From: an uncultured Gammaproteobacteria bacterium
GTDB lineage: Bacteria; Pseudomonadota; Gammaproteobacteria; Pseudomonadales; UBA5518
NCBI GenBank assembly: GCA_903928015.1
Contig: CAIYPF010000183.1
Span: forward strand, 1-43,924
DNA length: 43,924 nucleotides
Direction: 5' to 3'
Positions 1-43,924 of the stretch are shown here, one piece after another. The translations under genes were made by a program, and so were the position numbers. The stretch's first letter is position 1; each line of letters begins with the position of its first letter. The notes under the pieces are model-generated. The model saw only the letters and a program-made list of their open reading frames with translations, was not told where the DNA came from and did not search any database.

Positions 1-30
1 ACCGTCGCGGGCATGGCCCGCTCCCACAAC
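1..30 (-). repeat. REP-like palindrome at the 3' side of the LLM gene
   Basis: Read on the minus strand, this stretch has the form TGTGGGAGCGGGC, a short loop, then GCCCGCGA. The arms are a perfect 6-bp inverted repeat at 7-12 and 16-21. This closely resembles the extragenic palindromic (REP) elements of Pseudomonas and related gammaproteobacteria. It lies just after the stop codon of the LLM gene and could also act as a transcription terminator or RNA-stabilising hairpin. The window edge hides whether a second, inverted copy follows. Confidence 0.5.
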
Positions 31-39
31 AGGCTCGGG

Positions 40-1056
40 TCAGAGCAGTTCCTTCGCCAGGAACTCCATGTTGCGCACCGTGAGATCGAAGTCCGAGCTG
101 TGGCCGATCAGGAGTGACGTGACGCGGGTTTTCTTCCAGTCCTGAAGACGCTCGCGCACACGGCCCTCGGGGCCTGCGAGCGAGATCTCGTCGACGAGCC
201 CATCCGGCACCGCCTCCACCGCTTCCATCTGCTTTCCCGAGAGGAACAGGTCCTGGATCTGCTGCGCGGCATCGGCATAGCCCATGCGCCCCAGCAGGTT
301 CTTGTGGAAGTTCATGCCCTTCGCACCCATGCCGCCCAGATAGAGCGCCATCGTCCATTTGCCGGGTAGCAAGGCCTGCTTGAGGTCGTCGTTCAGGCTG
401 AGATTCACCATCGCGGCCACTTCGAAGTCCGGGCCTGCGGGCGCAAGGCTCTCGTCGAAGATGTCCATCTTGTAGGGCGAGCAGAAGATCGGCAGCCAGC
501 CGTCGAAACACTCCGCAGACAGCGCGACGTTCTTCGGTCCTTCGGCGCCCAGCAGCACCGGGATGCGCTTGCGCAGCGGGTGCGTGATGCTTTTCAGCGG
601 TTTGCCAAGGCCCATGCCGTTCTCGCAGGGCAACTGGTACTGCTGGCCGTGGAACTCCACGGGTTCCTCGCGGGCGATCACCTTGCGGAAGATCTCGATC
701 CACTCGCGGGTGCGCTCCAGCGGCTTGCCGAAGGGTTGCCCGTACCAGCCTTCCACCACCTGCGGACCGGACACGCCCACGCCAAGCATGAGGCGTCCGT
801 TCGAGAGGTGGTCCAGCGTGAGCGCCGTCATCGCGGCACAGGTGGGCGTACGCGCCGAGATCTGCATCACGCCGGTGGCGAGGCGGATCTTGGTGGTGTG
901 GGCTGCGATGGCCGCGAGCGGCGTGAAGCAGTCAGAGCCGTAGGCTTCTGCCGTCCAGACCGAATCGAAACCGATGCTTTCGGCCACCTTCGCCAGCTCG
1001 ATGAAGCGTGGCGTGGGTCCTTTCTGCCAATAGCCGAGCTGGAGACCGAGTTTCAT
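40..1056 (-). CDS. LLM class (luciferase-like) F420/flavin-dependent oxidoreductase
   Basis: This 338-residue protein belongs to the bacterial luciferase-like monooxygenase superfamily, a TIM barrel using F420 or FMN. The N-terminus MKLGLQLGYW, the segment AEAYGSDCFTPLAAIAAHT, the TPTCAAMTALTLDHLSNGR region and GVSGPQVVEGWYGQPFGKPL match the F420-dependent LLM oxidoreductases that are abundant in actinobacteria. The substrate cannot be deduced. I chose the start at 1056 because family members begin MKLG; an ATG at 1065 is also possible, and neither has a strong ribosome binding site. A TATACT -10 box lies upstream at 1087-1092. No F420 biosynthesis gene is visible, so FMN use is as likely as F420. 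It stands alone on this strand beside a divergent SnoaL-like gene. Confidence 0.85.
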   Translation of the reverse strand: MKLGLQLGYWQKGPTPRFIELAKVAESIGFDSVWTAEAYGSDCFTPLAAIAAHTTKIRLATGVMQISARTPTCAAMTALTLDHLSNGRLMLGVGVSGPQVVEGWYGQPFGKPLERTREWIEIFRKVIAREEPVEFHGQQYQLPCENGMGLGKPLKSITHPLRKRIPVLLGAEGPKNVALSAECFDGWLPIFCSPYKMDIFDESLAPAGPDFEVAAMVNLSLNDDLKQALLPGKWTMALYLGGMGAKGMNFHKNLLGRMGYADAAQQIQDLFLSGKQMEAVEAVPDGLVDEISLAGPEGRVRERLQDWKKTRVTSLLIGHSSDFDLTVRNMEFLAKELL

Positions 1057-1086
1057 GGTGTGCATCCGGATGGGTGATTCGGGCGG

Positions 1087-1092
1087 AGTATA
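1087..1092 (-). promoter_or_regulatory. -10 box of the LLM gene promoter
   Basis: The minus strand reads TATACT here, one base from the sigma-70 -10 consensus. A start of transcription near 1080 would give a leader of about 15-25 bases. The -35 region, near 1110-1115 (CTGCCG), is poor. Confidence 0.35.
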
Positions 1093-1137
1093 AACGCGCC
1101 TTTCAGGGCCGGCAGTGTCGCCACACGCCGTCCGCGG

Positions 1138-1169
1138 TTGACCGATCTGCTCAGGCAGCGGGTTAGACT
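1138..1169 (+). promoter_or_regulatory. Possible promoter of the SnoaL-like gene at 1203
   Basis: TTGACC at 1138-1143 matches the -35 consensus at five of six positions. TAGACT at 1164-1169 resembles a -10 box, but the 20-base spacer is long; GTTAGA at 1162-1167 would give 18. The coding start is 33 bases beyond TAGACT. Confidence 0.35.
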
Positions 1170-1202
1170 CCCGCGCTGGCGCAAACCCCGGAGGAAAACA
1201 CG

Positions 1203-1652
1203 ATGGACCAGCTCATGGCCAACAAGGCTCTCGTTTCCCGGTTCTGGCAGGAGGTCTACGAGGGCCGGGATTACGACTGCATCGGCAATTTCTTCGCCGC
1301 CGACGGCGAGTACGTGGACGTAGCGATGCCGGACTCGGTGGCGCGCGGACCGGCTGCCGTGGCCAAGCGGCTACGCATCGGTCACGAGCCGGTGGAGCGC
1401 TTCACGCACGTGGTGCATCGCATGATCGCGGAAGGCACGACGGTGATGACGGAGCACACCGAGACCTGGCACTTCCACACCGGCGAGGTTGTAGCGCTGC
1501 CCTTCGTGTCGGTGATGGACGTTGCCGACGGCAAGATCCGCCTCTGGCACGACTACTCGAACCTCGACACCCTGCTGAGGGGGGCTCCCGCCTGGTGGAT
1601 GGAGCACATCATGCAGTTCACGGTGGAGGACTTTGGCTCCCCTGCTCCCTGA
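1203..1652 (+). CDS. SnoaL-like / nuclear transport factor 2 family protein
   Basis: A 149-residue small protein of the NTF2-like alpha+beta cone fold. The N-terminal helix carries ALVSRFWQEVYEGRDYDCIGNFFAADGEYVD, and the later strands include VHRMIAEGTTVMTEHTETW and KIRLWHDYSNLDTLL, the pattern of SnoaL and limonene-epoxide-hydrolase-like proteins. These act as small-molecule isomerases, cyclases, hydrolases or binding proteins, and the exact reaction is unknown. The gene is monocistronic. Its last 35 bases overlap the 3' end of the convergent cytochrome c gene. The ATG at 1203 follows GGAGGAAA closely. Confidence 0.8.
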   Translation: MDQLMANKALVSRFWQEVYEGRDYDCIGNFFAADGEYVDVAMPDSVARGPAAVAKRLRIGHEPVERFTHVVHRMIAEGTTVMTEHTETWHFHTGEVVALPFVSVMDVADGKIRLWHDYSNLDTLLRGAPAWWMEHIMQFTVEDFGSPAP

Positions 1653-2091
1653 ACGTCATCAGGTAGGCGATCAGGTCTGCCCGGTCCTGCGGATCGGGCA
1701 CACCAAGGCTCATCATCACGGTGCCAGGGATGAAGCCGCGCGGATCGGCGAGCCAGGCGTCGAGGTATTCGGGGTTCCAGACAAGGCCGGAATCCTTCAG
1801 CGCCTGCGAGTAGTAGGCAAAACCCTCCTGCGTGCCGGCCCGGCGCCCGAAGACGTTCCAGAGCGAAGGACCGTTCTGGTGCCCTGCGCCCTTGTCCGGG
1901 TAATGACAGGTGCGGCAGCGACCGAAGACGGTGCGTCCGTGCACCCGATCGGCAGCAGCAAGCCGTTCGGCGAAGGGTTTTGGAGCACTGGCCACTGCAT
2001 CTTCCGCATACGCGGAACCGGCGAGCGGGAGCAGCAGCGCGAACAGGCTTGCGCGGACCACCGTAACGGGATTGGGCCGGATCGCGTTCAT
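1618..2091 (-). CDS. Periplasmic class I c-type cytochrome, partner of the KstD-like flavoprotein
   Basis: A 157-residue monohaem cytochrome. A signal peptide runs from residue 1 to about 29 and ends AYA. The haem site CRTCH is at residues 59-63, and the axial Met is probably M125 or M126 in GTVMMSLG. Segments such as NGPSLWNVFGR and DLIAYLMTF are typical of class I (c2/c550-like) cytochromes. The start codon overlaps the stop of the upstream flavoprotein gene as ATGA, which argues for translational coupling and a shared function. The likely role is to accept electrons from that flavoprotein in the periplasm. Its 3' end overlaps the opposing SnoaL-like gene by 35 bases. Confidence 0.88.
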   Translation of the reverse strand: MNAIRPNPVTVVRASLFALLLPLAGSAYAEDAVASAPKPFAERLAAADRVHGRTVFGRCRTCHYPDKGAGHQNGPSLWNVFGRRAGTQEGFAYYSQALKDSGLVWNPEYLDAWLADPRGFIPGTVMMSLGVPDPQDRADLIAYLMTFREQGSQSPPP

Positions 2092-3620
2092 ACAGCCACC
2101 TCTTCCTTCGCCGCGTGGATGCCGGCCTGACGGCCGAAGAAACTGCAATCGCCAATGGATACGCCGCTCGCAATGTACGGCGCGCTGGGCATGCCCGCGC
2201 TGGTGCGGCCGGCGGCATAGAGACCGGGAATCCGCTCTCCCCCGGCATCGAGCACTTCCGCACGCACCGTGGTTTCGAGACCGCCGAAGGTGTGCGCGGG
2301 GCAGAACGCCGAACGCACCGAGAGGTCGTAGAGCCGGAAAGGCGGTTTGGCGAGCGGCGTCACCCACTTCGGGTGCTTGTGCCAGAGCGGATCCACCGAG
2401 CGCTCCGCATGCTGGTTGTAGAAAGCCACCGACTGCTGCAGTGCGCCCTCGGCAAAGCCGCCCGCCTGTTCGAGTGCCGCAATCGACGCAGCCTCCGCAA
2501 GCAGCGGCATGCGGAAGTCACCATCGTCGTAGCTCGAGTCCGCATCCGTCACCAGGTACGCCACGCCGTGCTGGTTGTAGGCCGTCTCGTGGCCCGCATA
2601 GGCGTAGTAGGAATCCTCCGGCAGGAAGCGCTGTGCAGCGCGGTTGACCACGATGCCGTGGATGGTGCGCTCCGGCGGGTAGAGCGGCAGGATTGCGAAG
2701 CCCTGGTGCATGCGGATGGCCGCAGCGCCCACGCCCATGCCCATGCGGATGCCGATACCCATATCGCCTGCGTTCGCCCAGGGTACGGAGCAGTCGTAGA
2801 GTTCCGGCGCGTAGCGCTTCAGCATCTCGCGGTTCTGGATGAATCCGCCGCAGGCCAGCACCACGCCGCGGCGCGCACGCACGGCAATCGTCCGCTCACC
2901 CTCCTGCGCCAACAGGCCCACGATGCGGCCGTCGTCCTCGCGCACCAGACGCTCGGCGGAAACACCCCGCAGCGTCTTCACGCCTGCGCTTTCTGCCGCC
3001 GGCAGCAGCGCCTCCATCAGCGTACGTCCACCCGTGTGGCCAGCAGTGGTGGGCACGTGGCCACGCGGTGCGGGGCGCGCGATGTCCCGCCACGGCGCTG
3101 CCAGCTCACAGCCCGAGAAATACGGCGAGGAGCCGTCGAAGGGCAGTTCCTTGGACTCGCTGAATTTCTGCACGTACTTCACGCCGTGCGCCACCAGCCA
3201 GTCGAAGTGCTCGAGGCTGCGCTCGCAGTAGAGCTCGATCTTCTCCTTCGCCGGATGCAGGCCGCCGGCAGCGAGCATGAAGTCCCGCATGGCCTCGATG
3301 CTGTCTTCGAAGCCGAGCGCCTTCTGCAGCGGCGTACCCCCGCCCAGATAGCAGACGCCACCCGACATGGCGGATGAGCCACCGGTCTTCGGCAGGCGCT
3401 CGAGCATCAGGACCTCGGCACCGGCCGCGCGGGCCTCGATGGCAGCGGAGGTGCCGGCAGCACCGGAGCCTGCCACCACCACATCTGCGGTGTAATCCCA
3501 CTGCCGCACCTCACGCCGCGCAGCAGGCGCGCGCGGGTCGCAGCCTGCGGCAGCAGCCAGCACGCCAGCCGTACCCAGGCCCGACAGGAAACGTCGCCTG
3601 CTCTTGTCACTCACGTTCAT
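2088..3620 (-). CDS. Tat-exported FAD-dependent oxidoreductase, 3-ketosteroid delta-1-dehydrogenase / fumarate-reductase flavoprotein-like
   Basis: A 510-residue flavoprotein of the FAD_binding_2 (FrdA/KstD) family. Residues 8-15 read RRRFLSGL, a twin-arginine export motif, followed by a hydrophobic stretch and AAGC with Cys27, which could be a lipobox. The dinucleotide-binding motif GSGAAG is at 51-56. Near the C-terminus Tyr482 and Gly486 (YIASG) have the same spacing as the catalytic Tyr and Gly of KstD, so a ring dehydrogenase is more likely than a fumarate reductase. I used the ATG at 3620 because GGGGGG precedes it closely and it places the Tat motif at the N-terminus; an in-frame ATG at 3641 falls in the terminator. 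The cytochrome c gene overlaps its stop. Known KstDs are mostly cytoplasmic or membrane-associated, so Tat export with a dedicated cytochrome is unusual. The substrate is unproven. Confidence 0.8.
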   Translation of the reverse strand: MNVSDKSRRRFLSGLGTAGVLAAAAGCDPRAPAARREVRQWDYTADVVVAGSGAAGTSAAIEARAAGAEVLMLERLPKTGGSSAMSGGVCYLGGGTPLQKALGFEDSIEAMRDFMLAAGGLHPAKEKIELYCERSLEHFDWLVAHGVKYVQKFSESKELPFDGSSPYFSGCELAAPWRDIARPAPRGHVPTTAGHTGGRTLMEALLPAAESAGVKTLRGVSAERLVREDDGRIVGLLAQEGERTIAVRARRGVVLACGGFIQNREMLKRYAPELYDCSVPWANAGDMGIGIRMGMGVGAAAIRMHQGFAILPLYPPERTIHGIVVNRAAQRFLPEDSYYAYAGHETAYNQHGVAYLVTDADSSYDDGDFRMPLLAEAASIAALEQAGGFAEGALQQSVAFYNQHAERSVDPLWHKHPKWVTPLAKPPFRLYDLSVRSAFCPAHTFGGLETTVRAEVLDAGGERIPGLYAAGRTSAGMPSAPYIASGVSIGDCSFFGRQAGIHAAKEEVAV

Positions 3621-3640
3621 GTGTCCCCCCGTATTGCCCA

Positions 3641-3667
3641 AAAAGAAAACCCCCGGTGACGGGGGCT
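3641..3667 (-). terminator. Rho-independent terminator after the TonB receptor gene
   Basis: On the minus strand a GC stem of at least six pairs (arms 3650-3655 and 3660-3665, four-base loop) is followed by TTTTCTTTTT. This is the classic intrinsic terminator shape, placed 30 bases after the receptor stop. The next gene, the flavoprotein, starts only about 20 bases further on, so partial read-through could make this an attenuator. Confidence 0.8.
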
Positions 3668-3695
3668 TCCTTGCTTCCGCGTGGCGATGCCGCGC

Positions 3696-6107
3696 TCAGA
3701 ACCGGTAGGTGCCCTGCAGCGCGTAGTAACGCGGACGGCTGCTGAACACGTAATAGGCGTTGCCGGTGCCGCCCGTGGCGGTCCTCGCCAGCACACCCGT
3801 GCCACCGTAGTCGATGGTCTCCTCGTCCGTGAGGTTGTTGCCGATCAGGGCAATCTCCCACTTGTCGTCGGATTGCGCGAGCGCGATGCGTGCGTTCACC
3901 TTGGTGTAGGCGTCCTGCACGGTGCGCGGGTCGAGCTGCGGCGACCAGAGGTACTCGTCGGAGTACTGCAGATCCAGTTGCGCGCGCAACTCCAGCGCGT
4001 CGCCGATGGGGTAGTAGAAATCACCCGTGATCACGCCCTTCCATTTCGGCGTGTATTCCTTGCGCTCGCCCGAGGCATCGCACTGGTCGAGCACGGCGTT
4101 GGTGACGCTCGTGGGATCGAGGACCTGCTGCCCGAACCAGCACTGCGCGACATCGAAGTCCTTGAACTCGAAGTCGAGGTAACCGAGTGAACCGGAGAGT
4201 GTGAAGTTCTCGCTCAGCATCCAGCGGCCGTCTACCTCGGCGCCTTTGACATCGGCGCCCGCGGCATTGGCGACGTTGAAGCCCACGCCGCCGTCGAAGA
4301 CGGAGGTCTGGAGGTCGTCGTACTTGGTGTAGAACACCGCTGCGTTGACTTCAGCCGAGTCACCGATGGCCGCCTTCACGCCAATCTCGTAACTGGTGGC
4401 CTGCTCCTTGTCGAACTCCCAGGCGCCCACAGCGGCTGCGGGAGTGCCCGCGACAATGACCGCAGGATCGGGGTTGGCATTGGAGCGGTTGTCGAAGCCG
4501 CCGGACTTGAAGCCTTCGACATAAGAGGCATAGAGCATCACGTCGTCGGTGGCGTCCCACTGCAGGGTGACCAGCGGCGTGAAGGCGTTCTCGCTCAGCG
4601 AGCCCTTGAGGTTGTTGGGTTCGATGCGCAGCACGCCGAAGAGCGAGTTCAGCAGCGGGTTCGTGGCGCCCTGGTCGACGCCTGCGCTGTTGAAGTGCGA
4701 CTGCACGCGCGAGGCGTCTTTGTCTTCCTGCGTGTAGCGGCCGCCGAGAACCAGGCGCCAGTCCTCGCTCATGTTCCAGGTCGCCTGGACGAATGCGGCC
4801 CAGGTCTCGGTGTCCTGCTCGAAGGTGCGGCGCGAACTCACTCCCGAAAAGCCGCTGCTGAGGATGCGCAGCAGCGAGTTGGTCGGGATGTTGATCTTGT
4901 CGCCGTAGTCGAGCGAGTTCTTCTGGTAGTAGAGCCCCGCGATGTAATCCACCGTCTCGCCGCCGGGCGAGGTGAGGCGGATCTCCTGGCTGAACTGGTC
5001 GTAGTCCTCGCCTGCTGTGGAGTCATCGATGATCGGCGCCGAGGTGTAGTCGCAGTCGCAGGACTCGCGGCTCTTGTAGTCGACATAACCCGTCACGAAG
5101 GTGAGGGTGCTGTCGCCGAGCGAGTAGTCGGCATTCAGAAGGAAATTGTCGACGTCGTTGTTGCTGGCATCGAAAGCGCCGGCGCTGCGCTTCTGGTTCT
5201 GGGTGGCGTCGTCGAGGACGTAGCCCTCGATCAGCGGCCCGGTACGCAGGCCGGCACGGACCAGGTTGTTCAGGTTGTTGACGAAGCTCGTGAGACCGGT
5301 GAGGTAGCTGCGCCCGCCTGCCGGATTGTCCTCGCGGATGATGTCGTTGATCAGCTCGATGTTCCGGCCTTCGGTATCGAACTGCGCGTTCTCGTACTTG
5401 AACTGCACGCTGAGGTCGTCGTTGGGCGTCCACAGGCCGCCGAGGCGCACAACCTGCTCCTCTTCCTGCTTTTCGTCGCGATTGGCGACGACGTTATCGA
5501 CCCAACCGTCCATCTCGCGGTAGAGCACCGAGAGGCGCGCGGAGAAGGTGTCGGAGAGCGGTCCGCTCACGACGAATCGGTAGTCGCGCTCGTTGGCGTC
5601 TGGCTCATAGAGCACCTGCGCGGAACCTTCGAGTTCATCGGAGGGCTTGGCGGTCACCAGACTCACCGCGCCGGCGATGCTGTTCTTGCCGAAGAGGATC
5701 GGCTGCGGGCCGCGAAGAACTTCGACACGTTCCATGTCGAAGAGCGGCAGCCGCGTGAGCTGCGCCTTCCCGAAGTAGATGCCGTCGTTGTACATGCCGA
5801 CGGACTGCTCGAAGGACTGGTTGATGCCGGAGCTGATGCCACGCACCGTGATGGTGGAGGAAATGCCGGTCTGGTTCATCGAGAAGTTGGGCACGTAGGC
5901 CGAGAGTTTCTCGAGGTTGGTGATGCCCACCTGCTCCATCTTCACGCCCGTGACGGCGTTCACGGAGATGGGAACGTCCTGCAGGCTCTGTTCGCGCTTC
6001 TGCGCGGTGACGATGATCTCCTCGAGCTGGAACTGGGCGAATGCCGGCGTGGTGGCAATCATCATCACGGCGGCGCACAGCGCGGAGCGGCGGAAGGGAG
6101 CAGACAT
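3696..6107 (-). CDS. TonB-dependent outer-membrane receptor
   Basis: An 803-residue outer-membrane active transporter. A signal peptide (MSAPFRRSALC to PAFAQ) is followed directly by the TonB-box-like EEIIVTAQKREQSLQDVPIS and the plug domain (GKNSIAGAVSLVTAKPS). A long beta-barrel ends YYALQGTYRF, with the terminal Phe expected for Bam recognition. There is no N-terminal signalling (STN) domain. I chose the ATG at 6107 because CCGGAGG precedes it and the signal peptide then starts cleanly. The VTAQKR-type receptors of aquatic proteobacteria import diverse organic substrates. The flavoprotein and cytochrome genes downstream suggest a steroid-like or similar hydrophobic ligand, which is inference. 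Confidence 0.93.
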   Translation of the reverse strand: MSAPFRRSALCAAVMMIATTPAFAQFQLEEIIVTAQKREQSLQDVPISVNAVTGVKMEQVGITNLEKLSAYVPNFSMNQTGISSTITVRGISSGINQSFEQSVGMYNDGIYFGKAQLTRLPLFDMERVEVLRGPQPILFGKNSIAGAVSLVTAKPSDELEGSAQVLYEPDANERDYRFVVSGPLSDTFSARLSVLYREMDGWVDNVVANRDEKQEEEQVVRLGGLWTPNDDLSVQFKYENAQFDTEGRNIELINDIIREDNPAGGRSYLTGLTSFVNNLNNLVRAGLRTGPLIEGYVLDDATQNQKRSAGAFDASNNDVDNFLLNADYSLGDSTLTFVTGYVDYKSRESCDCDYTSAPIIDDSTAGEDYDQFSQEIRLTSPGGETVDYIAGLYYQKNSLDYGDKINIPTNSLLRILSSGFSGVSSRRTFEQDTETWAAFVQATWNMSEDWRLVLGGRYTQEDKDASRVQSHFNSAGVDQGATNPLLNSLFGVLRIEPNNLKGSLSENAFTPLVTLQWDATDDVMLYASYVEGFKSGGFDNRSNANPDPAVIVAGTPAAAVGAWEFDKEQATSYEIGVKAAIGDSAEVNAAVFYTKYDDLQTSVFDGGVGFNVANAAGADVKGAEVDGRWMLSENFTLSGSLGYLDFEFKDFDVAQCWFGQQVLDPTSVTNAVLDQCDASGERKEYTPKWKGVITGDFYYPIGDALELRAQLDLQYSDEYLWSPQLDPRTVQDAYTKVNARIALAQSDDKWEIALIGNNLTDEETIDYGGTGVLARTATGGTGNAYYVFSSRPRYYALQGTYRF

Positions 6108-6168
6108 CGGGGACCTCCGGTGGAGTGATTCTTGTTGGACGCCGCCAATAGAGCACGGCTTTGAACGG

Positions 6169-6198
6169 ATCATAGACGCGCTGTCCGCAGGCGGGCAA
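6169..6198 (-). promoter_or_regulatory. Promoter of the first TonB receptor gene
   Basis: On the minus strand TTGCCC (6193-6198) and TATGAT (6169-6174) are separated by 18 bases, a reasonable sigma-70 promoter. The -35 box sits inside the hairpin at 6190-6212, so that palindrome could be an operator as well as a terminator. Confidence 0.5.
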
Positions 6199-6212
6199 TC
6201 AGCACGCCCGCC
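6190..6212 (-). terminator. Inverted repeat after the old yellow enzyme gene
   Basis: GGCGGGC at 6190-6196 and GCCCGCC at 6206-6212 form a perfect 7-bp stem with a nine-base loop, 15 bases after the stop of the upstream minus-strand gene. There is no T-tract, so termination would be imperfect or Rho-assisted. It overlaps the receptor's -35 box. Confidence 0.4.
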
Positions 6213-6226
6213 TTGGGCAAATCACC

Positions 6227-7291
6227 TCAGTCCGAGAGGGGATAATCCGTGTATCCCTGCGGCCCTGCGCTGTAGAGCGTCTTCACATCGAAGCCGGCGA
6301 GAGGCAAGCCCTCACGCAAGCGTCGCACAAGATCGGGGTTGCCGATGAACGCCCGTCCGAAGGACACCGCCTCGGCCACGCCGGTGGTGACCGGTTCGGC
6401 GCCGCTCTGCGCGTTGTTGTTGTCGTTCACCACGAGCGCGCCACCGAAATGCCGATGACCGAGCGCAACCACGTCGACGCCTCCTGCAGGAAAGCGGATC
6501 ACGTGCAGGAAGGCGAGGCGCATCGGGCGCACCGCATCGAGCAGCGCGGCATAGGTGCCCGCAGGATCCGCATCGTGGAGGTCATTGAAAGGATTGCCGG
6601 GGCAGATACGCATGCCCACACGGTCGAAGCCAGCCTCTTCACCCATTGCAGCGAGCAGCTCCAGCGGAAAGCGGAGGCGGTTCTCGAGGCTGCCGCCATA
6701 GGCATCGTCGCGGTGGTTGGTGCCGGTGGAAAGAAACTGGGCCGGCAGGTAGCCACTGGTGCAATGCAGTTCCACGCCATCGAAGCCGGCCTGAAGCGCG
6801 CAGCGCGTGGCATGGCGGTATTCGGCAACAACGCCCGGGATCTCTTCGCTGCGGAGCGCGCGCGGAAGATCGAAGTCGACCATGCCCGCGGCATCGGAAT
6901 AGATCTGCCCTGCGGCGCGGATGGCGGAAGGCGCCACGGTCTCGGTGCCAGGCTCCTTGTTGTGGTGGCTGCCGATGCGGCCGCAATGCATGATCTGCGC
7001 GACGATGCGCCCGCCCTCCGCGTGCACGGCATCCGTCACCGTACGCCAACCTGCCACCTGCTCTGCGGTGTAGAGCCCGGGCGTGCGGCAATAGCCCTTG
7101 CCGTTCGCGCTGGGCTGCACGCCTTCCGTGACGATGAGCCCGGCACTCGCACGCTGGCGGTAGTACTCGACGTTCATCCCGGTGGGGGCATCGCCGGCGC
7201 CGGCGCGGCTGCGCGTCATCGGGGCCATGACAATGCGGTTGGACAGCGCGAGCGCGCCGAGACGGACGGGTTCGAACAGGCTGGCGCTCAT
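6227..7291 (-). CDS. Old yellow enzyme family alkene reductase with altered substrate-anchoring residue
   Basis: A 354-residue FMN-dependent ene-reductase-like TIM barrel of the NemA/OYE type. Visible family marks are LSNRIVMAPMTRSRA near the N-terminus, QIMHCGRIGSH around 99-109, the AYGGSLENRLRFPLELL segment, and GRAFIGNPDLVRRL near the C-terminus. The usual His-x-x-Asn/His pair that holds the substrate carbonyl is His176-Cys-Thr-Ser179 here; the following Gly-Tyr181 is kept. Ser in place of Asn/His should weaken or change carbonyl binding. A ribosome binding site AAGGAG precedes the ATG. It follows the SnoaL-like gene by 39 bases and is probably the last gene of the SDR/SnoaL operon. Confidence 0.9.
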   Translation of the reverse strand: MSASLFEPVRLGALALSNRIVMAPMTRSRAGAGDAPTGMNVEYYRQRASAGLIVTEGVQPSANGKGYCRTPGLYTAEQVAGWRTVTDAVHAEGGRIVAQIMHCGRIGSHHNKEPGTETVAPSAIRAAGQIYSDAAGMVDFDLPRALRSEEIPGVVAEYRHATRCALQAGFDGVELHCTSGYLPAQFLSTGTNHRDDAYGGSLENRLRFPLELLAAMGEEAGFDRVGMRICPGNPFNDLHDADPAGTYAALLDAVRPMRLAFLHVIRFPAGGVDVVALGHRHFGGALVVNDNNNAQSGAEPVTTGVAEAVSFGRAFIGNPDLVRRLREGLPLAGFDVKTLYSAGPQGYTDYPLSD

Positions 7292-7330
7292 CGCGGGATA
7301 ACTCCTTGCGGTCGTAAAACGGTTGTCGGC

Positions 7331-7960
7331 TCAGCGCACGCGGATACGCGGATCGGGAGTGCCTGCGCGCATGCGTTTGAGAAACTCGCCCACCGGTGCG
7401 GGCTCGGCTACCTCGGGCTCGTCGGAGCCGGGCGGGTTGGCCCAGAACGTCTGCCATGAGGGAAACAGCGCGTGGAAGGCGCCGTCATAGGGTTCGCGGC
7501 CGGGCCAGCGTATTTTCTTGTCGCCGATGGGCGGCTTGTTGAGATCCGTCGCGTACCAGTAGCAGGGCAGGCGCCGGCGGAAAAACCACCGGCCGTCGAT
7601 GCGCTGGTAGTTGTCCCAGTAGAGCATCTGCATGATCACCCACTCGGGGCCGGTCTCGTGCTCGTTCTTGCTGTAGACGACGCCGTGGGCGTTGTCGGCA
7701 TCGTCGAACTCGATGATGTGGTTGCCGATGTGGTGTGAGGTGCCGGTGAACTGCAGGCGCAAGGTGTCGTCGAGCCAGTGCTTGAGATGTGCGCGGCCGG
7801 TCTTCTCGCGGCTCACGCGGATATCTGGCGCGAAGAGATTCACGTGGGCATCGAGGTCACGCATGTCGAGGCTGAGCGAATAGCGCGCCGCAAGTTGGCG
7901 GATCGCCTCGGTGGACTCGAGGCGGTCGATGCGGGCGAGCAGATCCGTGTCGTTGCTCAT
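7331..7960 (-). CDS. SnoaL-like (NTF2 superfamily) protein
   Basis: A 209-residue member of the SnoaL_4 type of NTF2-like proteins. It starts with a helix (LLARIDRLESTEAIRQLAARY) followed by DMRDLDAHVNLFAPDIRV, the usual opening of this family, which includes hydroxylating-dioxygenase small-subunit-like proteins and steroid-isomerase-like folds. The C-terminal 60 residues, rich in Pro and charged residues, extend beyond the core domain. The ATG is preceded by GAGGAG. It lies 10 bases after the stop of the SDR gene at 7971 and clearly shares its transcript. A role as isomerase, hydratase or dehydratase is plausible but unproven. Confidence 0.8.
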   Translation of the reverse strand: MSNDTDLLARIDRLESTEAIRQLAARYSLSLDMRDLDAHVNLFAPDIRVSREKTGRAHLKHWLDDTLRLQFTGTSHHIGNHIIEFDDADNAHGVVYSKNEHETGPEWVIMQMLYWDNYQRIDGRWFFRRRLPCYWYATDLNKPPIGDKKIRWPGREPYDGAFHALFPSWQTFWANPPGSDEPEVAEPAPVGEFLKRMRAGTPDPRIRVR

Positions 7961-7970
7961 TGCCTGCTCC

Positions 7971-8768
7971 TCAGGATGCGTCGAAGTCGTTCATCGAGGC
8001 AGCACCCGTCGCGAGCTCGCAGGTCTTTCCGCCATCCACCACGATCTGCGTGCCGGTGATGTACGAGGCCTCGTCGGAGGCGAGGAAGAGCACGGCATTG
8101 GCTACTTCCACCGGATCGGCGATGCGGCGCAGCGGGATGCCCGCAGCGGTGGCGAGTTGCGCGGCGCGCGTGGGCAGGGCCGCCTCCGTGCCGGGTGTCA
8201 TGGCCACGCCGGGGATCACGGCGTTCACGCGGATGTTGTGCGATGCGCCCTCGAGCGCTGCGGTACGCGTGAAGCTGATCACACCCGCCTTGGCCGCGCC
8301 GTAGCCTGCCGTGTACATCGCCCCCAGCAGCCCGCATACCGAGGAGAGATTCACGATGGAGCCGCTCTTCTGGCGCTCCATGATGGGGAATACAGCGCGG
8401 GTGCCGTAGAACGTGCCATCGAGCGAGGTGCGGAAGTTGGCGTGCCACTCTTCTGCGCTGGTGTAGGCGATCATGCCGCCGGCCATCGAATAGGCGTTGT
8501 TGACGAGGATATCGAGGCGACCATGGTGGCGCTCGATGTCCTGCGCGAGATCTGCGAAGGCCTGCATATCGCTCGCGTCCAGGACCCTCGCCTGCGCGGC
8601 GCCGCCCGCTTCCTCGACAAGCCTCACCACCTGCTCCAGCGGCTCGATGCGCCGGCCTGCCACCACCACGAGCGCGCCCTCTTCCGCAAAGCGCTGCGCA
8701 GTGGCCGCGCCGATGCCGGTACCACCGCCGGTGATGAGTGCGACCTTGCCTTCGAGTCTGCCTGCCAT
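7971..8768 (-). CDS. SDR family NAD(P)-dependent oxidoreductase
   Basis: A 265-residue classical short-chain dehydrogenase/reductase. The cofactor motif TGGGTGIG is at 13-20. The NNAG motif appears as NNAY (90-93), a variant at its last position. The catalytic triad is Ser142 or Ser143 with Tyr156 and Lys160 (YGAAK). The C-terminus carries DPVEVANAVLFLASDEASYITG and the DGG segment expected of the FabG-like group. It probably oxidises or reduces a hydroxyl/keto group in the same catabolic route as its neighbours. AAGGAG precedes the ATG. The C-terminal tail after DGGK is about 17 residues longer than usual. Confidence 0.92.
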   Translation of the reverse strand: MAGRLEGKVALITGGGTGIGAATAQRFAEEGALVVVAGRRIEPLEQVVRLVEEAGGAAQARVLDASDMQAFADLAQDIERHHGRLDILVNNAYSMAGGMIAYTSAEEWHANFRTSLDGTFYGTRAVFPIMERQKSGSIVNLSSVCGLLGAMYTAGYGAAKAGVISFTRTAALEGASHNIRVNAVIPGVAMTPGTEAALPTRAAQLATAAGIPLRRIADPVEVANAVLFLASDEASYITGTQIVVDGGKTCELATGAASMNDFDAS

Positions 8769-8808
8769 GGATATGTCTCCTTGAAGTGCTGTGGCTGCGC
8801 TGCGCCGC

Positions 8809-9636
8809 TCAGATCATGTGCATGCCGCCGTTGGCGGCCAGCGTCTGCCCGGTGAAGAACGAGGCCTCCTCGCTCGCGAGGAAGAGCGCAGTAGCGGCAA
8901 CTTCATCGGGCTCGCCGATGCGCCCGAGCGGAATCGACTGGATCATCGCCTTGGCGTAGTCCGGGCTGATGCCTGCCATCATGCGGGTGTTGGTGGGGCC
9001 GGGGCAGATCGCGTTCACACGGATGCCGCGTGAACCGAGTTCCCGGGCGAGGCACTTGGTGAAACCGAGCACCGCCGACTTGGATGCGCAGTAGTGGACC
9101 GCGCCCGTCCCGTTCAGGCCCGAGGTGCTGGAAATATTGACGATGGAGCCCTTGGCGCCACAGCGGATCATCAGCCGAACCGCCTCGCGGCAGTTGTAGA
9201 ACAGGCCATTCAGGTTGATGTCGATGACGCGCTGCCAGCCGTCGTCCTGCATGTCGATGATGTGATCGAGATGCACCGTGGGTGTCTCTCCGCGCGCGAG
9301 CTGCTCGTTCATCAGGCCCAGGCGCTCGTAGAACTTGTCATAGCCGTCGTTGGCCGATGCGCCGATGCCGGCGTTGTTCACCAGCACGTCGAGACGCCCG
9401 TAGCGGGCCTCTACAGCCGCGTAGACCGCCGCCACCTGCCGGCTGTCCGAAACATCCGCCACGGCGCTCATGCAGTCGCCGCGGGCGTTGATCAGTGCCA
9501 GCGTGTCCTCGGCGTCCCTGGCCGTCACATCGACGGCGACCACCGAGGCGCCTTCGCGCGCGAACATCTCCGACATTCTGCGGCCCATACCCAATCCCGC
9601 GCCGGTGACCAGCGCGACCTTGCCCTGAAGACGCAT
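8809..9636 (-). CDS. SDR family oxidoreductase (second copy)
   Basis: A 275-residue classical SDR with TGAGLGMG at 11-18, NNAG at 87-90, Ser170, Tyr182 and Lys186 (YCASK). Compared with typical 250-residue members it carries an extra loop of about 25 residues after NNAG (ASANDGYDKFYERLGLMN and following), which would sit near the active-site mouth and may shape substrate choice. ACCGGAAGGAAGGGG precedes the ATG. It is the first gene of the set running 9636 to 6227, headed by the promoter at 9670-9697. The two SDRs are clearly diverged in sequence, so they probably act at different steps. Confidence 0.92.
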   Translation of the reverse strand: MRLQGKVALVTGAGLGMGRRMSEMFAREGASVVAVDVTARDAEDTLALINARGDCMSAVADVSDSRQVAAVYAAVEARYGRLDVLVNNAGIGASANDGYDKFYERLGLMNEQLARGETPTVHLDHIIDMQDDGWQRVIDINLNGLFYNCREAVRLMIRCGAKGSIVNISSTSGLNGTGAVHYCASKSAVLGFTKCLARELGSRGIRVNAICPGPTNTRMMAGISPDYAKAMIQSIPLGRIGEPDEVAATALFLASEEASFFTGQTLAANGGMHMI

Positions 9637-9669
9637 GGCAATCCCCTTCCTTCCGGTGAGTGATGCGCG

Positions 9670-9697
9670 ACTATAGCCCCGGCTCCCCGGCAGGCAA
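9670..9697 (-). promoter_or_regulatory. Promoter of the SDR/SnoaL/OYE operon
   Basis: On the minus strand TTGCCT (9692-9697) and TATAGT (9670-9675) are 16 bases apart, giving a start of transcription near 9663 and a leader of about 27 bases before the SDR ATG. Confidence 0.5.
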
Positions 9698-9725
9698 CAG
9701 CGCCGAACGGACTAGTAAAGCGCGG

Positions 9726-10856
9726 CTACAGCTTCAGGTTCCAGAAAAGCGGCGCGCTGATGCCGTAGTGCGCGAAGGGGCCGATGAAACAGTACTCGAA
9801 GAGTCCCCAGCCCACATCGTTGCCAGCCTCGAAACGGCAAGGAGCATCCACCAGTCCGAAGAAGCGGCCGCGGTCGCGCTGGTGGTCCAGCGTGAGGCCT
9901 TCCACCACGAGCGGGCCCTTGTACATCCCGTGCTTCCAGTCGGCGTCCAGGCCGTAGCCGGTGCCGATCATCACGTACATGGGCAGCATGGGCGTGCAGC
10001 GCACTTCGAGCGGGCCGCCGGGCGCCTCGGGGAAGCGGATGGTGGACGAGACAACAAACTCGTGAGCATCGTCGAACACGTGTTCGTGCTGCGGCGTGCC
10101 CAGCCATTCAGGTTCGCGCTCCGGGTCGGCCCAGACGCGCACCGCCTCTTCGAGTTCGCGCTTGCCGCCGTCGAGCTCGTTGCAGATGTACAGGATGGAG
10201 TAATCGTCGAACTGCATGGGGCAGTAATTCCACATGCCACGCATGCTGTGCGTGCCCTGATGGATGCCCGCAGGCTCGTGCTCACCGACCGGGCGGATGC
10301 CCCAGGAGCGGTCGCGGCTGCCTTTCCAGCGATCGGGCGTCACGGCGATGCGTTCACCGTCGATTTCCAGCCAGCCCGTCCAGCAACCGGTCTGCGCGAA
10401 GCGCACGGAATCGAAAAAGACCCGTCCCTTGCGGCGCACGTACTGGCGCGGCTCGAGGAAGGCCGGGATGGCGCCCTCCCAGGTGACGTCCATGGCAATG
10501 CCCCACTCGTTGGGCTCCAGCACGAAACGCACGCGCTTCAGGCCCTCGAGAACCTCGACGCGAATCGGGCCGACGGCGGAGTCGGCGCGGTCGCCGAGCT
10601 CGCGCGAGGCGCGCACCACGCGGTGGGTATCGCCCTTGCGCAGGGCCACGAAGGCGTCCTGCACTGCAAGGGTCGGGTATTGGCCGAGACCCATCACCAT
10701 GAACAACTCGCCGCTCGAGTTGTGCATGTTGAAGTAATAGCGGTCGTAGAAATTGCGGTCCGAGCTGCCCACGTTGCGGATCGTGTCCGCGATCTGGTGC
10801 AGGGGATAATCGTCCATCGGCGAGAGCGACTGCTCCGCCTGCCAGCGCGTCACCAT
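9726..10856 (-). CDS. Uncharacterised beta-rich protein, encoded next to a Nudix hydrolase
   Basis: A 376-residue protein with no signal peptide, no membrane segment and no cofactor motif that I can name. It is rich in aromatic and beta-type sequence, with marks such as DRNFYDRYYFNMHNSSGE near the N-terminus, WKGSRDRSWGIRPVGEHE in the middle and GYGLDADWKHGMYKGPLVVEG near the end. The Arg-Asp-Arg-Ser-Trp-Gly segment recalls conserved uncharacterised proteins found beside acyl-CoA and steroid catabolism genes; a lipocalin-like two-barrel (AttH/CrtC-type) fold is a guess. The ATG at 10856 overlaps the end of the Nudix gene by seven bases, so the two are translationally coupled. I do not assign a function. 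Confidence 0.7.
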   Translation of the reverse strand: MVTRWQAEQSLSPMDDYPLHQIADTIRNVGSSDRNFYDRYYFNMHNSSGELFMVMGLGQYPTLAVQDAFVALRKGDTHRVVRASRELGDRADSAVGPIRVEVLEGLKRVRFVLEPNEWGIAMDVTWEGAIPAFLEPRQYVRRKGRVFFDSVRFAQTGCWTGWLEIDGERIAVTPDRWKGSRDRSWGIRPVGEHEPAGIHQGTHSMRGMWNYCPMQFDDYSILYICNELDGGKRELEEAVRVWADPEREPEWLGTPQHEHVFDDAHEFVVSSTIRFPEAPGGPLEVRCTPMLPMYVMIGTGYGLDADWKHGMYKGPLVVEGLTLDHQRDRGRFFGLVDAPCRFEAGNDVGWGLFEYCFIGPFAHYGISAPLFWNLKL

Positions 10857-11533
10857 GGTATGACTCCGTTGTTGAGGTAATGCCAGTTTCCGCGTTCCAG
10901 CACCATGCGGTGGCGACACCCGGGCACATCGGGGTCGGCGCTTTCGTAACCCGCGTCGCCCTCGTAGATCGAAACCGTGGGCTCGCCCTCCCGGATCACG
11001 AAATGGGGCTCGAAGACCGGGACCTCGCGGTGGGCCGCCCGCTCGAGCGCCTCGGCGACGGTGGTGCAGGAGGCAAGTTCGGTGAGAGTGACAAAGGTGG
11101 GCGGGAGCATTTCGATCTCCTCGCGGCGCTGACGCAGCAGCGCGTCCTCGGGACGCACCCAGAGATGGTCGTCGATCTCGCCCCCGTCCACGGTCACTGC
11201 ATCTTCCACCGGCGCACGGCACACGAAGAACCACGTGGCGTAGCGCTTGGGCATCACGGGCGGAGTGGTCCAGTGGGAGTAGAAGATCAATTCATCTGGC
11301 GAGTCGATGCGGATCTGGGCCTCTTCCAGTGTCTCCCGCGCCGCAGCGAGCCTGGCGGCCGAGAGCGGGTCTGCAGTTGCGGCGATTTCCTCGGCGTCGA
11401 CCCGGCCACCAGGGAAGACCCACTGCCCGGCGGCAAAGCCCAGCGCCGAATTGCGGCGCAGCAACAACACGTGAAGGCCTTCCGGGGAATCGCGCAGCAG
11501 CACCACGGTGGCGGCGGGGCGTACGTCAGACAT
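10850..11533 (-). CDS. Nudix hydrolase, NUDT19/CoA-diphosphatase-like
   Basis: A 227-residue Nudix protein. The Nudix box is split by an insertion: PGGRVDAEE at 41-49, then, after about 16 residues, RETLEEAQI at 66-74 with the metal-binding Glu residues. This long-insert layout, and the opening AATVVLLRDSPEGLHVLLLRRN, match the NUDT19/RP2-like group, several of which cleave coenzyme A or acyl-CoA diphosphates. Such an activity would fit a region rich in CoA-ester catabolism, but the substrate is inferred. GGGAG precedes the ATG. The downstream uncharacterised gene overlaps its 3' end. Confidence 0.87.
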   Translation of the reverse strand: MSDVRPAATVVLLRDSPEGLHVLLLRRNSALGFAAGQWVFPGGRVDAEEIAATADPLSAARLAAARETLEEAQIRIDSPDELIFYSHWTTPPVMPKRYATWFFVCRAPVEDAVTVDGGEIDDHLWVRPEDALLRQRREEIEMLPPTFVTLTELASCTTVAEALERAAHREVPVFEPHFVIREGEPTVSIYEGDAGYESADPDVPGCRHRMVLERGNWHYLNNGVIPW

Positions 11534-11555
11534 CGGGGCTCCCGGATATGAGCGC

Positions 11556-11572
11556 CGGCCCGAAAGGGGCCG
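11556..11572 (-). terminator. Hairpin downstream of the glutamine synthetase-like gene
   Basis: CGGCCC (11556-11561) and GGGCCG (11567-11572) form a perfect 6-bp stem with loop GAAAG, 55 bases after the stop of the upstream gene. There is no T-tract. It lies between that gene and the Nudix start, so it may end the first transcript. Confidence 0.3.
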
Positions 11573-11626
11573 ACCGTCGCATTGTAGCGGCGGCGGCCCC
11601 GGCGAAGGGATTACCGTCCTTAAACC

Positions 11627-12964
11627 TCAGACGTTCAGCAGGAGGTGCTCCCGCTCCCAGGAACTGATCGTGCGGTTGAACGCTTCGTATTCGGTCAGCT
11701 TCACCGAGCGGTAGGCGCGGATGAAGTTCTCGCCGAGGATGTCCACCACGGCATCGTCCTCGTCGATGGTGCGCAACGCTTCCTCGAGCGAGCGCGCCAC
11801 GGTGATCTCTTCCTGATAGGCATTGCCCGGATAGGGATCGGTGGGATCGAGCTTCTGCTTCATTCCCAGATAACCCGCGACCAGGGTGCCCGCGATCGCG
11901 AGGTACGGGTTGGCATCGGCACCGGCAAAGCGGTTTTCTATGCGACGGTTGCGGTAATCGCTCTCGGGCACACGGAAGCCCGTGGTGCGGTTGTCGTAGC
12001 CCCAGTGGAGGCTGATCGGTGCGGCGATCTCGCGGGTGAAGCGGCGGTAGGCGTTCACGTTGGGAGCGAAGAGCGCGATCAGCAATGGCACGTACTTCTG
12101 CAGCCCGCCGATGTAGTGCAGGAAGAGCTGCGTGTCCTGGCCATCAGCGTGCGAGAAGATGTTGGTGCCGGTATCGGCCCGCAAGATGCTCTGGTGGATG
12201 TGCATGGCGCTGCCCGGCTCCTTGGCCATGGGGCGCGACATGAATGTGGCGTAGACGTTGTGACGCAGGGCCGTCTCACGCATGGTGCGCTTGAAGGTGA
12301 AGACCTGGTCGGCGAGCTCGAGCGCGTCGCCGTGCAGGAAGTTCACCTCGAGCTGCGCCGCGCCCGCCTCGTGGATCAACGTGTCGAGATCGAGCTTCTG
12401 CTGCTCGCAGAAACGGTACATGTCCTCGATGATCGGATCGAACTCGTTGGCCGCGTCGATCGAGTAGGACTGCCGGGCGGACTCGGGGCGGCCGGAGCGC
12501 CCGATCGGCGGCTCGAGCTCGTAGTCCGGGTCGATGTTCTTCTTGACGAGGTAGAACTCCACCTCCGGCGCCACCACGGGCTTCAGGCCATCTTTCTCGT
12601 AGAGAGCGAGTACGCGCCGCAGGACGCTGCGCGTGGAGAGCGGGTGCAGGTTGCCTTCCATGTCGTAGCAGTCGTGGATGATCTGCGCGGTGGGCTCATT
12701 CGCCCAGGGGACGAGGCGCATCGTGTTGGGGTCTGCGCGGAGGTTCATGTCACGGTCGCGCGGATCGAGAAGCTCCCAGTAATCATCCGGGTAATCGCCG
12801 TTCACCGCCTGGGCGAGGATGCCCTCGGGCAGGCGCGGATTGTCCTGTCTGATGAACTTGTCTGCGGGGATGAACTTGCCGCGGGCGTTGCCCGTCATGT
12901 CGGGGACCAGCACCTCCACCTCGGAGATGCGGTTGTCCAGAAGCCACTTGTGAACGGTATCCAT
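11627..12964 (-). CDS. puuA: Glutamine synthetase family protein, probable gamma-glutamylpolyamine synthetase (PuuA-like)
   Basis: A 445-residue enzyme of the GS-I fold that would join glutamate to an amine using ATP. The beta-grasp domain opens with EVEVLVPDMTGNARGKFIP. The catalytic domain has the ATP/metal segment GSAMHIHQSI, NAYRRFTREIAAPISLHWG and RIENRFAGADANPYLAIAG. These variants, and divergent transcription from a PuuB-like oxidase, point to amine glutamylation (PuuA) rather than ammonia assimilation (GlnA). No adenylylation-type C-terminal sequence is visible. The start at 12964 gives the usual family length, though its ribosome binding site is weak. The exact amine (putrescine, ethanolamine, isopropylamine or other) is unknown. 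Confidence 0.82.
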   Translation of the reverse strand: MDTVHKWLLDNRISEVEVLVPDMTGNARGKFIPADKFIRQDNPRLPEGILAQAVNGDYPDDYWELLDPRDRDMNLRADPNTMRLVPWANEPTAQIIHDCYDMEGNLHPLSTRSVLRRVLALYEKDGLKPVVAPEVEFYLVKKNIDPDYELEPPIGRSGRPESARQSYSIDAANEFDPIIEDMYRFCEQQKLDLDTLIHEAGAAQLEVNFLHGDALELADQVFTFKRTMRETALRHNVYATFMSRPMAKEPGSAMHIHQSILRADTGTNIFSHADGQDTQLFLHYIGGLQKYVPLLIALFAPNVNAYRRFTREIAAPISLHWGYDNRTTGFRVPESDYRNRRIENRFAGADANPYLAIAGTLVAGYLGMKQKLDPTDPYPGNAYQEEITVARSLEEALRTIDEDDAVVDILGENFIRAYRSVKLTEYEAFNRTISSWEREHLLLNV

Positions 12965-13025
12965 GTTTGTCACTTGGTGTTGCGTTGGTTGTATTCGATG
13001 CGGCCCGTTGCATGGCGCCATAAAC

Positions 13026-13070
13026 CGAATTAAGATTCGACTTAAATCGAATTATTGTTCAGTTTAATGA
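13026..13070. promoter_or_regulatory. Operator-like palindromes between the puuA-like and puuB-like genes
   Basis: This AT-rich patch in a GC-rich region holds ATTCGA-CTTAAA-TCGAAT (13035-13052), a perfect inverted repeat with a 6-base spacer. Another half site, CGAATT, precedes it at 13026-13031. TGTTCAGTTTAATG follows at 13057-13070, which resembles one arm of the E. coli PuuR site. It lies between two divergent genes and is well placed to control both. Confidence 0.55.
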
Positions 13071-13115
13071 GGCATCCGGCGGATTGCAAGCCGGACATCT
13101 CGCGGAGATCGGACC

Positions 13116-14396
13116 ATGGGAACCTGGGGACACGTGGCCTCTTACTATGCGGCGACGGCCAATCGCGACCTCGCCTTCCCGCCTCTGCACGGGAGCGTGC
13201 GCGCGGATGTCTGCGTGATCGGGGGCGGCTACACGGGGCTCTCGGCAGCCCTGCACCTGCGCGAGCGCGGCTACGACGTGGTGCTCCTCGAGGCCGAACG
13301 CATCGGCTGGGGTGCATCAGGGCGCAATGGCGGACAGGTAGGCACGGGGCAACGCCGCCCGCAGTCCGAACTCGAGCAGCGCCTCGGCACCGGACACGCG
13401 AAACTCCTCTGGGATCTGGGTCTGGAGGCCGTGGAACTTGTCGCCGGACTCGTAGAGCGCCACGGCATCGACTGCGATATGGCACCGGGCATCCTGCATC
13501 TGGGCTGGAAGGCGCGCGACGAGGCCGGCTACCGCGATGAGATCGAACACCTTGGCAGCGCCTACGGTTACGAACGCATGCGCCTGGTGCCGCGTGACGA
13601 GGCCCGGAGCCTCTGCGGCAGCGAGGTCTTCGCGGCCGGACTGCTGGACGAAGGATCCCTGCACCTGCACCCGCTGAACTACGCGCTCGGACTCGCCGCC
13701 GCGGTCGAAAAAGCAGGGGCGCGGATGCACGAGGGCTCAAGGGTCATTTCCTACGCAGGCAATGACAGGGTGCGGGTGCGCACGGCACAGGGAGAGGTCG
13801 ACGCGGCACATGTGGTGCTCGCCTGCAACGGCTACCTCGGCGGGCTGGAACCTCGCGTTGCCAGCAAGATCATGCCCATCAACAACTTCATCCTGGCCAC
13901 CGAACCGCTGGACGAGGCCACGGTTGCAGGTATCAACCCGCGCAACCTCGGCATGCAGGATTCGCGCTTCGTGATCAATTACTGGCGGCTATCCCGCGAC
14001 AACCGCCTGCTGTTCGGCGGCGGCGAGAACTACAGCCCCCGCTTCCCGGCCGACATCCGCTCCTTCGTGCGGCGCCACATGCTCGAGATCTACCCGCAAC
14101 TCGCGGGCACGCGCATCGACTACGGCTGGGGTGGCACGCTGGCCATCACGCTGAAGCGGATGCCCGCCTTCGGACGCCTGCCGCACAACGTGTTCTATGC
14201 GCTCGGCTATTCCGGACACGGGATATCCACCGCCACACTGGCGGGCAAGCTGCTGGCAGAGGCCGTCGCCGGCACCGCAGAGCGCTTCGACGTGATGGCC
14301 AAAATCCCCACTGCGGCGTTCCCGGGCGGGACCCTGCTCCGGCATCCCGGGCTGGTTGCGGGAATGCTCTGGTATGGCCTGCGCGATCGCCTGTGA
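13116..14396 (+). CDS. puuB: FAD-dependent oxidoreductase, gamma-glutamylputrescine oxidase-like (PuuB)
   Basis: A 426-residue DAO-family flavoprotein. The FAD motif GGGYTGLSAALHL and the second signature GWGASGRNGGQVGTGQ near residues 65-80 are hallmarks of PuuB/OrdL oxidases that oxidise gamma-glutamyl amines to aldehydes with H2O2 release. The C-terminal segment GYSGHGISTATLAGKLLAEAV is the FAD-binding closing motif of the family. It is transcribed away from the glutamine synthetase-like gene, which would supply its substrate. The ATG at 13116 follows CGGAG at suitable spacing. No aldehyde dehydrogenase (PuuC) or amidohydrolase (PuuD) lies nearby. Confidence 0.85.
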   Translation: MGTWGHVASYYAATANRDLAFPPLHGSVRADVCVIGGGYTGLSAALHLRERGYDVVLLEAERIGWGASGRNGGQVGTGQRRPQSELEQRLGTGHAKLLWDLGLEAVELVAGLVERHGIDCDMAPGILHLGWKARDEAGYRDEIEHLGSAYGYERMRLVPRDEARSLCGSEVFAAGLLDEGSLHLHPLNYALGLAAAVEKAGARMHEGSRVISYAGNDRVRVRTAQGEVDAAHVVLACNGYLGGLEPRVASKIMPINNFILATEPLDEATVAGINPRNLGMQDSRFVINYWRLSRDNRLLFGGGENYSPRFPADIRSFVRRHMLEIYPQLAGTRIDYGWGGTLAITLKRMPAFGRLPHNVFYALGYSGHGISTATLAGKLLAEAVAGTAERFDVMAKIPTAAFPGGTLLRHPGLVAGMLWYGLRDRL

Positions 14397-14438
14397 CTGA
14401 CACCGCCGCAACTGCTGGCGCGAGCCCCACGCCCCACC

Positions 14439-14444
14439 TAGAAT
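14439..14444 (+). promoter_or_regulatory. -10 box upstream of the TetR gene
   Basis: TAGAAT followed by GCG, the same 9-base element found before ggt; TAGAAT followed by CCG precedes glcB and the cytochrome c4 gene. The -35 region is poor. The TetR start codon lies 49 bases downstream. Confidence 0.4.
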
Positions 14445-14493
14445 GCGCCCGCGCTGCAATGGCCCGCGCGCCCGACGAGACCTACGCAAGCGA

Positions 14494-15150
14494 ATGAACA
14501 AAGCCTCCCAGGCCCAGCGCGACCGAACCCTGAGTCCACGGCGTGAGCCGCTGCAGCAGCGCTCGCTCGCCCGCGCCCAGCAGATCCTGCAAGTGAGCGC
14601 AGATCTCCTCGAGGAAGTGGGCCTCGATACGCTCACCACCATCCTGATCGCGCGCAAGAGCGGGATCTCGGTGGGCACGCTCTACCACTACTACCCCAAC
14701 AAGCACGCCATCCTCCATGCGATGGCCGAGCGCTGGCTGCGTGAAGTGGAGCGCTCGCTGGACGAAGTCGAGACCTGGCCGCTCGCCGAACTCTCGCTGG
14801 CGCAGTTCGTCGAGCGGCTGGTGGAGCGACAGCTGGTGGTCTACCGCGAGCAGCGCGGCATCCTGCACCTGGTGCAGGCGATGTTCTCGATACCGGAGCT
14901 GCGCGAGCTTGACCAGCGCCACGACGCCCTCGTGATAGACCGCATGGCCAGGGCTTTCAGCCGCTACGGGCTCAAAGGCAGCAGCACAGGGCTGGGGCGT
15001 CTTGCGAGGGTCTATCTGGAGCTCACGCACGCACTGCTGCTGGTGGTGGTCAACCAGGCTGGTTCGCGCGCCAAGCGCACGCTGACCGACCTCAAGCACG
15101 TCACCGTCGCCCTGATTGAACCTTATCTTGGGGAGGAGTCTCCGCCGTGA
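14494..15150 (+). CDS. TetR/AcrR family transcriptional regulator
   Basis: A 218-residue repressor-type regulator. The N-terminal helix-turn-helix spans about residues 25-70, with TTILIARKSGISVGTLYHYYPNKHAIL as the recognition region and the typical YHYYPNK ending. The C-terminal ligand domain is all-helical and unassigned. I used the ATG at 14494; an upstream in-frame ATG at 14443 overlaps the probable -10 box. It follows the PuuB-like gene with its own likely promoter, and the next small gene overlaps its stop. Its target could be the puu-like genes or the htpX/ggt stretch, but nothing in the sequence decides this. Confidence 0.88.
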   Translation: MNKASQAQRDRTLSPRREPLQQRSLARAQQILQVSADLLEEVGLDTLTTILIARKSGISVGTLYHYYPNKHAILHAMAERWLREVERSLDEVETWPLAELSLAQFVERLVERQLVVYREQRGILHLVQAMFSIPELRELDQRHDALVIDRMARAFSRYGLKGSSTGLGRLARVYLELTHALLLVVVNQAGSRAKRTLTDLKHVTVALIEPYLGEESPP

Positions 15151-15428
15151 AGACGATCTTCGTGATCCGCAACCAGAATGGCCACTATCTGGGACGCAAC
15201 GGAGAGTGGCTGGACGGCAGCCATGTGCCCGCTCTCTACCGCACCGAGCATCGGGACGCTGCAGTGAACGAGCTTGTGGAAGTGAACCTGCGGGACTTCG
15301 ACCTGCGCGGGGAGATCATCCCGGTCGAGGCAGAGACCGGAGACTACCCGGTGATCGAGGTACTGAATCCGATCGTAACGCCCGCGGCCGAAGCCGTTGC
15401 AGCGGAGCCTGCCGCCGAGGCACCTTGA
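15147..15428 (+). CDS. Small hypothetical protein coupled to the TetR gene
   Basis: A 93-residue protein that I do not recognise. It begins KTIFVIRNQNGHYLGRNGEW, is largely beta-like and acidic, and ends in an Ala/Glu/Pro-rich tail (AAEAVAAEPAAEAP). It has no signal peptide or membrane segment. Translation most likely starts at the GTG at 15147, which overlaps the TetR stop as GTGA and is preceded by GGGGAGG at about 15130-15136, a strong ribosome binding site. The coupling supports it being a real gene expressed with the regulator. Confidence 0.7.
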   Translation: MKTIFVIRNQNGHYLGRNGEWLDGSHVPALYRTEHRDAAVNELVEVNLRDFDLRGEIIPVEAETGDYPVIEVLNPIVTPAAEAVAAEPAAEAP

Positions 15429-15450
15429 AACTTCTGCCCTCGCCCACACT
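15424..15450 (+). promoter_or_regulatory. Possible heat-shock (sigma-32-like) promoter before htpX
   Basis: CTTGAAA at 15424-15430 matches the sigma-32 -35 element. Twelve bases later CCCACAC only loosely resembles the -10 element CCCCATNT. The match is weak, but htpX is heat-shock controlled in E. coli. Confidence 0.25.
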
Positions 15451-15487
15451 CCAAGCACTTGTCTTACCTACACGGAGTTGCTGACTC

Positions 15488-16375
15488 ATGATGCGGATCG
15501 GACTTTTCCTGCTGACCAACCTCGCAGTACTCGTGCTGGCGAGCATCACGCTGAACATTCTCGGCTTCAATTCGATAATGGCGCAGAACGGCGTCGACCT
15601 GAACCTCAATGCGCTGCTGGTGTTCTGCGCCGTATTCGGTATGTCCGGCTCGCTGATCTCGCTCTTCATGTCCAAGTGGATGGCCAAGCGCTCCACGGGC
15701 ACCCGGCTGATCACCGAGCCGCGCGGCGAAGGCGAACGCTGGCTGGTGCAAACCGTCGCCCAACTGGCCGAACAGGAAGGGATCAAGATGCCGGAGGTGG
15801 GTGTTTTCCCCTCCGAGGCCTCCAATGCCTTCGCTACCGGCTGGAACCGCAATGCGGCGCTGGTAGCGGTGAGCAGCGGTCTTCTCGCCCGTTTTGATCG
15901 CAACGAAATCCGCGCCGTGCTGGCCCACGAGATCGGGCATGTCGCCAATGGCGACATGATCACGCTCTCGCTGATCCAGGGTGTGGTGAACACCTTCGTC
16001 ATGTTCTTCGCCCGCATCATCGGCCACACCGTCGACAGAGTGGTGTTCAAGACCGAGCGCGGACACGGGATCGGCTTCTATATCGTCACCTTCGTCGCCG
16101 AGATGATCCTCGGCGTGCTGGCCTCGATGGTCGTGATGTGGTTCAGCCGCCGGCGTGAATTCCGCGCCGATGAAGCCGGCGCCCGCCTGGCCGGCAAGGG
16201 CGCGATGATTGCGGCTCTGCAGCGCTTGCAGGCCGAGCAGGATCTACCCAAAGAGATGCCTGCCACACTCACGGCCTTTGGCATCAGTGGCGACATCAAG
16301 CAGGGGCTTGGCGCGCTGCTGCGCACGCATCCTTCGCTCGACGACCGCATTCGCGCGCTGCGCGAGGGCGTCTGA
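15488..16375 (+). CDS. htpX: Membrane zinc metalloprotease HtpX
   Basis: A 295-residue M48 family protease of the inner membrane that cleaves misfolded membrane proteins. Two N-terminal transmembrane segments lie at about 4-25 and 39-60. The zinc site HEIGH is at 147-151, with the downstream [10 protein letters not shown] segment supplying the third ligand. Two further hydrophobic stretches follow the active site (about 160-180 and 195-215). Length and order match E. coli HtpX (293). Two adjacent ATGs (15488 and 15491) are both possible. It stands 59 bases after the small hypothetical gene. Confidence 0.95.
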
Positions 16376-16384
16376 CGCCGGACT

Positions 16385-16413
16385 CTGCCACGACGGGCCC
16401 GGGCCGCTAGAAT
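16385..16413 (+). promoter_or_regulatory. Promoter of the gamma-glutamyltransferase gene
   Basis: CTGCCA (16385-16390) and TAGAAT (16408-16413) are 17 bases apart, with TAGAAT five of six to consensus, and lie 31 bases before the ggt ATG. Confidence 0.5.
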
Positions 16414-16444
16414 GCGGTCTGGTTCCCGTTGCGGATGCACTCCC

Positions 16445-18217
16445 ATGACACGCCTCTTTGCCCGGCTTCTTGCCATATCACTGCTGTGCGTGCTGCCGCT
16501 CGCGCATGCCGAGCCGAAGCCCCTGCCGCCGATCATCGGCTACGACTCCCGCTTCCAGCCCATCCCCTCGCGCGAAGGGATGGTGGTATCCAGCGACATC
16601 ATCGCCAGCCGGGTCGGCGCACAGATCCTGGCCGAGGGCGGAAACGCCGTGGACGCGGCCGTGGCCACCGGATTCGCGCTTGCCGTCACCTACCCGCAGG
16701 CGGGCAACATCGGCGGCGGCGGTTTCATGCTGCTGCACCTCGCCGAGGGCAATCGCGATATCGCCATCGACTATCGCGAGACAGCACCCGAGGCAGCGCG
16801 CCGCGACATGTTCCTCGACGCGTCGGGGAATGTGATTGAAGGCAAGTCGCAACTCACGCATCTCGCCTCGGGGGTGCCGGGCACGGTGGCGGGCTTGCTG
16901 CACGCGCAGAAGGCCTACGGACGCCTCAGCCGTGCACAGGTGATGGCGCCCGCGATCGCACTCGCGGAAAACGGCTTCCCGATGGGCTTTGCGATGTCCG
17001 AACTCCTCGCCGGGCCCTGGGGCAAGCGACTTCTGGGCAACGCGGCTGCCAAGGCCTACCTCTTCAAGCCGGATGGCTCCCCCTACGCGCCCGGAGAGGT
17101 CCTGCGCCAGAAGGACCTCGCGTGGACGCTAAAGCAGATTGCCGGGCACGGCGAAGACGGCTTCTATCGCGGGCCGGTGGCGGACCGACTGGTCGAGGAG
17201 ATGAAGCGCGGAGGAGGGCTCATCACACACGCCGATCTGCGCGGCTACCGCGCGATAGAGCGCGCGCCGGTGCGGGGTCGCTTCCACGGCTTCGATATCG
17301 TATCGATGCCGCCTCCCTCATCCGGCGGGGTGCATCTGGTGCAGATGCTGAACGTGCTTGACGGCCTGCCGCTTGCCGGCATGGGCCACAACAGCGCGGC
17401 CTACATCCACACGCTGGCCGAGACGATGAAGCGTGCGTATGCCGACCGCAGCAAACATCTCGGCGACCCGGATTTCTTCGATGTTCCGGTGGAAGGCCTG
17501 ACCAGCGCCGCGTATGCACGACAGATCCGGGCCAGCATCGATCCTGCGCATGCCACGCCCTCGGAGAAGATCGCGCCGGCGTCGGAATTCCCGCGCGAGA
17601 GCACGCAGACGACACACTTCGACGTGATGGATCGCGACGGCAACGTCGTCAGCAACACCTATACGCTGAACTATTCCTTCGGCAACGGCGTTGCCGTGCC
17701 CGGCGCGGGTTTCTTCCTGAACAACGAGATGGACGATTTCGCACTCAAGGCGGGAGTACCGAATGCCTTCGGGCTGATCGGGGACACGGCCAACGCGGTC
17801 GAGTCCAAAAAGCGCCCGCTGTCCTCGATGACACCCACGCTGGTGCTGAAGGACGGGCAGCCCTGGCTCGCCACCGGCGCACCGGGTGGTTCACGCATCA
17901 TCACGGTGGTGCTGCAGATCATCCTGAACAGCACCGTATTCGGGATGAACATCGCCGACGCCACGGCGCAGCCGCGCGTGCATCACCAGTGGCTCCCGGA
18001 TGAACTCCACCTCGAGCCGGGCATCAGCGCGGACAGCGTGCGCCTGCTGAAGGAAATGGGTCAGCACCCCGTCGAGGGCGAACTGCTGCTCGGCAACTCG
18101 CAATCGATCATGTTCCGGGACGGCTACATGCTGGGCGCGAGCGACACACGACGACCCGGCGGCGGCGTGGCGACAGTCGAGGAGCTGCGCTGGCCCAAAG
18201 CCGCTCAGTCGCGCTGA
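16445..18217 (+). CDS. ggt: Gamma-glutamyltransferase (glutathione hydrolase) proenzyme
   Basis: A 590-residue periplasmic Ntn hydrolase. The signal peptide (residues 1-22) ends AHA. The large subunit carries GGNAVDAAVATGFALAVTYP and GNIGGGGFMLLH. Self-cleavage should occur before Thr389 in QTTHF, the nucleophile of the small subunit, which continues FDVMDRDGNVVSNTYTLN. Other conserved parts are SSMTPTLVLKDG and TGAPGGSRIITVVLQ. The ATG at 16445 places the signal peptide correctly. It removes or transfers gamma-glutamyl groups from glutathione and other gamma-glutamyl compounds. Proximity to the PuuA/PuuB-like pair may be meaningful. Its last 13 bases overlap the 3' end of the opposing roxA gene. 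Confidence 0.95.
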   Translation: MTRLFARLLAISLLCVLPLAHAEPKPLPPIIGYDSRFQPIPSREGMVVSSDIIASRVGAQILAEGGNAVDAAVATGFALAVTYPQAGNIGGGGFMLLHLAEGNRDIAIDYRETAPEAARRDMFLDASGNVIEGKSQLTHLASGVPGTVAGLLHAQKAYGRLSRAQVMAPAIALAENGFPMGFAMSELLAGPWGKRLLGNAAAKAYLFKPDGSPYAPGEVLRQKDLAWTLKQIAGHGEDGFYRGPVADRLVEEMKRGGGLITHADLRGYRAIERAPVRGRFHGFDIVSMPPPSSGGVHLVQMLNVLDGLPLAGMGHNSAAYIHTLAETMKRAYADRSKHLGDPDFFDVPVEGLTSAAYARQIRASIDPAHATPSEKIAPASEFPRESTQTTHFDVMDRDGNVVSNTYTLNYSFGNGVAVPGAGFFLNNEMDDFALKAGVPNAFGLIGDTANAVESKKRPLSSMTPTLVLKDGQPWLATGAPGGSRIITVVLQIILNSTVFGMNIADATAQPRVHHQWLPDELHLEPGISADSVRLLKEMGQHPVEGELLLGNSQSIMFRDGYMLGASDTRRPGGGVATVEELRWPKAAQSR

Positions 18218-19353
18218 AGCGCTCCACGCACGAGCAGGGTATCGAGCAGGAGAAGGGAGGCCTTCTTCCGCAACCAGGGCCGCAGCACGGCGGCCCCGAG
18301 CGTCTCGCCCGAACAGAGAATTCCCGCGAGCGCGGCAGGACAGGGCAGACACTCCCCATCGACGAAGAGACTCGCAGGCTCACCGTCCACCCACGCGAAG
18401 CGCGATGCCGGGTGGCGCTCCACGCCTCTGCCTGCCGCCACGATCGCACGCATGCCACCGGCCGGAACGCGCCGCGGCGCGATATCGAGTTCGGGGTACT
18501 TGCGCGCGCTCATGTAGCGGCCGAGCCAATCCGAGAGCACGGCATCGTCAGCGCGCAGGGAATCCAGCGCCTTGCGTACCTCTGCGATGGCGTGCGCCGG
18601 AATGCGCCCATCCGCCGGATACACCTTGCCCGCGTCGGCGAAGCGGCGGTCTTCGGGGATGCTGTCTGCGATCTGCGCGGCGATCTCCTGCACCATCTCT
18701 GCGTGTGACGGGGCCCTGAAACCCACCGACCACGTCATGCACTCGCCCTCGGCGATGCCCCAGTGCGCAACGCCGGGCGGCACATAGAGCATGTCTCCGG
18801 GTTCGAGCACGTACTCTTCCTGCGTCTCGAACTGCTCGAGGATGCGCAACTCCGCATCGCGGCGCAGTGGAGTGGAGGCATCGCAGTGCTGGCCGATCCG
18901 CCAGCGCCGCCGTCCGCTCGCCTGGATCAGGAAAACGTCGTAGTAATCGAAATGCGGCCCCACGCCGCCACCGTCGGTGGCGTAGCTCACCATGATGTCG
19001 TCGAAGCGCCAGCCAGGCAGGAAATCAAAGCGCGCCCGCACGGCGAGCGCGTCAGGAATCCATTGGTCCACAGCCTGCACCAAGAGCGTCCAGCGGGACT
19101 TCGGGAGCCGCGCGAAATCGTCCTCGGTGAAAGGACCGCGCCGGAGCTCCCACGGGCGGCGTCCCTTCTCGAGCACGATCCGCGATTCGACCTCGGGCTC
19201 AAGCGCAAGCCCGGCGAGTTCGTCGGCCGGCAGGAGTTCACCAAGATCCGGCAGTGCCGCGCGCAGCAGCAGCGGCTTGCGCTGCCAGTACTCGCGCAGG
19301 AATCGCCGCGCCGGAAAACCGCCCGGAAGCCTGGCGCCCGCGCGATCAGACAC
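18205..19353 (-). CDS. roxA: JmjC-type ribosomal oxygenase (50S protein L16 arginine hydroxylase)
   Basis: A 382-residue 2-oxoglutarate/Fe(II) oxygenase of the YcfD/RoxA family, which hydroxylates an arginine of ribosomal protein L16. The iron facial triad is visible as His134 and Asp136 (HFDYYDVF) and His197 (VAHWGI). The N-terminal FLREYWQRKPLLLR and the C-terminal winged-helix-like domain match the family. Translation starts at GTG 19353, which overlaps the rraA stop (GTGTCTGA), since no ATG lies nearby in frame. It is cotranscribed with rraA. Confidence 0.9.
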   Translation of the reverse strand: MSDRAGARLPGGFPARRFLREYWQRKPLLLRAALPDLGELLPADELAGLALEPEVESRIVLEKGRRPWELRRGPFTEDDFARLPKSRWTLLVQAVDQWIPDALAVRARFDFLPGWRFDDIMVSYATDGGGVGPHFDYYDVFLIQASGRRRWRIGQHCDASTPLRRDAELRILEQFETQEEYVLEPGDMLYVPPGVAHWGIAEGECMTWSVGFRAPSHAEMVQEIAAQIADSIPEDRRFADAGKVYPADGRIPAHAIAEVRKALDSLRADDAVLSDWLGRYMSARKYPELDIAPRRVPAGGMRAIVAAGRGVERHPASRFAWVDGEPASLFVDGECLPCPAALAGILCSGETLGAAVLRPWLRKKASLLLLDTLLVRGALQRD

Positions 19354-19834
19354 CGGCGGGAATCTCGCGAGGACAGACGACGATGCCGTTGGCGTCGGCG
19401 TGCAGGAAATGCCCGGGCGCGAAATCAACGCCTGCGAACCGCACCGGGACGTCGCGCTCCCCGAGCCCTTTCTTGTCCGTCTTGAGCGGGATGGTGCCAA
19501 GTGCCTTGATGCCGATATCCATCGTGCAGAGTTCTTCGACGTCGCGTACGGCGCCGAAGACCACGATGCCCTCCCATCCATTGGCCACTGCCTTGGCAGC
19601 GAGCTGGTCACCGAGCAATGCACGGCGCAGTGATCCGCCGCCGTCTACCACCAGGACCGAGCCGCGTCCGTCTTCCGCGACGAGGTCACGCACGCGGGAG
19701 TTGTCCTCGTGGCATTTGATCGTGACGATCCTGCCGGAGAATCGCGCACGCGCGCCAAAGTCCCGGAACAAGGGGTCGGCGACGTTCACTTCGTCAGGGA
19801 AATCGTCGCAGATATCGCAGGTGCTGCGCGGCAT
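19346..19834 (-). CDS. rraA: RraA family protein (RNase E activity regulator / HMG aldolase fold)
   Basis: A 162-residue protein that closely follows E. coli RraA: CDICDDFPDEVNVADPLFRD, then GRIVTIKCHEDNSRVRDLV, LVVDGGGSLRRALLGDQLA and GWEGIVVFGAVRDVEEL. RraA binds RNase E and inhibits mRNA decay. The same fold also serves as 4-hydroxy-4-methyl-2-oxoglutarate aldolase, whose active-site Arg and Asp-like residues sit in this region, so the label depends on orthology. The start ATG is 19834. It is first in the rraA-roxA pair, with a TATAAT box at 19865-19870. Confidence 0.9.
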   Translation of the reverse strand: MPRSTCDICDDFPDEVNVADPLFRDFGARARFSGRIVTIKCHEDNSRVRDLVAEDGRGSVLVVDGGGSLRRALLGDQLAAKAVANGWEGIVVFGAVRDVEELCTMDIGIKALGTIPLKTDKKGLGERDVPVRFAGVDFAPGHFLHADANGIVVCPREIPAGV

Positions 19835-19864
19835 CGGGGGCTCCGGGGAGTCGTGGACGGGCCG

Positions 19865-19870
19865 ATTATA
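19865..19870 (-). promoter_or_regulatory. -10 box of the rraA-roxA operon
   Basis: The minus strand reads a perfect TATAAT, 30 bases before the rraA ATG. No good -35 hexamer is seen. The opposite strand carries CATAAT at 19908-19913 for the divergent serine hydrolase gene. Confidence 0.5.
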
Positions 19871-19942
19871 GCCACCGCCCATGCTGTGCAGCGCGCGGCG
19901 CGCTGACCATAATCCGCCGCTGGCACCAGCAGAGAGCACCAC

Positions 19943-21175
19943 ATGAACACAGCCCCCACGACGCCGGAGGCCTGCGGCATGAGCAGCGAGCGCCTCGCTC
20001 GCATCACGCCCTTCCTTGCGAGCTATCTGGAGCACCGCCGCATTCCCGGCTATGCGCTGCTCCTCGCACGGCGCGGGCAGGTGGTGTTCCGCAGCGAGCA
20101 GGGCGTGAAGGACTGGGACACGCAGGAGCCGATCACACCCGACACGATCTACCGCATCTACTCGATGACCAAGCCGCTCACCTCGGTGGCGCTCATGATG
20201 CTCTGCGAGGAGGGCCTGATCCGCCTCGAGCATGAGCTCGGACGCTACATCCCGTCCTTCGGCGAGATGGAGGTCTTCGACGGCGGCGATGCCGAGAGTT
20301 ACCGCACGCGCGCGCCGCTGCGCCCCATCCGTGTGCACGATCTGCTCACGCATACCGCAGGCCTCACCTACGGCTTCATGCACCAGCATCCTGTGGACGC
20401 GCTCTACCGCAAGCGCGGCCTCGGCCAGTGGAACGCGCGCGGCGGCACGCTGGAGGAGTTCGTCGAGGCATTGTCGGAACTGCCGCTGCTGTTCTCGCCC
20501 GGCGAGCGCTGGAATTATTCGGTCGCCACCGACGTGGTGGGGAGGCTGGTGGAGGTGGTCTCGGGACAGCCATTGGACCGCTTCCTGGAAGAGCGCATCC
20601 TCGGCCCGCTGGGCATGCGCGACACGGCTTTCTCCATCAGCGACGAGCGCCTTCCGCGCCTCGCCACCTGCTACGAAAAGCCCTTTGGCGCAGGCGCGAC
20701 GCGCCGTCAGGACGGTGTCGCAGACAGCACTTACCGCGGCCCGCAGAGTTACCTCTCCGGGGGCGGTGGCCTGCTCTCGACGATGGACGACTACCTGCGT
20801 TTCTGCCGCATGCTGGCCAACGGCGGGACACTGGACGGCGTGCGTCTGCTATCGCCGACCACGCTGCGGCTGATGCTGCGCAACCACTTGCCCGGCAACC
20901 AGAGTCTCGAGCACATGGGGGATTCGCTGTTCACGGAAACACAGACCCGGGGCTCGGGCTTCGGACTGGGCTTTTCGGTAGTGCTCGATGGCGTGGCCTC
21001 GCTCTCCGCGGCGGGTGCGGGCACGTATTCCTGGGGCGGTATGGCCTCGACCTACTTCTGGGTGGATCCGGTGGAGGATCTGATCGGGATATTCATGACC
21101 CAACTGATGCCCTCCGGGAGTTACCCCATCAGGCCGCAGATCCAGAGCCTCGCCTACGCAGCGATAGAAGACTGA
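19943..21175 (+). CDS. Serine hydrolase of the beta-lactamase / class C family (family VIII esterase-like)
   Basis: A 410-residue cytoplasmic protein (no signal peptide) of the class C beta-lactamase/PBP fold. The nucleophile motif Ser74-Met-Thr-Lys77 lies in RIYSMTKPLTSVALM. WNYSVATDVVGRLVEVVSG provides the Tyr motif. The region WGGMASTYFWVDPVEDLIG replaces the KTG box, as in EstB-type family VIII carboxylesterases. It probably hydrolyses an ester rather than a beta-lactam. The ATG at 19943 sits 14 bases after AGAGAG. It is transcribed divergently from rraA and converges with isocitrate lyase. Confidence 0.88.
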   Translation: MNTAPTTPEACGMSSERLARITPFLASYLEHRRIPGYALLLARRGQVVFRSEQGVKDWDTQEPITPDTIYRIYSMTKPLTSVALMMLCEEGLIRLEHELGRYIPSFGEMEVFDGGDAESYRTRAPLRPIRVHDLLTHTAGLTYGFMHQHPVDALYRKRGLGQWNARGGTLEEFVEALSELPLLFSPGERWNYSVATDVVGRLVEVVSGQPLDRFLEERILGPLGMRDTAFSISDERLPRLATCYEKPFGAGATRRQDGVADSTYRGPQSYLSGGGGLLSTMDDYLRFCRMLANGGTLDGVRLLSPTTLRLMLRNHLPGNQSLEHMGDSLFTETQTRGSGFGLGFSVVLDGVASLSAAGAGTYSWGGMASTYFWVDPVEDLIGIFMTQLMPSGSYPIRPQIQSLAYAAIED

Positions 21176-21178
21176 AGA

Positions 21179-21202
21179 CGGCCCCGGCGCTGACCGGGGC
21201 CG
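21179..21202. terminator. Bidirectional hairpin between the serine hydrolase and isocitrate lyase genes
   Basis: CGGCCCCGG (21179-21187) and CCGGGGCCG (21194-21202) form a perfect 9-bp stem with loop CGCTGA, between two convergent stop codons. It is very stable but lacks a T-tract on either strand. Confidence 0.65.
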
Positions 21203-21214
21203 TGTGCACGGGCA

Positions 21215-22537
21215 TCAGTGGCTGGAGACCACCGTGAACTGCTCTTCTTCGGTGGAGCCGGTGAGTGCGGTGACGGAGGAGTTGCCGCCCTGGATGCAGG
21301 TGGTGACCTGGTCGAAGTAACCCGTGCCCACTTCCTGCTGGTGGCTCACGAAGCTGTAACCGCGACTGGCGGCGGCGAATTCCTTTTCCTGCAGCTCGAC
21401 GTAAGAGGTCATGCCGTTGCGGGCATAGCCGTGGGCCAGTTCGAACATGTTGTACCACATGCTGTGAATGCCGGCCAACGTGATGAACTGATACTTGTAT
21501 CCCATCGCACCGAGCTCGCGCTGGAACTTCGCGATGGTCGCGTCGTCGAGATGTTTCTTCCAGTTGAAGGACGGCGAGCAGTTGTAGGCGAGCAGCTGAT
21601 CCGGGTATTGCTTGCGGATCGCCTCGGCAAAAATCCGTGCCTCTTCCAGATCGGGCTTCGCAGTCTCGCACCAGATCAGGTCCGCATAGGGCGCGTAAGC
21701 GAGGCCGCGGCTGATCGCCTGATCGAGGCCGGCACGCACGTTGTAGAAACCTTCAGCGGTGCGCGAGCCGATGACGAAGGGCTTGTCGTTGTCGTCGTGG
21801 TCGCTGGTGAGCAGGGTTGCGGCGTTGGCGTCGGTGCGCGCCAGCACGATGGTCGGCGTGCCGCAGACATCAGCAGCCAAACGGGCAGCGATCAGCTTCT
21901 GCACAGCTTCCTGCGTGGGCACCAGCACCTTGCCGCCCATGTGGCCGCACTTCTTCACCGAGGCCAGCTGGTCCTCGAAGTGCACGCCGGCAGCGCCCGC
22001 CTCGATCATGGCCTTCATCAGTTCGAAGGCGTTCAGCACGCCACCGAATCCGGCCTCGGCATCAGCCACGATGGGCGCGAAGTAATCGACGTACTTGCTG
22101 TCATGCGGGCCGACGTTGTTGGCCCACTGGATCTGGTCGGCGCGGCGGAAGGCGTTGTTGATACGGCTCACCACGGCCGGCACGGAGTTCACGGGGTAGA
22201 GAGACTGGTCGGGGTACATGGTCTGCGCGGAGTTGTTGTCCGCCGCGACCTGCCAGCCGGAAAGGTAGATCGCCTTCACGCCGGCCTTGACCTGCTGCAC
22301 GGCCTGACCGCCGGTGAGGGCGCCGAGGCAGTTGATGTAGTCCTCTTCGTGGATGTACTTCCAGAGCTTCTGGGCGCCCAGCTCGGCCAGCGTGTTCTGC
22401 GGCTGCAGCGAGCCGCGGAGCTGCACCACGTCGGCAGCGCTGTAGCCACGCTTCACGCCTTTCCAGCGGGGGTTCTCGGCCCAGTCCTTCTCGAGAAGGG
22501 CGATCTGCTCGGCACGGGTGGAGGTGTGGATCGTCAT
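21215..22537 (-). CDS. aceA: Isocitrate lyase
   Basis: A 440-residue enzyme that splits isocitrate into succinate and glyoxylate, the first step of the glyoxylate shunt. The active-site loop KKCGH is at 195-199 with catalytic Cys197. The substrate and metal segments [10 protein letters not shown] (91-100), [12 protein letters not shown] and [12 protein letters not shown] are intact. Length matches E. coli AceA (434). The ATG at 22537 begins [18 protein letters not shown]. It is divergent from the LysR gene. A candidate promoter (TGGATA 22631-22636, TAACAT 22608-22613, 17-base spacer) overlaps the LysR-type site. Confidence 0.96.
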
Positions 22538-22607
22538 GGGAGTAATCCTCGCTGTCGTTGGAATCGGTCTGGAGCCCTGAGCGCAGGGGCGCCCGGGAAG
22601 TGGACGG

Positions 22608-22644
22608 ATGTTAGGGAGCGTGGAATGATCTATCCAATTTATAG
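22608..22644 (-). promoter_or_regulatory. aceA promoter with LysR-type box
   Basis: CTAT-CCAATTT-ATAG at 22630-22644 fits the T-N11-A inverted repeat of LysR regulators. It overlaps the -35 hexamer (TGGATA on the minus strand, 22631-22636) of a promoter whose -10 is TAACAT at 22608-22613. It lies between aceA and the divergent lysR gene, so the regulator probably binds here to control both. Confidence 0.5.
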
Positions 22645-22667
22645 TTGTTATCCCTGCCATTCCCCAA

Positions 22668-23621
22668 ATGAATATAGAGCGCATCGATCTCAACCTGCTC
22701 GTCTACCTCGACGTGCTGCTGCGCGAACGCAACGTGACCCGCGCCGCCAGCTACCTGGGCATCACGCAACCCGCGATGAGCAACGGTCTGCGGAGGCTGC
22801 GCGAACTCTTCGACGACCCGCTGCTGGTACGCACCAGCGAGGGCATGACGCCCACCGAGCGCGCGCTGGAACTGCAGCCCGTGGTGCGCAGCGCCCTCGC
22901 CGCCATCGAGCGCGAGGTGCAGCCGCGGCGCATCTACCACCCCGGTGAGGCAACGCGCGTTTTCCGCATCATGGCGAGCGATTACGCGGAATCAACGCTG
23001 TTCCCCGCAGTGCTGTCGAGGTTGCGCGAAGAGGCCCCCGGCGTGGTGCTGGACATCCTGAACCCCTCGGACGTGAGCTACCTGAACGTCGAGCAGGGCA
23101 AGGTCGACATGGTCATCAACCGCTTCGATTCGATGCCGCAGTCCTTCCACCAGGCCACGGTGTGGCAGGACAGCTTCAGCTGCCTGCTCGCCCGCGACAA
23201 TCCGATAGCGCGCAGCTTCGACCTCGAGTCCTATCTCGCGGCGCCGCACGTATGGGTGAGCAAGACAGGGATGGGCGTAGGCGTGGGCGTGGACCCCTCC
23301 GCCGTGCAGAGCCTCGGCTGGGTGGACGAGGCGCTCGCCAGGCTCGGCCGCAAACGAAACATCACGGTATTCACTCGCCACTACCAGGTGGCCGTGCTGC
23401 TCGCCGAGCAGAAACACCTCGTCGTCACGGTGCCCAGCCGGCTCGCCGGCACCTTGCGCAGCGGCGCCACCGTGATCGTGAAGACCCCGCCATTCGACAT
23501 CCCGCCCTTCGAGCTCAAGATGGCCTGGAGCTCGCTGCTGCAACGCAACCCGGGGCACCAGTGGCTGCGGCGACTGATCCTGGAGGTGGCGCGCGAAATC
23601 GCTGGCTCCACCAGCCCGTGA
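22668..23621 (+). CDS. LysR family transcriptional regulator, likely of the glyoxylate shunt
   Basis: A 317-residue LTTR. The winged helix-turn-helix is at about residues 4-60 ([40 protein letters not shown]), with the NodD/NahR-like feature of starting on Leu-Asn-Leu. The effector domain follows from about 95. It sits between isocitrate lyase, transcribed away from it, and malate synthase G, downstream on its own strand. It is the natural candidate regulator of both, whereas enterobacteria use IclR for this. The effector is unknown. Confidence 0.9.
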
Positions 23622-23631
23622 GGCCTTTATT

Positions 23632-23694
23632 CATTCTTTGAATGCTTGGGATACGAATCATTTATCAAATTACTTTCCAGCCCGTCGCTAGAAT
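23632..23694 (+). promoter_or_regulatory. Regulatory region of malate synthase G
   Basis: CATTC-TTT-GAATG at 23632-23644 is a perfect small palindrome. TATCAAATT at 23663-23671 resembles TATCCAATT in the aceA promoter. TAGAAT at 23689-23694 is a -10 box followed by CCG. The -35 position is poor, as expected for an activated promoter. Confidence 0.45.
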
Positions 23695-23744
23695 CCGGAG
23701 GCCTCTTCACCCAGCCCCAACAGGGCCCACTCAGGATCCGGCGC

Positions 23745-25922
23745 ATGACCGATCACCGCCATTGCCATGGATTGCAGGTTTCAGGGCTGATCGTCGACCT
23801 GGTGGAGCGAGAGGTACTCCCCGGCTCCGGCATCGGGGCGGCGCGGTTCTGGGAAGGGCTGGCGGCCATCGTGGCGGAGTTCGCTCCGCGCACACGTGAA
23901 CTCCTCGCAACGCGCGACCGCCTGCAGGCAGCCATCGATGCCTGGCACTGCGCGCACCCGGGCCCCGGTTACGACAGAGACACCTACAAGGCTTTCCTGC
24001 AGGAAATCGGCTACCTGCTGCCCGAAGGGGAAGACTTCAGCATCTCCACCTCCGGGGTTGACCACGAAATAGCCGCCGTCGCGGGCCCGCAACTCGTGGT
24101 GCCGGTGATGAACGCCCGCTACGCGCTGAACGCCGCCAATGCACGCTGGGGCAGCCTCTACGACGCGCTCTACGGCACCAACGTCATACCCGAGACCGAA
24201 GGCGCCACGCGCAACGGCCACTACAACCCGGTACGGGGCGCGAAAGTCATCGCCTTCGCGCGGGAATTCCTCGATGCCTCTGTTCCCCTTGCAACGCAGG
24301 GCTGGCGCGAACTGCGATCGCTGCGCATCGAGGGTGGTGCACTGGTCGCGACACTTCTGGACGCCAGCGTGACAACACTTGCAGACGCCGCCTCGCTGGC
24401 AGGCTATCGCGGCGACGCAGCCGCACCCAAGGCCGTGCTGCTGCGCCACCACGGACTGCACATCGAGATACAGATCGACGCGGCGAGCCCCGTGGGCCGC
24501 GACGACGCCGCTGGCATCAAGGACATCGTCCTCGAGTCGGCCCTCACCGTCGTCCAGGACTGCGAGGACTCCGTGGCAGCGGTGGACGCCGCCGACAAGT
24601 CCGTGGTCTACCGCCACTGGCTGGGGCTGATGAAGGGCGATCTGGTGGAACGGCTCGAGAAAGGCGGCCGCGTCATCACGCGCACACTGAACCCCGACCG
24701 CGACTACACCGCAGCCGACGGCAGCACGCTGACACTCCACGGCCGCAGCCTCCTGCTGGTGCGCAACGTCGGACACCTGATGACCACGGACGCGGTGCTG
24801 GACGCGAACGGCGCGGAAATTCCCGAGGGCATCCTCGACGCCATGGTCACCGTCGCCTGCGCACTCCACGACCTGAACCGCAGCACAGGCATGCGCAACT
24901 CGCGCACCGGCAGCGTCTACATCGTCAAACCCAAGATGCACGGCCCTGCCGAGGTGCAACTCTCCTGCGATCTCTTCGGCGCGATCGAGGATGCCCTCGG
25001 GCTGCCGCGCAACACCGTGAAGATCGGCATCATGGACGAGGAGCGCCGCACCACGCTCAACCTGAAGGAATGCATCCGTGCCGCACGCGAGCGGGTGATC
25101 TTCATCAACACGGGATTCCTGGACCGCACCGGCGACGAGATCCACACCAGCATGGAAGCCGGCCCCGTGGTGCGCAAAGAAGAGATGAAGTCACAGCCGT
25201 GGATCCTCGCCTACGAGGACTGGAACGTGGACAACGGGCTCGCGGCGGGCTTTCGCGGCAAGGCACAGATCGGCAAGGGCATGTGGGCCAAACCCGACGA
25301 GATGGCCGACATGTACCGCAGCAAGGCCGCGCACCCGCGCGCCGGCGCCAACTGCGCCTGGGTGCCATCGCCCACGGCCGCGACCCTGCACGTCATGCAT
25401 TACCACCAGGTCGACGTGGCCGCGCGGCAGTCCGAACTCGCCGCCCGCACCCGCGCCGACCGCGACCAGATCCTGCGCATTCCGCTGCTCGCCGACACCG
25501 CCTCGCTGAAACCGGAATCCATCCAGCGGGAACTCGACAACAACGCCCAGGGCATCCTGGGATATGTGGTCCGCTGGATCGATCAGGGCGTGGGCTGTTC
25601 CAAGGTGCCCGACATCAACGACGTCGGCCTGATGGAGGATCGCGCCACGCTGCGCATCTCGAGCCAGCACATTGCCAACTGGCTGCACCACGGCATCTGC
25701 ACCGAGGCGCAGGTGCTGGAGACGCTGGCGCGCATGGCCGCGGTGGTGGATGCGCAGAACGCCGGTGATCCCGGGTACCGGCCGATGACGCAGGACCTGG
25801 CTTCGAGCGTGGCCTTTGCGGCAGCACGGGAACTCGTTCTTGCAGGACGCGCACAGCCGAACGGCTACACCGAGCCGCTGCTGCACGCATGGCGTCGCCG
25901 CGCCAAAGCTCCCAGCCGCTGA
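23745..25922 (+). CDS. glcB: Malate synthase G
   Basis: A 725-residue monomeric malate synthase that condenses glyoxylate with acetyl-CoA. The length matches E. coli GlcB (723) rather than the 530-residue AceB. Marks of the G form are [53 protein letters not shown] and [22 protein letters not shown]. The ATG at 23745 follows a weak ribosome binding site; an ATG at 23646 would add an unrelated leader covering the promoter region. It follows the lysR gene and converges with aceK. Confidence 0.95.
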
Positions 25923-25929
25923 ACTGCGC

Positions 25930-25951
25930 GCAGTCCGCCGATCAGGACTGC
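25930..25951. terminator. Bidirectional hairpin between glcB and aceK
   Basis: GCAGTCC (25930-25936) and GGACTGC (25945-25951) are a perfect 7-bp inverted repeat. The stem can extend outward by three more pairs past one mismatch. The aceK stop codon lies in the loop. No T-tract. Confidence 0.6.
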
Positions 25952-27720
25952 CCGCGCGCGGGATCGAAGCGCTTGCTGCGCCGGTAGGGAAAGGTATCGG
26001 AAACAAAACCGTCGCGGATCCGCTGCTGGAGTGTCCGCCAGTAGCGGTAGTCGTAGAGATCGGCGTGCTGTGCCTCGAAGCCCGCCCGGGCGAGCGGGTT
26101 GCCCGAGAAGAACAAACGGAATTCCTCGGGGAAAACGTCGTTATCGGCCACCGTGTACCAGGGCTGGCCTGACATCAGGTCCTCTTCGTGCCGCGGCTCG
26201 GGAATCACGCGGAAGCTGCACTCGGTGAGCGGACAGATCTCGTCGTAGTCGTAGAAGACCACGCGGCCGTGGCGGGTGACTCCGAAGTTCTTCAGCAGCA
26301 TGTCTCCGGGGAAGATGTTCGCCGCGGCCATCTGCTTGATGGCATTGCCGTACTCGTCCATCGCATCGCGCACCGCCTCGGGGCCGGCGCTGCCGAGATA
26401 GAGGTTAAGGGGCTCCATGCGGCGCTCGACATAGAGGTGCCGGATGATGATCCATTTCTCGTCCATCCAGAGCTTCGATGGCGCCACGCGCTGCAGCTCC
26501 GCGATCAGCTCCTCGCTGAAGCGGTTGCGGTAGAAGATGAAGTTCGAATACTCCTGCGTGTCGGCCATGCGGCCCGCACGGTCCGAGCGCGAGACCAGCC
26601 GGTACTTCTCGCGCACGATCTCCTCGGTGACCTGCTTGGGCGGGTCGAAGCGGTCCTTGATGATCTTGAAGACGACGCCGAATGACGGCAGCGTGAACAC
26701 CGTCATCACCATGCCCTTGATGCCGGGCGCGATCACGTAAAGATCCTCGCTCTGCTTCATGTGGCGGATGATGTCGCGGTAGAACTCGGTCTTGCCGTGC
26801 TTGTTGAAGCCAAGCGAGTTGTACAGCTCCGCCGTACCCTTCTGCGGCATCAGCGAGAGCAGGAAGCGCACGTAGCGCGAGGGCACCGGCGCATCGACCA
26901 TGAAGTAGGTGCGCGTGAAGGAAAACACGATGCTCGCGTCATCCGCGCCGAACAGCACGGTATCGATGTAGACGCCGCCCGCCTCGTTGTTCAGGCAGGG
27001 CAGGATGAAGGGAATGAACTGCCCGCCCACCATCGCGCGCCCAACGATGTATGCCGCCTTGTTGCGGTAAAACACCGATTCCAGCACGTCCACGCGCATC
27101 GCCGTGCCCGCGCCGCCGAAGCGTGGCAGCAGGCCGCGCTCCAGCGCGCGCACGATGCTGCCGATGTCTCGCTCGCGGTCCTCCCACGGCAGCGCGAACT
27201 CGAAGTCATCGAGGATGCGACCCAGCATGACCTCAAGGCCCGCGGAGTTTTCGTAGCGCACGTAGATGCTGTATTCCGGCAGCGGCTTGCTGTCGAGCGG
27301 ACGCGACGGCATGACGAAGATATGCCGGTCGTGGATGTGCTCGTGGGCGTGGACGGTACAGAAGATGGAGTTGAAAAAGGTCTCGGCGATCTCGTAGTTG
27401 GCGTGATTGTTGACCAACTGCGCGTAGGCCGTGCGTGCCTCGCCCCACAGCTCGAGGTCCGAGAGCTCCTTGCTGCTCACCTCGCCCGCCAGGCGCGCGA
27501 CGCGGATCACTTTCTGTTTGTAGAGGTCGAGGCGCTCGATGTTCGCTTCCTGCACCGCCTGCCACCGGGCGGTCTCGAAGCGGTGGCGCGCGCCCAGCGT
27601 GATGTTCTGGAACTCCGCGAAATAGGACTCGAAGCCGTTCAGGATGGTGCGGGCGATGCGCCGCGCGGCCGGCGAGACGGGGGTCTCGGCGGCACTCGCG
27701 GCCATGTCGTCTGCGGCCAT
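25942..27720 (-). CDS. aceK: Isocitrate dehydrogenase kinase/phosphatase
   Basis: A 592-residue bifunctional enzyme that phosphorylates isocitrate dehydrogenase to force carbon into the glyoxylate shunt and removes the phosphate when needed. The N-terminal regulatory half starts with ARRIARTILNGFESYFAEF. The kinase half has ATP-binding and catalytic segments such as YVIAPGIKGMVMTVFTLPSFGVVFK, IFPGDMLLKNFGVTRHGRVVFYDYDEI and the closing CSFRVIPEPRHEEDLMSG, as in E. coli AceK (578). The ATG at 27720 has GAGGGG before it. It follows the TonB receptor stop by only 11 bases, so the two genes are probably one transcript. Confidence 0.96.
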   Translation of the reverse strand: MAADDMAASAAETPVSPAARRIARTILNGFESYFAEFQNITLGARHRFETARWQAVQEANIERLDLYKQKVIRVARLAGEVSSKELSDLELWGEARTAYAQLVNNHANYEIAETFFNSIFCTVHAHEHIHDRHIFVMPSRPLDSKPLPEYSIYVRYENSAGLEVMLGRILDDFEFALPWEDRERDIGSIVRALERGLLPRFGGAGTAMRVDVLESVFYRNKAAYIVGRAMVGGQFIPFILPCLNNEAGGVYIDTVLFGADDASIVFSFTRTYFMVDAPVPSRYVRFLLSLMPQKGTAELYNSLGFNKHGKTEFYRDIIRHMKQSEDLYVIAPGIKGMVMTVFTLPSFGVVFKIIKDRFDPPKQVTEEIVREKYRLVSRSDRAGRMADTQEYSNFIFYRNRFSEELIAELQRVAPSKLWMDEKWIIIRHLYVERRMEPLNLYLGSAGPEAVRDAMDEYGNAIKQMAAANIFPGDMLLKNFGVTRHGRVVFYDYDEICPLTECSFRVIPEPRHEEDLMSGQPWYTVADNDVFPEEFRLFFSGNPLARAGFEAQHADLYDYRYWRTLQQRIRDGFVSDTFPYRRSKRFDPARGQS

Positions 27721-27731
27721 CCTGGCGCCCC

Positions 27732-30335
27732 TCAGAAGCTGTACTTGAGCTCCATCCCGTAGAACTCCGGTGCCGGCGGCGTGCCGTAGGTGGGAGTGCC
27801 GTCCCAATACGCGGTGCGCAGCGAATCACCGAGGCCGCCCGGGCCGCCGACAGACTTCGGCCGCATCAGGTTCTGGGCATAGACCGCAGCCTCCCACTTG
27901 CCGCTGCCCGAAACGTAAGAGGCACGTGCAGTCATGTATTCGTCGTCGGCCCGGCTGGGGCAGCTCGAGAACGGCGCCTCGGTGAGGGGCGGGCCGTTTG
28001 CCGATTGCCGGGTGACCTGGAGCACGCCGCTGGCGTCTTCGGAGAGGTCATAGAGATAGCCCTCGGGAGAGGCGTATTTGCACCCGGTGCTCGGTCCGCC
28101 CTTGCCGTAGCTGTAGCTGACGCTGAAGCTCATGAGGCCGCCGGTGCTGAAGGGCAGGTCGAGATTGGCGAAAATGTTGTAGTTGGAGGGCGAGGCGGCA
28201 AAGCCCGCACCCTTGCGGTCACGATCGATGCAGACGCCGTTCACCACTTCCTTGCTGATGCTGCGCGTGTACTCCGCGTCGATCTTTCCGGTGTTGGCAC
28301 CGACGGTGAGTCCCTCGACAACCATCCAGGTGACGTCCAGCTCGTAACCGGAACCTTCGACGTCATCCGAGGTGAACTCGTAGGCTCCCAACCCGCCAGG
28401 GCGGCACTCGCCGGGAATGAACACCTGCCGCTGCAGGTTCTCGTAGGTGTACTTGTAGACGGCCCCGTTCACGCGCAGGCGGTTGTCGAAGAACGTCGAC
28501 TTGATGCCCGCCTCCTCGTTCTTGACCGTCTCCGGGGCGAGCGGGCCTTCGTCGATGGTAGGGCCTGCGCTGTTGAAGCCGCCGGACTTGTAGCCGTTCG
28601 CCCAGCTCGCGTAGAGCATGATGTCGTCGGTGAGATGCATGTCGAGCACGACACGGCTCGTCACTTCGTCCCAGCTGCGGTCCTGCCGGTACCAGCCTAC
28701 GCTGCCGTTTGCGGGATCGTAGTTGCCGTCGGCATCGACCAGCGACTGCTCCTGGAATGCGAGCGGCACGCCGTAGGGATTGAACCTGATCAACCGGCCG
28801 AATTCCTTTTCGTCTTTGGTGTACCGCAGGCCGCCGGTCAGCGTGAACATGTCGGAGAGGTCGTAGGAAACATCGCCGAAAGCTGCATAGGAGCGGTATT
28901 CGCCGTCGATCTTGAAGGAGTCGAGCCAGTAGTCGACCTGCTTCACGAGTTCGCGGCCCGAGAGGCTGTCAGGCGCCAGACCGCGGAAAGGAGAGAGGCT
29001 GCTGTTCTTGAAGAAGTCGAGACCGGCGCCCGGGTAGAGCACGCAGGACGAGCCGGCGCAGGATTGGGCGTCGAGGCCGCCAAGGCGCCCGATGAACTTG
29101 GGCACCGACATGCCGCCCATCACGCCCTCCTCGTACGACAGACCGAGGAGCGGAGCGATCTGCAGATCCCAGATCAACTGGTCGGCCGTTTGCGGGCCGA
29201 TGAACACGCCGCCCTCCTGCTTGGCGCTCTCCCAGGAATAACTGACGCCCGTAGTCCACTGCAGACGCGAGTCACCGGTGGATTCGAAACGCAGCTCCTG
29301 ACTGAACATCTCGTTGTCTTCGTCGTTCAGGTCGTCGAAGAAGTAACGCTTCTCGGCCGAGCCGTCGATGTCGGTCCGGTTGTAGGAGTTGAAACCCCGA
29401 TAGGCCGTGATGGATGTCATCAGGGTCTCGCCGAGATCCCAACCCAGATGCACCGAGCCGCCGAAGAGGGTACGACGCTCGTCGGTATCACCGTCGTTCT
29501 GCACCTTGCGGTAATTGGGGCCGTTGTCACGCGGACCCAGCGTGGCGCTGGAATTGGGCGTCGAGGTCTGGTCGATGTCGTCGTACTCGAGGCGGAAGAT
29601 CACATCGAGGTCTTCGCGCGGGAGCCAGCGCAGCGCGCCATTGACCGACCAGTTGTGTTCATCACCGCGGTCGGGCCCCTCGCCCGTGTCATGGATCCAG
29701 CCGTCGCGATCGTTCTTGAGTGCGCCGAGGCGAAGGAACACCTTGTCCGACAGAGGCAGGTTGTAGACGCCCTCGACCTGCAGCTTGCCGTAGTTGCCGA
29801 TCGTCGCCTTGGCCCAGCCTTCCTCCTCGGGCACCGGCTTGTGGGTGATGACCTGGATCGCGCCGGCGGCCGCGTTGCGCCCGAAGAGCGTTCCCTGCGG
29901 CCCGTTCAGCACCTCGACGCGCTCGACGTCGTTGAATGCCACGCGCGAGGCACCCGAGCGGCCCACGTAGACGCCGTCGATGTAGACACCTACCGCAGGC
30001 TCGAGGCCCACGCCGAAGTCGCCGGTGCCTATGCCCCTGATCCGGTAGCTGGGCTGCGTGACCTGCCCGTCGCTCACCTCGAGGTTGGGTGTGAACTCGT
30101 CGATATCGCCGATGCTGTTGGCGATGAAGTTGTCGAGCGTCTTTTCGTCATAGGCCATGACGGAGATCGGGACGTCCTGCAGGAACTGGTCGCGCTTCTG
30201 CGCCGTGACCACGATTTCCTCGAGTCCGGCCGGAGCCTTCTCGGCGGCCAGTGCGGGCAGCGCGGGGGATAGCGGCAGAGCAAGAACGAGGGCGAACATG
30301 CCGGCGCGGCACCGGGCAACAGGACGGGGTTTCAT
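27732..30335 (-). CDS. TonB-dependent outer-membrane receptor (second)
   Basis: An 867-residue receptor. The signal peptide (MKPRPVARCRAGMFALVLAL to ALAAE) leads into EEIVVTAQKRDQFLQDVPIS, the TonB box and plug opening. The plug motif NGPQGTLFGRNAAAGAIQV follows, and the barrel ends EFYGMELKYSF with the terminal Phe. There is no STN domain. The paired start of plug and barrel resembles the receptor at 3696-6107, but the two proteins are diverged. Its stop lies 11 bases from the aceK start. The ligand is unknown; coupling to aceK suggests a substrate degraded through acetyl-CoA (inference). Confidence 0.94.
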   Translation of the reverse strand: MKPRPVARCRAGMFALVLALPLSPALPALAAEKAPAGLEEIVVTAQKRDQFLQDVPISVMAYDEKTLDNFIANSIGDIDEFTPNLEVSDGQVTQPSYRIRGIGTGDFGVGLEPAVGVYIDGVYVGRSGASRVAFNDVERVEVLNGPQGTLFGRNAAAGAIQVITHKPVPEEEGWAKATIGNYGKLQVEGVYNLPLSDKVFLRLGALKNDRDGWIHDTGEGPDRGDEHNWSVNGALRWLPREDLDVIFRLEYDDIDQTSTPNSSATLGPRDNGPNYRKVQNDGDTDERRTLFGGSVHLGWDLGETLMTSITAYRGFNSYNRTDIDGSAEKRYFFDDLNDEDNEMFSQELRFESTGDSRLQWTTGVSYSWESAKQEGGVFIGPQTADQLIWDLQIAPLLGLSYEEGVMGGMSVPKFIGRLGGLDAQSCAGSSCVLYPGAGLDFFKNSSLSPFRGLAPDSLSGRELVKQVDYWLDSFKIDGEYRSYAAFGDVSYDLSDMFTLTGGLRYTKDEKEFGRLIRFNPYGVPLAFQEQSLVDADGNYDPANGSVGWYRQDRSWDEVTSRVVLDMHLTDDIMLYASWANGYKSGGFNSAGPTIDEGPLAPETVKNEEAGIKSTFFDNRLRVNGAVYKYTYENLQRQVFIPGECRPGGLGAYEFTSDDVEGSGYELDVTWMVVEGLTVGANTGKIDAEYTRSISKEVVNGVCIDRDRKGAGFAASPSNYNIFANLDLPFSTGGLMSFSVSYSYGKGGPSTGCKYASPEGYLYDLSEDASGVLQVTRQSANGPPLTEAPFSSCPSRADDEYMTARASYVSGSGKWEAAVYAQNLMRPKSVGGPGGLGDSLRTAYWDGTPTYGTPPAPEFYGMELKYSF

Positions 30336-30443
30336 GTGGGCTCCAGGACAGGACGTGTTGTTTTTCCGCGGCGCTCGACCCGCCACGGTCTGTTTGAGCG
30401 GATGTTAGCATCGGCCCGACACACCGGTCAGCAGGACAGCGCC

Positions 30444-31088
30444 ATGCATACCAAACCCGATCTGGCGCAATGCATGCAGCACCTTGCGGCGACGGGGCTC
30501 TCTGCCGGCACCTCGGGCAATGCATCCCTGCGCGTACCGGAGGGCATGCGCATCACGCCAAGCGGCGTGCTGCCCGCACAACTGGACCCGGCCAGCGAGG
30601 TGCTCATGCGTCTGGATGGCACGGTGCTCGGCGGCACGCTCGAGCCCTCGAGCGAGTGGCGCATGCACGCGGCAATTTATGCCGCGCGGCCCGAGACAGG
30701 CGCGATCGTGCACTGCCACTCGCGCCACGCCACGGCGCTCGCCTGCTGCGGGACGCCGATACCCGCATTCCACTACATGGTGGCCGCCGCCGGAGGGGAC
30801 TCGATCCGCTGCGCACCCTATGCGCTGTTCGGCTCGGAGGAACTCGCCGGGCACGCGCTGGCAGCGCTCGAGGACCGCCGCGCCTGTCTGCTCGGCAATC
30901 ACGGCCAGATCGCGACGGGCGCATCCCTCGAGGACGCGCTCGCGCTCGCGGTGGAAGTTGAAGAACTGGCTGCGCAGTACCTGCTTGCCCTCGCAGCGGG
31001 CACGCCGCGCTGCCTGGACGCAGCCGAGATGCGCGCGGTGATCGGGCGCTTCTCGGGCTACGGGCAGCCGCGGGAACGCCAGGCCTGA
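30444..31088 (+). CDS. Class II aldolase/adducin family protein (fuculose-phosphate aldolase-like)
   Basis: A 214-residue zinc aldolase. All key residues of E. coli FucA are present two positions earlier: catalytic Glu71 (PSSEWRMHAAIY), zinc ligands His90 and His92 (VHCHSRHATAL) and His153 (GNHGQIATG). The length also matches (FucA 215). The true substrate could be fuculose-1-phosphate, ribulose-phosphate or another sugar acid. The ATG at 30444 begins MHTKPDLAQCM. It is divergent from the TonB receptor. TAGCAT at 30406-30411 may be its -10 box. It converges with the beta-helix/cytochrome gene. Confidence 0.9.
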   Translation: MHTKPDLAQCMQHLAATGLSAGTSGNASLRVPEGMRITPSGVLPAQLDPASEVLMRLDGTVLGGTLEPSSEWRMHAAIYAARPETGAIVHCHSRHATALACCGTPIPAFHYMVAAAGGDSIRCAPYALFGSEELAGHALAALEDRRACLLGNHGQIATGASLEDALALAVEVEELAAQYLLALAAGTPRCLDAAEMRAVIGRFSGYGQPRERQA

Positions 31089-31110
31089 GGCAGGCCCGGC
31101 GCCTGCCTCA
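31086..31110. terminator. Perfect palindrome with both convergent stop codons at its ends
   Basis: TGAGGCAGG (31086-31094) and CCTGCCTCA (31102-31110) are a perfect 9-bp inverted repeat with a 7-base loop. The aldolase stop is the first three bases and the beta-helix gene stop is the last three. Likely a bidirectional terminator; no T-tract. Confidence 0.65.
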
Positions 31111-32592
31111 CTTCGACAGCGAGAGCATGTACTGCGCCACAGCGAGGCGCGTCTGCGGGTCGAGGTAATCCTGCGGCGGCATCTCGGGATAATCGGGGCG
31201 CTTCTTCACGGGCTTGGCGATGTAGTCCGCGAGGGCCTGCGGATTGTCCATGTAAAGCGCCTGTATCACCTGCACCGGCGGGCCGATCAGGCGACCGCTG
31301 TAGACGTGGCAGCCGGAGCAGATGCCGAGGTAGGCCACCTTGCCCCGCTCCGCGGACTCGATGACGCGCGGCGGCACCGGCGGCAGCAGGTAGTTCACCC
31401 TGTCGTAGGTGTCGGCGAAACCGCATTCGGCGAAATCGCCCACGCCCGCTGTGACATAGCGCTCGCGGTTGCGGATGCAGCTGCCGGTGCTCGGGCCCGC
31501 GCGAACGATATCGGCTTCGCCCTGCTTGAGTTCCGCGAGCATGAGGGCCTTCACATCGGTGATCGTGTCGTAGCCGTTGTGAAGCATCGTGTTGTCGAGG
31601 ATGGCGACGCGGTCGGAGTTCGGGTCCGACTCGGGATCGGCAGTGATGTTGGACGCGTGCGCGTGGTCGACGATCAGCACCCCGATGGTCTTGTTGTCGG
31701 CGATCACGTTGCCTTCGATGATCACATCGTCCGCGGCCATCACCAGGATACCGGTACCTGAGGGAATGCCTGCGACCGTGGAACCGGGCGCACCGAAGTT
31801 CACGTGGTTGTTGTGCAGCACGAAGTTGTGGCGGAACACCACGTCGTAGGTGGTCTTGATCGGCAGACCCGGCGTGATGAAGGCGAGCAGGCCGCCGGCG
31901 TTGTCGTGGACGTAGTTGTTTTCGACGATGGCGTGCCGGCTGTTCTCGATCTCGATGCCCGCGACGCTGTCGAAGACCTCGTTGTGCGCGACGTGGATGT
32001 TGTCGCTCATGCCGACGTAGATCGCGGCATCGGCGATGCCCGAGACCACGTTGTGCTCGACGATGCCGTTCTGCCCGAGCTGCGGGAATATCCCGTAGAC
32101 GCCGGTGCCGACCACCACGTTGTTGCGGATCTCGAAGTTGTTGCCTGCCTGACCCATGATCCCGTTGCCCTTGTAGGCGCGGAGCTCCAGGTTCTCGATC
32201 ACCACGTTGTTGCCCGAGTACAGGATGGCGTCGTTCAGATTGCCCTCTCCGTCGAGCACGGGACGCTTGCCTGCCTCGATGACGCCGATCAGGCGGATGT
32301 CGTCCTTGTCGATGTAAACCGACTCGTGATAGCGGCCGGGCTTGATCCGGATCACCGTGCCGGGCTGCGCTGCGGTGACGGCAGCCTGGATGGAGCCACC
32401 CTCCTCTACCGTGACCTCACGCTGCGGCGCAGGACCGGCAACGGATCGCACCGGGGCGCCTGCGGCAGGCGCGGCTACAGCCGTCACCGGCGGAGCGGGC
32501 AACACGGCCGGGGGCGCTTGCACGGGCAAGAAGCGCCCGGCTGCAAAACCCGCAGCGGCGAGAACGATGCCCGCCAGGATTCCCTTGTTCAT
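31108..32592 (-). CDS. Parallel beta-helix (NosD-like) protein fused to a cytochrome c domain
   Basis: A 494-residue exported protein. Residues 1-22 are a signal sequence or anchor (ILAGIVLAAAGFAAGRFL). A Pro/Ala-rich linker follows. Residues about 65-370 are a right-handed parallel beta-helix with repeated Asn-rich turns (NNVVIENLELRAYKGNGI, NNFEIRNNVVVGTGVYGI, DNIHVAHNEVFDSVAGIEI). The C-terminus carries haem site CSGCH starting at Cys425, with a likely Met471 ligand in YPEMPPQDYL. Such helices bind polysaccharides or protein partners. Its ATG overlaps the peroxidase-like gene (ATGA). Function unknown; a haem-bearing partner of the upstream MauG-like enzyme is plausible. Confidence 0.85.
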   Translation of the reverse strand: MNKGILAGIVLAAAGFAAGRFLPVQAPPAVLPAPPVTAVAAPAAGAPVRSVAGPAPQREVTVEEGGSIQAAVTAAQPGTVIRIKPGRYHESVYIDKDDIRLIGVIEAGKRPVLDGEGNLNDAILYSGNNVVIENLELRAYKGNGIMGQAGNNFEIRNNVVVGTGVYGIFPQLGQNGIVEHNVVSGIADAAIYVGMSDNIHVAHNEVFDSVAGIEIENSRHAIVENNYVHDNAGGLLAFITPGLPIKTTYDVVFRHNFVLHNNHVNFGAPGSTVAGIPSGTGILVMAADDVIIEGNVIADNKTIGVLIVDHAHASNITADPESDPNSDRVAILDNTMLHNGYDTITDVKALMLAELKQGEADIVRAGPSTGSCIRNRERYVTAGVGDFAECGFADTYDRVNYLLPPVPPRVIESAERGKVAYLGICSGCHVYSGRLIGPPVQVIQALYMDNPQALADYIAKPVKKRPDYPEMPPQDYLDPQTRLAVAQYMLSLSK

Positions 32593-33803
32593 GAACGATC
32601 CTCCGCTTTGTTGTCTTTGCCATCCGCAATCGCAGTGCCGCGTGTCGCTCGCCTGCCGAAAGGCGCGAGCCCCGACGGCAGCCGCTCCGGCACGCGCGGA
32701 CTGAAGCTCTGGTCTGTCAGCGTCTGCAGGAACACGACCAGCAGGTCGAGTTCCTGCGGCGTGAGCTGCGGATCCCAGATGTGCCAGTGCAGGTACATGG
32801 GCACGCCCGGCGGCACGGCATGTCCGCGCCCTCCGGTGTAGAACTCCACGGTCTCGCGCAGCGTAGCGAACCGGCCCGAATGCATGTAGGGCGCGGTGAG
32901 CGCGATGTTGCGCAGCGTGGGCACCTTGAAGCCGCCCTTGAGCTTCGGCGCATTGAACGTCTTCTCGGCACCGACGTCCAGCGGCCGCCCCTCGGGCTCA
33001 GGCGTGCCGATCACGGCGATCTGCTGGTTGGTGAAGAGCGGTGGCGTATGGCACTCGGCACAGCGCGCCACGAAGGAGCGGAACACGTTCAGCCCCGCGA
33101 TCTCGCGTTCGTCCAAGGCCGCGTGGTAACCGAGCGCATAGCGGTCGTAGCGGCTGTTCAGCGAGATCAGCGAGCTCTGGAATGCCGTCAGCGCGGTCTG
33201 GAGTTGCGCGAGCGAAATGTCCTCCCCGACACCGGGAAAAGCCTGGGCAAAAAGACGCCGGTACTCCTCGCTCCCGCGAAGGCTCCCGAGCAGTTTCTCA
33301 GGCGTGTTCGCCATCTCGTGCTGCGAGAAAAGCGGCCCGAGCATCTGCTCCTCGAGGCTCTGCGCACGTGCGTCCCAGAAGAGGCGCTTGAGGAAGGCAA
33401 CATTCCACAGCGTGGGCGCGGCGCGACCGATGTCGCTGCCATCGCCGCCTTCGGCACGAGCGCGCCCGTCGCTGAATCCCAGTTCGGGATCGTGGCAGCT
33501 CGCACACGATATGCGCCCGTCAGCTGACAGCAGGGGATCGAAAAACAGGTAGCGCCCGAGATCGATCTGCGCCGGCGTGAATCCCTCGCGGTTGGGCGGC
33601 AGGTGCGTGCGCGTGCCACCGAGCCCCGCGCCCTGCAGCGAGTCGTAGAACTGGTAGAGGTTGCGCAGCACGCAGGTACCGGCGGCGTTCAATTCGAAGC
33701 CGGGAGGACAGGCGTCGGCCAGCGTGAAATGCTCTTCTGCCGAAGCCCGCGGCGCCGCGCCCGCGAGTGCGAGGAGGGCAAGCAGTGCAGCTGCAACTCT
33801 CAC
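32589..33803 (-). CDS. Dihaem cytochrome c peroxidase / MauG family protein
   Basis: A 404-residue periplasmic dihaem protein. The signal peptide runs to about residue 22 (APRASA). The haem sites are CASCH at 100-104 and CAECH at 248-252, and YMHSGRF at 306-312 is the conserved distal signature of this family. An N-terminal Cys pair (CPPGFELNAAGTC, residues 32-44) precedes the first haem. Members are either H2O2-reducing peroxidases or MauG/MbnH-type enzymes that oxidise Trp residues of a partner protein. The start is a GTG at 33803 overlapping the cytochrome c4 stop, and the next gene overlaps as ATGA, so all three are translationally coupled. Confidence 0.88.
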   Translation of the reverse strand: MRVAAALLALLALAGAAPRASAEEHFTLADACPPGFELNAAGTCVLRNLYQFYDSLQGAGLGGTRTHLPPNREGFTPAQIDLGRYLFFDPLLSADGRISCASCHDPELGFSDGRARAEGGDGSDIGRAAPTLWNVAFLKRLFWDARAQSLEEQMLGPLFSQHEMANTPEKLLGSLRGSEEYRRLFAQAFPGVGEDISLAQLQTALTAFQSSLISLNSRYDRYALGYHAALDEREIAGLNVFRSFVARCAECHTPPLFTNQQIAVIGTPEPEGRPLDVGAEKTFNAPKLKGGFKVPTLRNIALTAPYMHSGRFATLRETVEFYTGGRGHAVPPGVPMYLHWHIWDPQLTPQELDLLVVFLQTLTDQSFSPRVPERLPSGLAPFGRRATRGTAIADGKDNKAEDRS

Positions 33804-34435
33804 GGGGTTGCCGCATCCTGCGCATGCAGCCAGGCGAGGACATCGTCGAGCTCCTTGCCGGGATCGAGCGTTTTGGCCATCACCGCCATCTGCTTGCCAT
33901 AGGTGTCTTGCGGCTGCGCGCCGCGCGCTCCCGAGCGGAAGGCGAGGAACTGCCGGCGCAGGTAGCCCGAATCCTGTCCGCGCAGACGCGGCGCGTTGAG
34001 TGCCGGATAGCCCTCGCCGGCGGAGCCGTGACAGGCCCCGCACTTGCCCTGCCAGAGGTTGTTGCCATTGCGCAGGTCCCCCTCGAGGCTGCCCTCGGAA
34101 CGCGGCGCAGGCTGCGTGGCAATCCAGGCGGCCAGATCAGCCGCGGCGGCATCGGAGGCAATCGGGAGCGACATCCCGCGCATCTGCTGCGCCCAGGTAT
34201 CGCTGCCGCTGCCGCCGCGCAAGCCCGCGCGGAAAGACCGCAGTTGCCGTTCGATGTATGCGGAGTCCTGCCCTGCGAGTACCGGAGCGTGAAGCGCGGA
34301 GTTGCCCGTAGCGGCCTCGCCATGGCAGGCCGCGCAGGCAGCGAAGAGCGCCTTGCCACGTGCGGGGTCCCCTGCTGCAAGAGCGTGCACAGCCAGGCTG
34401 CTCGCGAACAGCATCAGGAGCAGGCGTGCGTACAT
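33800..34435 (-). CDS. Dihaem cytochrome c4
   Basis: A 211-residue tandem-domain cytochrome with signal peptide residues 1-21 (ALAAG). Haem sites are CAACH at 34-38 and CGACH at 132-136, with Met ligands in QQMRGMSL and KQMAVMAK. Two internally similar halves (QDSAYIERQLRSFRAG and QDSGYLRRQFLAFRSG) are the hallmark of cytochrome c4, which shuttles electrons from the bc1 complex or other donors to terminal oxidases and peroxidases. It is first in the three-gene operon, probably feeding the MauG-like enzyme. TAGAAT at 34499-34504 on this strand is a possible -10 box. Confidence 0.93.
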   Translation of the reverse strand: MYARLLLMLFASSLAVHALAAGDPARGKALFAACAACHGEAATGNSALHAPVLAGQDSAYIERQLRSFRAGLRGGSGSDTWAQQMRGMSLPIASDAAAADLAAWIATQPAPRSEGSLEGDLRNGNNLWQGKCGACHGSAGEGYPALNAPRLRGQDSGYLRRQFLAFRSGARGAQPQDTYGKQMAVMAKTLDPGKELDDVLAWLHAQDAATP

Positions 34436-34565
34436 CGGTGGCCTCCGGAGCGACAGGGTTGCAGGTGGATGCCGCGCCTCGGAAAAGCGCGCAGGCGGAT
34501 TCTACACAGCGGCGCGCGCCACGCGCCTCGCGCAAGCACGCCAGCGCATTACGAATCATCCGGAA

Positions 34566-34596
34566 TTGCCTCCGCGGGCCGCGGTGGCGCTATGCT
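34566..34596 (+). promoter_or_regulatory. Possible promoter of the phosphotransferase gene
   Basis: TTGCCT (34566-34571) and TATGCT (34591-34596) are 19 bases apart and 47 bases before the ATG. The -10 box is followed by CCG, as in several other promoters of the window. Confidence 0.35.
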
Positions 34597-34643
34597 CCGC
34601 CACGCCTTCCGCGCGAACACGCTTGCACGAGGAACAAACGCCC

Positions 34644-35771
34644 ATGGAAATCGATCCGGAATCCGCGACCCCACGCACATCCACGCGCGACCGCGACGAA
34701 CTGCGCACGCGTCTCGGCGCATGGCTCGCCACCGAGCGGCCCGGCGCCCGCATCACGGAATTCTCCGCGCCCACGGCGAACGGCATGTCCAGCGAAACCC
34801 TGCTGTTCAGCGCCACATGGGACGATGGCTCAGGAGAGTGCGAGCATCGCTGCGTGGCGCGTCTGCCACCGGCGGCAGACGCCGTTCCGGTCTTCCCCGT
34901 CTACGACCTGGAAAAGCAATCCCGCGTGATGCAGATCGCGCGCGAACGCACCGCGCTGCCCGTCCCCAACGTGTTGTGGTACGAGGCAGACCCGGCGCCG
35001 CTCGGTGCGCCCTTCATCGTCATGGAGCGCCTCGACGGCGAGGCCCCGCCAGACGTGCCGCCCTACGTCTTCGACTCCTGGCTACTGCGTGCTGACTCCG
35101 CGATGCAGCAGGCGCTTCAATCCCGCGCGATCGGCGTGCTCGCGGAACTACACCGCGTACCGCTCGCCACCGAGGAGCGCGATTACCTGCGCCCGGCGGC
35201 CAAGGGCGACACCGCGCTGCGCCGTCACGTCGAGGCACAACGCGATTTCTACGCCTGGGTGTGCGCCGACGGCTGCCGCTTGCCGGTGATCGAGCGCGGC
35301 TTCGAGTGGCTGGAAGCACACTGGCCCGAAAACGCCGCCGACGAGGTACTCAGCTGGGGCGACGCGCGCATAGGGAACATGCTCTTCCGGGACTTCGCAC
35401 CGAGCGCCGTGCTCGACTGGGAGATGGCCGCAACGGCTCCCAGGGAAGTGGATCTTGGCTGGATGGTGTACCTGCACCACTTCTTCCAGGACTTCACGCC
35501 ACTGGTGGGTGTTCCGGGCATCCCCTCGATGATGCGACTGGACGCGGCCGCCGCCACCTACGAGGCCGCCAGCGGTTACCGCCCACGGGACCTCGAGGTC
35601 TACACCTTCTACGCGGCACTGCGGCACGGCATCGTGATGTCGCGCACGGCCCGCCGGGGAATTCTCTTCGGCGAGGCGAAGATGCCCGAGAACCCGGATG
35701 ACCTGGTGATGCACCGCGCGACCCTCGAATCCATGATGGCAGGGGACTACTGGCACCCGGGCCGGCGCTGA
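34644..35771 (+). CDS. APH-type phosphotransferase (ACAD10/LvaA-like hydroxyacyl kinase)
   Basis: A 375-residue protein-kinase-fold small-molecule kinase. The catalytic loop is Asp240 in LSWGDARIGN with Asn245, and the metal motif is Asp258-Trp-Glu260 (VLDWEMA). This spacing and the Trp-Gly-Asp variant match phosphotransferases related to the kinase domain of ACAD10/11 and to LvaA, which phosphorylate 4-hydroxyacyl-CoA before dehydration. That role would fit a CoA-ester degradation region, but aminoglycoside or other targets cannot be excluded. The ATG at 34644 begins MEIDPESATP. It lies upstream of the MarR/EmrAB operon on the same strand. Confidence 0.85.
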   Translation: MEIDPESATPRTSTRDRDELRTRLGAWLATERPGARITEFSAPTANGMSSETLLFSATWDDGSGECEHRCVARLPPAADAVPVFPVYDLEKQSRVMQIARERTALPVPNVLWYEADPAPLGAPFIVMERLDGEAPPDVPPYVFDSWLLRADSAMQQALQSRAIGVLAELHRVPLATEERDYLRPAAKGDTALRRHVEAQRDFYAWVCADGCRLPVIERGFEWLEAHWPENAADEVLSWGDARIGNMLFRDFAPSAVLDWEMAATAPREVDLGWMVYLHHFFQDFTPLVGVPGIPSMMRLDAAAATYEAASGYRPRDLEVYTFYAALRHGIVMSRTARRGILFGEAKMPENPDDLVMHRATLESMMAGDYWHPGRR

Positions 35772-35809
35772 TCTGCGGCGGTTCAATGCGGCATTAAGTC
35801 GGGGATGGA

Positions 35810-35862
35810 GTAACCGTAACTCGCGCCTACTGTAACTCGTCGATATAGTTTCGTCGGGTTAC
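35810..35862 (+). promoter_or_regulatory. Repeat-rich promoter/operator of the marR-emrAB operon
   Basis: TATAGT at 35844-35849 is a -10 box 30 bases before the MarR start. Around it are GTAACC at 35810, GTAACTCG at 35816-35823 and again at 35832-35839, and the inverted GGTTAC at 35857-35862. The direct repeats are 16 bases apart. This is a good candidate operator for the MarR-type regulator encoded next. Confidence 0.55.
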
Positions 35863-35879
35863 CAATAGTCGCCAACTCC

Positions 35880-36803
35880 ATGCCTGCAAACAGCTTCGAG
35901 CAGAACTGGGCCCTGCTGGTCCACGACACCGCACGCCTCATCCGGCGCCGATTCGACGTGGCGATCAAGGATCTGGGCCTCACCCAGGCCAAGTGGCGGG
36001 TGCTCGCAATCCTGCACCGCTCACCGGGACTCAGCCAATCCGAACTCGCCGAGCGGCTCGACATCGAGAAGGCCCCGCTCGGACTCGCGCTCGAATGGCT
36101 GGACCAGGCAGGCTGGATCCGCCGTGAGACCGACCGCAGCGACCGCCGCGCCCGCCGGGTCTACCTGCGCGAGCAGGCAGCCCCCACGCTGCAGACGATG
36201 GAGGAGCGCTTCCGCCAGGTCGAGAACAACTACCTGCGCGGCTTCGACGAACCCGAAGTGGCAGAACTCCTCGACGCATTGCTGGCGGTCCGCACGACGC
36301 TGCGCCGCAGCGACAGCCCCGCCCCGGGTGCAGCGGGCTCCGACACCGACACCTACCTCAGCGTGCTCTTCGAGTGCGGACGCCTGCTGATCCGCCGCTT
36401 CGATGCACGGCTGGGCGAGATGGGTTTCACACGCCAACAGTGGCTCGCGCTGAACACCATCGAACAGCGTGAAGGCCTGCGTCAGGGCGAACTCGCGGAC
36501 GCCACGGAAGTGGGCGCCGCGGCCGCCGGAAAACTGGTGGATGCGCTGGAAAAAAGCGGCTGGGTGGAACGCCGCGTAGATCCCGGGGACCGCCGCGCCA
36601 ACCGCCTGCACCTCAGCCGCCGCGGCCGCTCGATGCTGAGCTCCACGCGCGAGCGCTTCGATCGTCTGCACGGGGATCTGGATCGCGCGCTGGGAGCCGA
36701 ACGTCACCGCACCCTCGTCAAACGCCTCGGCTGGATACGCCACCGCCTGCTCGAGGAAGGACTGCACACCGCTGAGGCGCGCCGCGCCGGAGTACGCTCA
36801 TGA
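35880..36803 (+). CDS. Tandem-domain MarR family regulator
   Basis: A 307-residue protein holding two full MarR winged-helix domains in one chain, about twice the usual 140-150 residues. The first (about 6-142) includes AKWRVLAILHRSPGLSQSEL and RSDRRARRVYL; the second (about 155-300) includes QQWLALNTIEQREGLRQGEL and PGDRRANRLHL. A short Pro/Gly linker joins them. A single chain may thus act as a pseudo-dimer. The open frame is continuous, with no sign of frameshift. The ATG at 35880 follows the repeat-rich promoter, and its stop overlaps the EmrA ATG (ATGA). It likely represses the drug pump. Confidence 0.9.
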   Translation: MPANSFEQNWALLVHDTARLIRRRFDVAIKDLGLTQAKWRVLAILHRSPGLSQSELAERLDIEKAPLGLALEWLDQAGWIRRETDRSDRRARRVYLREQAAPTLQTMEERFRQVENNYLRGFDEPEVAELLDALLAVRTTLRRSDSPAPGAAGSDTDTYLSVLFECGRLLIRRFDARLGEMGFTRQQWLALNTIEQREGLRQGELADATEVGAAAAGKLVDALEKSGWVERRVDPGDRRANRLHLSRRGRSMLSSTRERFDRLHGDLDRALGAERHRTLVKRLGWIRHRLLEEGLHTAEARRAGVRS

Positions 36804-37924
36804 ACACACCTTCCATGCCGCCCGCGGGCAACGACCTGCCGATACGCCGCCTGGACATCACACGTCGCAACACGCTCATGCTGGCGCTGGGTGTGGGGGC
36901 CTGCGTTGCCTTCGCGTGGTGGGTGTACCAGCGTTGGACGCACGTCTTCACCGAGGACGCACGCGTCGCCACGCACATGATCGAGGTGAGCACCCGCTCT
37001 GCCGGGCAGGTCAGTACCTTCGCTGTCGGGCAAGGCTCGCGACTCGAAGCGGGCGCGCTGATCGCGCAGATCGACGACCGCGCCGCCCGCTTCACGCTCG
37101 AGGAGCTCGAGGCGACGCAACAGACACTCGCCTCCCAGCGCGAGCGCATCGCCGCGCAGATCGACATGGTGGATCGCGAAACCGGAGGAAAACTCCGCGC
37201 GGCACGTTCGCAATACGACGCCGCGATCGCCTCGCGCGGATCGGCGCAATCGGACCTCGAGTTCAAGAAAGGCGAGTGGGACCGCGCCGAATCGCTGGTG
37301 AAGCGCCAGATCATCTCGCGCCAGCAGTGGGAGAACGCGCGCAACGCATGGCAGCAATCGGAACAGATGCTCCAGCGGGCCACCGCTGAGGCCGAAAGCG
37401 CGCGCGCCATGGTCGCCGAGGCAGAGGCCTCGCAAAGCCAGATACAGGTGCTCTCCAGCGAACTGCGCGGCCTCGAGCATGAAGGCGAACGCATCAGCGC
37501 CTCGGTGGAGCGGCAGAAAGTGGCGATCGGAGAGCTGCACGTCACCGCGACGGCGGGCGGTGTGGTCGACCAGAGCTTCGTGCACGTGGGCGAGTACGTG
37601 GTGCCCGGGCAGCGGCTGCTTCTGATGCACGATCCGGCCGACATCTGGGTGGACGCGAACATCAAGGAAACCGAGATCCGGCATCTGAAGATCGGCGATC
37701 CCGTTGCGATCCGCGTCGACGCCTATCCGGATCGCGAGTTCGCCGGAGAGGTCAGGCTGATCGGCAACGCGGCCACGAGCCAGTTCTCGCTGCTGCCGTC
37801 GAGCAACGCCAGCGGCAACTTCACGAAAGTGACGCAGCGTCTTCCGGTGCGCATCTCGATCACGCAATCGGAAGAGCTGCTGCGCCCGGGCATGATGGTA
37901 GAGGTCGCGATTGAGATCCGCTGA
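36800..37924 (+). CDS. emrA: HlyD/EmrA family membrane fusion protein
   Basis: A 374-residue periplasmic adaptor. One transmembrane helix at about 27-46 (MLALGVGACVAFAWWVYQ) is followed by the biotinyl-lipoyl segment VSTRSAGQVSTFAVGQGSRLEAGALIAQID, a long coiled coil with many Gln/Glu/Ala (about 95-230), and the second half HVTATAGGVVDQSFVHVGEYV. The barrel part DIWVDANIKETEIRHLKIG completes the EmrA/HlyD pattern. It overlaps the regulator by ATGA and the pump by 14 bases. It would link the inner-membrane MFS pump to an outer-membrane TolC-like channel, which is not encoded here. Confidence 0.93.
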   Translation: MNTPSMPPAGNDLPIRRLDITRRNTLMLALGVGACVAFAWWVYQRWTHVFTEDARVATHMIEVSTRSAGQVSTFAVGQGSRLEAGALIAQIDDRAARFTLEELEATQQTLASQRERIAAQIDMVDRETGGKLRAARSQYDAAIASRGSAQSDLEFKKGEWDRAESLVKRQIISRQQWENARNAWQQSEQMLQRATAEAESARAMVAEAEASQSQIQVLSSELRGLEHEGERISASVERQKVAIGELHVTATAGGVVDQSFVHVGEYVVPGQRLLLMHDPADIWVDANIKETEIRHLKIGDPVAIRVDAYPDREFAGEVRLIGNAATSQFSLLPSSNASGNFTKVTQRLPVRISITQSEELLRPGMMVEVAIEIR

Positions 37925-39536
37925 TGTCGAGAGCTACATCGCCAGCCTGACGCCGAATCCCGCCTTCGCGGAACTGTTCCGCCAGTACGGGCTGCGCTAC
38001 CGCTGGCTCGCGATGTTCACCATCGTGACGGGGAACATCGCCGCAGTGCTCTCGGGCACGATCATCAACGTCGCGATCCCCGACATCATGGGCGCTTTCG
38101 GCATCGGGCAGGACGACGCGCAGTGGCTCTCCACCGCTAACCTCGCCTCCTCCACCGTGTCGATGCTGGCGAGCGCGTGGATGGTGCAGCGCTCGGGCCT
38201 GAAAGGTACGGTGCTGATCGCGATTGCGCTGTTCATCGCAGGATCATTGCTCGGCGGACTCGCCACCAACGTCGAGGTGATGATCGCCTCGCGGATCATG
38301 CAGGGCGTGACGGCAGGACTGCTGACGCCCTTGTCGATGACGATCATCTTCCAGGTGTTTCCGCCCGGCAGGCAGGGCCTGGCAATGGGCATCAGCGCGG
38401 TGGGCGTGATTCTCGCGCCGGCCATCGGCCCCGCTGTGGGGGGCGTGCTCACCGACAACTTCAACTGGCGCTACGTGTTCTTCCTCGGGCTGCCGTTCTC
38501 GATGCTGACGCTGCTCGGCTCGATGGTCTTTTTGCCGGGGCGGCAAGCTGCTCGCCCGGCGGCGTTCCACTGGACCGGCATGAGCCTGCTCTGCGTCTCC
38601 ATCACGGCAGTGCTCGTGGGACTCACGCGCGGGGAGCGCAACGGCTGGGACTCGGATTTCATACTCTCGTGCTTCGCCGTATCGCTGTTCTCGGGCGTGG
38701 CATTCCTGCGCTCGCAGGTGGGCCGTGCGCACCCGCTGCTCGATCTCGGGCTGTTCGCCAACCGCAACTTCGTCATCATGGCGATCAACGGCTGCGTCTT
38801 CAGCGCGGGGCTGTATGCCTCGACCTATCTGCTGCCGCTCTTCCTGCAACTGGTGCAGCACCTCACGCCCACGGACTCGGGCGCGATGATGATCCCGGCA
38901 GGGCTGGTGATGGTGGCGATCTTTCCCTTCGCCGGGAGACTGGCAGATCGCGTGGATGCGCGGGTGCTGATCAGCGTGGGCATCATGTTCTTCGTGATGG
39001 CGTTCTGGCTGATGCGGCGGGCCGATGCCGACACCGGCTTCTGGACGCTTGCCTGGTGGATCGTGCTGAGCCGAACCGGGATCGGCCTGGTGATGCCCGC
39101 GCTGCAGATGGGCGCGCTCTCGAACGTGCCGCCGGAGCGGCTCACGCAGGCCTCGGGCTCTTTCAACTTCATGCGCCAGATGGGCGGCGCTTTCGGCGTG
39201 AACCTGATGTCGGTGACGCTGGAGCGGCGCAACAGCGTGCACGCCGAGTACCTCGCCTCAACCCAGACCTGGGGAAACAGCGACACGATGGAAACCCTGC
39301 AGATGCTGCGTGGCTTGAGTCATGCCATCGGGCACGCGGGCACGGACGAGTGGAATTCGGCGATCGGCTTCCTGCAGGGCATCGTCCAGGGGCAGGCACT
39401 GCAGGCCGCCTTCCGCGACAGCTTCGTGATCCTCGCCATCGCCTTCCTGCTCACACTCGCGCCCACGATGGCGCTGCGTCCGCGCCAACGCAGTGCGTCG
39501 CCCCCTCCCGCAACGAAACCGGCGCCCGCACGCTGA
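37911..39536 (+). CDS. emrB: DHA2 family MFS drug exporter (EmrB-like)
   Basis: A 541-residue, roughly 14-helix proton antiporter. The first helix region carries MFTIVTGNIAAVLSGTIINVAIPDI, and LVMPALQMGALSNVPPERLTQASG and FNFMRQMGGAFGVNL are typical of the EmrB/QacA group. The most likely start is TTG at 37911, overlapping the EmrA stop region by 14 bases with AGAGG before it; no ATG occurs in frame until 38013, which would cut the first helix. It exports hydrophobic compounds with EmrA. It converges with the NlpC/P60 gene, and the last stop codon sits in a hairpin. Confidence 0.92.
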   Translation: MRSADVESYIASLTPNPAFAELFRQYGLRYRWLAMFTIVTGNIAAVLSGTIINVAIPDIMGAFGIGQDDAQWLSTANLASSTVSMLASAWMVQRSGLKGTVLIAIALFIAGSLLGGLATNVEVMIASRIMQGVTAGLLTPLSMTIIFQVFPPGRQGLAMGISAVGVILAPAIGPAVGGVLTDNFNWRYVFFLGLPFSMLTLLGSMVFLPGRQAARPAAFHWTGMSLLCVSITAVLVGLTRGERNGWDSDFILSCFAVSLFSGVAFLRSQVGRAHPLLDLGLFANRNFVIMAINGCVFSAGLYASTYLLPLFLQLVQHLTPTDSGAMMIPAGLVMVAIFPFAGRLADRVDARVLISVGIMFFVMAFWLMRRADADTGFWTLAWWIVLSRTGIGLVMPALQMGALSNVPPERLTQASGSFNFMRQMGGAFGVNLMSVTLERRNSVHAEYLASTQTWGNSDTMETLQMLRGLSHAIGHAGTDEWNSAIGFLQGIVQGQALQAAFRDSFVILAIAFLLTLAPTMALRPRQRSASPPPATKPAPAR

Positions 39537-39550
39537 GGCCCGATCCTCAG
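39533..39550. terminator. Hairpin holding both convergent stop codons
   Basis: CTGAGG (39533-39538) and CCTCAG (39545-39550) are a perfect 6-bp inverted repeat with a 6-base loop. The MFS stop (39534-39536) is in one arm and the NlpC/P60 stop (39547-39549, minus) is in the other. Only 10 bases separate the genes. Confidence 0.5.
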
Positions 39551-40059
39551 AAGGGCACCATGCGCACCACCGACACGAAGCGCCGCGCCCAGTAGTCTTC
39601 GGCGAGGCTGGAGATCATCACGCCCGCGCGTGTCGAGACATGCAGGAATTCCTTGCCGCCGACGTAGATGCCCACGTGGCGCTCGTGGCGACCCGTATCG
39701 AAAAACAGCAGGTCTCCGGGCAACGCCTGGGCGGGCGGCAGCAGGCGTCCGGCGGCGCGCTGCGCGCTGGTGTCGCGGGGAATCGAGATGCCGAAGAGAT
39801 CGCGGTAGGTGAGCTGCGTGAAGGCCGAGCAATCGAGACCCGAGGGGTCATGGCCACCGAGCCGGTAGGGAACCCCCTTCCACGCCGAATGCCTCGCCAG
39901 CAAAGCCTGTCGCACCGCAACGGAGTCGGAGAGCGGCACCACGCCCGGCAGTGTCGAGGACCGCGATACGGGCCGCTCCGGCTCCTCCTCCGGCCCCCCC
40001 ATCCAGCCGCAGGCCGGCAGCAAGAGCACGAACGCCAGAAGAGCAAGCCTGGAGATCAC
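39547..40059 (-). CDS. NlpC/P60 family lipoprotein peptidase
   Basis: A 170-residue cell-wall peptidase. Residues 1-17 are a lipoprotein signal with lipobox LPAC, Cys17. After a Pro/Ser linker, the NlpC/P60 domain holds catalytic Cys77 in GLDCSAFTQ, and the His in RHVGIYVGG. It resembles MepS/NlpC, which cut cross-bridge peptides of peptidoglycan. Its ATG overlaps the upstream DUF456 gene as ATGA, so it is translated from the same message as the genes up to about 42.8 kb. It converges with the MFS pump gene. Confidence 0.9.
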   Translation of the reverse strand: MISRLALLAFVLLLPACGWMGGPEEEPERPVSRSSTLPGVVPLSDSVAVRQALLARHSAWKGVPYRLGGHDPSGLDCSAFTQLTYRDLFGISIPRDTSAQRAAGRLLPPAQALPGDLLFFDTGRHERHVGIYVGGKEFLHVSTRAGVMISSLAEDYWARRFVSVVRMVPF

Positions 40060-40544
40060 GCCACGAACCGCGCGAAGAGGAAAACCCCGATCATCGCTCC
40101 CGCCAGCGCGAGCTTGACGGCGACGCCCAGCACCAGACCGATAGTGGCACCGAGCCCGGCCATCCCCGCCGCGCCCAGACTGCGCTGCGCGGAGATCTCC
40201 CCGATCACGGCGCCGGCAAAGGGGCCGAGCACGATGCCCAGCGGGCCGATCACGAATACCGCGAGAGAGCCGATTGCCGCGCCCAGGGCTGCGCGCGGGG
40301 ATGCACCGAACCCTTTGGCGCCCAGCGAGCCCGCCACCAGATCGACCACGAATGTGAAAGCACCGAGCAGCGTGATCAGCCCCAGCGACACGGCGCCGAC
40401 ATGCGTGAAGCCCTCAGCCCACGCCGAAAGGAAAAGACCACCGATGATGAAGGCCGCACCGGGCAGGGCCGGGAGCACCAGCCCCGCCATGCCCGTGAGT
40501 ACCAGCAGCACGGCGAGGATCTGCCAGAGGACTTGCCCGTCCAT
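40056..40544 (-). CDS. DUF456 family membrane protein
   Basis: A 162-residue integral membrane protein with about four to five hydrophobic segments (IWQ/ILAVLLVLTGMAGLVLPALP near the start, then GAAFIIGGLFLSAWAEG, a Gly/Ala-rich middle and AVKLALAGAMIGVFLFARFV at the end). The Gly-rich pattern PLGIVLGPFAGAVIGE is the mark of DUF456. The biochemical role is unknown. It lies 12 bases after the PlsC-like gene and overlaps the NlpC/P60 gene. Confidence 0.85.
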   Translation of the reverse strand: MDGQVLWQILAVLLVLTGMAGLVLPALPGAAFIIGGLFLSAWAEGFTHVGAVSLGLITLLGAFTFVVDLVAGSLGAKGFGASPRAALGAAIGSLAVFVIGPLGIVLGPFAGAVIGEISAQRSLGAAGMAGLGATIGLVLGVAVKLALAGAMIGVFLFARFVA

Positions 40545-40556
40545 GCGCGTAGCCTC

Positions 40557-41162
40557 TCAGGGAGACTGGTTCTCGGGATTGCGGCCGGTGAACTGCCGAT
40601 AGTACTGGCGGATCGCGGCGATATCGGTCTCGGTGTCACCCGTGAGCTGCGCCTCGGGCCCCAGATGAACCGTGCGGCTGGGGTAATCCCAGGAGACCTG
40701 CACCACCGGCAGGCTGGAAACCGCGGCAATGCGCAGGAAGCCCGTCTTCCATTGCTCGACCCGCGAGCGCGTGCCCTCGGGCGTGATCACCATGATGATG
40801 CGATCTGCCTCGAGGATGCGCTTGGCCACGCTTTCGGCGATGCCCGCGGGCTCGGCACGGTTGACCGGTATGCCGCCGGTGGCGCGGATGAAGACGCTCG
40901 CGGGCCACCAGAGCGCCGTGTCCTTGATGAGGTAGTTCATCCTGAGACCCATGGCCCACAAGCCGAGGATGGCCACCAGCCAGTCCCAGTTCGAGGTGTG
41001 CGGCGCGGCGATCACGAGGACTTTCTCGCGGTCAGGCAGACCGCCCGTGACCTGCCAGCCGGCAAGACGCAGCAGACTTAGCCCCAGCCAGCGTGTGAAA
41101 GCGCTGCCACCCTTGGCAACGCGGGGCGGCATCTGCGGAACAACAGGCTCGCGCGCGGCCAT
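40557..41162 (-). CDS. 1-acyl-glycerol-3-phosphate acyltransferase family protein
   Basis: A 201-residue PlsC-type acyltransferase. The catalytic H-x4-D motif is His55-Thr-Ser-Asn-Trp-Asp60 and the substrate motif is PEGTRS at about 128-133. This short variant, with HTSNWD and LIKDTALWWPASVFIRATGGIPVNR, matches the group often called glycerol acyltransferase-like proteins of unknown acceptor. The ATG overlaps the VOC stop by one base (TGATG). It probably acylates a lipid at the inner face of the membrane. Confidence 0.88.
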   Translation of the reverse strand: MAAREPVVPQMPPRVAKGGSAFTRWLGLSLLRLAGWQVTGGLPDREKVLVIAAPHTSNWDWLVAILGLWAMGLRMNYLIKDTALWWPASVFIRATGGIPVNRAEPAGIAESVAKRILEADRIIMVITPEGTRSRVEQWKTGFLRIAAVSSLPVVQVSWDYPSRTVHLGPEAQLTGDTETDIAAIRQYYRQFTGRNPENQSP

Positions 41163-41632
41163 CAGGCGGTACCGGGGCCGCCGGGCGGCATCTGCAGGAA
41201 CTCGATCCAGAGCGGGTCACCGGGGCGCTCCATGTACACGAAGGTGGTGTCGGCGCACCACTTCTTGTACCAGACGCTCTGGTAACCCACTGCCTTCATT
41301 TTCTCGATCCAGCCGTCCGCGTCGTCGACGCGGAAGCGCAGGTGGTGCATGCCCTCGCGGCCGGCGCGGATGAATTCCGCGTGCGGGCTGTCGCCGTCCA
41401 CCCACTCGATCAGCTCGATCTGCAGCGGCCCGCTCTGCCCGAAAGCGATGTTCATCTTCACGTCGGACTTGCGGCCGCGGTAGTCGGAGTCGTTAACAGA
41501 GCCGTCCATCAGCGACCACGGCCCGAACATCGGCCCGTAGAGCTTCATGGACTGCTCGAGGTCACGCACCACGAAGCCGACCTGGTCAGCAGGGGGAAGT
41601 CCGAGCGAAGCGAGATCGGCAGGCGTCTGCAT
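41162..41632 (-). CDS. VOC (glyoxalase/dioxygenase fold) family protein
   Basis: A 156-residue protein with one pair of beta-alpha-beta-beta-beta modules. The N-terminal module holds QVGFVVRDLEQSMKLYGPMFGPW and the second MHHLRFRVDDADGWIEKM, the usual VOC spacing with a candidate metal His in each half (HHLRF). It is near methylmalonyl-CoA epimerase-like and glyoxalase-like members, but the reaction cannot be assigned. It starts two bases after the YedK stop and overlaps the PlsC-like start, so it is inside the operon. Confidence 0.85.
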   Translation of the reverse strand: MQTPADLASLGLPPADQVGFVVRDLEQSMKLYGPMFGPWSLMDGSVNDSDYRGRKSDVKMNIAFGQSGPLQIELIEWVDGDSPHAEFIRAGREGMHHLRFRVDDADGWIEKMKAVGYQSVWYKKWCADTTFVYMERPGDPLWIEFLQMPPGGPGTA

Positions 41633-41634
41633 GG

Positions 41635-42318
41635 TCAGTCCTCTGGTGTTATGCGTTGTACGGTCCCGAGGGGCTCGAGCAGGGACGCGCTTTTGTGGCG
41701 CGAATTGTTCACGTCGGTGGACAGCGGCGCAACCTCGAATGCGCAGGGAAGGCGTCCCGCGAGAAATCCCGGCGCCGGTCCACGGCCATCGCTCACGTCG
41801 AGCCAGGCATCGAACTGTTCAGGGCGCAGCATGAGCGGCATGCGCGAGTGAAGGCGGTCGATGCCGGGTGCCGCGGCGGTGGTGATGATCGTGCAGGACT
41901 CGAGGCAGTTGCCGTCTTTCTCCCAGACGTCCCAGAGGCCCGCGAAAGCGATCGCGCCCTCGGCCGGGCGGATCAGCCACGGCTGCTTGCCGCCCTGCGC
42001 TGTCGTCCACTCGATGAACGAGGATGCCGGCAATATGCAGCGGCGGTGTCGCAGCGGCCCTCGGAAGGCCTTGCTGGTGGCAAGCGTCTCGGCCTTGGCG
42101 TTGAACATCGAGAAGCGGGTGCTGATCTCGGGCACCCACGAGGGCACCAGCCACCAGCGCATCAGCCGCAGGTGTCGCTCGCCCTCTTCCTCGAAGACCA
42201 CCGGCACGGGCTCGGTGGGTGCGATGTTGAGGTGTGTGTGCAGGCGAGCACTGATGCCAAGCTGCGCGAGCAGGGCCTGCGTGAAGGGATCATCGTGGAC
42301 GTTGTAGCGACCGCACAT
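41635..42318 (-). CDS. yedK: SOS response-associated peptidase, HMCES/YedK family
   Basis: A 227-residue protein that seals abasic sites in single-stranded DNA by a thiazolidine link through its N-terminal Cys. All key residues are present: Cys2 (MCGRYN), Asn73 (FNAKAET), Glu103 (ASSFIEW) and His157 (LHSRMPLML), matching E. coli YedK Cys2, Asn75, Glu105 and His160. After Met removal Cys2 becomes the nucleophile. It lies in a run with metabolic and cell-envelope genes rather than DNA repair genes. No LexA-type box is evident in the 33 bases before it. Confidence 0.94.
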   Translation of the reverse strand: MCGRYNVHDDPFTQALLAQLGISARLHTHLNIAPTEPVPVVFEEEGERHLRLMRWWLVPSWVPEISTRFSMFNAKAETLATSKAFRGPLRHRRCILPASSFIEWTTAQGGKQPWLIRPAEGAIAFAGLWDVWEKDGNCLESCTIITTAAAPGIDRLHSRMPLMLRPEQFDAWLDVSDGRGPAPGFLAGRLPCAFEVAPLSTDVNNSRHKSASLLEPLGTVQRITPED

Positions 42319-42351
42319 GGCAGTGCCGGCACGTTGCCGCGCCGGCGGTCC

Positions 42352-42771
42352 TCAGCTGGCCAGCGGCGCGATCTTGAGGCGCGTGATGCGCATGCGCCGG
42401 ATCTTCCAGCCACCGGGTTCCCGCCGGTACTCCTCGTGGTAATGACCATAGCCTTCGAAGAAGTTGCCGGGCAGTTCCACCCGGTCGTACATCGCCCAGA
42501 TGCCGGTGGCGGAATCGCTGCCGGTGATGCTGATCTCGGAGGTATGGCCGTGGTGCACCGTGGGCACGTCGGCGAGGAGTTCACGGTTCTCCTGCACCAA
42601 CTGCTCGGGCGTGGCGTAGTGCAGGTCCGGGTGCGGGCCCTGCACGTGGGCCGTGAAGTCGTCCGTGAACAGCCCGCGCCAGGCGTCCCACTGCTTGGTA
42701 TCGAGAAAACGGAAATAGCGCGCCTTCAACTGGCGGATCTGCTCGATGTCGGCGAGGTCACTGGGGCTCAC
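42352..42771 (-). CDS. SnoaL-like (NTF2 superfamily) protein
   Basis: A 139-residue SnoaL_4-type protein. The opening DLADIEQIRQLKARYFRFLDTKQWDAWRGLFTDDFT is the typical helix-turn of this family, followed by strands with VHHGHTSEISITGSDSATGIWAMYDRV. It is the third SnoaL-like gene in the window. It lies 25 bases after the acyl-CoA dehydrogenase stop, so it may act in the same pathway as a hydratase or isomerase. The exact role is unknown. Confidence 0.83.
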   Translation of the reverse strand: MSPSDLADIEQIRQLKARYFRFLDTKQWDAWRGLFTDDFTAHVQGPHPDLHYATPEQLVQENRELLADVPTVHHGHTSEISITGSDSATGIWAMYDRVELPGNFFEGYGHYHEEYRREPGGWKIRRMRITRLKIAPLAS

Positions 42772-42796
42772 GGCGGCACTCCGGATACGGGAGCGC

Positions 42797-43924
42797 CTAG
42801 TTGACCGCAGCCTCGCCGCTGGCGCAACGCTGCCCGAGGCGCGCGAGCGTCTGCGCCGAAGAACCCAGGCTCATCTCGTTGTGGCGGGCCCACAGGCAGA
42901 AGCGCCACAGCGCGTTGCCGCGATCCACGCCGGCACCACCGTGCAGGTGCTGCGCGGCATAGCTCACGCGGTGTCCGGTGTCGCCGGCCCAGACCTTGGC
43001 GATATCCACTTCCACCGCCGCATCCCGGCCTTCGGATAACAGCGAGCAGGCCTCGTAGGCCGTGAGCCGCAGGCACTCGACGTCGATGAAACAGTTGGCT
43101 GCGCGATGCCCCACCGCCTGGAACGTGGCCACAGGCACGCCGAACTGCTTGCGCTCGGTGGTGTAGGAGGCCGTCATGCGCATCAGCGAATCCGTGACGC
43201 CGATCTGGTGCATGCAGATCGCTGCGCTCATGTGCCGGGCTGCCGCTGCCAGCACCGCGGCACCGGCAGAAGGCCCTGCCAGCACGTCTGCCGCGTCCAC
43301 GAGCACGCCGTCCAGAGAGAGCGCGGACTGCGGCTCGAAGGCGGTGGTGTTCTGTGCGGTGAGCGTCACGCCCGCAGCCCGCGGGTCGAGCAGCACGGCG
43401 ATGACGCCATCACCGGTGCGCGCGCCAAGCAGGATGCGATGGGCATGCGCGGCATAGGGAACCGCGATGCGGCTGCCGCCAAGACGCCAAGCGCCACCCT
43501 CGGCCACTGCAGTGACGGTGGGAACAGTCACATCGCCCTGCGGACCTTCTTCCAGGGAAGCCGTGAGCAGCAACTCGCCGGAGACCGCGCCTGGCAGCAG
43601 CCGCGCCTGCTGCTCCTGGGTGCCGAACTTCACCAGCGGGAGGATGCCGCCCGCGAGATGCGCGAGCACCGGCACCGCCGCGATGCGCCGGCCACATTCT
43701 TCCGCGAGCAGTCCCGCCTCGAGGAAGCCGAAACCCATGCCGCCGAATTCCTCGGGCGCGCCCACGCCGAGCAGGCCCGCCTCGGCGAGCTTGCCCCAGA
43801 GTTCACGGTCGAAACGCTCGCCAGCCCAGTTGTCCCATGCGGCCAGGCGCGCAGGCGTCGAGAGATCACCCAGGATCTGCCGCGAGAGTTTCTGTATGTC
43901 GCGCTGTTCTTCGCTCAGTCCGAA
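42797..43924 (-). CDS. Acyl-CoA dehydrogenase, 5' end beyond the window
   Basis: The reading frame stays open to the right edge, so this is a partial gene lacking its start. The visible 375 residues begin FGLSEEQRDIQKLSRQILGD, an N-terminal ACAD helix, so only a few residues are likely missing. An internal GTG at 43765 should not be taken as the start. The last part, LHGGAGVDRGNALWRFCLWARHNEM, recalls the HGGAGVD C-terminus of FadE28/FadE29-type dehydrogenases of steroid side-chain degradation, many of which act as heteromers. FAD is expected as cofactor. A partner subunit would lie to the right of the window. Confidence 0.88.
   Translation of the reverse strand, partial: FGLSEEQRDIQKLSRQILGDLSTPARLAAWDNWAGERFDRELWGKLAEAGLLGVGAPEEFGGMGFGFLEAGLLAEECGRRIAAVPVLAHLAGGILPLVKFGTQEQQARLLPGAVSGELLLTASLEEGPQGDVTVPTVTAVAEGGAWRLGGSRIAVPYAAHAHRILLGARTGDGVIAVLLDPRAAGVTLTAQNTTAFEPQSALSLDGVLVDAADVLAGPSAGAAVLAAAARHMSAAICMHQIGVTDSLMRMTASYTTERKQFGVPVATFQAVGHRAANCFIDVECLRLTAYEACSLLSEGRDAAVEVDIAKVWAGDTGHRVSYAAQHLHGGAGVDRGNALWRFCLWARHNEMSLGSSAQTLARLGQRCASGEAAVN

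Follow-up and report, generated by a model that had tools for sequence, protein, structure and literature searches.

A predicted Tat-exported flavoprotein of the ketosteroid dehydrogenase fold and its co-encoded cytochrome c in a clade of Gammaproteobacteria

An overlapping flavoprotein and cytochrome c gene pair

The stretch of DNA analysed here (the window; 43,924 nucleotides of contig CAIYPF010000183.1, from an uncultured gammaproteobacterium of the UBA5518 lineage) carries a flavoprotein gene whose stop codon overlaps the start of a gene for a secreted cytochrome c (Table 1). The predicted flavoprotein opens with the sequence MNVSDKSRRRFLSGLGTAGVLAAAAGCDPR, in which a twin-arginine pair at residues 8-9 precedes a hydrophobic, uncharged segment with a mean hydropathy of 1.61; here, as at all other loci, Tat export was called from motif and hydropathy. 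Pfam assigns the protein to FAD_binding_2 (E 1.7e-48) and returns no Amino_oxidase match at E 0.01. The cytochrome has a single CxxCH motif and a signal-peptide-like N-terminus, in the PDB it matches mitochondrial-type cytochrome c and cytochrome c2 best, and no second homologue of it was found in its own genome (E 0.001). All 28 aligned cytochromes share its Cys59, Cys62, His63 and Met126 (alignment A3: 27 of the 38 cytochromes of the clade described below and the window's own), and Met126 is, from this pattern, the likely axial haem ligand. The twin-arginine signal, the ATGA overlap, the signal-peptide-bearing monohaem cytochrome and the positions of Cys27, Tyr482 and Gly486 in the flavoprotein all agree with the initial annotation of this DNA.

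Table 1. Genes and features around the overlapping pair (window coordinates)
Feature	Position	Strand	Remarks
Luciferase-like (LLM, F420 Rv3520c subfamily) oxidoreductase	40..1065	-	Kept in L021, L022/L051
SnoaL_2-like protein	1203..1652	+	Convergent with cytochrome gene; kept in L021, L022/L051
Secreted class I monohaem cytochrome c	1618..2091	-	157 aa; C59-x2-C62-H63; start overlaps flavoprotein stop (ATGA)
Flavoprotein, FAD_binding_2, Delta4-(5alpha)-KSTD-like, predicted Tat-type	2088..3620	-	510 aa; ATG at 3620
Terminator-like hairpin with T-rich run, between TonB receptor and flavoprotein genes	3641..3672	-	Predicted from folding
TonB-dependent receptor	3696..6107	-	Neighbour, not a conserved part
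Old-yellow-enzyme (OYE) family flavin oxidoreductase	6227..7291	-	Next upstream of flavoprotein in L021, L022/L051
SnoaL_4-domain protein	7331..7960	-	Beside OYE in L021, L022/L051

Conservation of the pair and its changing neighbourhood

A scan of genome contigs, of which the best 80 matches were kept, was split by best-segment identity to the window protein into 39 clade loci (49.2-89.2%), a number that is a lower bound, and 41 more distant ones (40.2-48.5%). The clade is found in Halieaceae, Spongiibacteraceae, Solimonas and relatives, which are mostly marine bacteria. Among these best 80 matches, the twin-arginine N-terminus with its hydrophobic stretch is present at all 39 clade loci, an adjacent same-strand cytochrome gene at 38, and 32 of them would allow an overlapping start (ATGA, GTGA or TTGA). 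Neither an adjacent cytochrome (with at least 841 bases of downstream DNA at all 41) nor a convincing Tat signal (judged by motif, hydropathy and then by eye) was found at the 41 more distant loci among the best 80. The motif expression flagged two of these, L107, which has no hydrophobic stretch after the RR, and L118, where the RR lies upstream of the likely start; the hydropathy version flagged one, L090, again upstream of the likely start, and on inspection none of the three was taken to be a Tat signal. Three loci with odd open frames (L105, L117 and L121) were retained in the count of 41. Close homologues of the flavoprotein have thus kept the signal, and the two genes co-occur and adjoin across genomes, as the initial annotation had expected.

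In a tree of 34 clade and 17 outgroup loci a branch supported at 100/100 sets the clade apart from the outgroup, which confirms the identity split for the loci included (the underlying alignment A2 holds the window, 34 of the 39 clade loci, leaving out L058, L060, L073, L080 and L081, and 17 of the 41 outgroup loci). Since this tree requires a single change of label under midpoint rooting, the 39 loci count as a single event that has persisted while the sequences diverged, rather than as 39. The overlap and both export signals nevertheless recur among flavoproteins that differ pairwise by up to 55%, and are therefore not due to chance. Distances between flavoproteins correlate with those between cytochromes (Mantel test on the 25 pairs found in both alignments; r 0.83, matched by 0 of 2000 permutations), and neighbours other than the cytochrome vary between clade loci. 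An order-wide scan run separately, with some genomes in common with the clade scan, recovered the RR at 12 of 12 non-self close loci and the cytochrome at 10; of the remaining two, one is cut off by its contig end within the flavoprotein gene and the other lacks the cytochrome. Neither RR nor cytochrome was found at 20 distant loci of that scan (17 fetched matches and three paralogues from the window's own genome). One of these distant loci, L042, has an unrelated CxxCH gene downstream.

Exceptions occur within the clade. Locus L065, on a contig shared with L027 of genome G027, has kept the RR, and no such cytochrome was found in this 91%-complete genome (E 0.001). Among six genomes of the window's genus, G051 has neither gene, G164 has a cytochrome fragment at a contig end and no close flavoprotein match, and in G140 the flavoprotein is cut by a contig end and no cytochrome was found. 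Across 398 genomes drawn evenly from the phylum, the window's own genome alone gave a full-length member (E 1e-150), a weak result given that scoring was limited to the top three candidates of each genome.

Other elements of the locus are less widely shared. A cysteine at the lipobox position was seen only in the window's genus (the window, L021, L022/L051 and L023), where the flavoprotein is, judging from its N-terminus, probably tethered as a lipoprotein; in the remaining aligned clade rows the position is a gap or holds a different residue. The possible lipobox of the initial annotation holds for the window protein; as a feature of the clade we rejected lipoprotein anchoring, the Cys having been seen in this genus only. 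The TonB-dependent receptor, earlier considered part of the system, has fared worse. It is missing between the OYE and flavoprotein genes in two genomes of the same genus (L021 and L022/L051) and present in L023, and at the other clade loci it does not adjoin the pair, a distant homologue lying 4.6-6.8 kb away at 9 of the 39 (best 80 matches); a functional partnership is therefore unsupported. The 75 bases separating the receptor gene from the flavoprotein gene contain a GC-rich hairpin and, after it, a T-rich run able to pair back in part (3672-3643). Given this hairpin between the genes, the receptor probably lies outside the flavoprotein's transcription unit, even though the folding energy is within the range of shuffled sequences (z -1.16; 26 of 200 shuffles fold as well) and the hairpin is absent from the output of a consensus scan. 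Recurring neighbours among the 39 clade loci of the best 80 matches are genes for MaoC (23), a lipid-transfer-type thiolase (22), a ChsH2-like zinc-ribbon/OB protein (22) and NUDIX (20). They look like shared chromosome context, mostly of Halieaceae, and were for that reason rejected as a guide to the substrate; no universal third gene was found at these 39 loci.

Fold and active site of the flavoprotein

The structure model of the flavoprotein (pLDDT 93.3) ranks closest to 4at0, the Delta4-(5alpha)-ketosteroid dehydrogenase (KSTD) of Rhodococcus jostii RHA1, with Z 55, rmsd 1.8 A and 45% identity over 470 aligned residues. The next best Z is 44.0; flavocytochrome c fumarate reductase reaches 42.6, cyclohexanone dehydrogenase (8am3/8am6/8am8) 41.4-42.5 at 20% identity, and Delta1-KSTD (4c3x, 8joj, 7p18) 39.9-41.7. 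Sequence comparison likewise places 4at0 first (369.5 bits; next 135.6). Scores against the Delta1 equivalogs of NCBIfam are far below the curated cut-offs (NF009478, 165.2 vs 789 bits; NF005882, 132.5 vs 788), as is that against the flavocytochrome c family TIGR01813 (176.1 vs 285.45 bits). By the model, then, the nearest solved relative is a 3-ketosteroid Delta4-(5alpha)-dehydrogenase.

In Delta1-KSTD the carbonyl-binding pair is spaced Tyr-x3-Gly, the remaining two catalytic Tyr being Tyr119 and Tyr318, and in 4at0 the carbonyl-binding Tyr466 reportedly lies in a Y-x-S-G motif. The clade has instead a Y-x-x-S-G loop. In alignment A2, 34 of 35 clade rows carry Tyr at column 482, whereas all 17 outgroup rows carry it at column 483 and none at 482; the loop Tyr has been lost in L087. 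Gly486 and Ser485 are each present in 35/35 clade rows and Tyr338 in 34/35, and from the alignment to 4at0 we take Tyr338 and Ser485 to be the counterparts of its catalytic Tyr319 and Ser468. As read from the sequences, the catalytic loop is a mosaic of Delta1-like Tyr-x3-Gly spacing with a Delta4-type Ser and Tyr. The KstD-like Tyr482/Gly486 pair noted earlier is thus genuine in its spacing and specific to the clade; its attribution to Delta1-KstD is not upheld, the closest enzyme being the Delta4-(5alpha) one, whose Ser and Tyr adjoin the pair.

His443 (33/35 clade rows, 0/17 outgroup rows) is Phe in 4at0 and in 15/17 outgroup rows; it sets the clade apart from Delta4-KSTD and is reminiscent of the HT-GG motif found in fumarate reductases. 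Where solved reductases have an Arg, presumably the proton-donor one (Fcc3 Arg401/402, UrdA Arg411), the aligned residue of the window protein is however Tyr339, and all 35 clade rows have His, Tyr or Glu there; no NRLGG-type Arg motif was found in these rows (alignment to solved reductases and A2). The proton-donor role of this Arg in fumarate and urocanate reductases is described in PMC7921117 (partial text). With TIGR01813 below its cut-off and a fold Z of 42.6 against 55, we rejected a fumarate-reductase reading; alignment and fold ranking, rather than model geometry, gave no sign of such an active site.

A proposed periplasmic dehydrogenase

The sequence itself shows both export signals, the haem site with its invariant Met, the coupled start, the co-conservation in the clade, the model fold, and the TatC, CtaD-type oxidase and cbb3 oxidase encoded in the same genome; the direction in which electrons flow, a direct contact between flavoprotein and cytochrome, the chemistry and the substrate are inferred. 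Probably, the pair is a two-component periplasmic dehydrogenase that desaturates a ring ketone and passes electrons from the flavoprotein through its own cytochrome c to the oxidases. The flavoprotein would fold with FAD in the cytoplasm and then be exported by Tat. A proton and a hydride would be taken from adjacent carbons beside the ring carbonyl, giving an alpha,beta-unsaturated ketone; Tyr482 and the Gly486 backbone would hold the carbonyl, Ser485 and Tyr338 would handle the proton, and the hydride would go to FAD N5. Reduced FAD would then deliver two electrons, singly, to the co-encoded His/Met cytochrome c, which would pass them to the CtaD-type (aa3) or cbb3 oxidase. Of the initial picture of a periplasmic ring dehydrogenase wired to a cytochrome, Tat export, the conserved pairing and a site unlike that of fumarate reductases remain; the Delta1 identity and the receptor's part do not.

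Operons of a Tat flavoprotein and a cytochrome are already known. In Geobacter sulfurreducens AM-1, Mrd/Mcc joins a periplasmic Tat flavoprotein of the flavocytochrome c kind to a Sec cytochrome c (PMC4427408, partial text), and in Eggerthella lenta, Cgr1/Cgr2 joins a Tat-predicted Pfam 00890 protein to a cytochrome and acts, as proposed, extracellularly on the steroid glycoside digoxin (PMC5953540, partial text). Together with the shared fold superfamily and His443, this similar layout could speak for the reverse direction, in which the cytochrome would feed the flavoprotein and an enone would be reduced, as in Mrd/Mcc, Cgr1/Cgr2 or UrdA. We regard this as improbable: the described donors are multihaem (tetrahaem Mcc, and the NapC/NrfH-like Cgr1 proposed for the [4Fe-4S]-containing reductase Cgr2; PMC5953540, partial text), whereas the cytochrome here is monohaem, class I and of His/Met type, the active site is of dehydrogenase type with no Arg at the presumed proton-donor position, and the genome encodes cytochrome c oxidases. 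Another unlikely reading is that the genes are merely co-transcribed, the cytochrome being a general periplasmic carrier and the flavoprotein using quinone or O2. Quinones have been proposed, from dye assays, as the natural acceptor of the Delta4 enzyme 5beta-Delta4-KSTD1 (PMC8044976, partial text), among Tat amine oxidoreductases lacking a cytochrome neighbour, most of those tested used O2 rapidly (PMC12224317, partial text), and L065/G027 has the flavoprotein without a cytochrome; against this stand adjacency at 38 of 39 loci despite changing neighbourhoods, the overlapping starts possible at 32 (best 80 matches), the matched divergence of both proteins and a cytochrome with no second homologue in its genome (E 0.001).

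As to the substrate, our best guess is a 3-keto-steroid or similar cyclic ketone. That it is instead a smaller cyclic ketone, a terpenoid or another ring compound, a variant compatible with the dehydrogenase reading, has a nearly even chance: the OYE, SnoaL, SDR and LLM genes of the window and MaoC, NUDIX, thiolase and P450 elsewhere are not diagnostic of steroids, and cyclohexanone dehydrogenase combines the same fold with a Tyr570/Gly574 carbonyl clamp of Tyr-x3-Gly spacing (PMC10966990, partial text). A steroid is plausible in view of the nearest solved enzyme, a 3-ketosteroid dehydrogenase, of the cholesterol-degrading isolates among Halieaceae and Spongiibacteraceae, the main host families (PMC5790920, partial text), and of three KshA_C-domain proteins in the window's genome, none of which NCBIfam names at E 1e-30.

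With 4at0 the window flavoprotein shares the fold, the PEDxY Tyr and the C-terminal loop Ser; it adds the Tat signal, the paired cytochrome c, His443 and an extra residue between the loop Tyr and the Ser. Delta1-KSTD shares the superfamily and the Tyr-x3-Gly of the carbonyl-binding loop; besides its lower scores, the portions of text examined mention no Tat or cytochrome partner. Cyclohexanone dehydrogenase of Alicycliphilus denitrificans shares alpha,beta-desaturation as well as fold and clamp, but the words cytochrome, signal and periplasm are absent from the main text describing it (PMC10966990). NicA2/Pnao with CycN, and other Tat/CytC amine dehydrogenases, share the Tat flavoenzyme, the neighbouring Sec cytochrome c gene and a proposed periplasmic delivery of electrons to the respiratory chain, and kinetics have made Tat plus adjacent cytochrome a good predictor of cytochrome-using amine dehydrogenases (PMC12224317, partial text). 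They belong, however, to the amine oxidoreductase superfamily and oxidise C-N bonds, whereas the FAD_binding_2 protein described here would desaturate C-C bonds. The pair is thus best read as working like NicA2/CycN on a KSTD/fumarate-reductase fold. No description of a ketosteroid dehydrogenase that is exported by Tat and paired with a cytochrome c was found in a literature search mostly confined to non-subscription papers, and none is given in the portions seen of PMC10653915 and PMC11061730.

The window's genome encodes two further Tat-type KSTD/CDH-like flavoproteins in differently built pairs; the partner gene of each overlaps by ATGA and encodes a secreted CxxCH protein of another kind. 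Cytochrome-wired ketone dehydrogenases may accordingly have arisen more than once in the superfamily. More tentatively, the clade could be an undescribed KSTD branch that moved to the periplasm in Gammaproteobacteria and gained a dedicated high-potential cytochrome c, in which a 3-keto-steroid or similar polycyclic ketone is desaturated before uptake, electrons bypass quinone on a direct route to the terminal oxidases, the Tyr-x-x-Ser-Gly loop and His443 confer a regiochemistry or substrate range unlike that of either Delta1- or Delta4-KSTD, and the further pairs of the genome have their place.

The natural electron acceptor of KSTD-type enzymes has seldom been settled, and the co-encoded cytochrome offers a partner that can be purified and tested. 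A soluble cytochrome-coupled desaturase might also run on an electrode without dye mediators. If the proposal is true, the use of Tat plus an adjacent cytochrome as a marker of hidden dehydrogenases would reach beyond amine oxidoreductases into a second superfamily of flavoenzymes, and ring-ketone desaturation taking place outside the cytoplasm would shift the presumed start of steroid or terpenoid catabolism in Halieaceae and Spongiibacteraceae. The pair could thereby let these mostly marine bacteria oxidise a ring compound prior to its uptake.

Conservation of the export signal and the cytochrome partner

The flavoprotein and its neighbours are transcribed from the minus strand in the order SnoaL_4 protein, old-yellow-enzyme homologue (OYE), TonB receptor, flavoprotein, cytochrome c (see table). 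The N-terminus of the flavoprotein carries the motif KSRRRFLSG, followed by a hydrophobic stretch with AAGC at its end, and its stop codon shares an ATGA overlap with the start of the cytochrome gene. The 75 bases between the stop of the TonB receptor gene and the flavoprotein start contain a GC-rich hairpin and then a T-rich run, which look like an intrinsic terminator; the hairpin energy is within the range of shuffles of the same stretch (z -1.16; at least as stable a fold in 26 of 200), and a consensus terminator scan did not have this hairpin among its predictions.

Features of the window and of related loci (L-numbers; L144-L146 are from the same genome as the window)
Locus	Feature	Position	Strand	Remark
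Window	NUDIX hydrolase homologue	10850-11533	-	about 7 kb upstream of flavoprotein
Window	SnoaL_4 protein	7331-7960	-	domain match
Window	OYE	6227-7291	-	
Window	TonB receptor	3696-6107	-	
Window	Flavoprotein, FAD_binding_2	2088-3620	-	ATG start at 3620
Window	Cytochrome c	1618-2091	-	signal-peptide-like N-terminus, single CxxCH
Window	SnoaL_2 protein, then LLM oxidoreductase			beyond cytochrome gene; SnoaL_2 gene convergent with it
L055	Delta1-KstD-like flavoprotein	8239-9951	+	
L076	ChsH2-like zinc-ribbon/OB protein	13180-13629	-	
L089	Lipid-transfer-type thiolase	11945-13132	-	
L144	Flavoprotein	528-2279	-	
L144	CxxCH gene	139-531	-	
L145	Flavoprotein	3069-4802	-	
L145	CxxCH gene	2686-3072	-	
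L145	GST-family protein	2028-2666	-	
L145	Cupin protein	941-2062	-	
L145	FAA hydrolase	251-937	-	
L146	Tat-type KSTD-like flavoprotein	850-2439	-	

An order-wide search of 194 genomes set close relatives of the flavoprotein (53-95% identity) apart from those at 45% or less. The RR motif was present in all 12 non-self close loci and a downstream cytochrome in 10; of the remaining two, one contig stops inside the flavoprotein gene (L023) and the other lacks the cytochrome (L027). Neither feature was found in any of 20 distant loci inspected. The initial annotation had proposed a Tat-exported flavoprotein wired to a cytochrome; the Tat motif and the adjacent cytochrome gene both recur in a scan of named genomes, in which the best 80 matching loci included at least 39 from the clade of closer relatives (L051-L087, L089, L094): an RR motif with a hydrophobic stretch occurs in 39/39 of these and a same-strand downstream cytochrome in 38/39, with no cytochrome and no convincing Tat signal at any of the 41 non-clade loci. 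The two scans overlap in genomes and their counts are not additive. The only exception among the clade loci listed, L065, lies on the same contig as L027, in a genome (2.2 Mb, 91% complete) where no cytochrome homologue was found at E 0.001. Among six genomes of the window's genus, three (G000, G008, G113) have both genes; in G140 the flavoprotein is truncated by the contig end and no cytochrome was found, G164 yielded part of a cytochrome at the edge of a contig but nothing closely matching the flavoprotein, and neither gene was found in G051.

In 32 of the 39 clade loci the cytochrome gene could begin at an overlapping start codon. A branch with 100/100 support sets the clade apart, and on the midpoint-rooted tree there is one switch of label, so that a single gain is the natural reading. 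Flavoprotein distances correlate with cytochrome distances (25 pairs, r 0.83, 0/2000 permutations). Because neighbouring genes vary between lineages, what is kept is the pair and not a large synteny block. The TonB receptor, which had been counted as part of the system, has to be set aside as an optional neighbour: within the genus it is present in L023 (G140) as in the window, and it is absent in L021 (G113) and L022/L051 (G008), where the OYE lies immediately upstream of the flavoprotein; elsewhere in the clade a receptor of 26-36% identity is found 4.6-6.8 kb away in 9/39 loci.

Active site and proposed electron path

The flavoprotein matches FAD_binding_2 in Pfam (E 1.7e-48) and exceeds the NCBIfam cut-off of PRK07121.1-3, an unnamed FAD-binding subfamily (511.7 vs 481 bits). 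The top match in a PDB sequence search was the Delta4-(5alpha)-3-ketosteroid dehydrogenase (KSTD) of Rhodococcus jostii (369.5 bits), followed by urocanate reductase (135.6). An AlphaFold2 model built from 52 rows (mean pLDDT 93.3) superimposed on the former (4at0) with Z 55 and rmsd 1.8 A over 470 residues; other structures scored lower (urocanate reductase 44.0, best flavocytochrome c3 42.6, cyclohexanone dehydrogenase 42.5, Delta1-KSTD 41.7). Taking Tyr319, Ser468 and Tyr466 as the catalytic residues of 4at0, the first two are retained as Tyr338 and Ser485, and the counterpart of Tyr466 is displaced. The loop reads Y-x-x-S-G in 34/35 clade rows vs Y-x-S-G in 17/17 outgroup rows, which restores the Tyr-x3-Gly spacing, a feature of Delta1-KSTDs. 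The same spacing is described for cyclohexanone dehydrogenase in an excerpt of PMC10966990. The initial reading of a KstD-like enzyme thus stands as regards this spacing; the nearest enzyme is of the Delta4-(5alpha) type, and the score falls under the NCBIfam Delta1-KSTD cut-off. Further clade markers are His443 (33/35 clade vs 0/17 outgroup rows), Pro481 (35/35 vs 3/17), Tyr167 (34/35 clade rows) and Trp281 (97%).

A fumarate-reductase-type active site was also looked for. In the alignment, the Arg of fumarate and urocanate reductases at residue 339, which we take to be the proton donor, is missing from the clade, and the flavoprotein scores under the cut-off of the NCBIfam flavocytochrome c model.

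In one clade member, Mangrovimicrobium sediminis (L087), PLLASG replaces PYIASG and the loop Tyr is gone; the Tat motif and cytochrome are retained, the branch is long, and the function of this flavoprotein is possibly altered or decaying.

In the PDB the cytochrome is closest to mitochondrial-type cytochromes c (E 5.7e-25) and to cytochrome c2 (2.6e-23). Cys59, Cys62, His63 and Met126 are invariant across 28 aligned cytochromes, as expected of a class I cytochrome with His/Met ligation. As the potential of such cytochromes is usually high, electron flow from flavin to cytochrome is favoured. Electrons would pass from the flavoprotein to cytochrome c and on to a CtaD-type (aa3) or cbb3-type oxidase, both encoded, along with TatC, in the same genome, which would complete the path. 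The comparative evidence supports well the reading of the pair as a two-component periplasmic dehydrogenase, which we consider quite probable; the direction of electron flow and direct contact between the two proteins are themselves inferred.

Substrate and gene neighbourhood

A steroid substrate is a guess that could fall either way. The nearest characterised enzyme uses 3-ketosteroids, and cholesterol-growing isolates occur in Halieaceae and Spongiibacteraceae, according to an excerpt of PMC5790920. The genome encodes three KshA_C-domain proteins above the Pfam cut-off, none of them named by NCBIfam at E 1e-30, and in a Spongiibacteraceae locus of the clade (L055) the gene immediately upstream of the Tat flavoprotein encodes a Delta1-KstD-like flavoprotein that lacks a Tat motif and scores 564 bits against NF009478 (cut-off 789). 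All four observations are compatible with steroids and prove nothing; the loop is unlike that of either known KSTD type, and the neighbouring genes are generic.

A homologue of the window's NUDIX hydrolase (41-46% identity) occurs in 20/39 clade loci; in 19 of them it is close to the flavoprotein on its upstream side, and in the window's genus it lies further upstream (4.6 kb in L051). Two genes are each found downstream and on the opposite strand in 22/39 clade loci, one for a lipid-transfer-type thiolase (678 bits to NF004715) and one for a ChsH2-like protein, a combination that resembles steroid side-chain cleavage. An 89% copy of the locus with identical gene order is deposited as 'MAG: Klebsiella pneumoniae isolate MH-08apr19-278' (L051, L127; CAMAXE010000023.1, CAMAXE010000001.1), a name that looks wrong.

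Known pairs and further Tat flavoproteins

Excerpts of earlier reports describe operons of a Tat flavoprotein and a cytochrome in the same fold superfamily, namely Mrd/Mcc (PMC4427408) and Cgr1/Cgr2 (PMC5953540); these resemble the present pair in layout and superfamily, but are reductases. NicA2, Pnao and relatives are Tat flavoprotein and cytochrome dehydrogenases, alike in kind, but belong to the amine oxidoreductase superfamily, in which, according to PMC12224317, a Tat signal with an adjacent cytochrome predicts cytochrome-using dehydrogenases well. What appears to be new is the combination: the exported enzyme is of the ketosteroid-dehydrogenase type, the cytochrome beside it is a monohaem class I protein, and the pair is conserved across a clade; a search of part of the literature found no description of it.

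The genome encodes three more FAD_binding_2 proteins of the KSTD/cyclohexanone-dehydrogenase type with a Tat-like N-terminus (L144, L145, L146). The L145 pair adjoins cupin, FAA hydrolase and GST-family genes, which may point to a cluster for ring cleavage of the gentisate type. The stretch of about 0.8 kb covered downstream of the L146 flavoprotein gene showed no CxxCH gene. Relatives occur with (L149, G047) and without (L148, G077) a downstream CxxCH gene, and none of the remaining genomes among the 194 drawn matched at E 1e-100. In both L144 and L145 the flavoprotein gene shares an ATGA overlap with the next gene, whose product is a small secreted CxxCH protein from a different family (no Pfam match was found for the ORF scanned at L144), so cytochrome wiring may have more than one origin in this superfamily.
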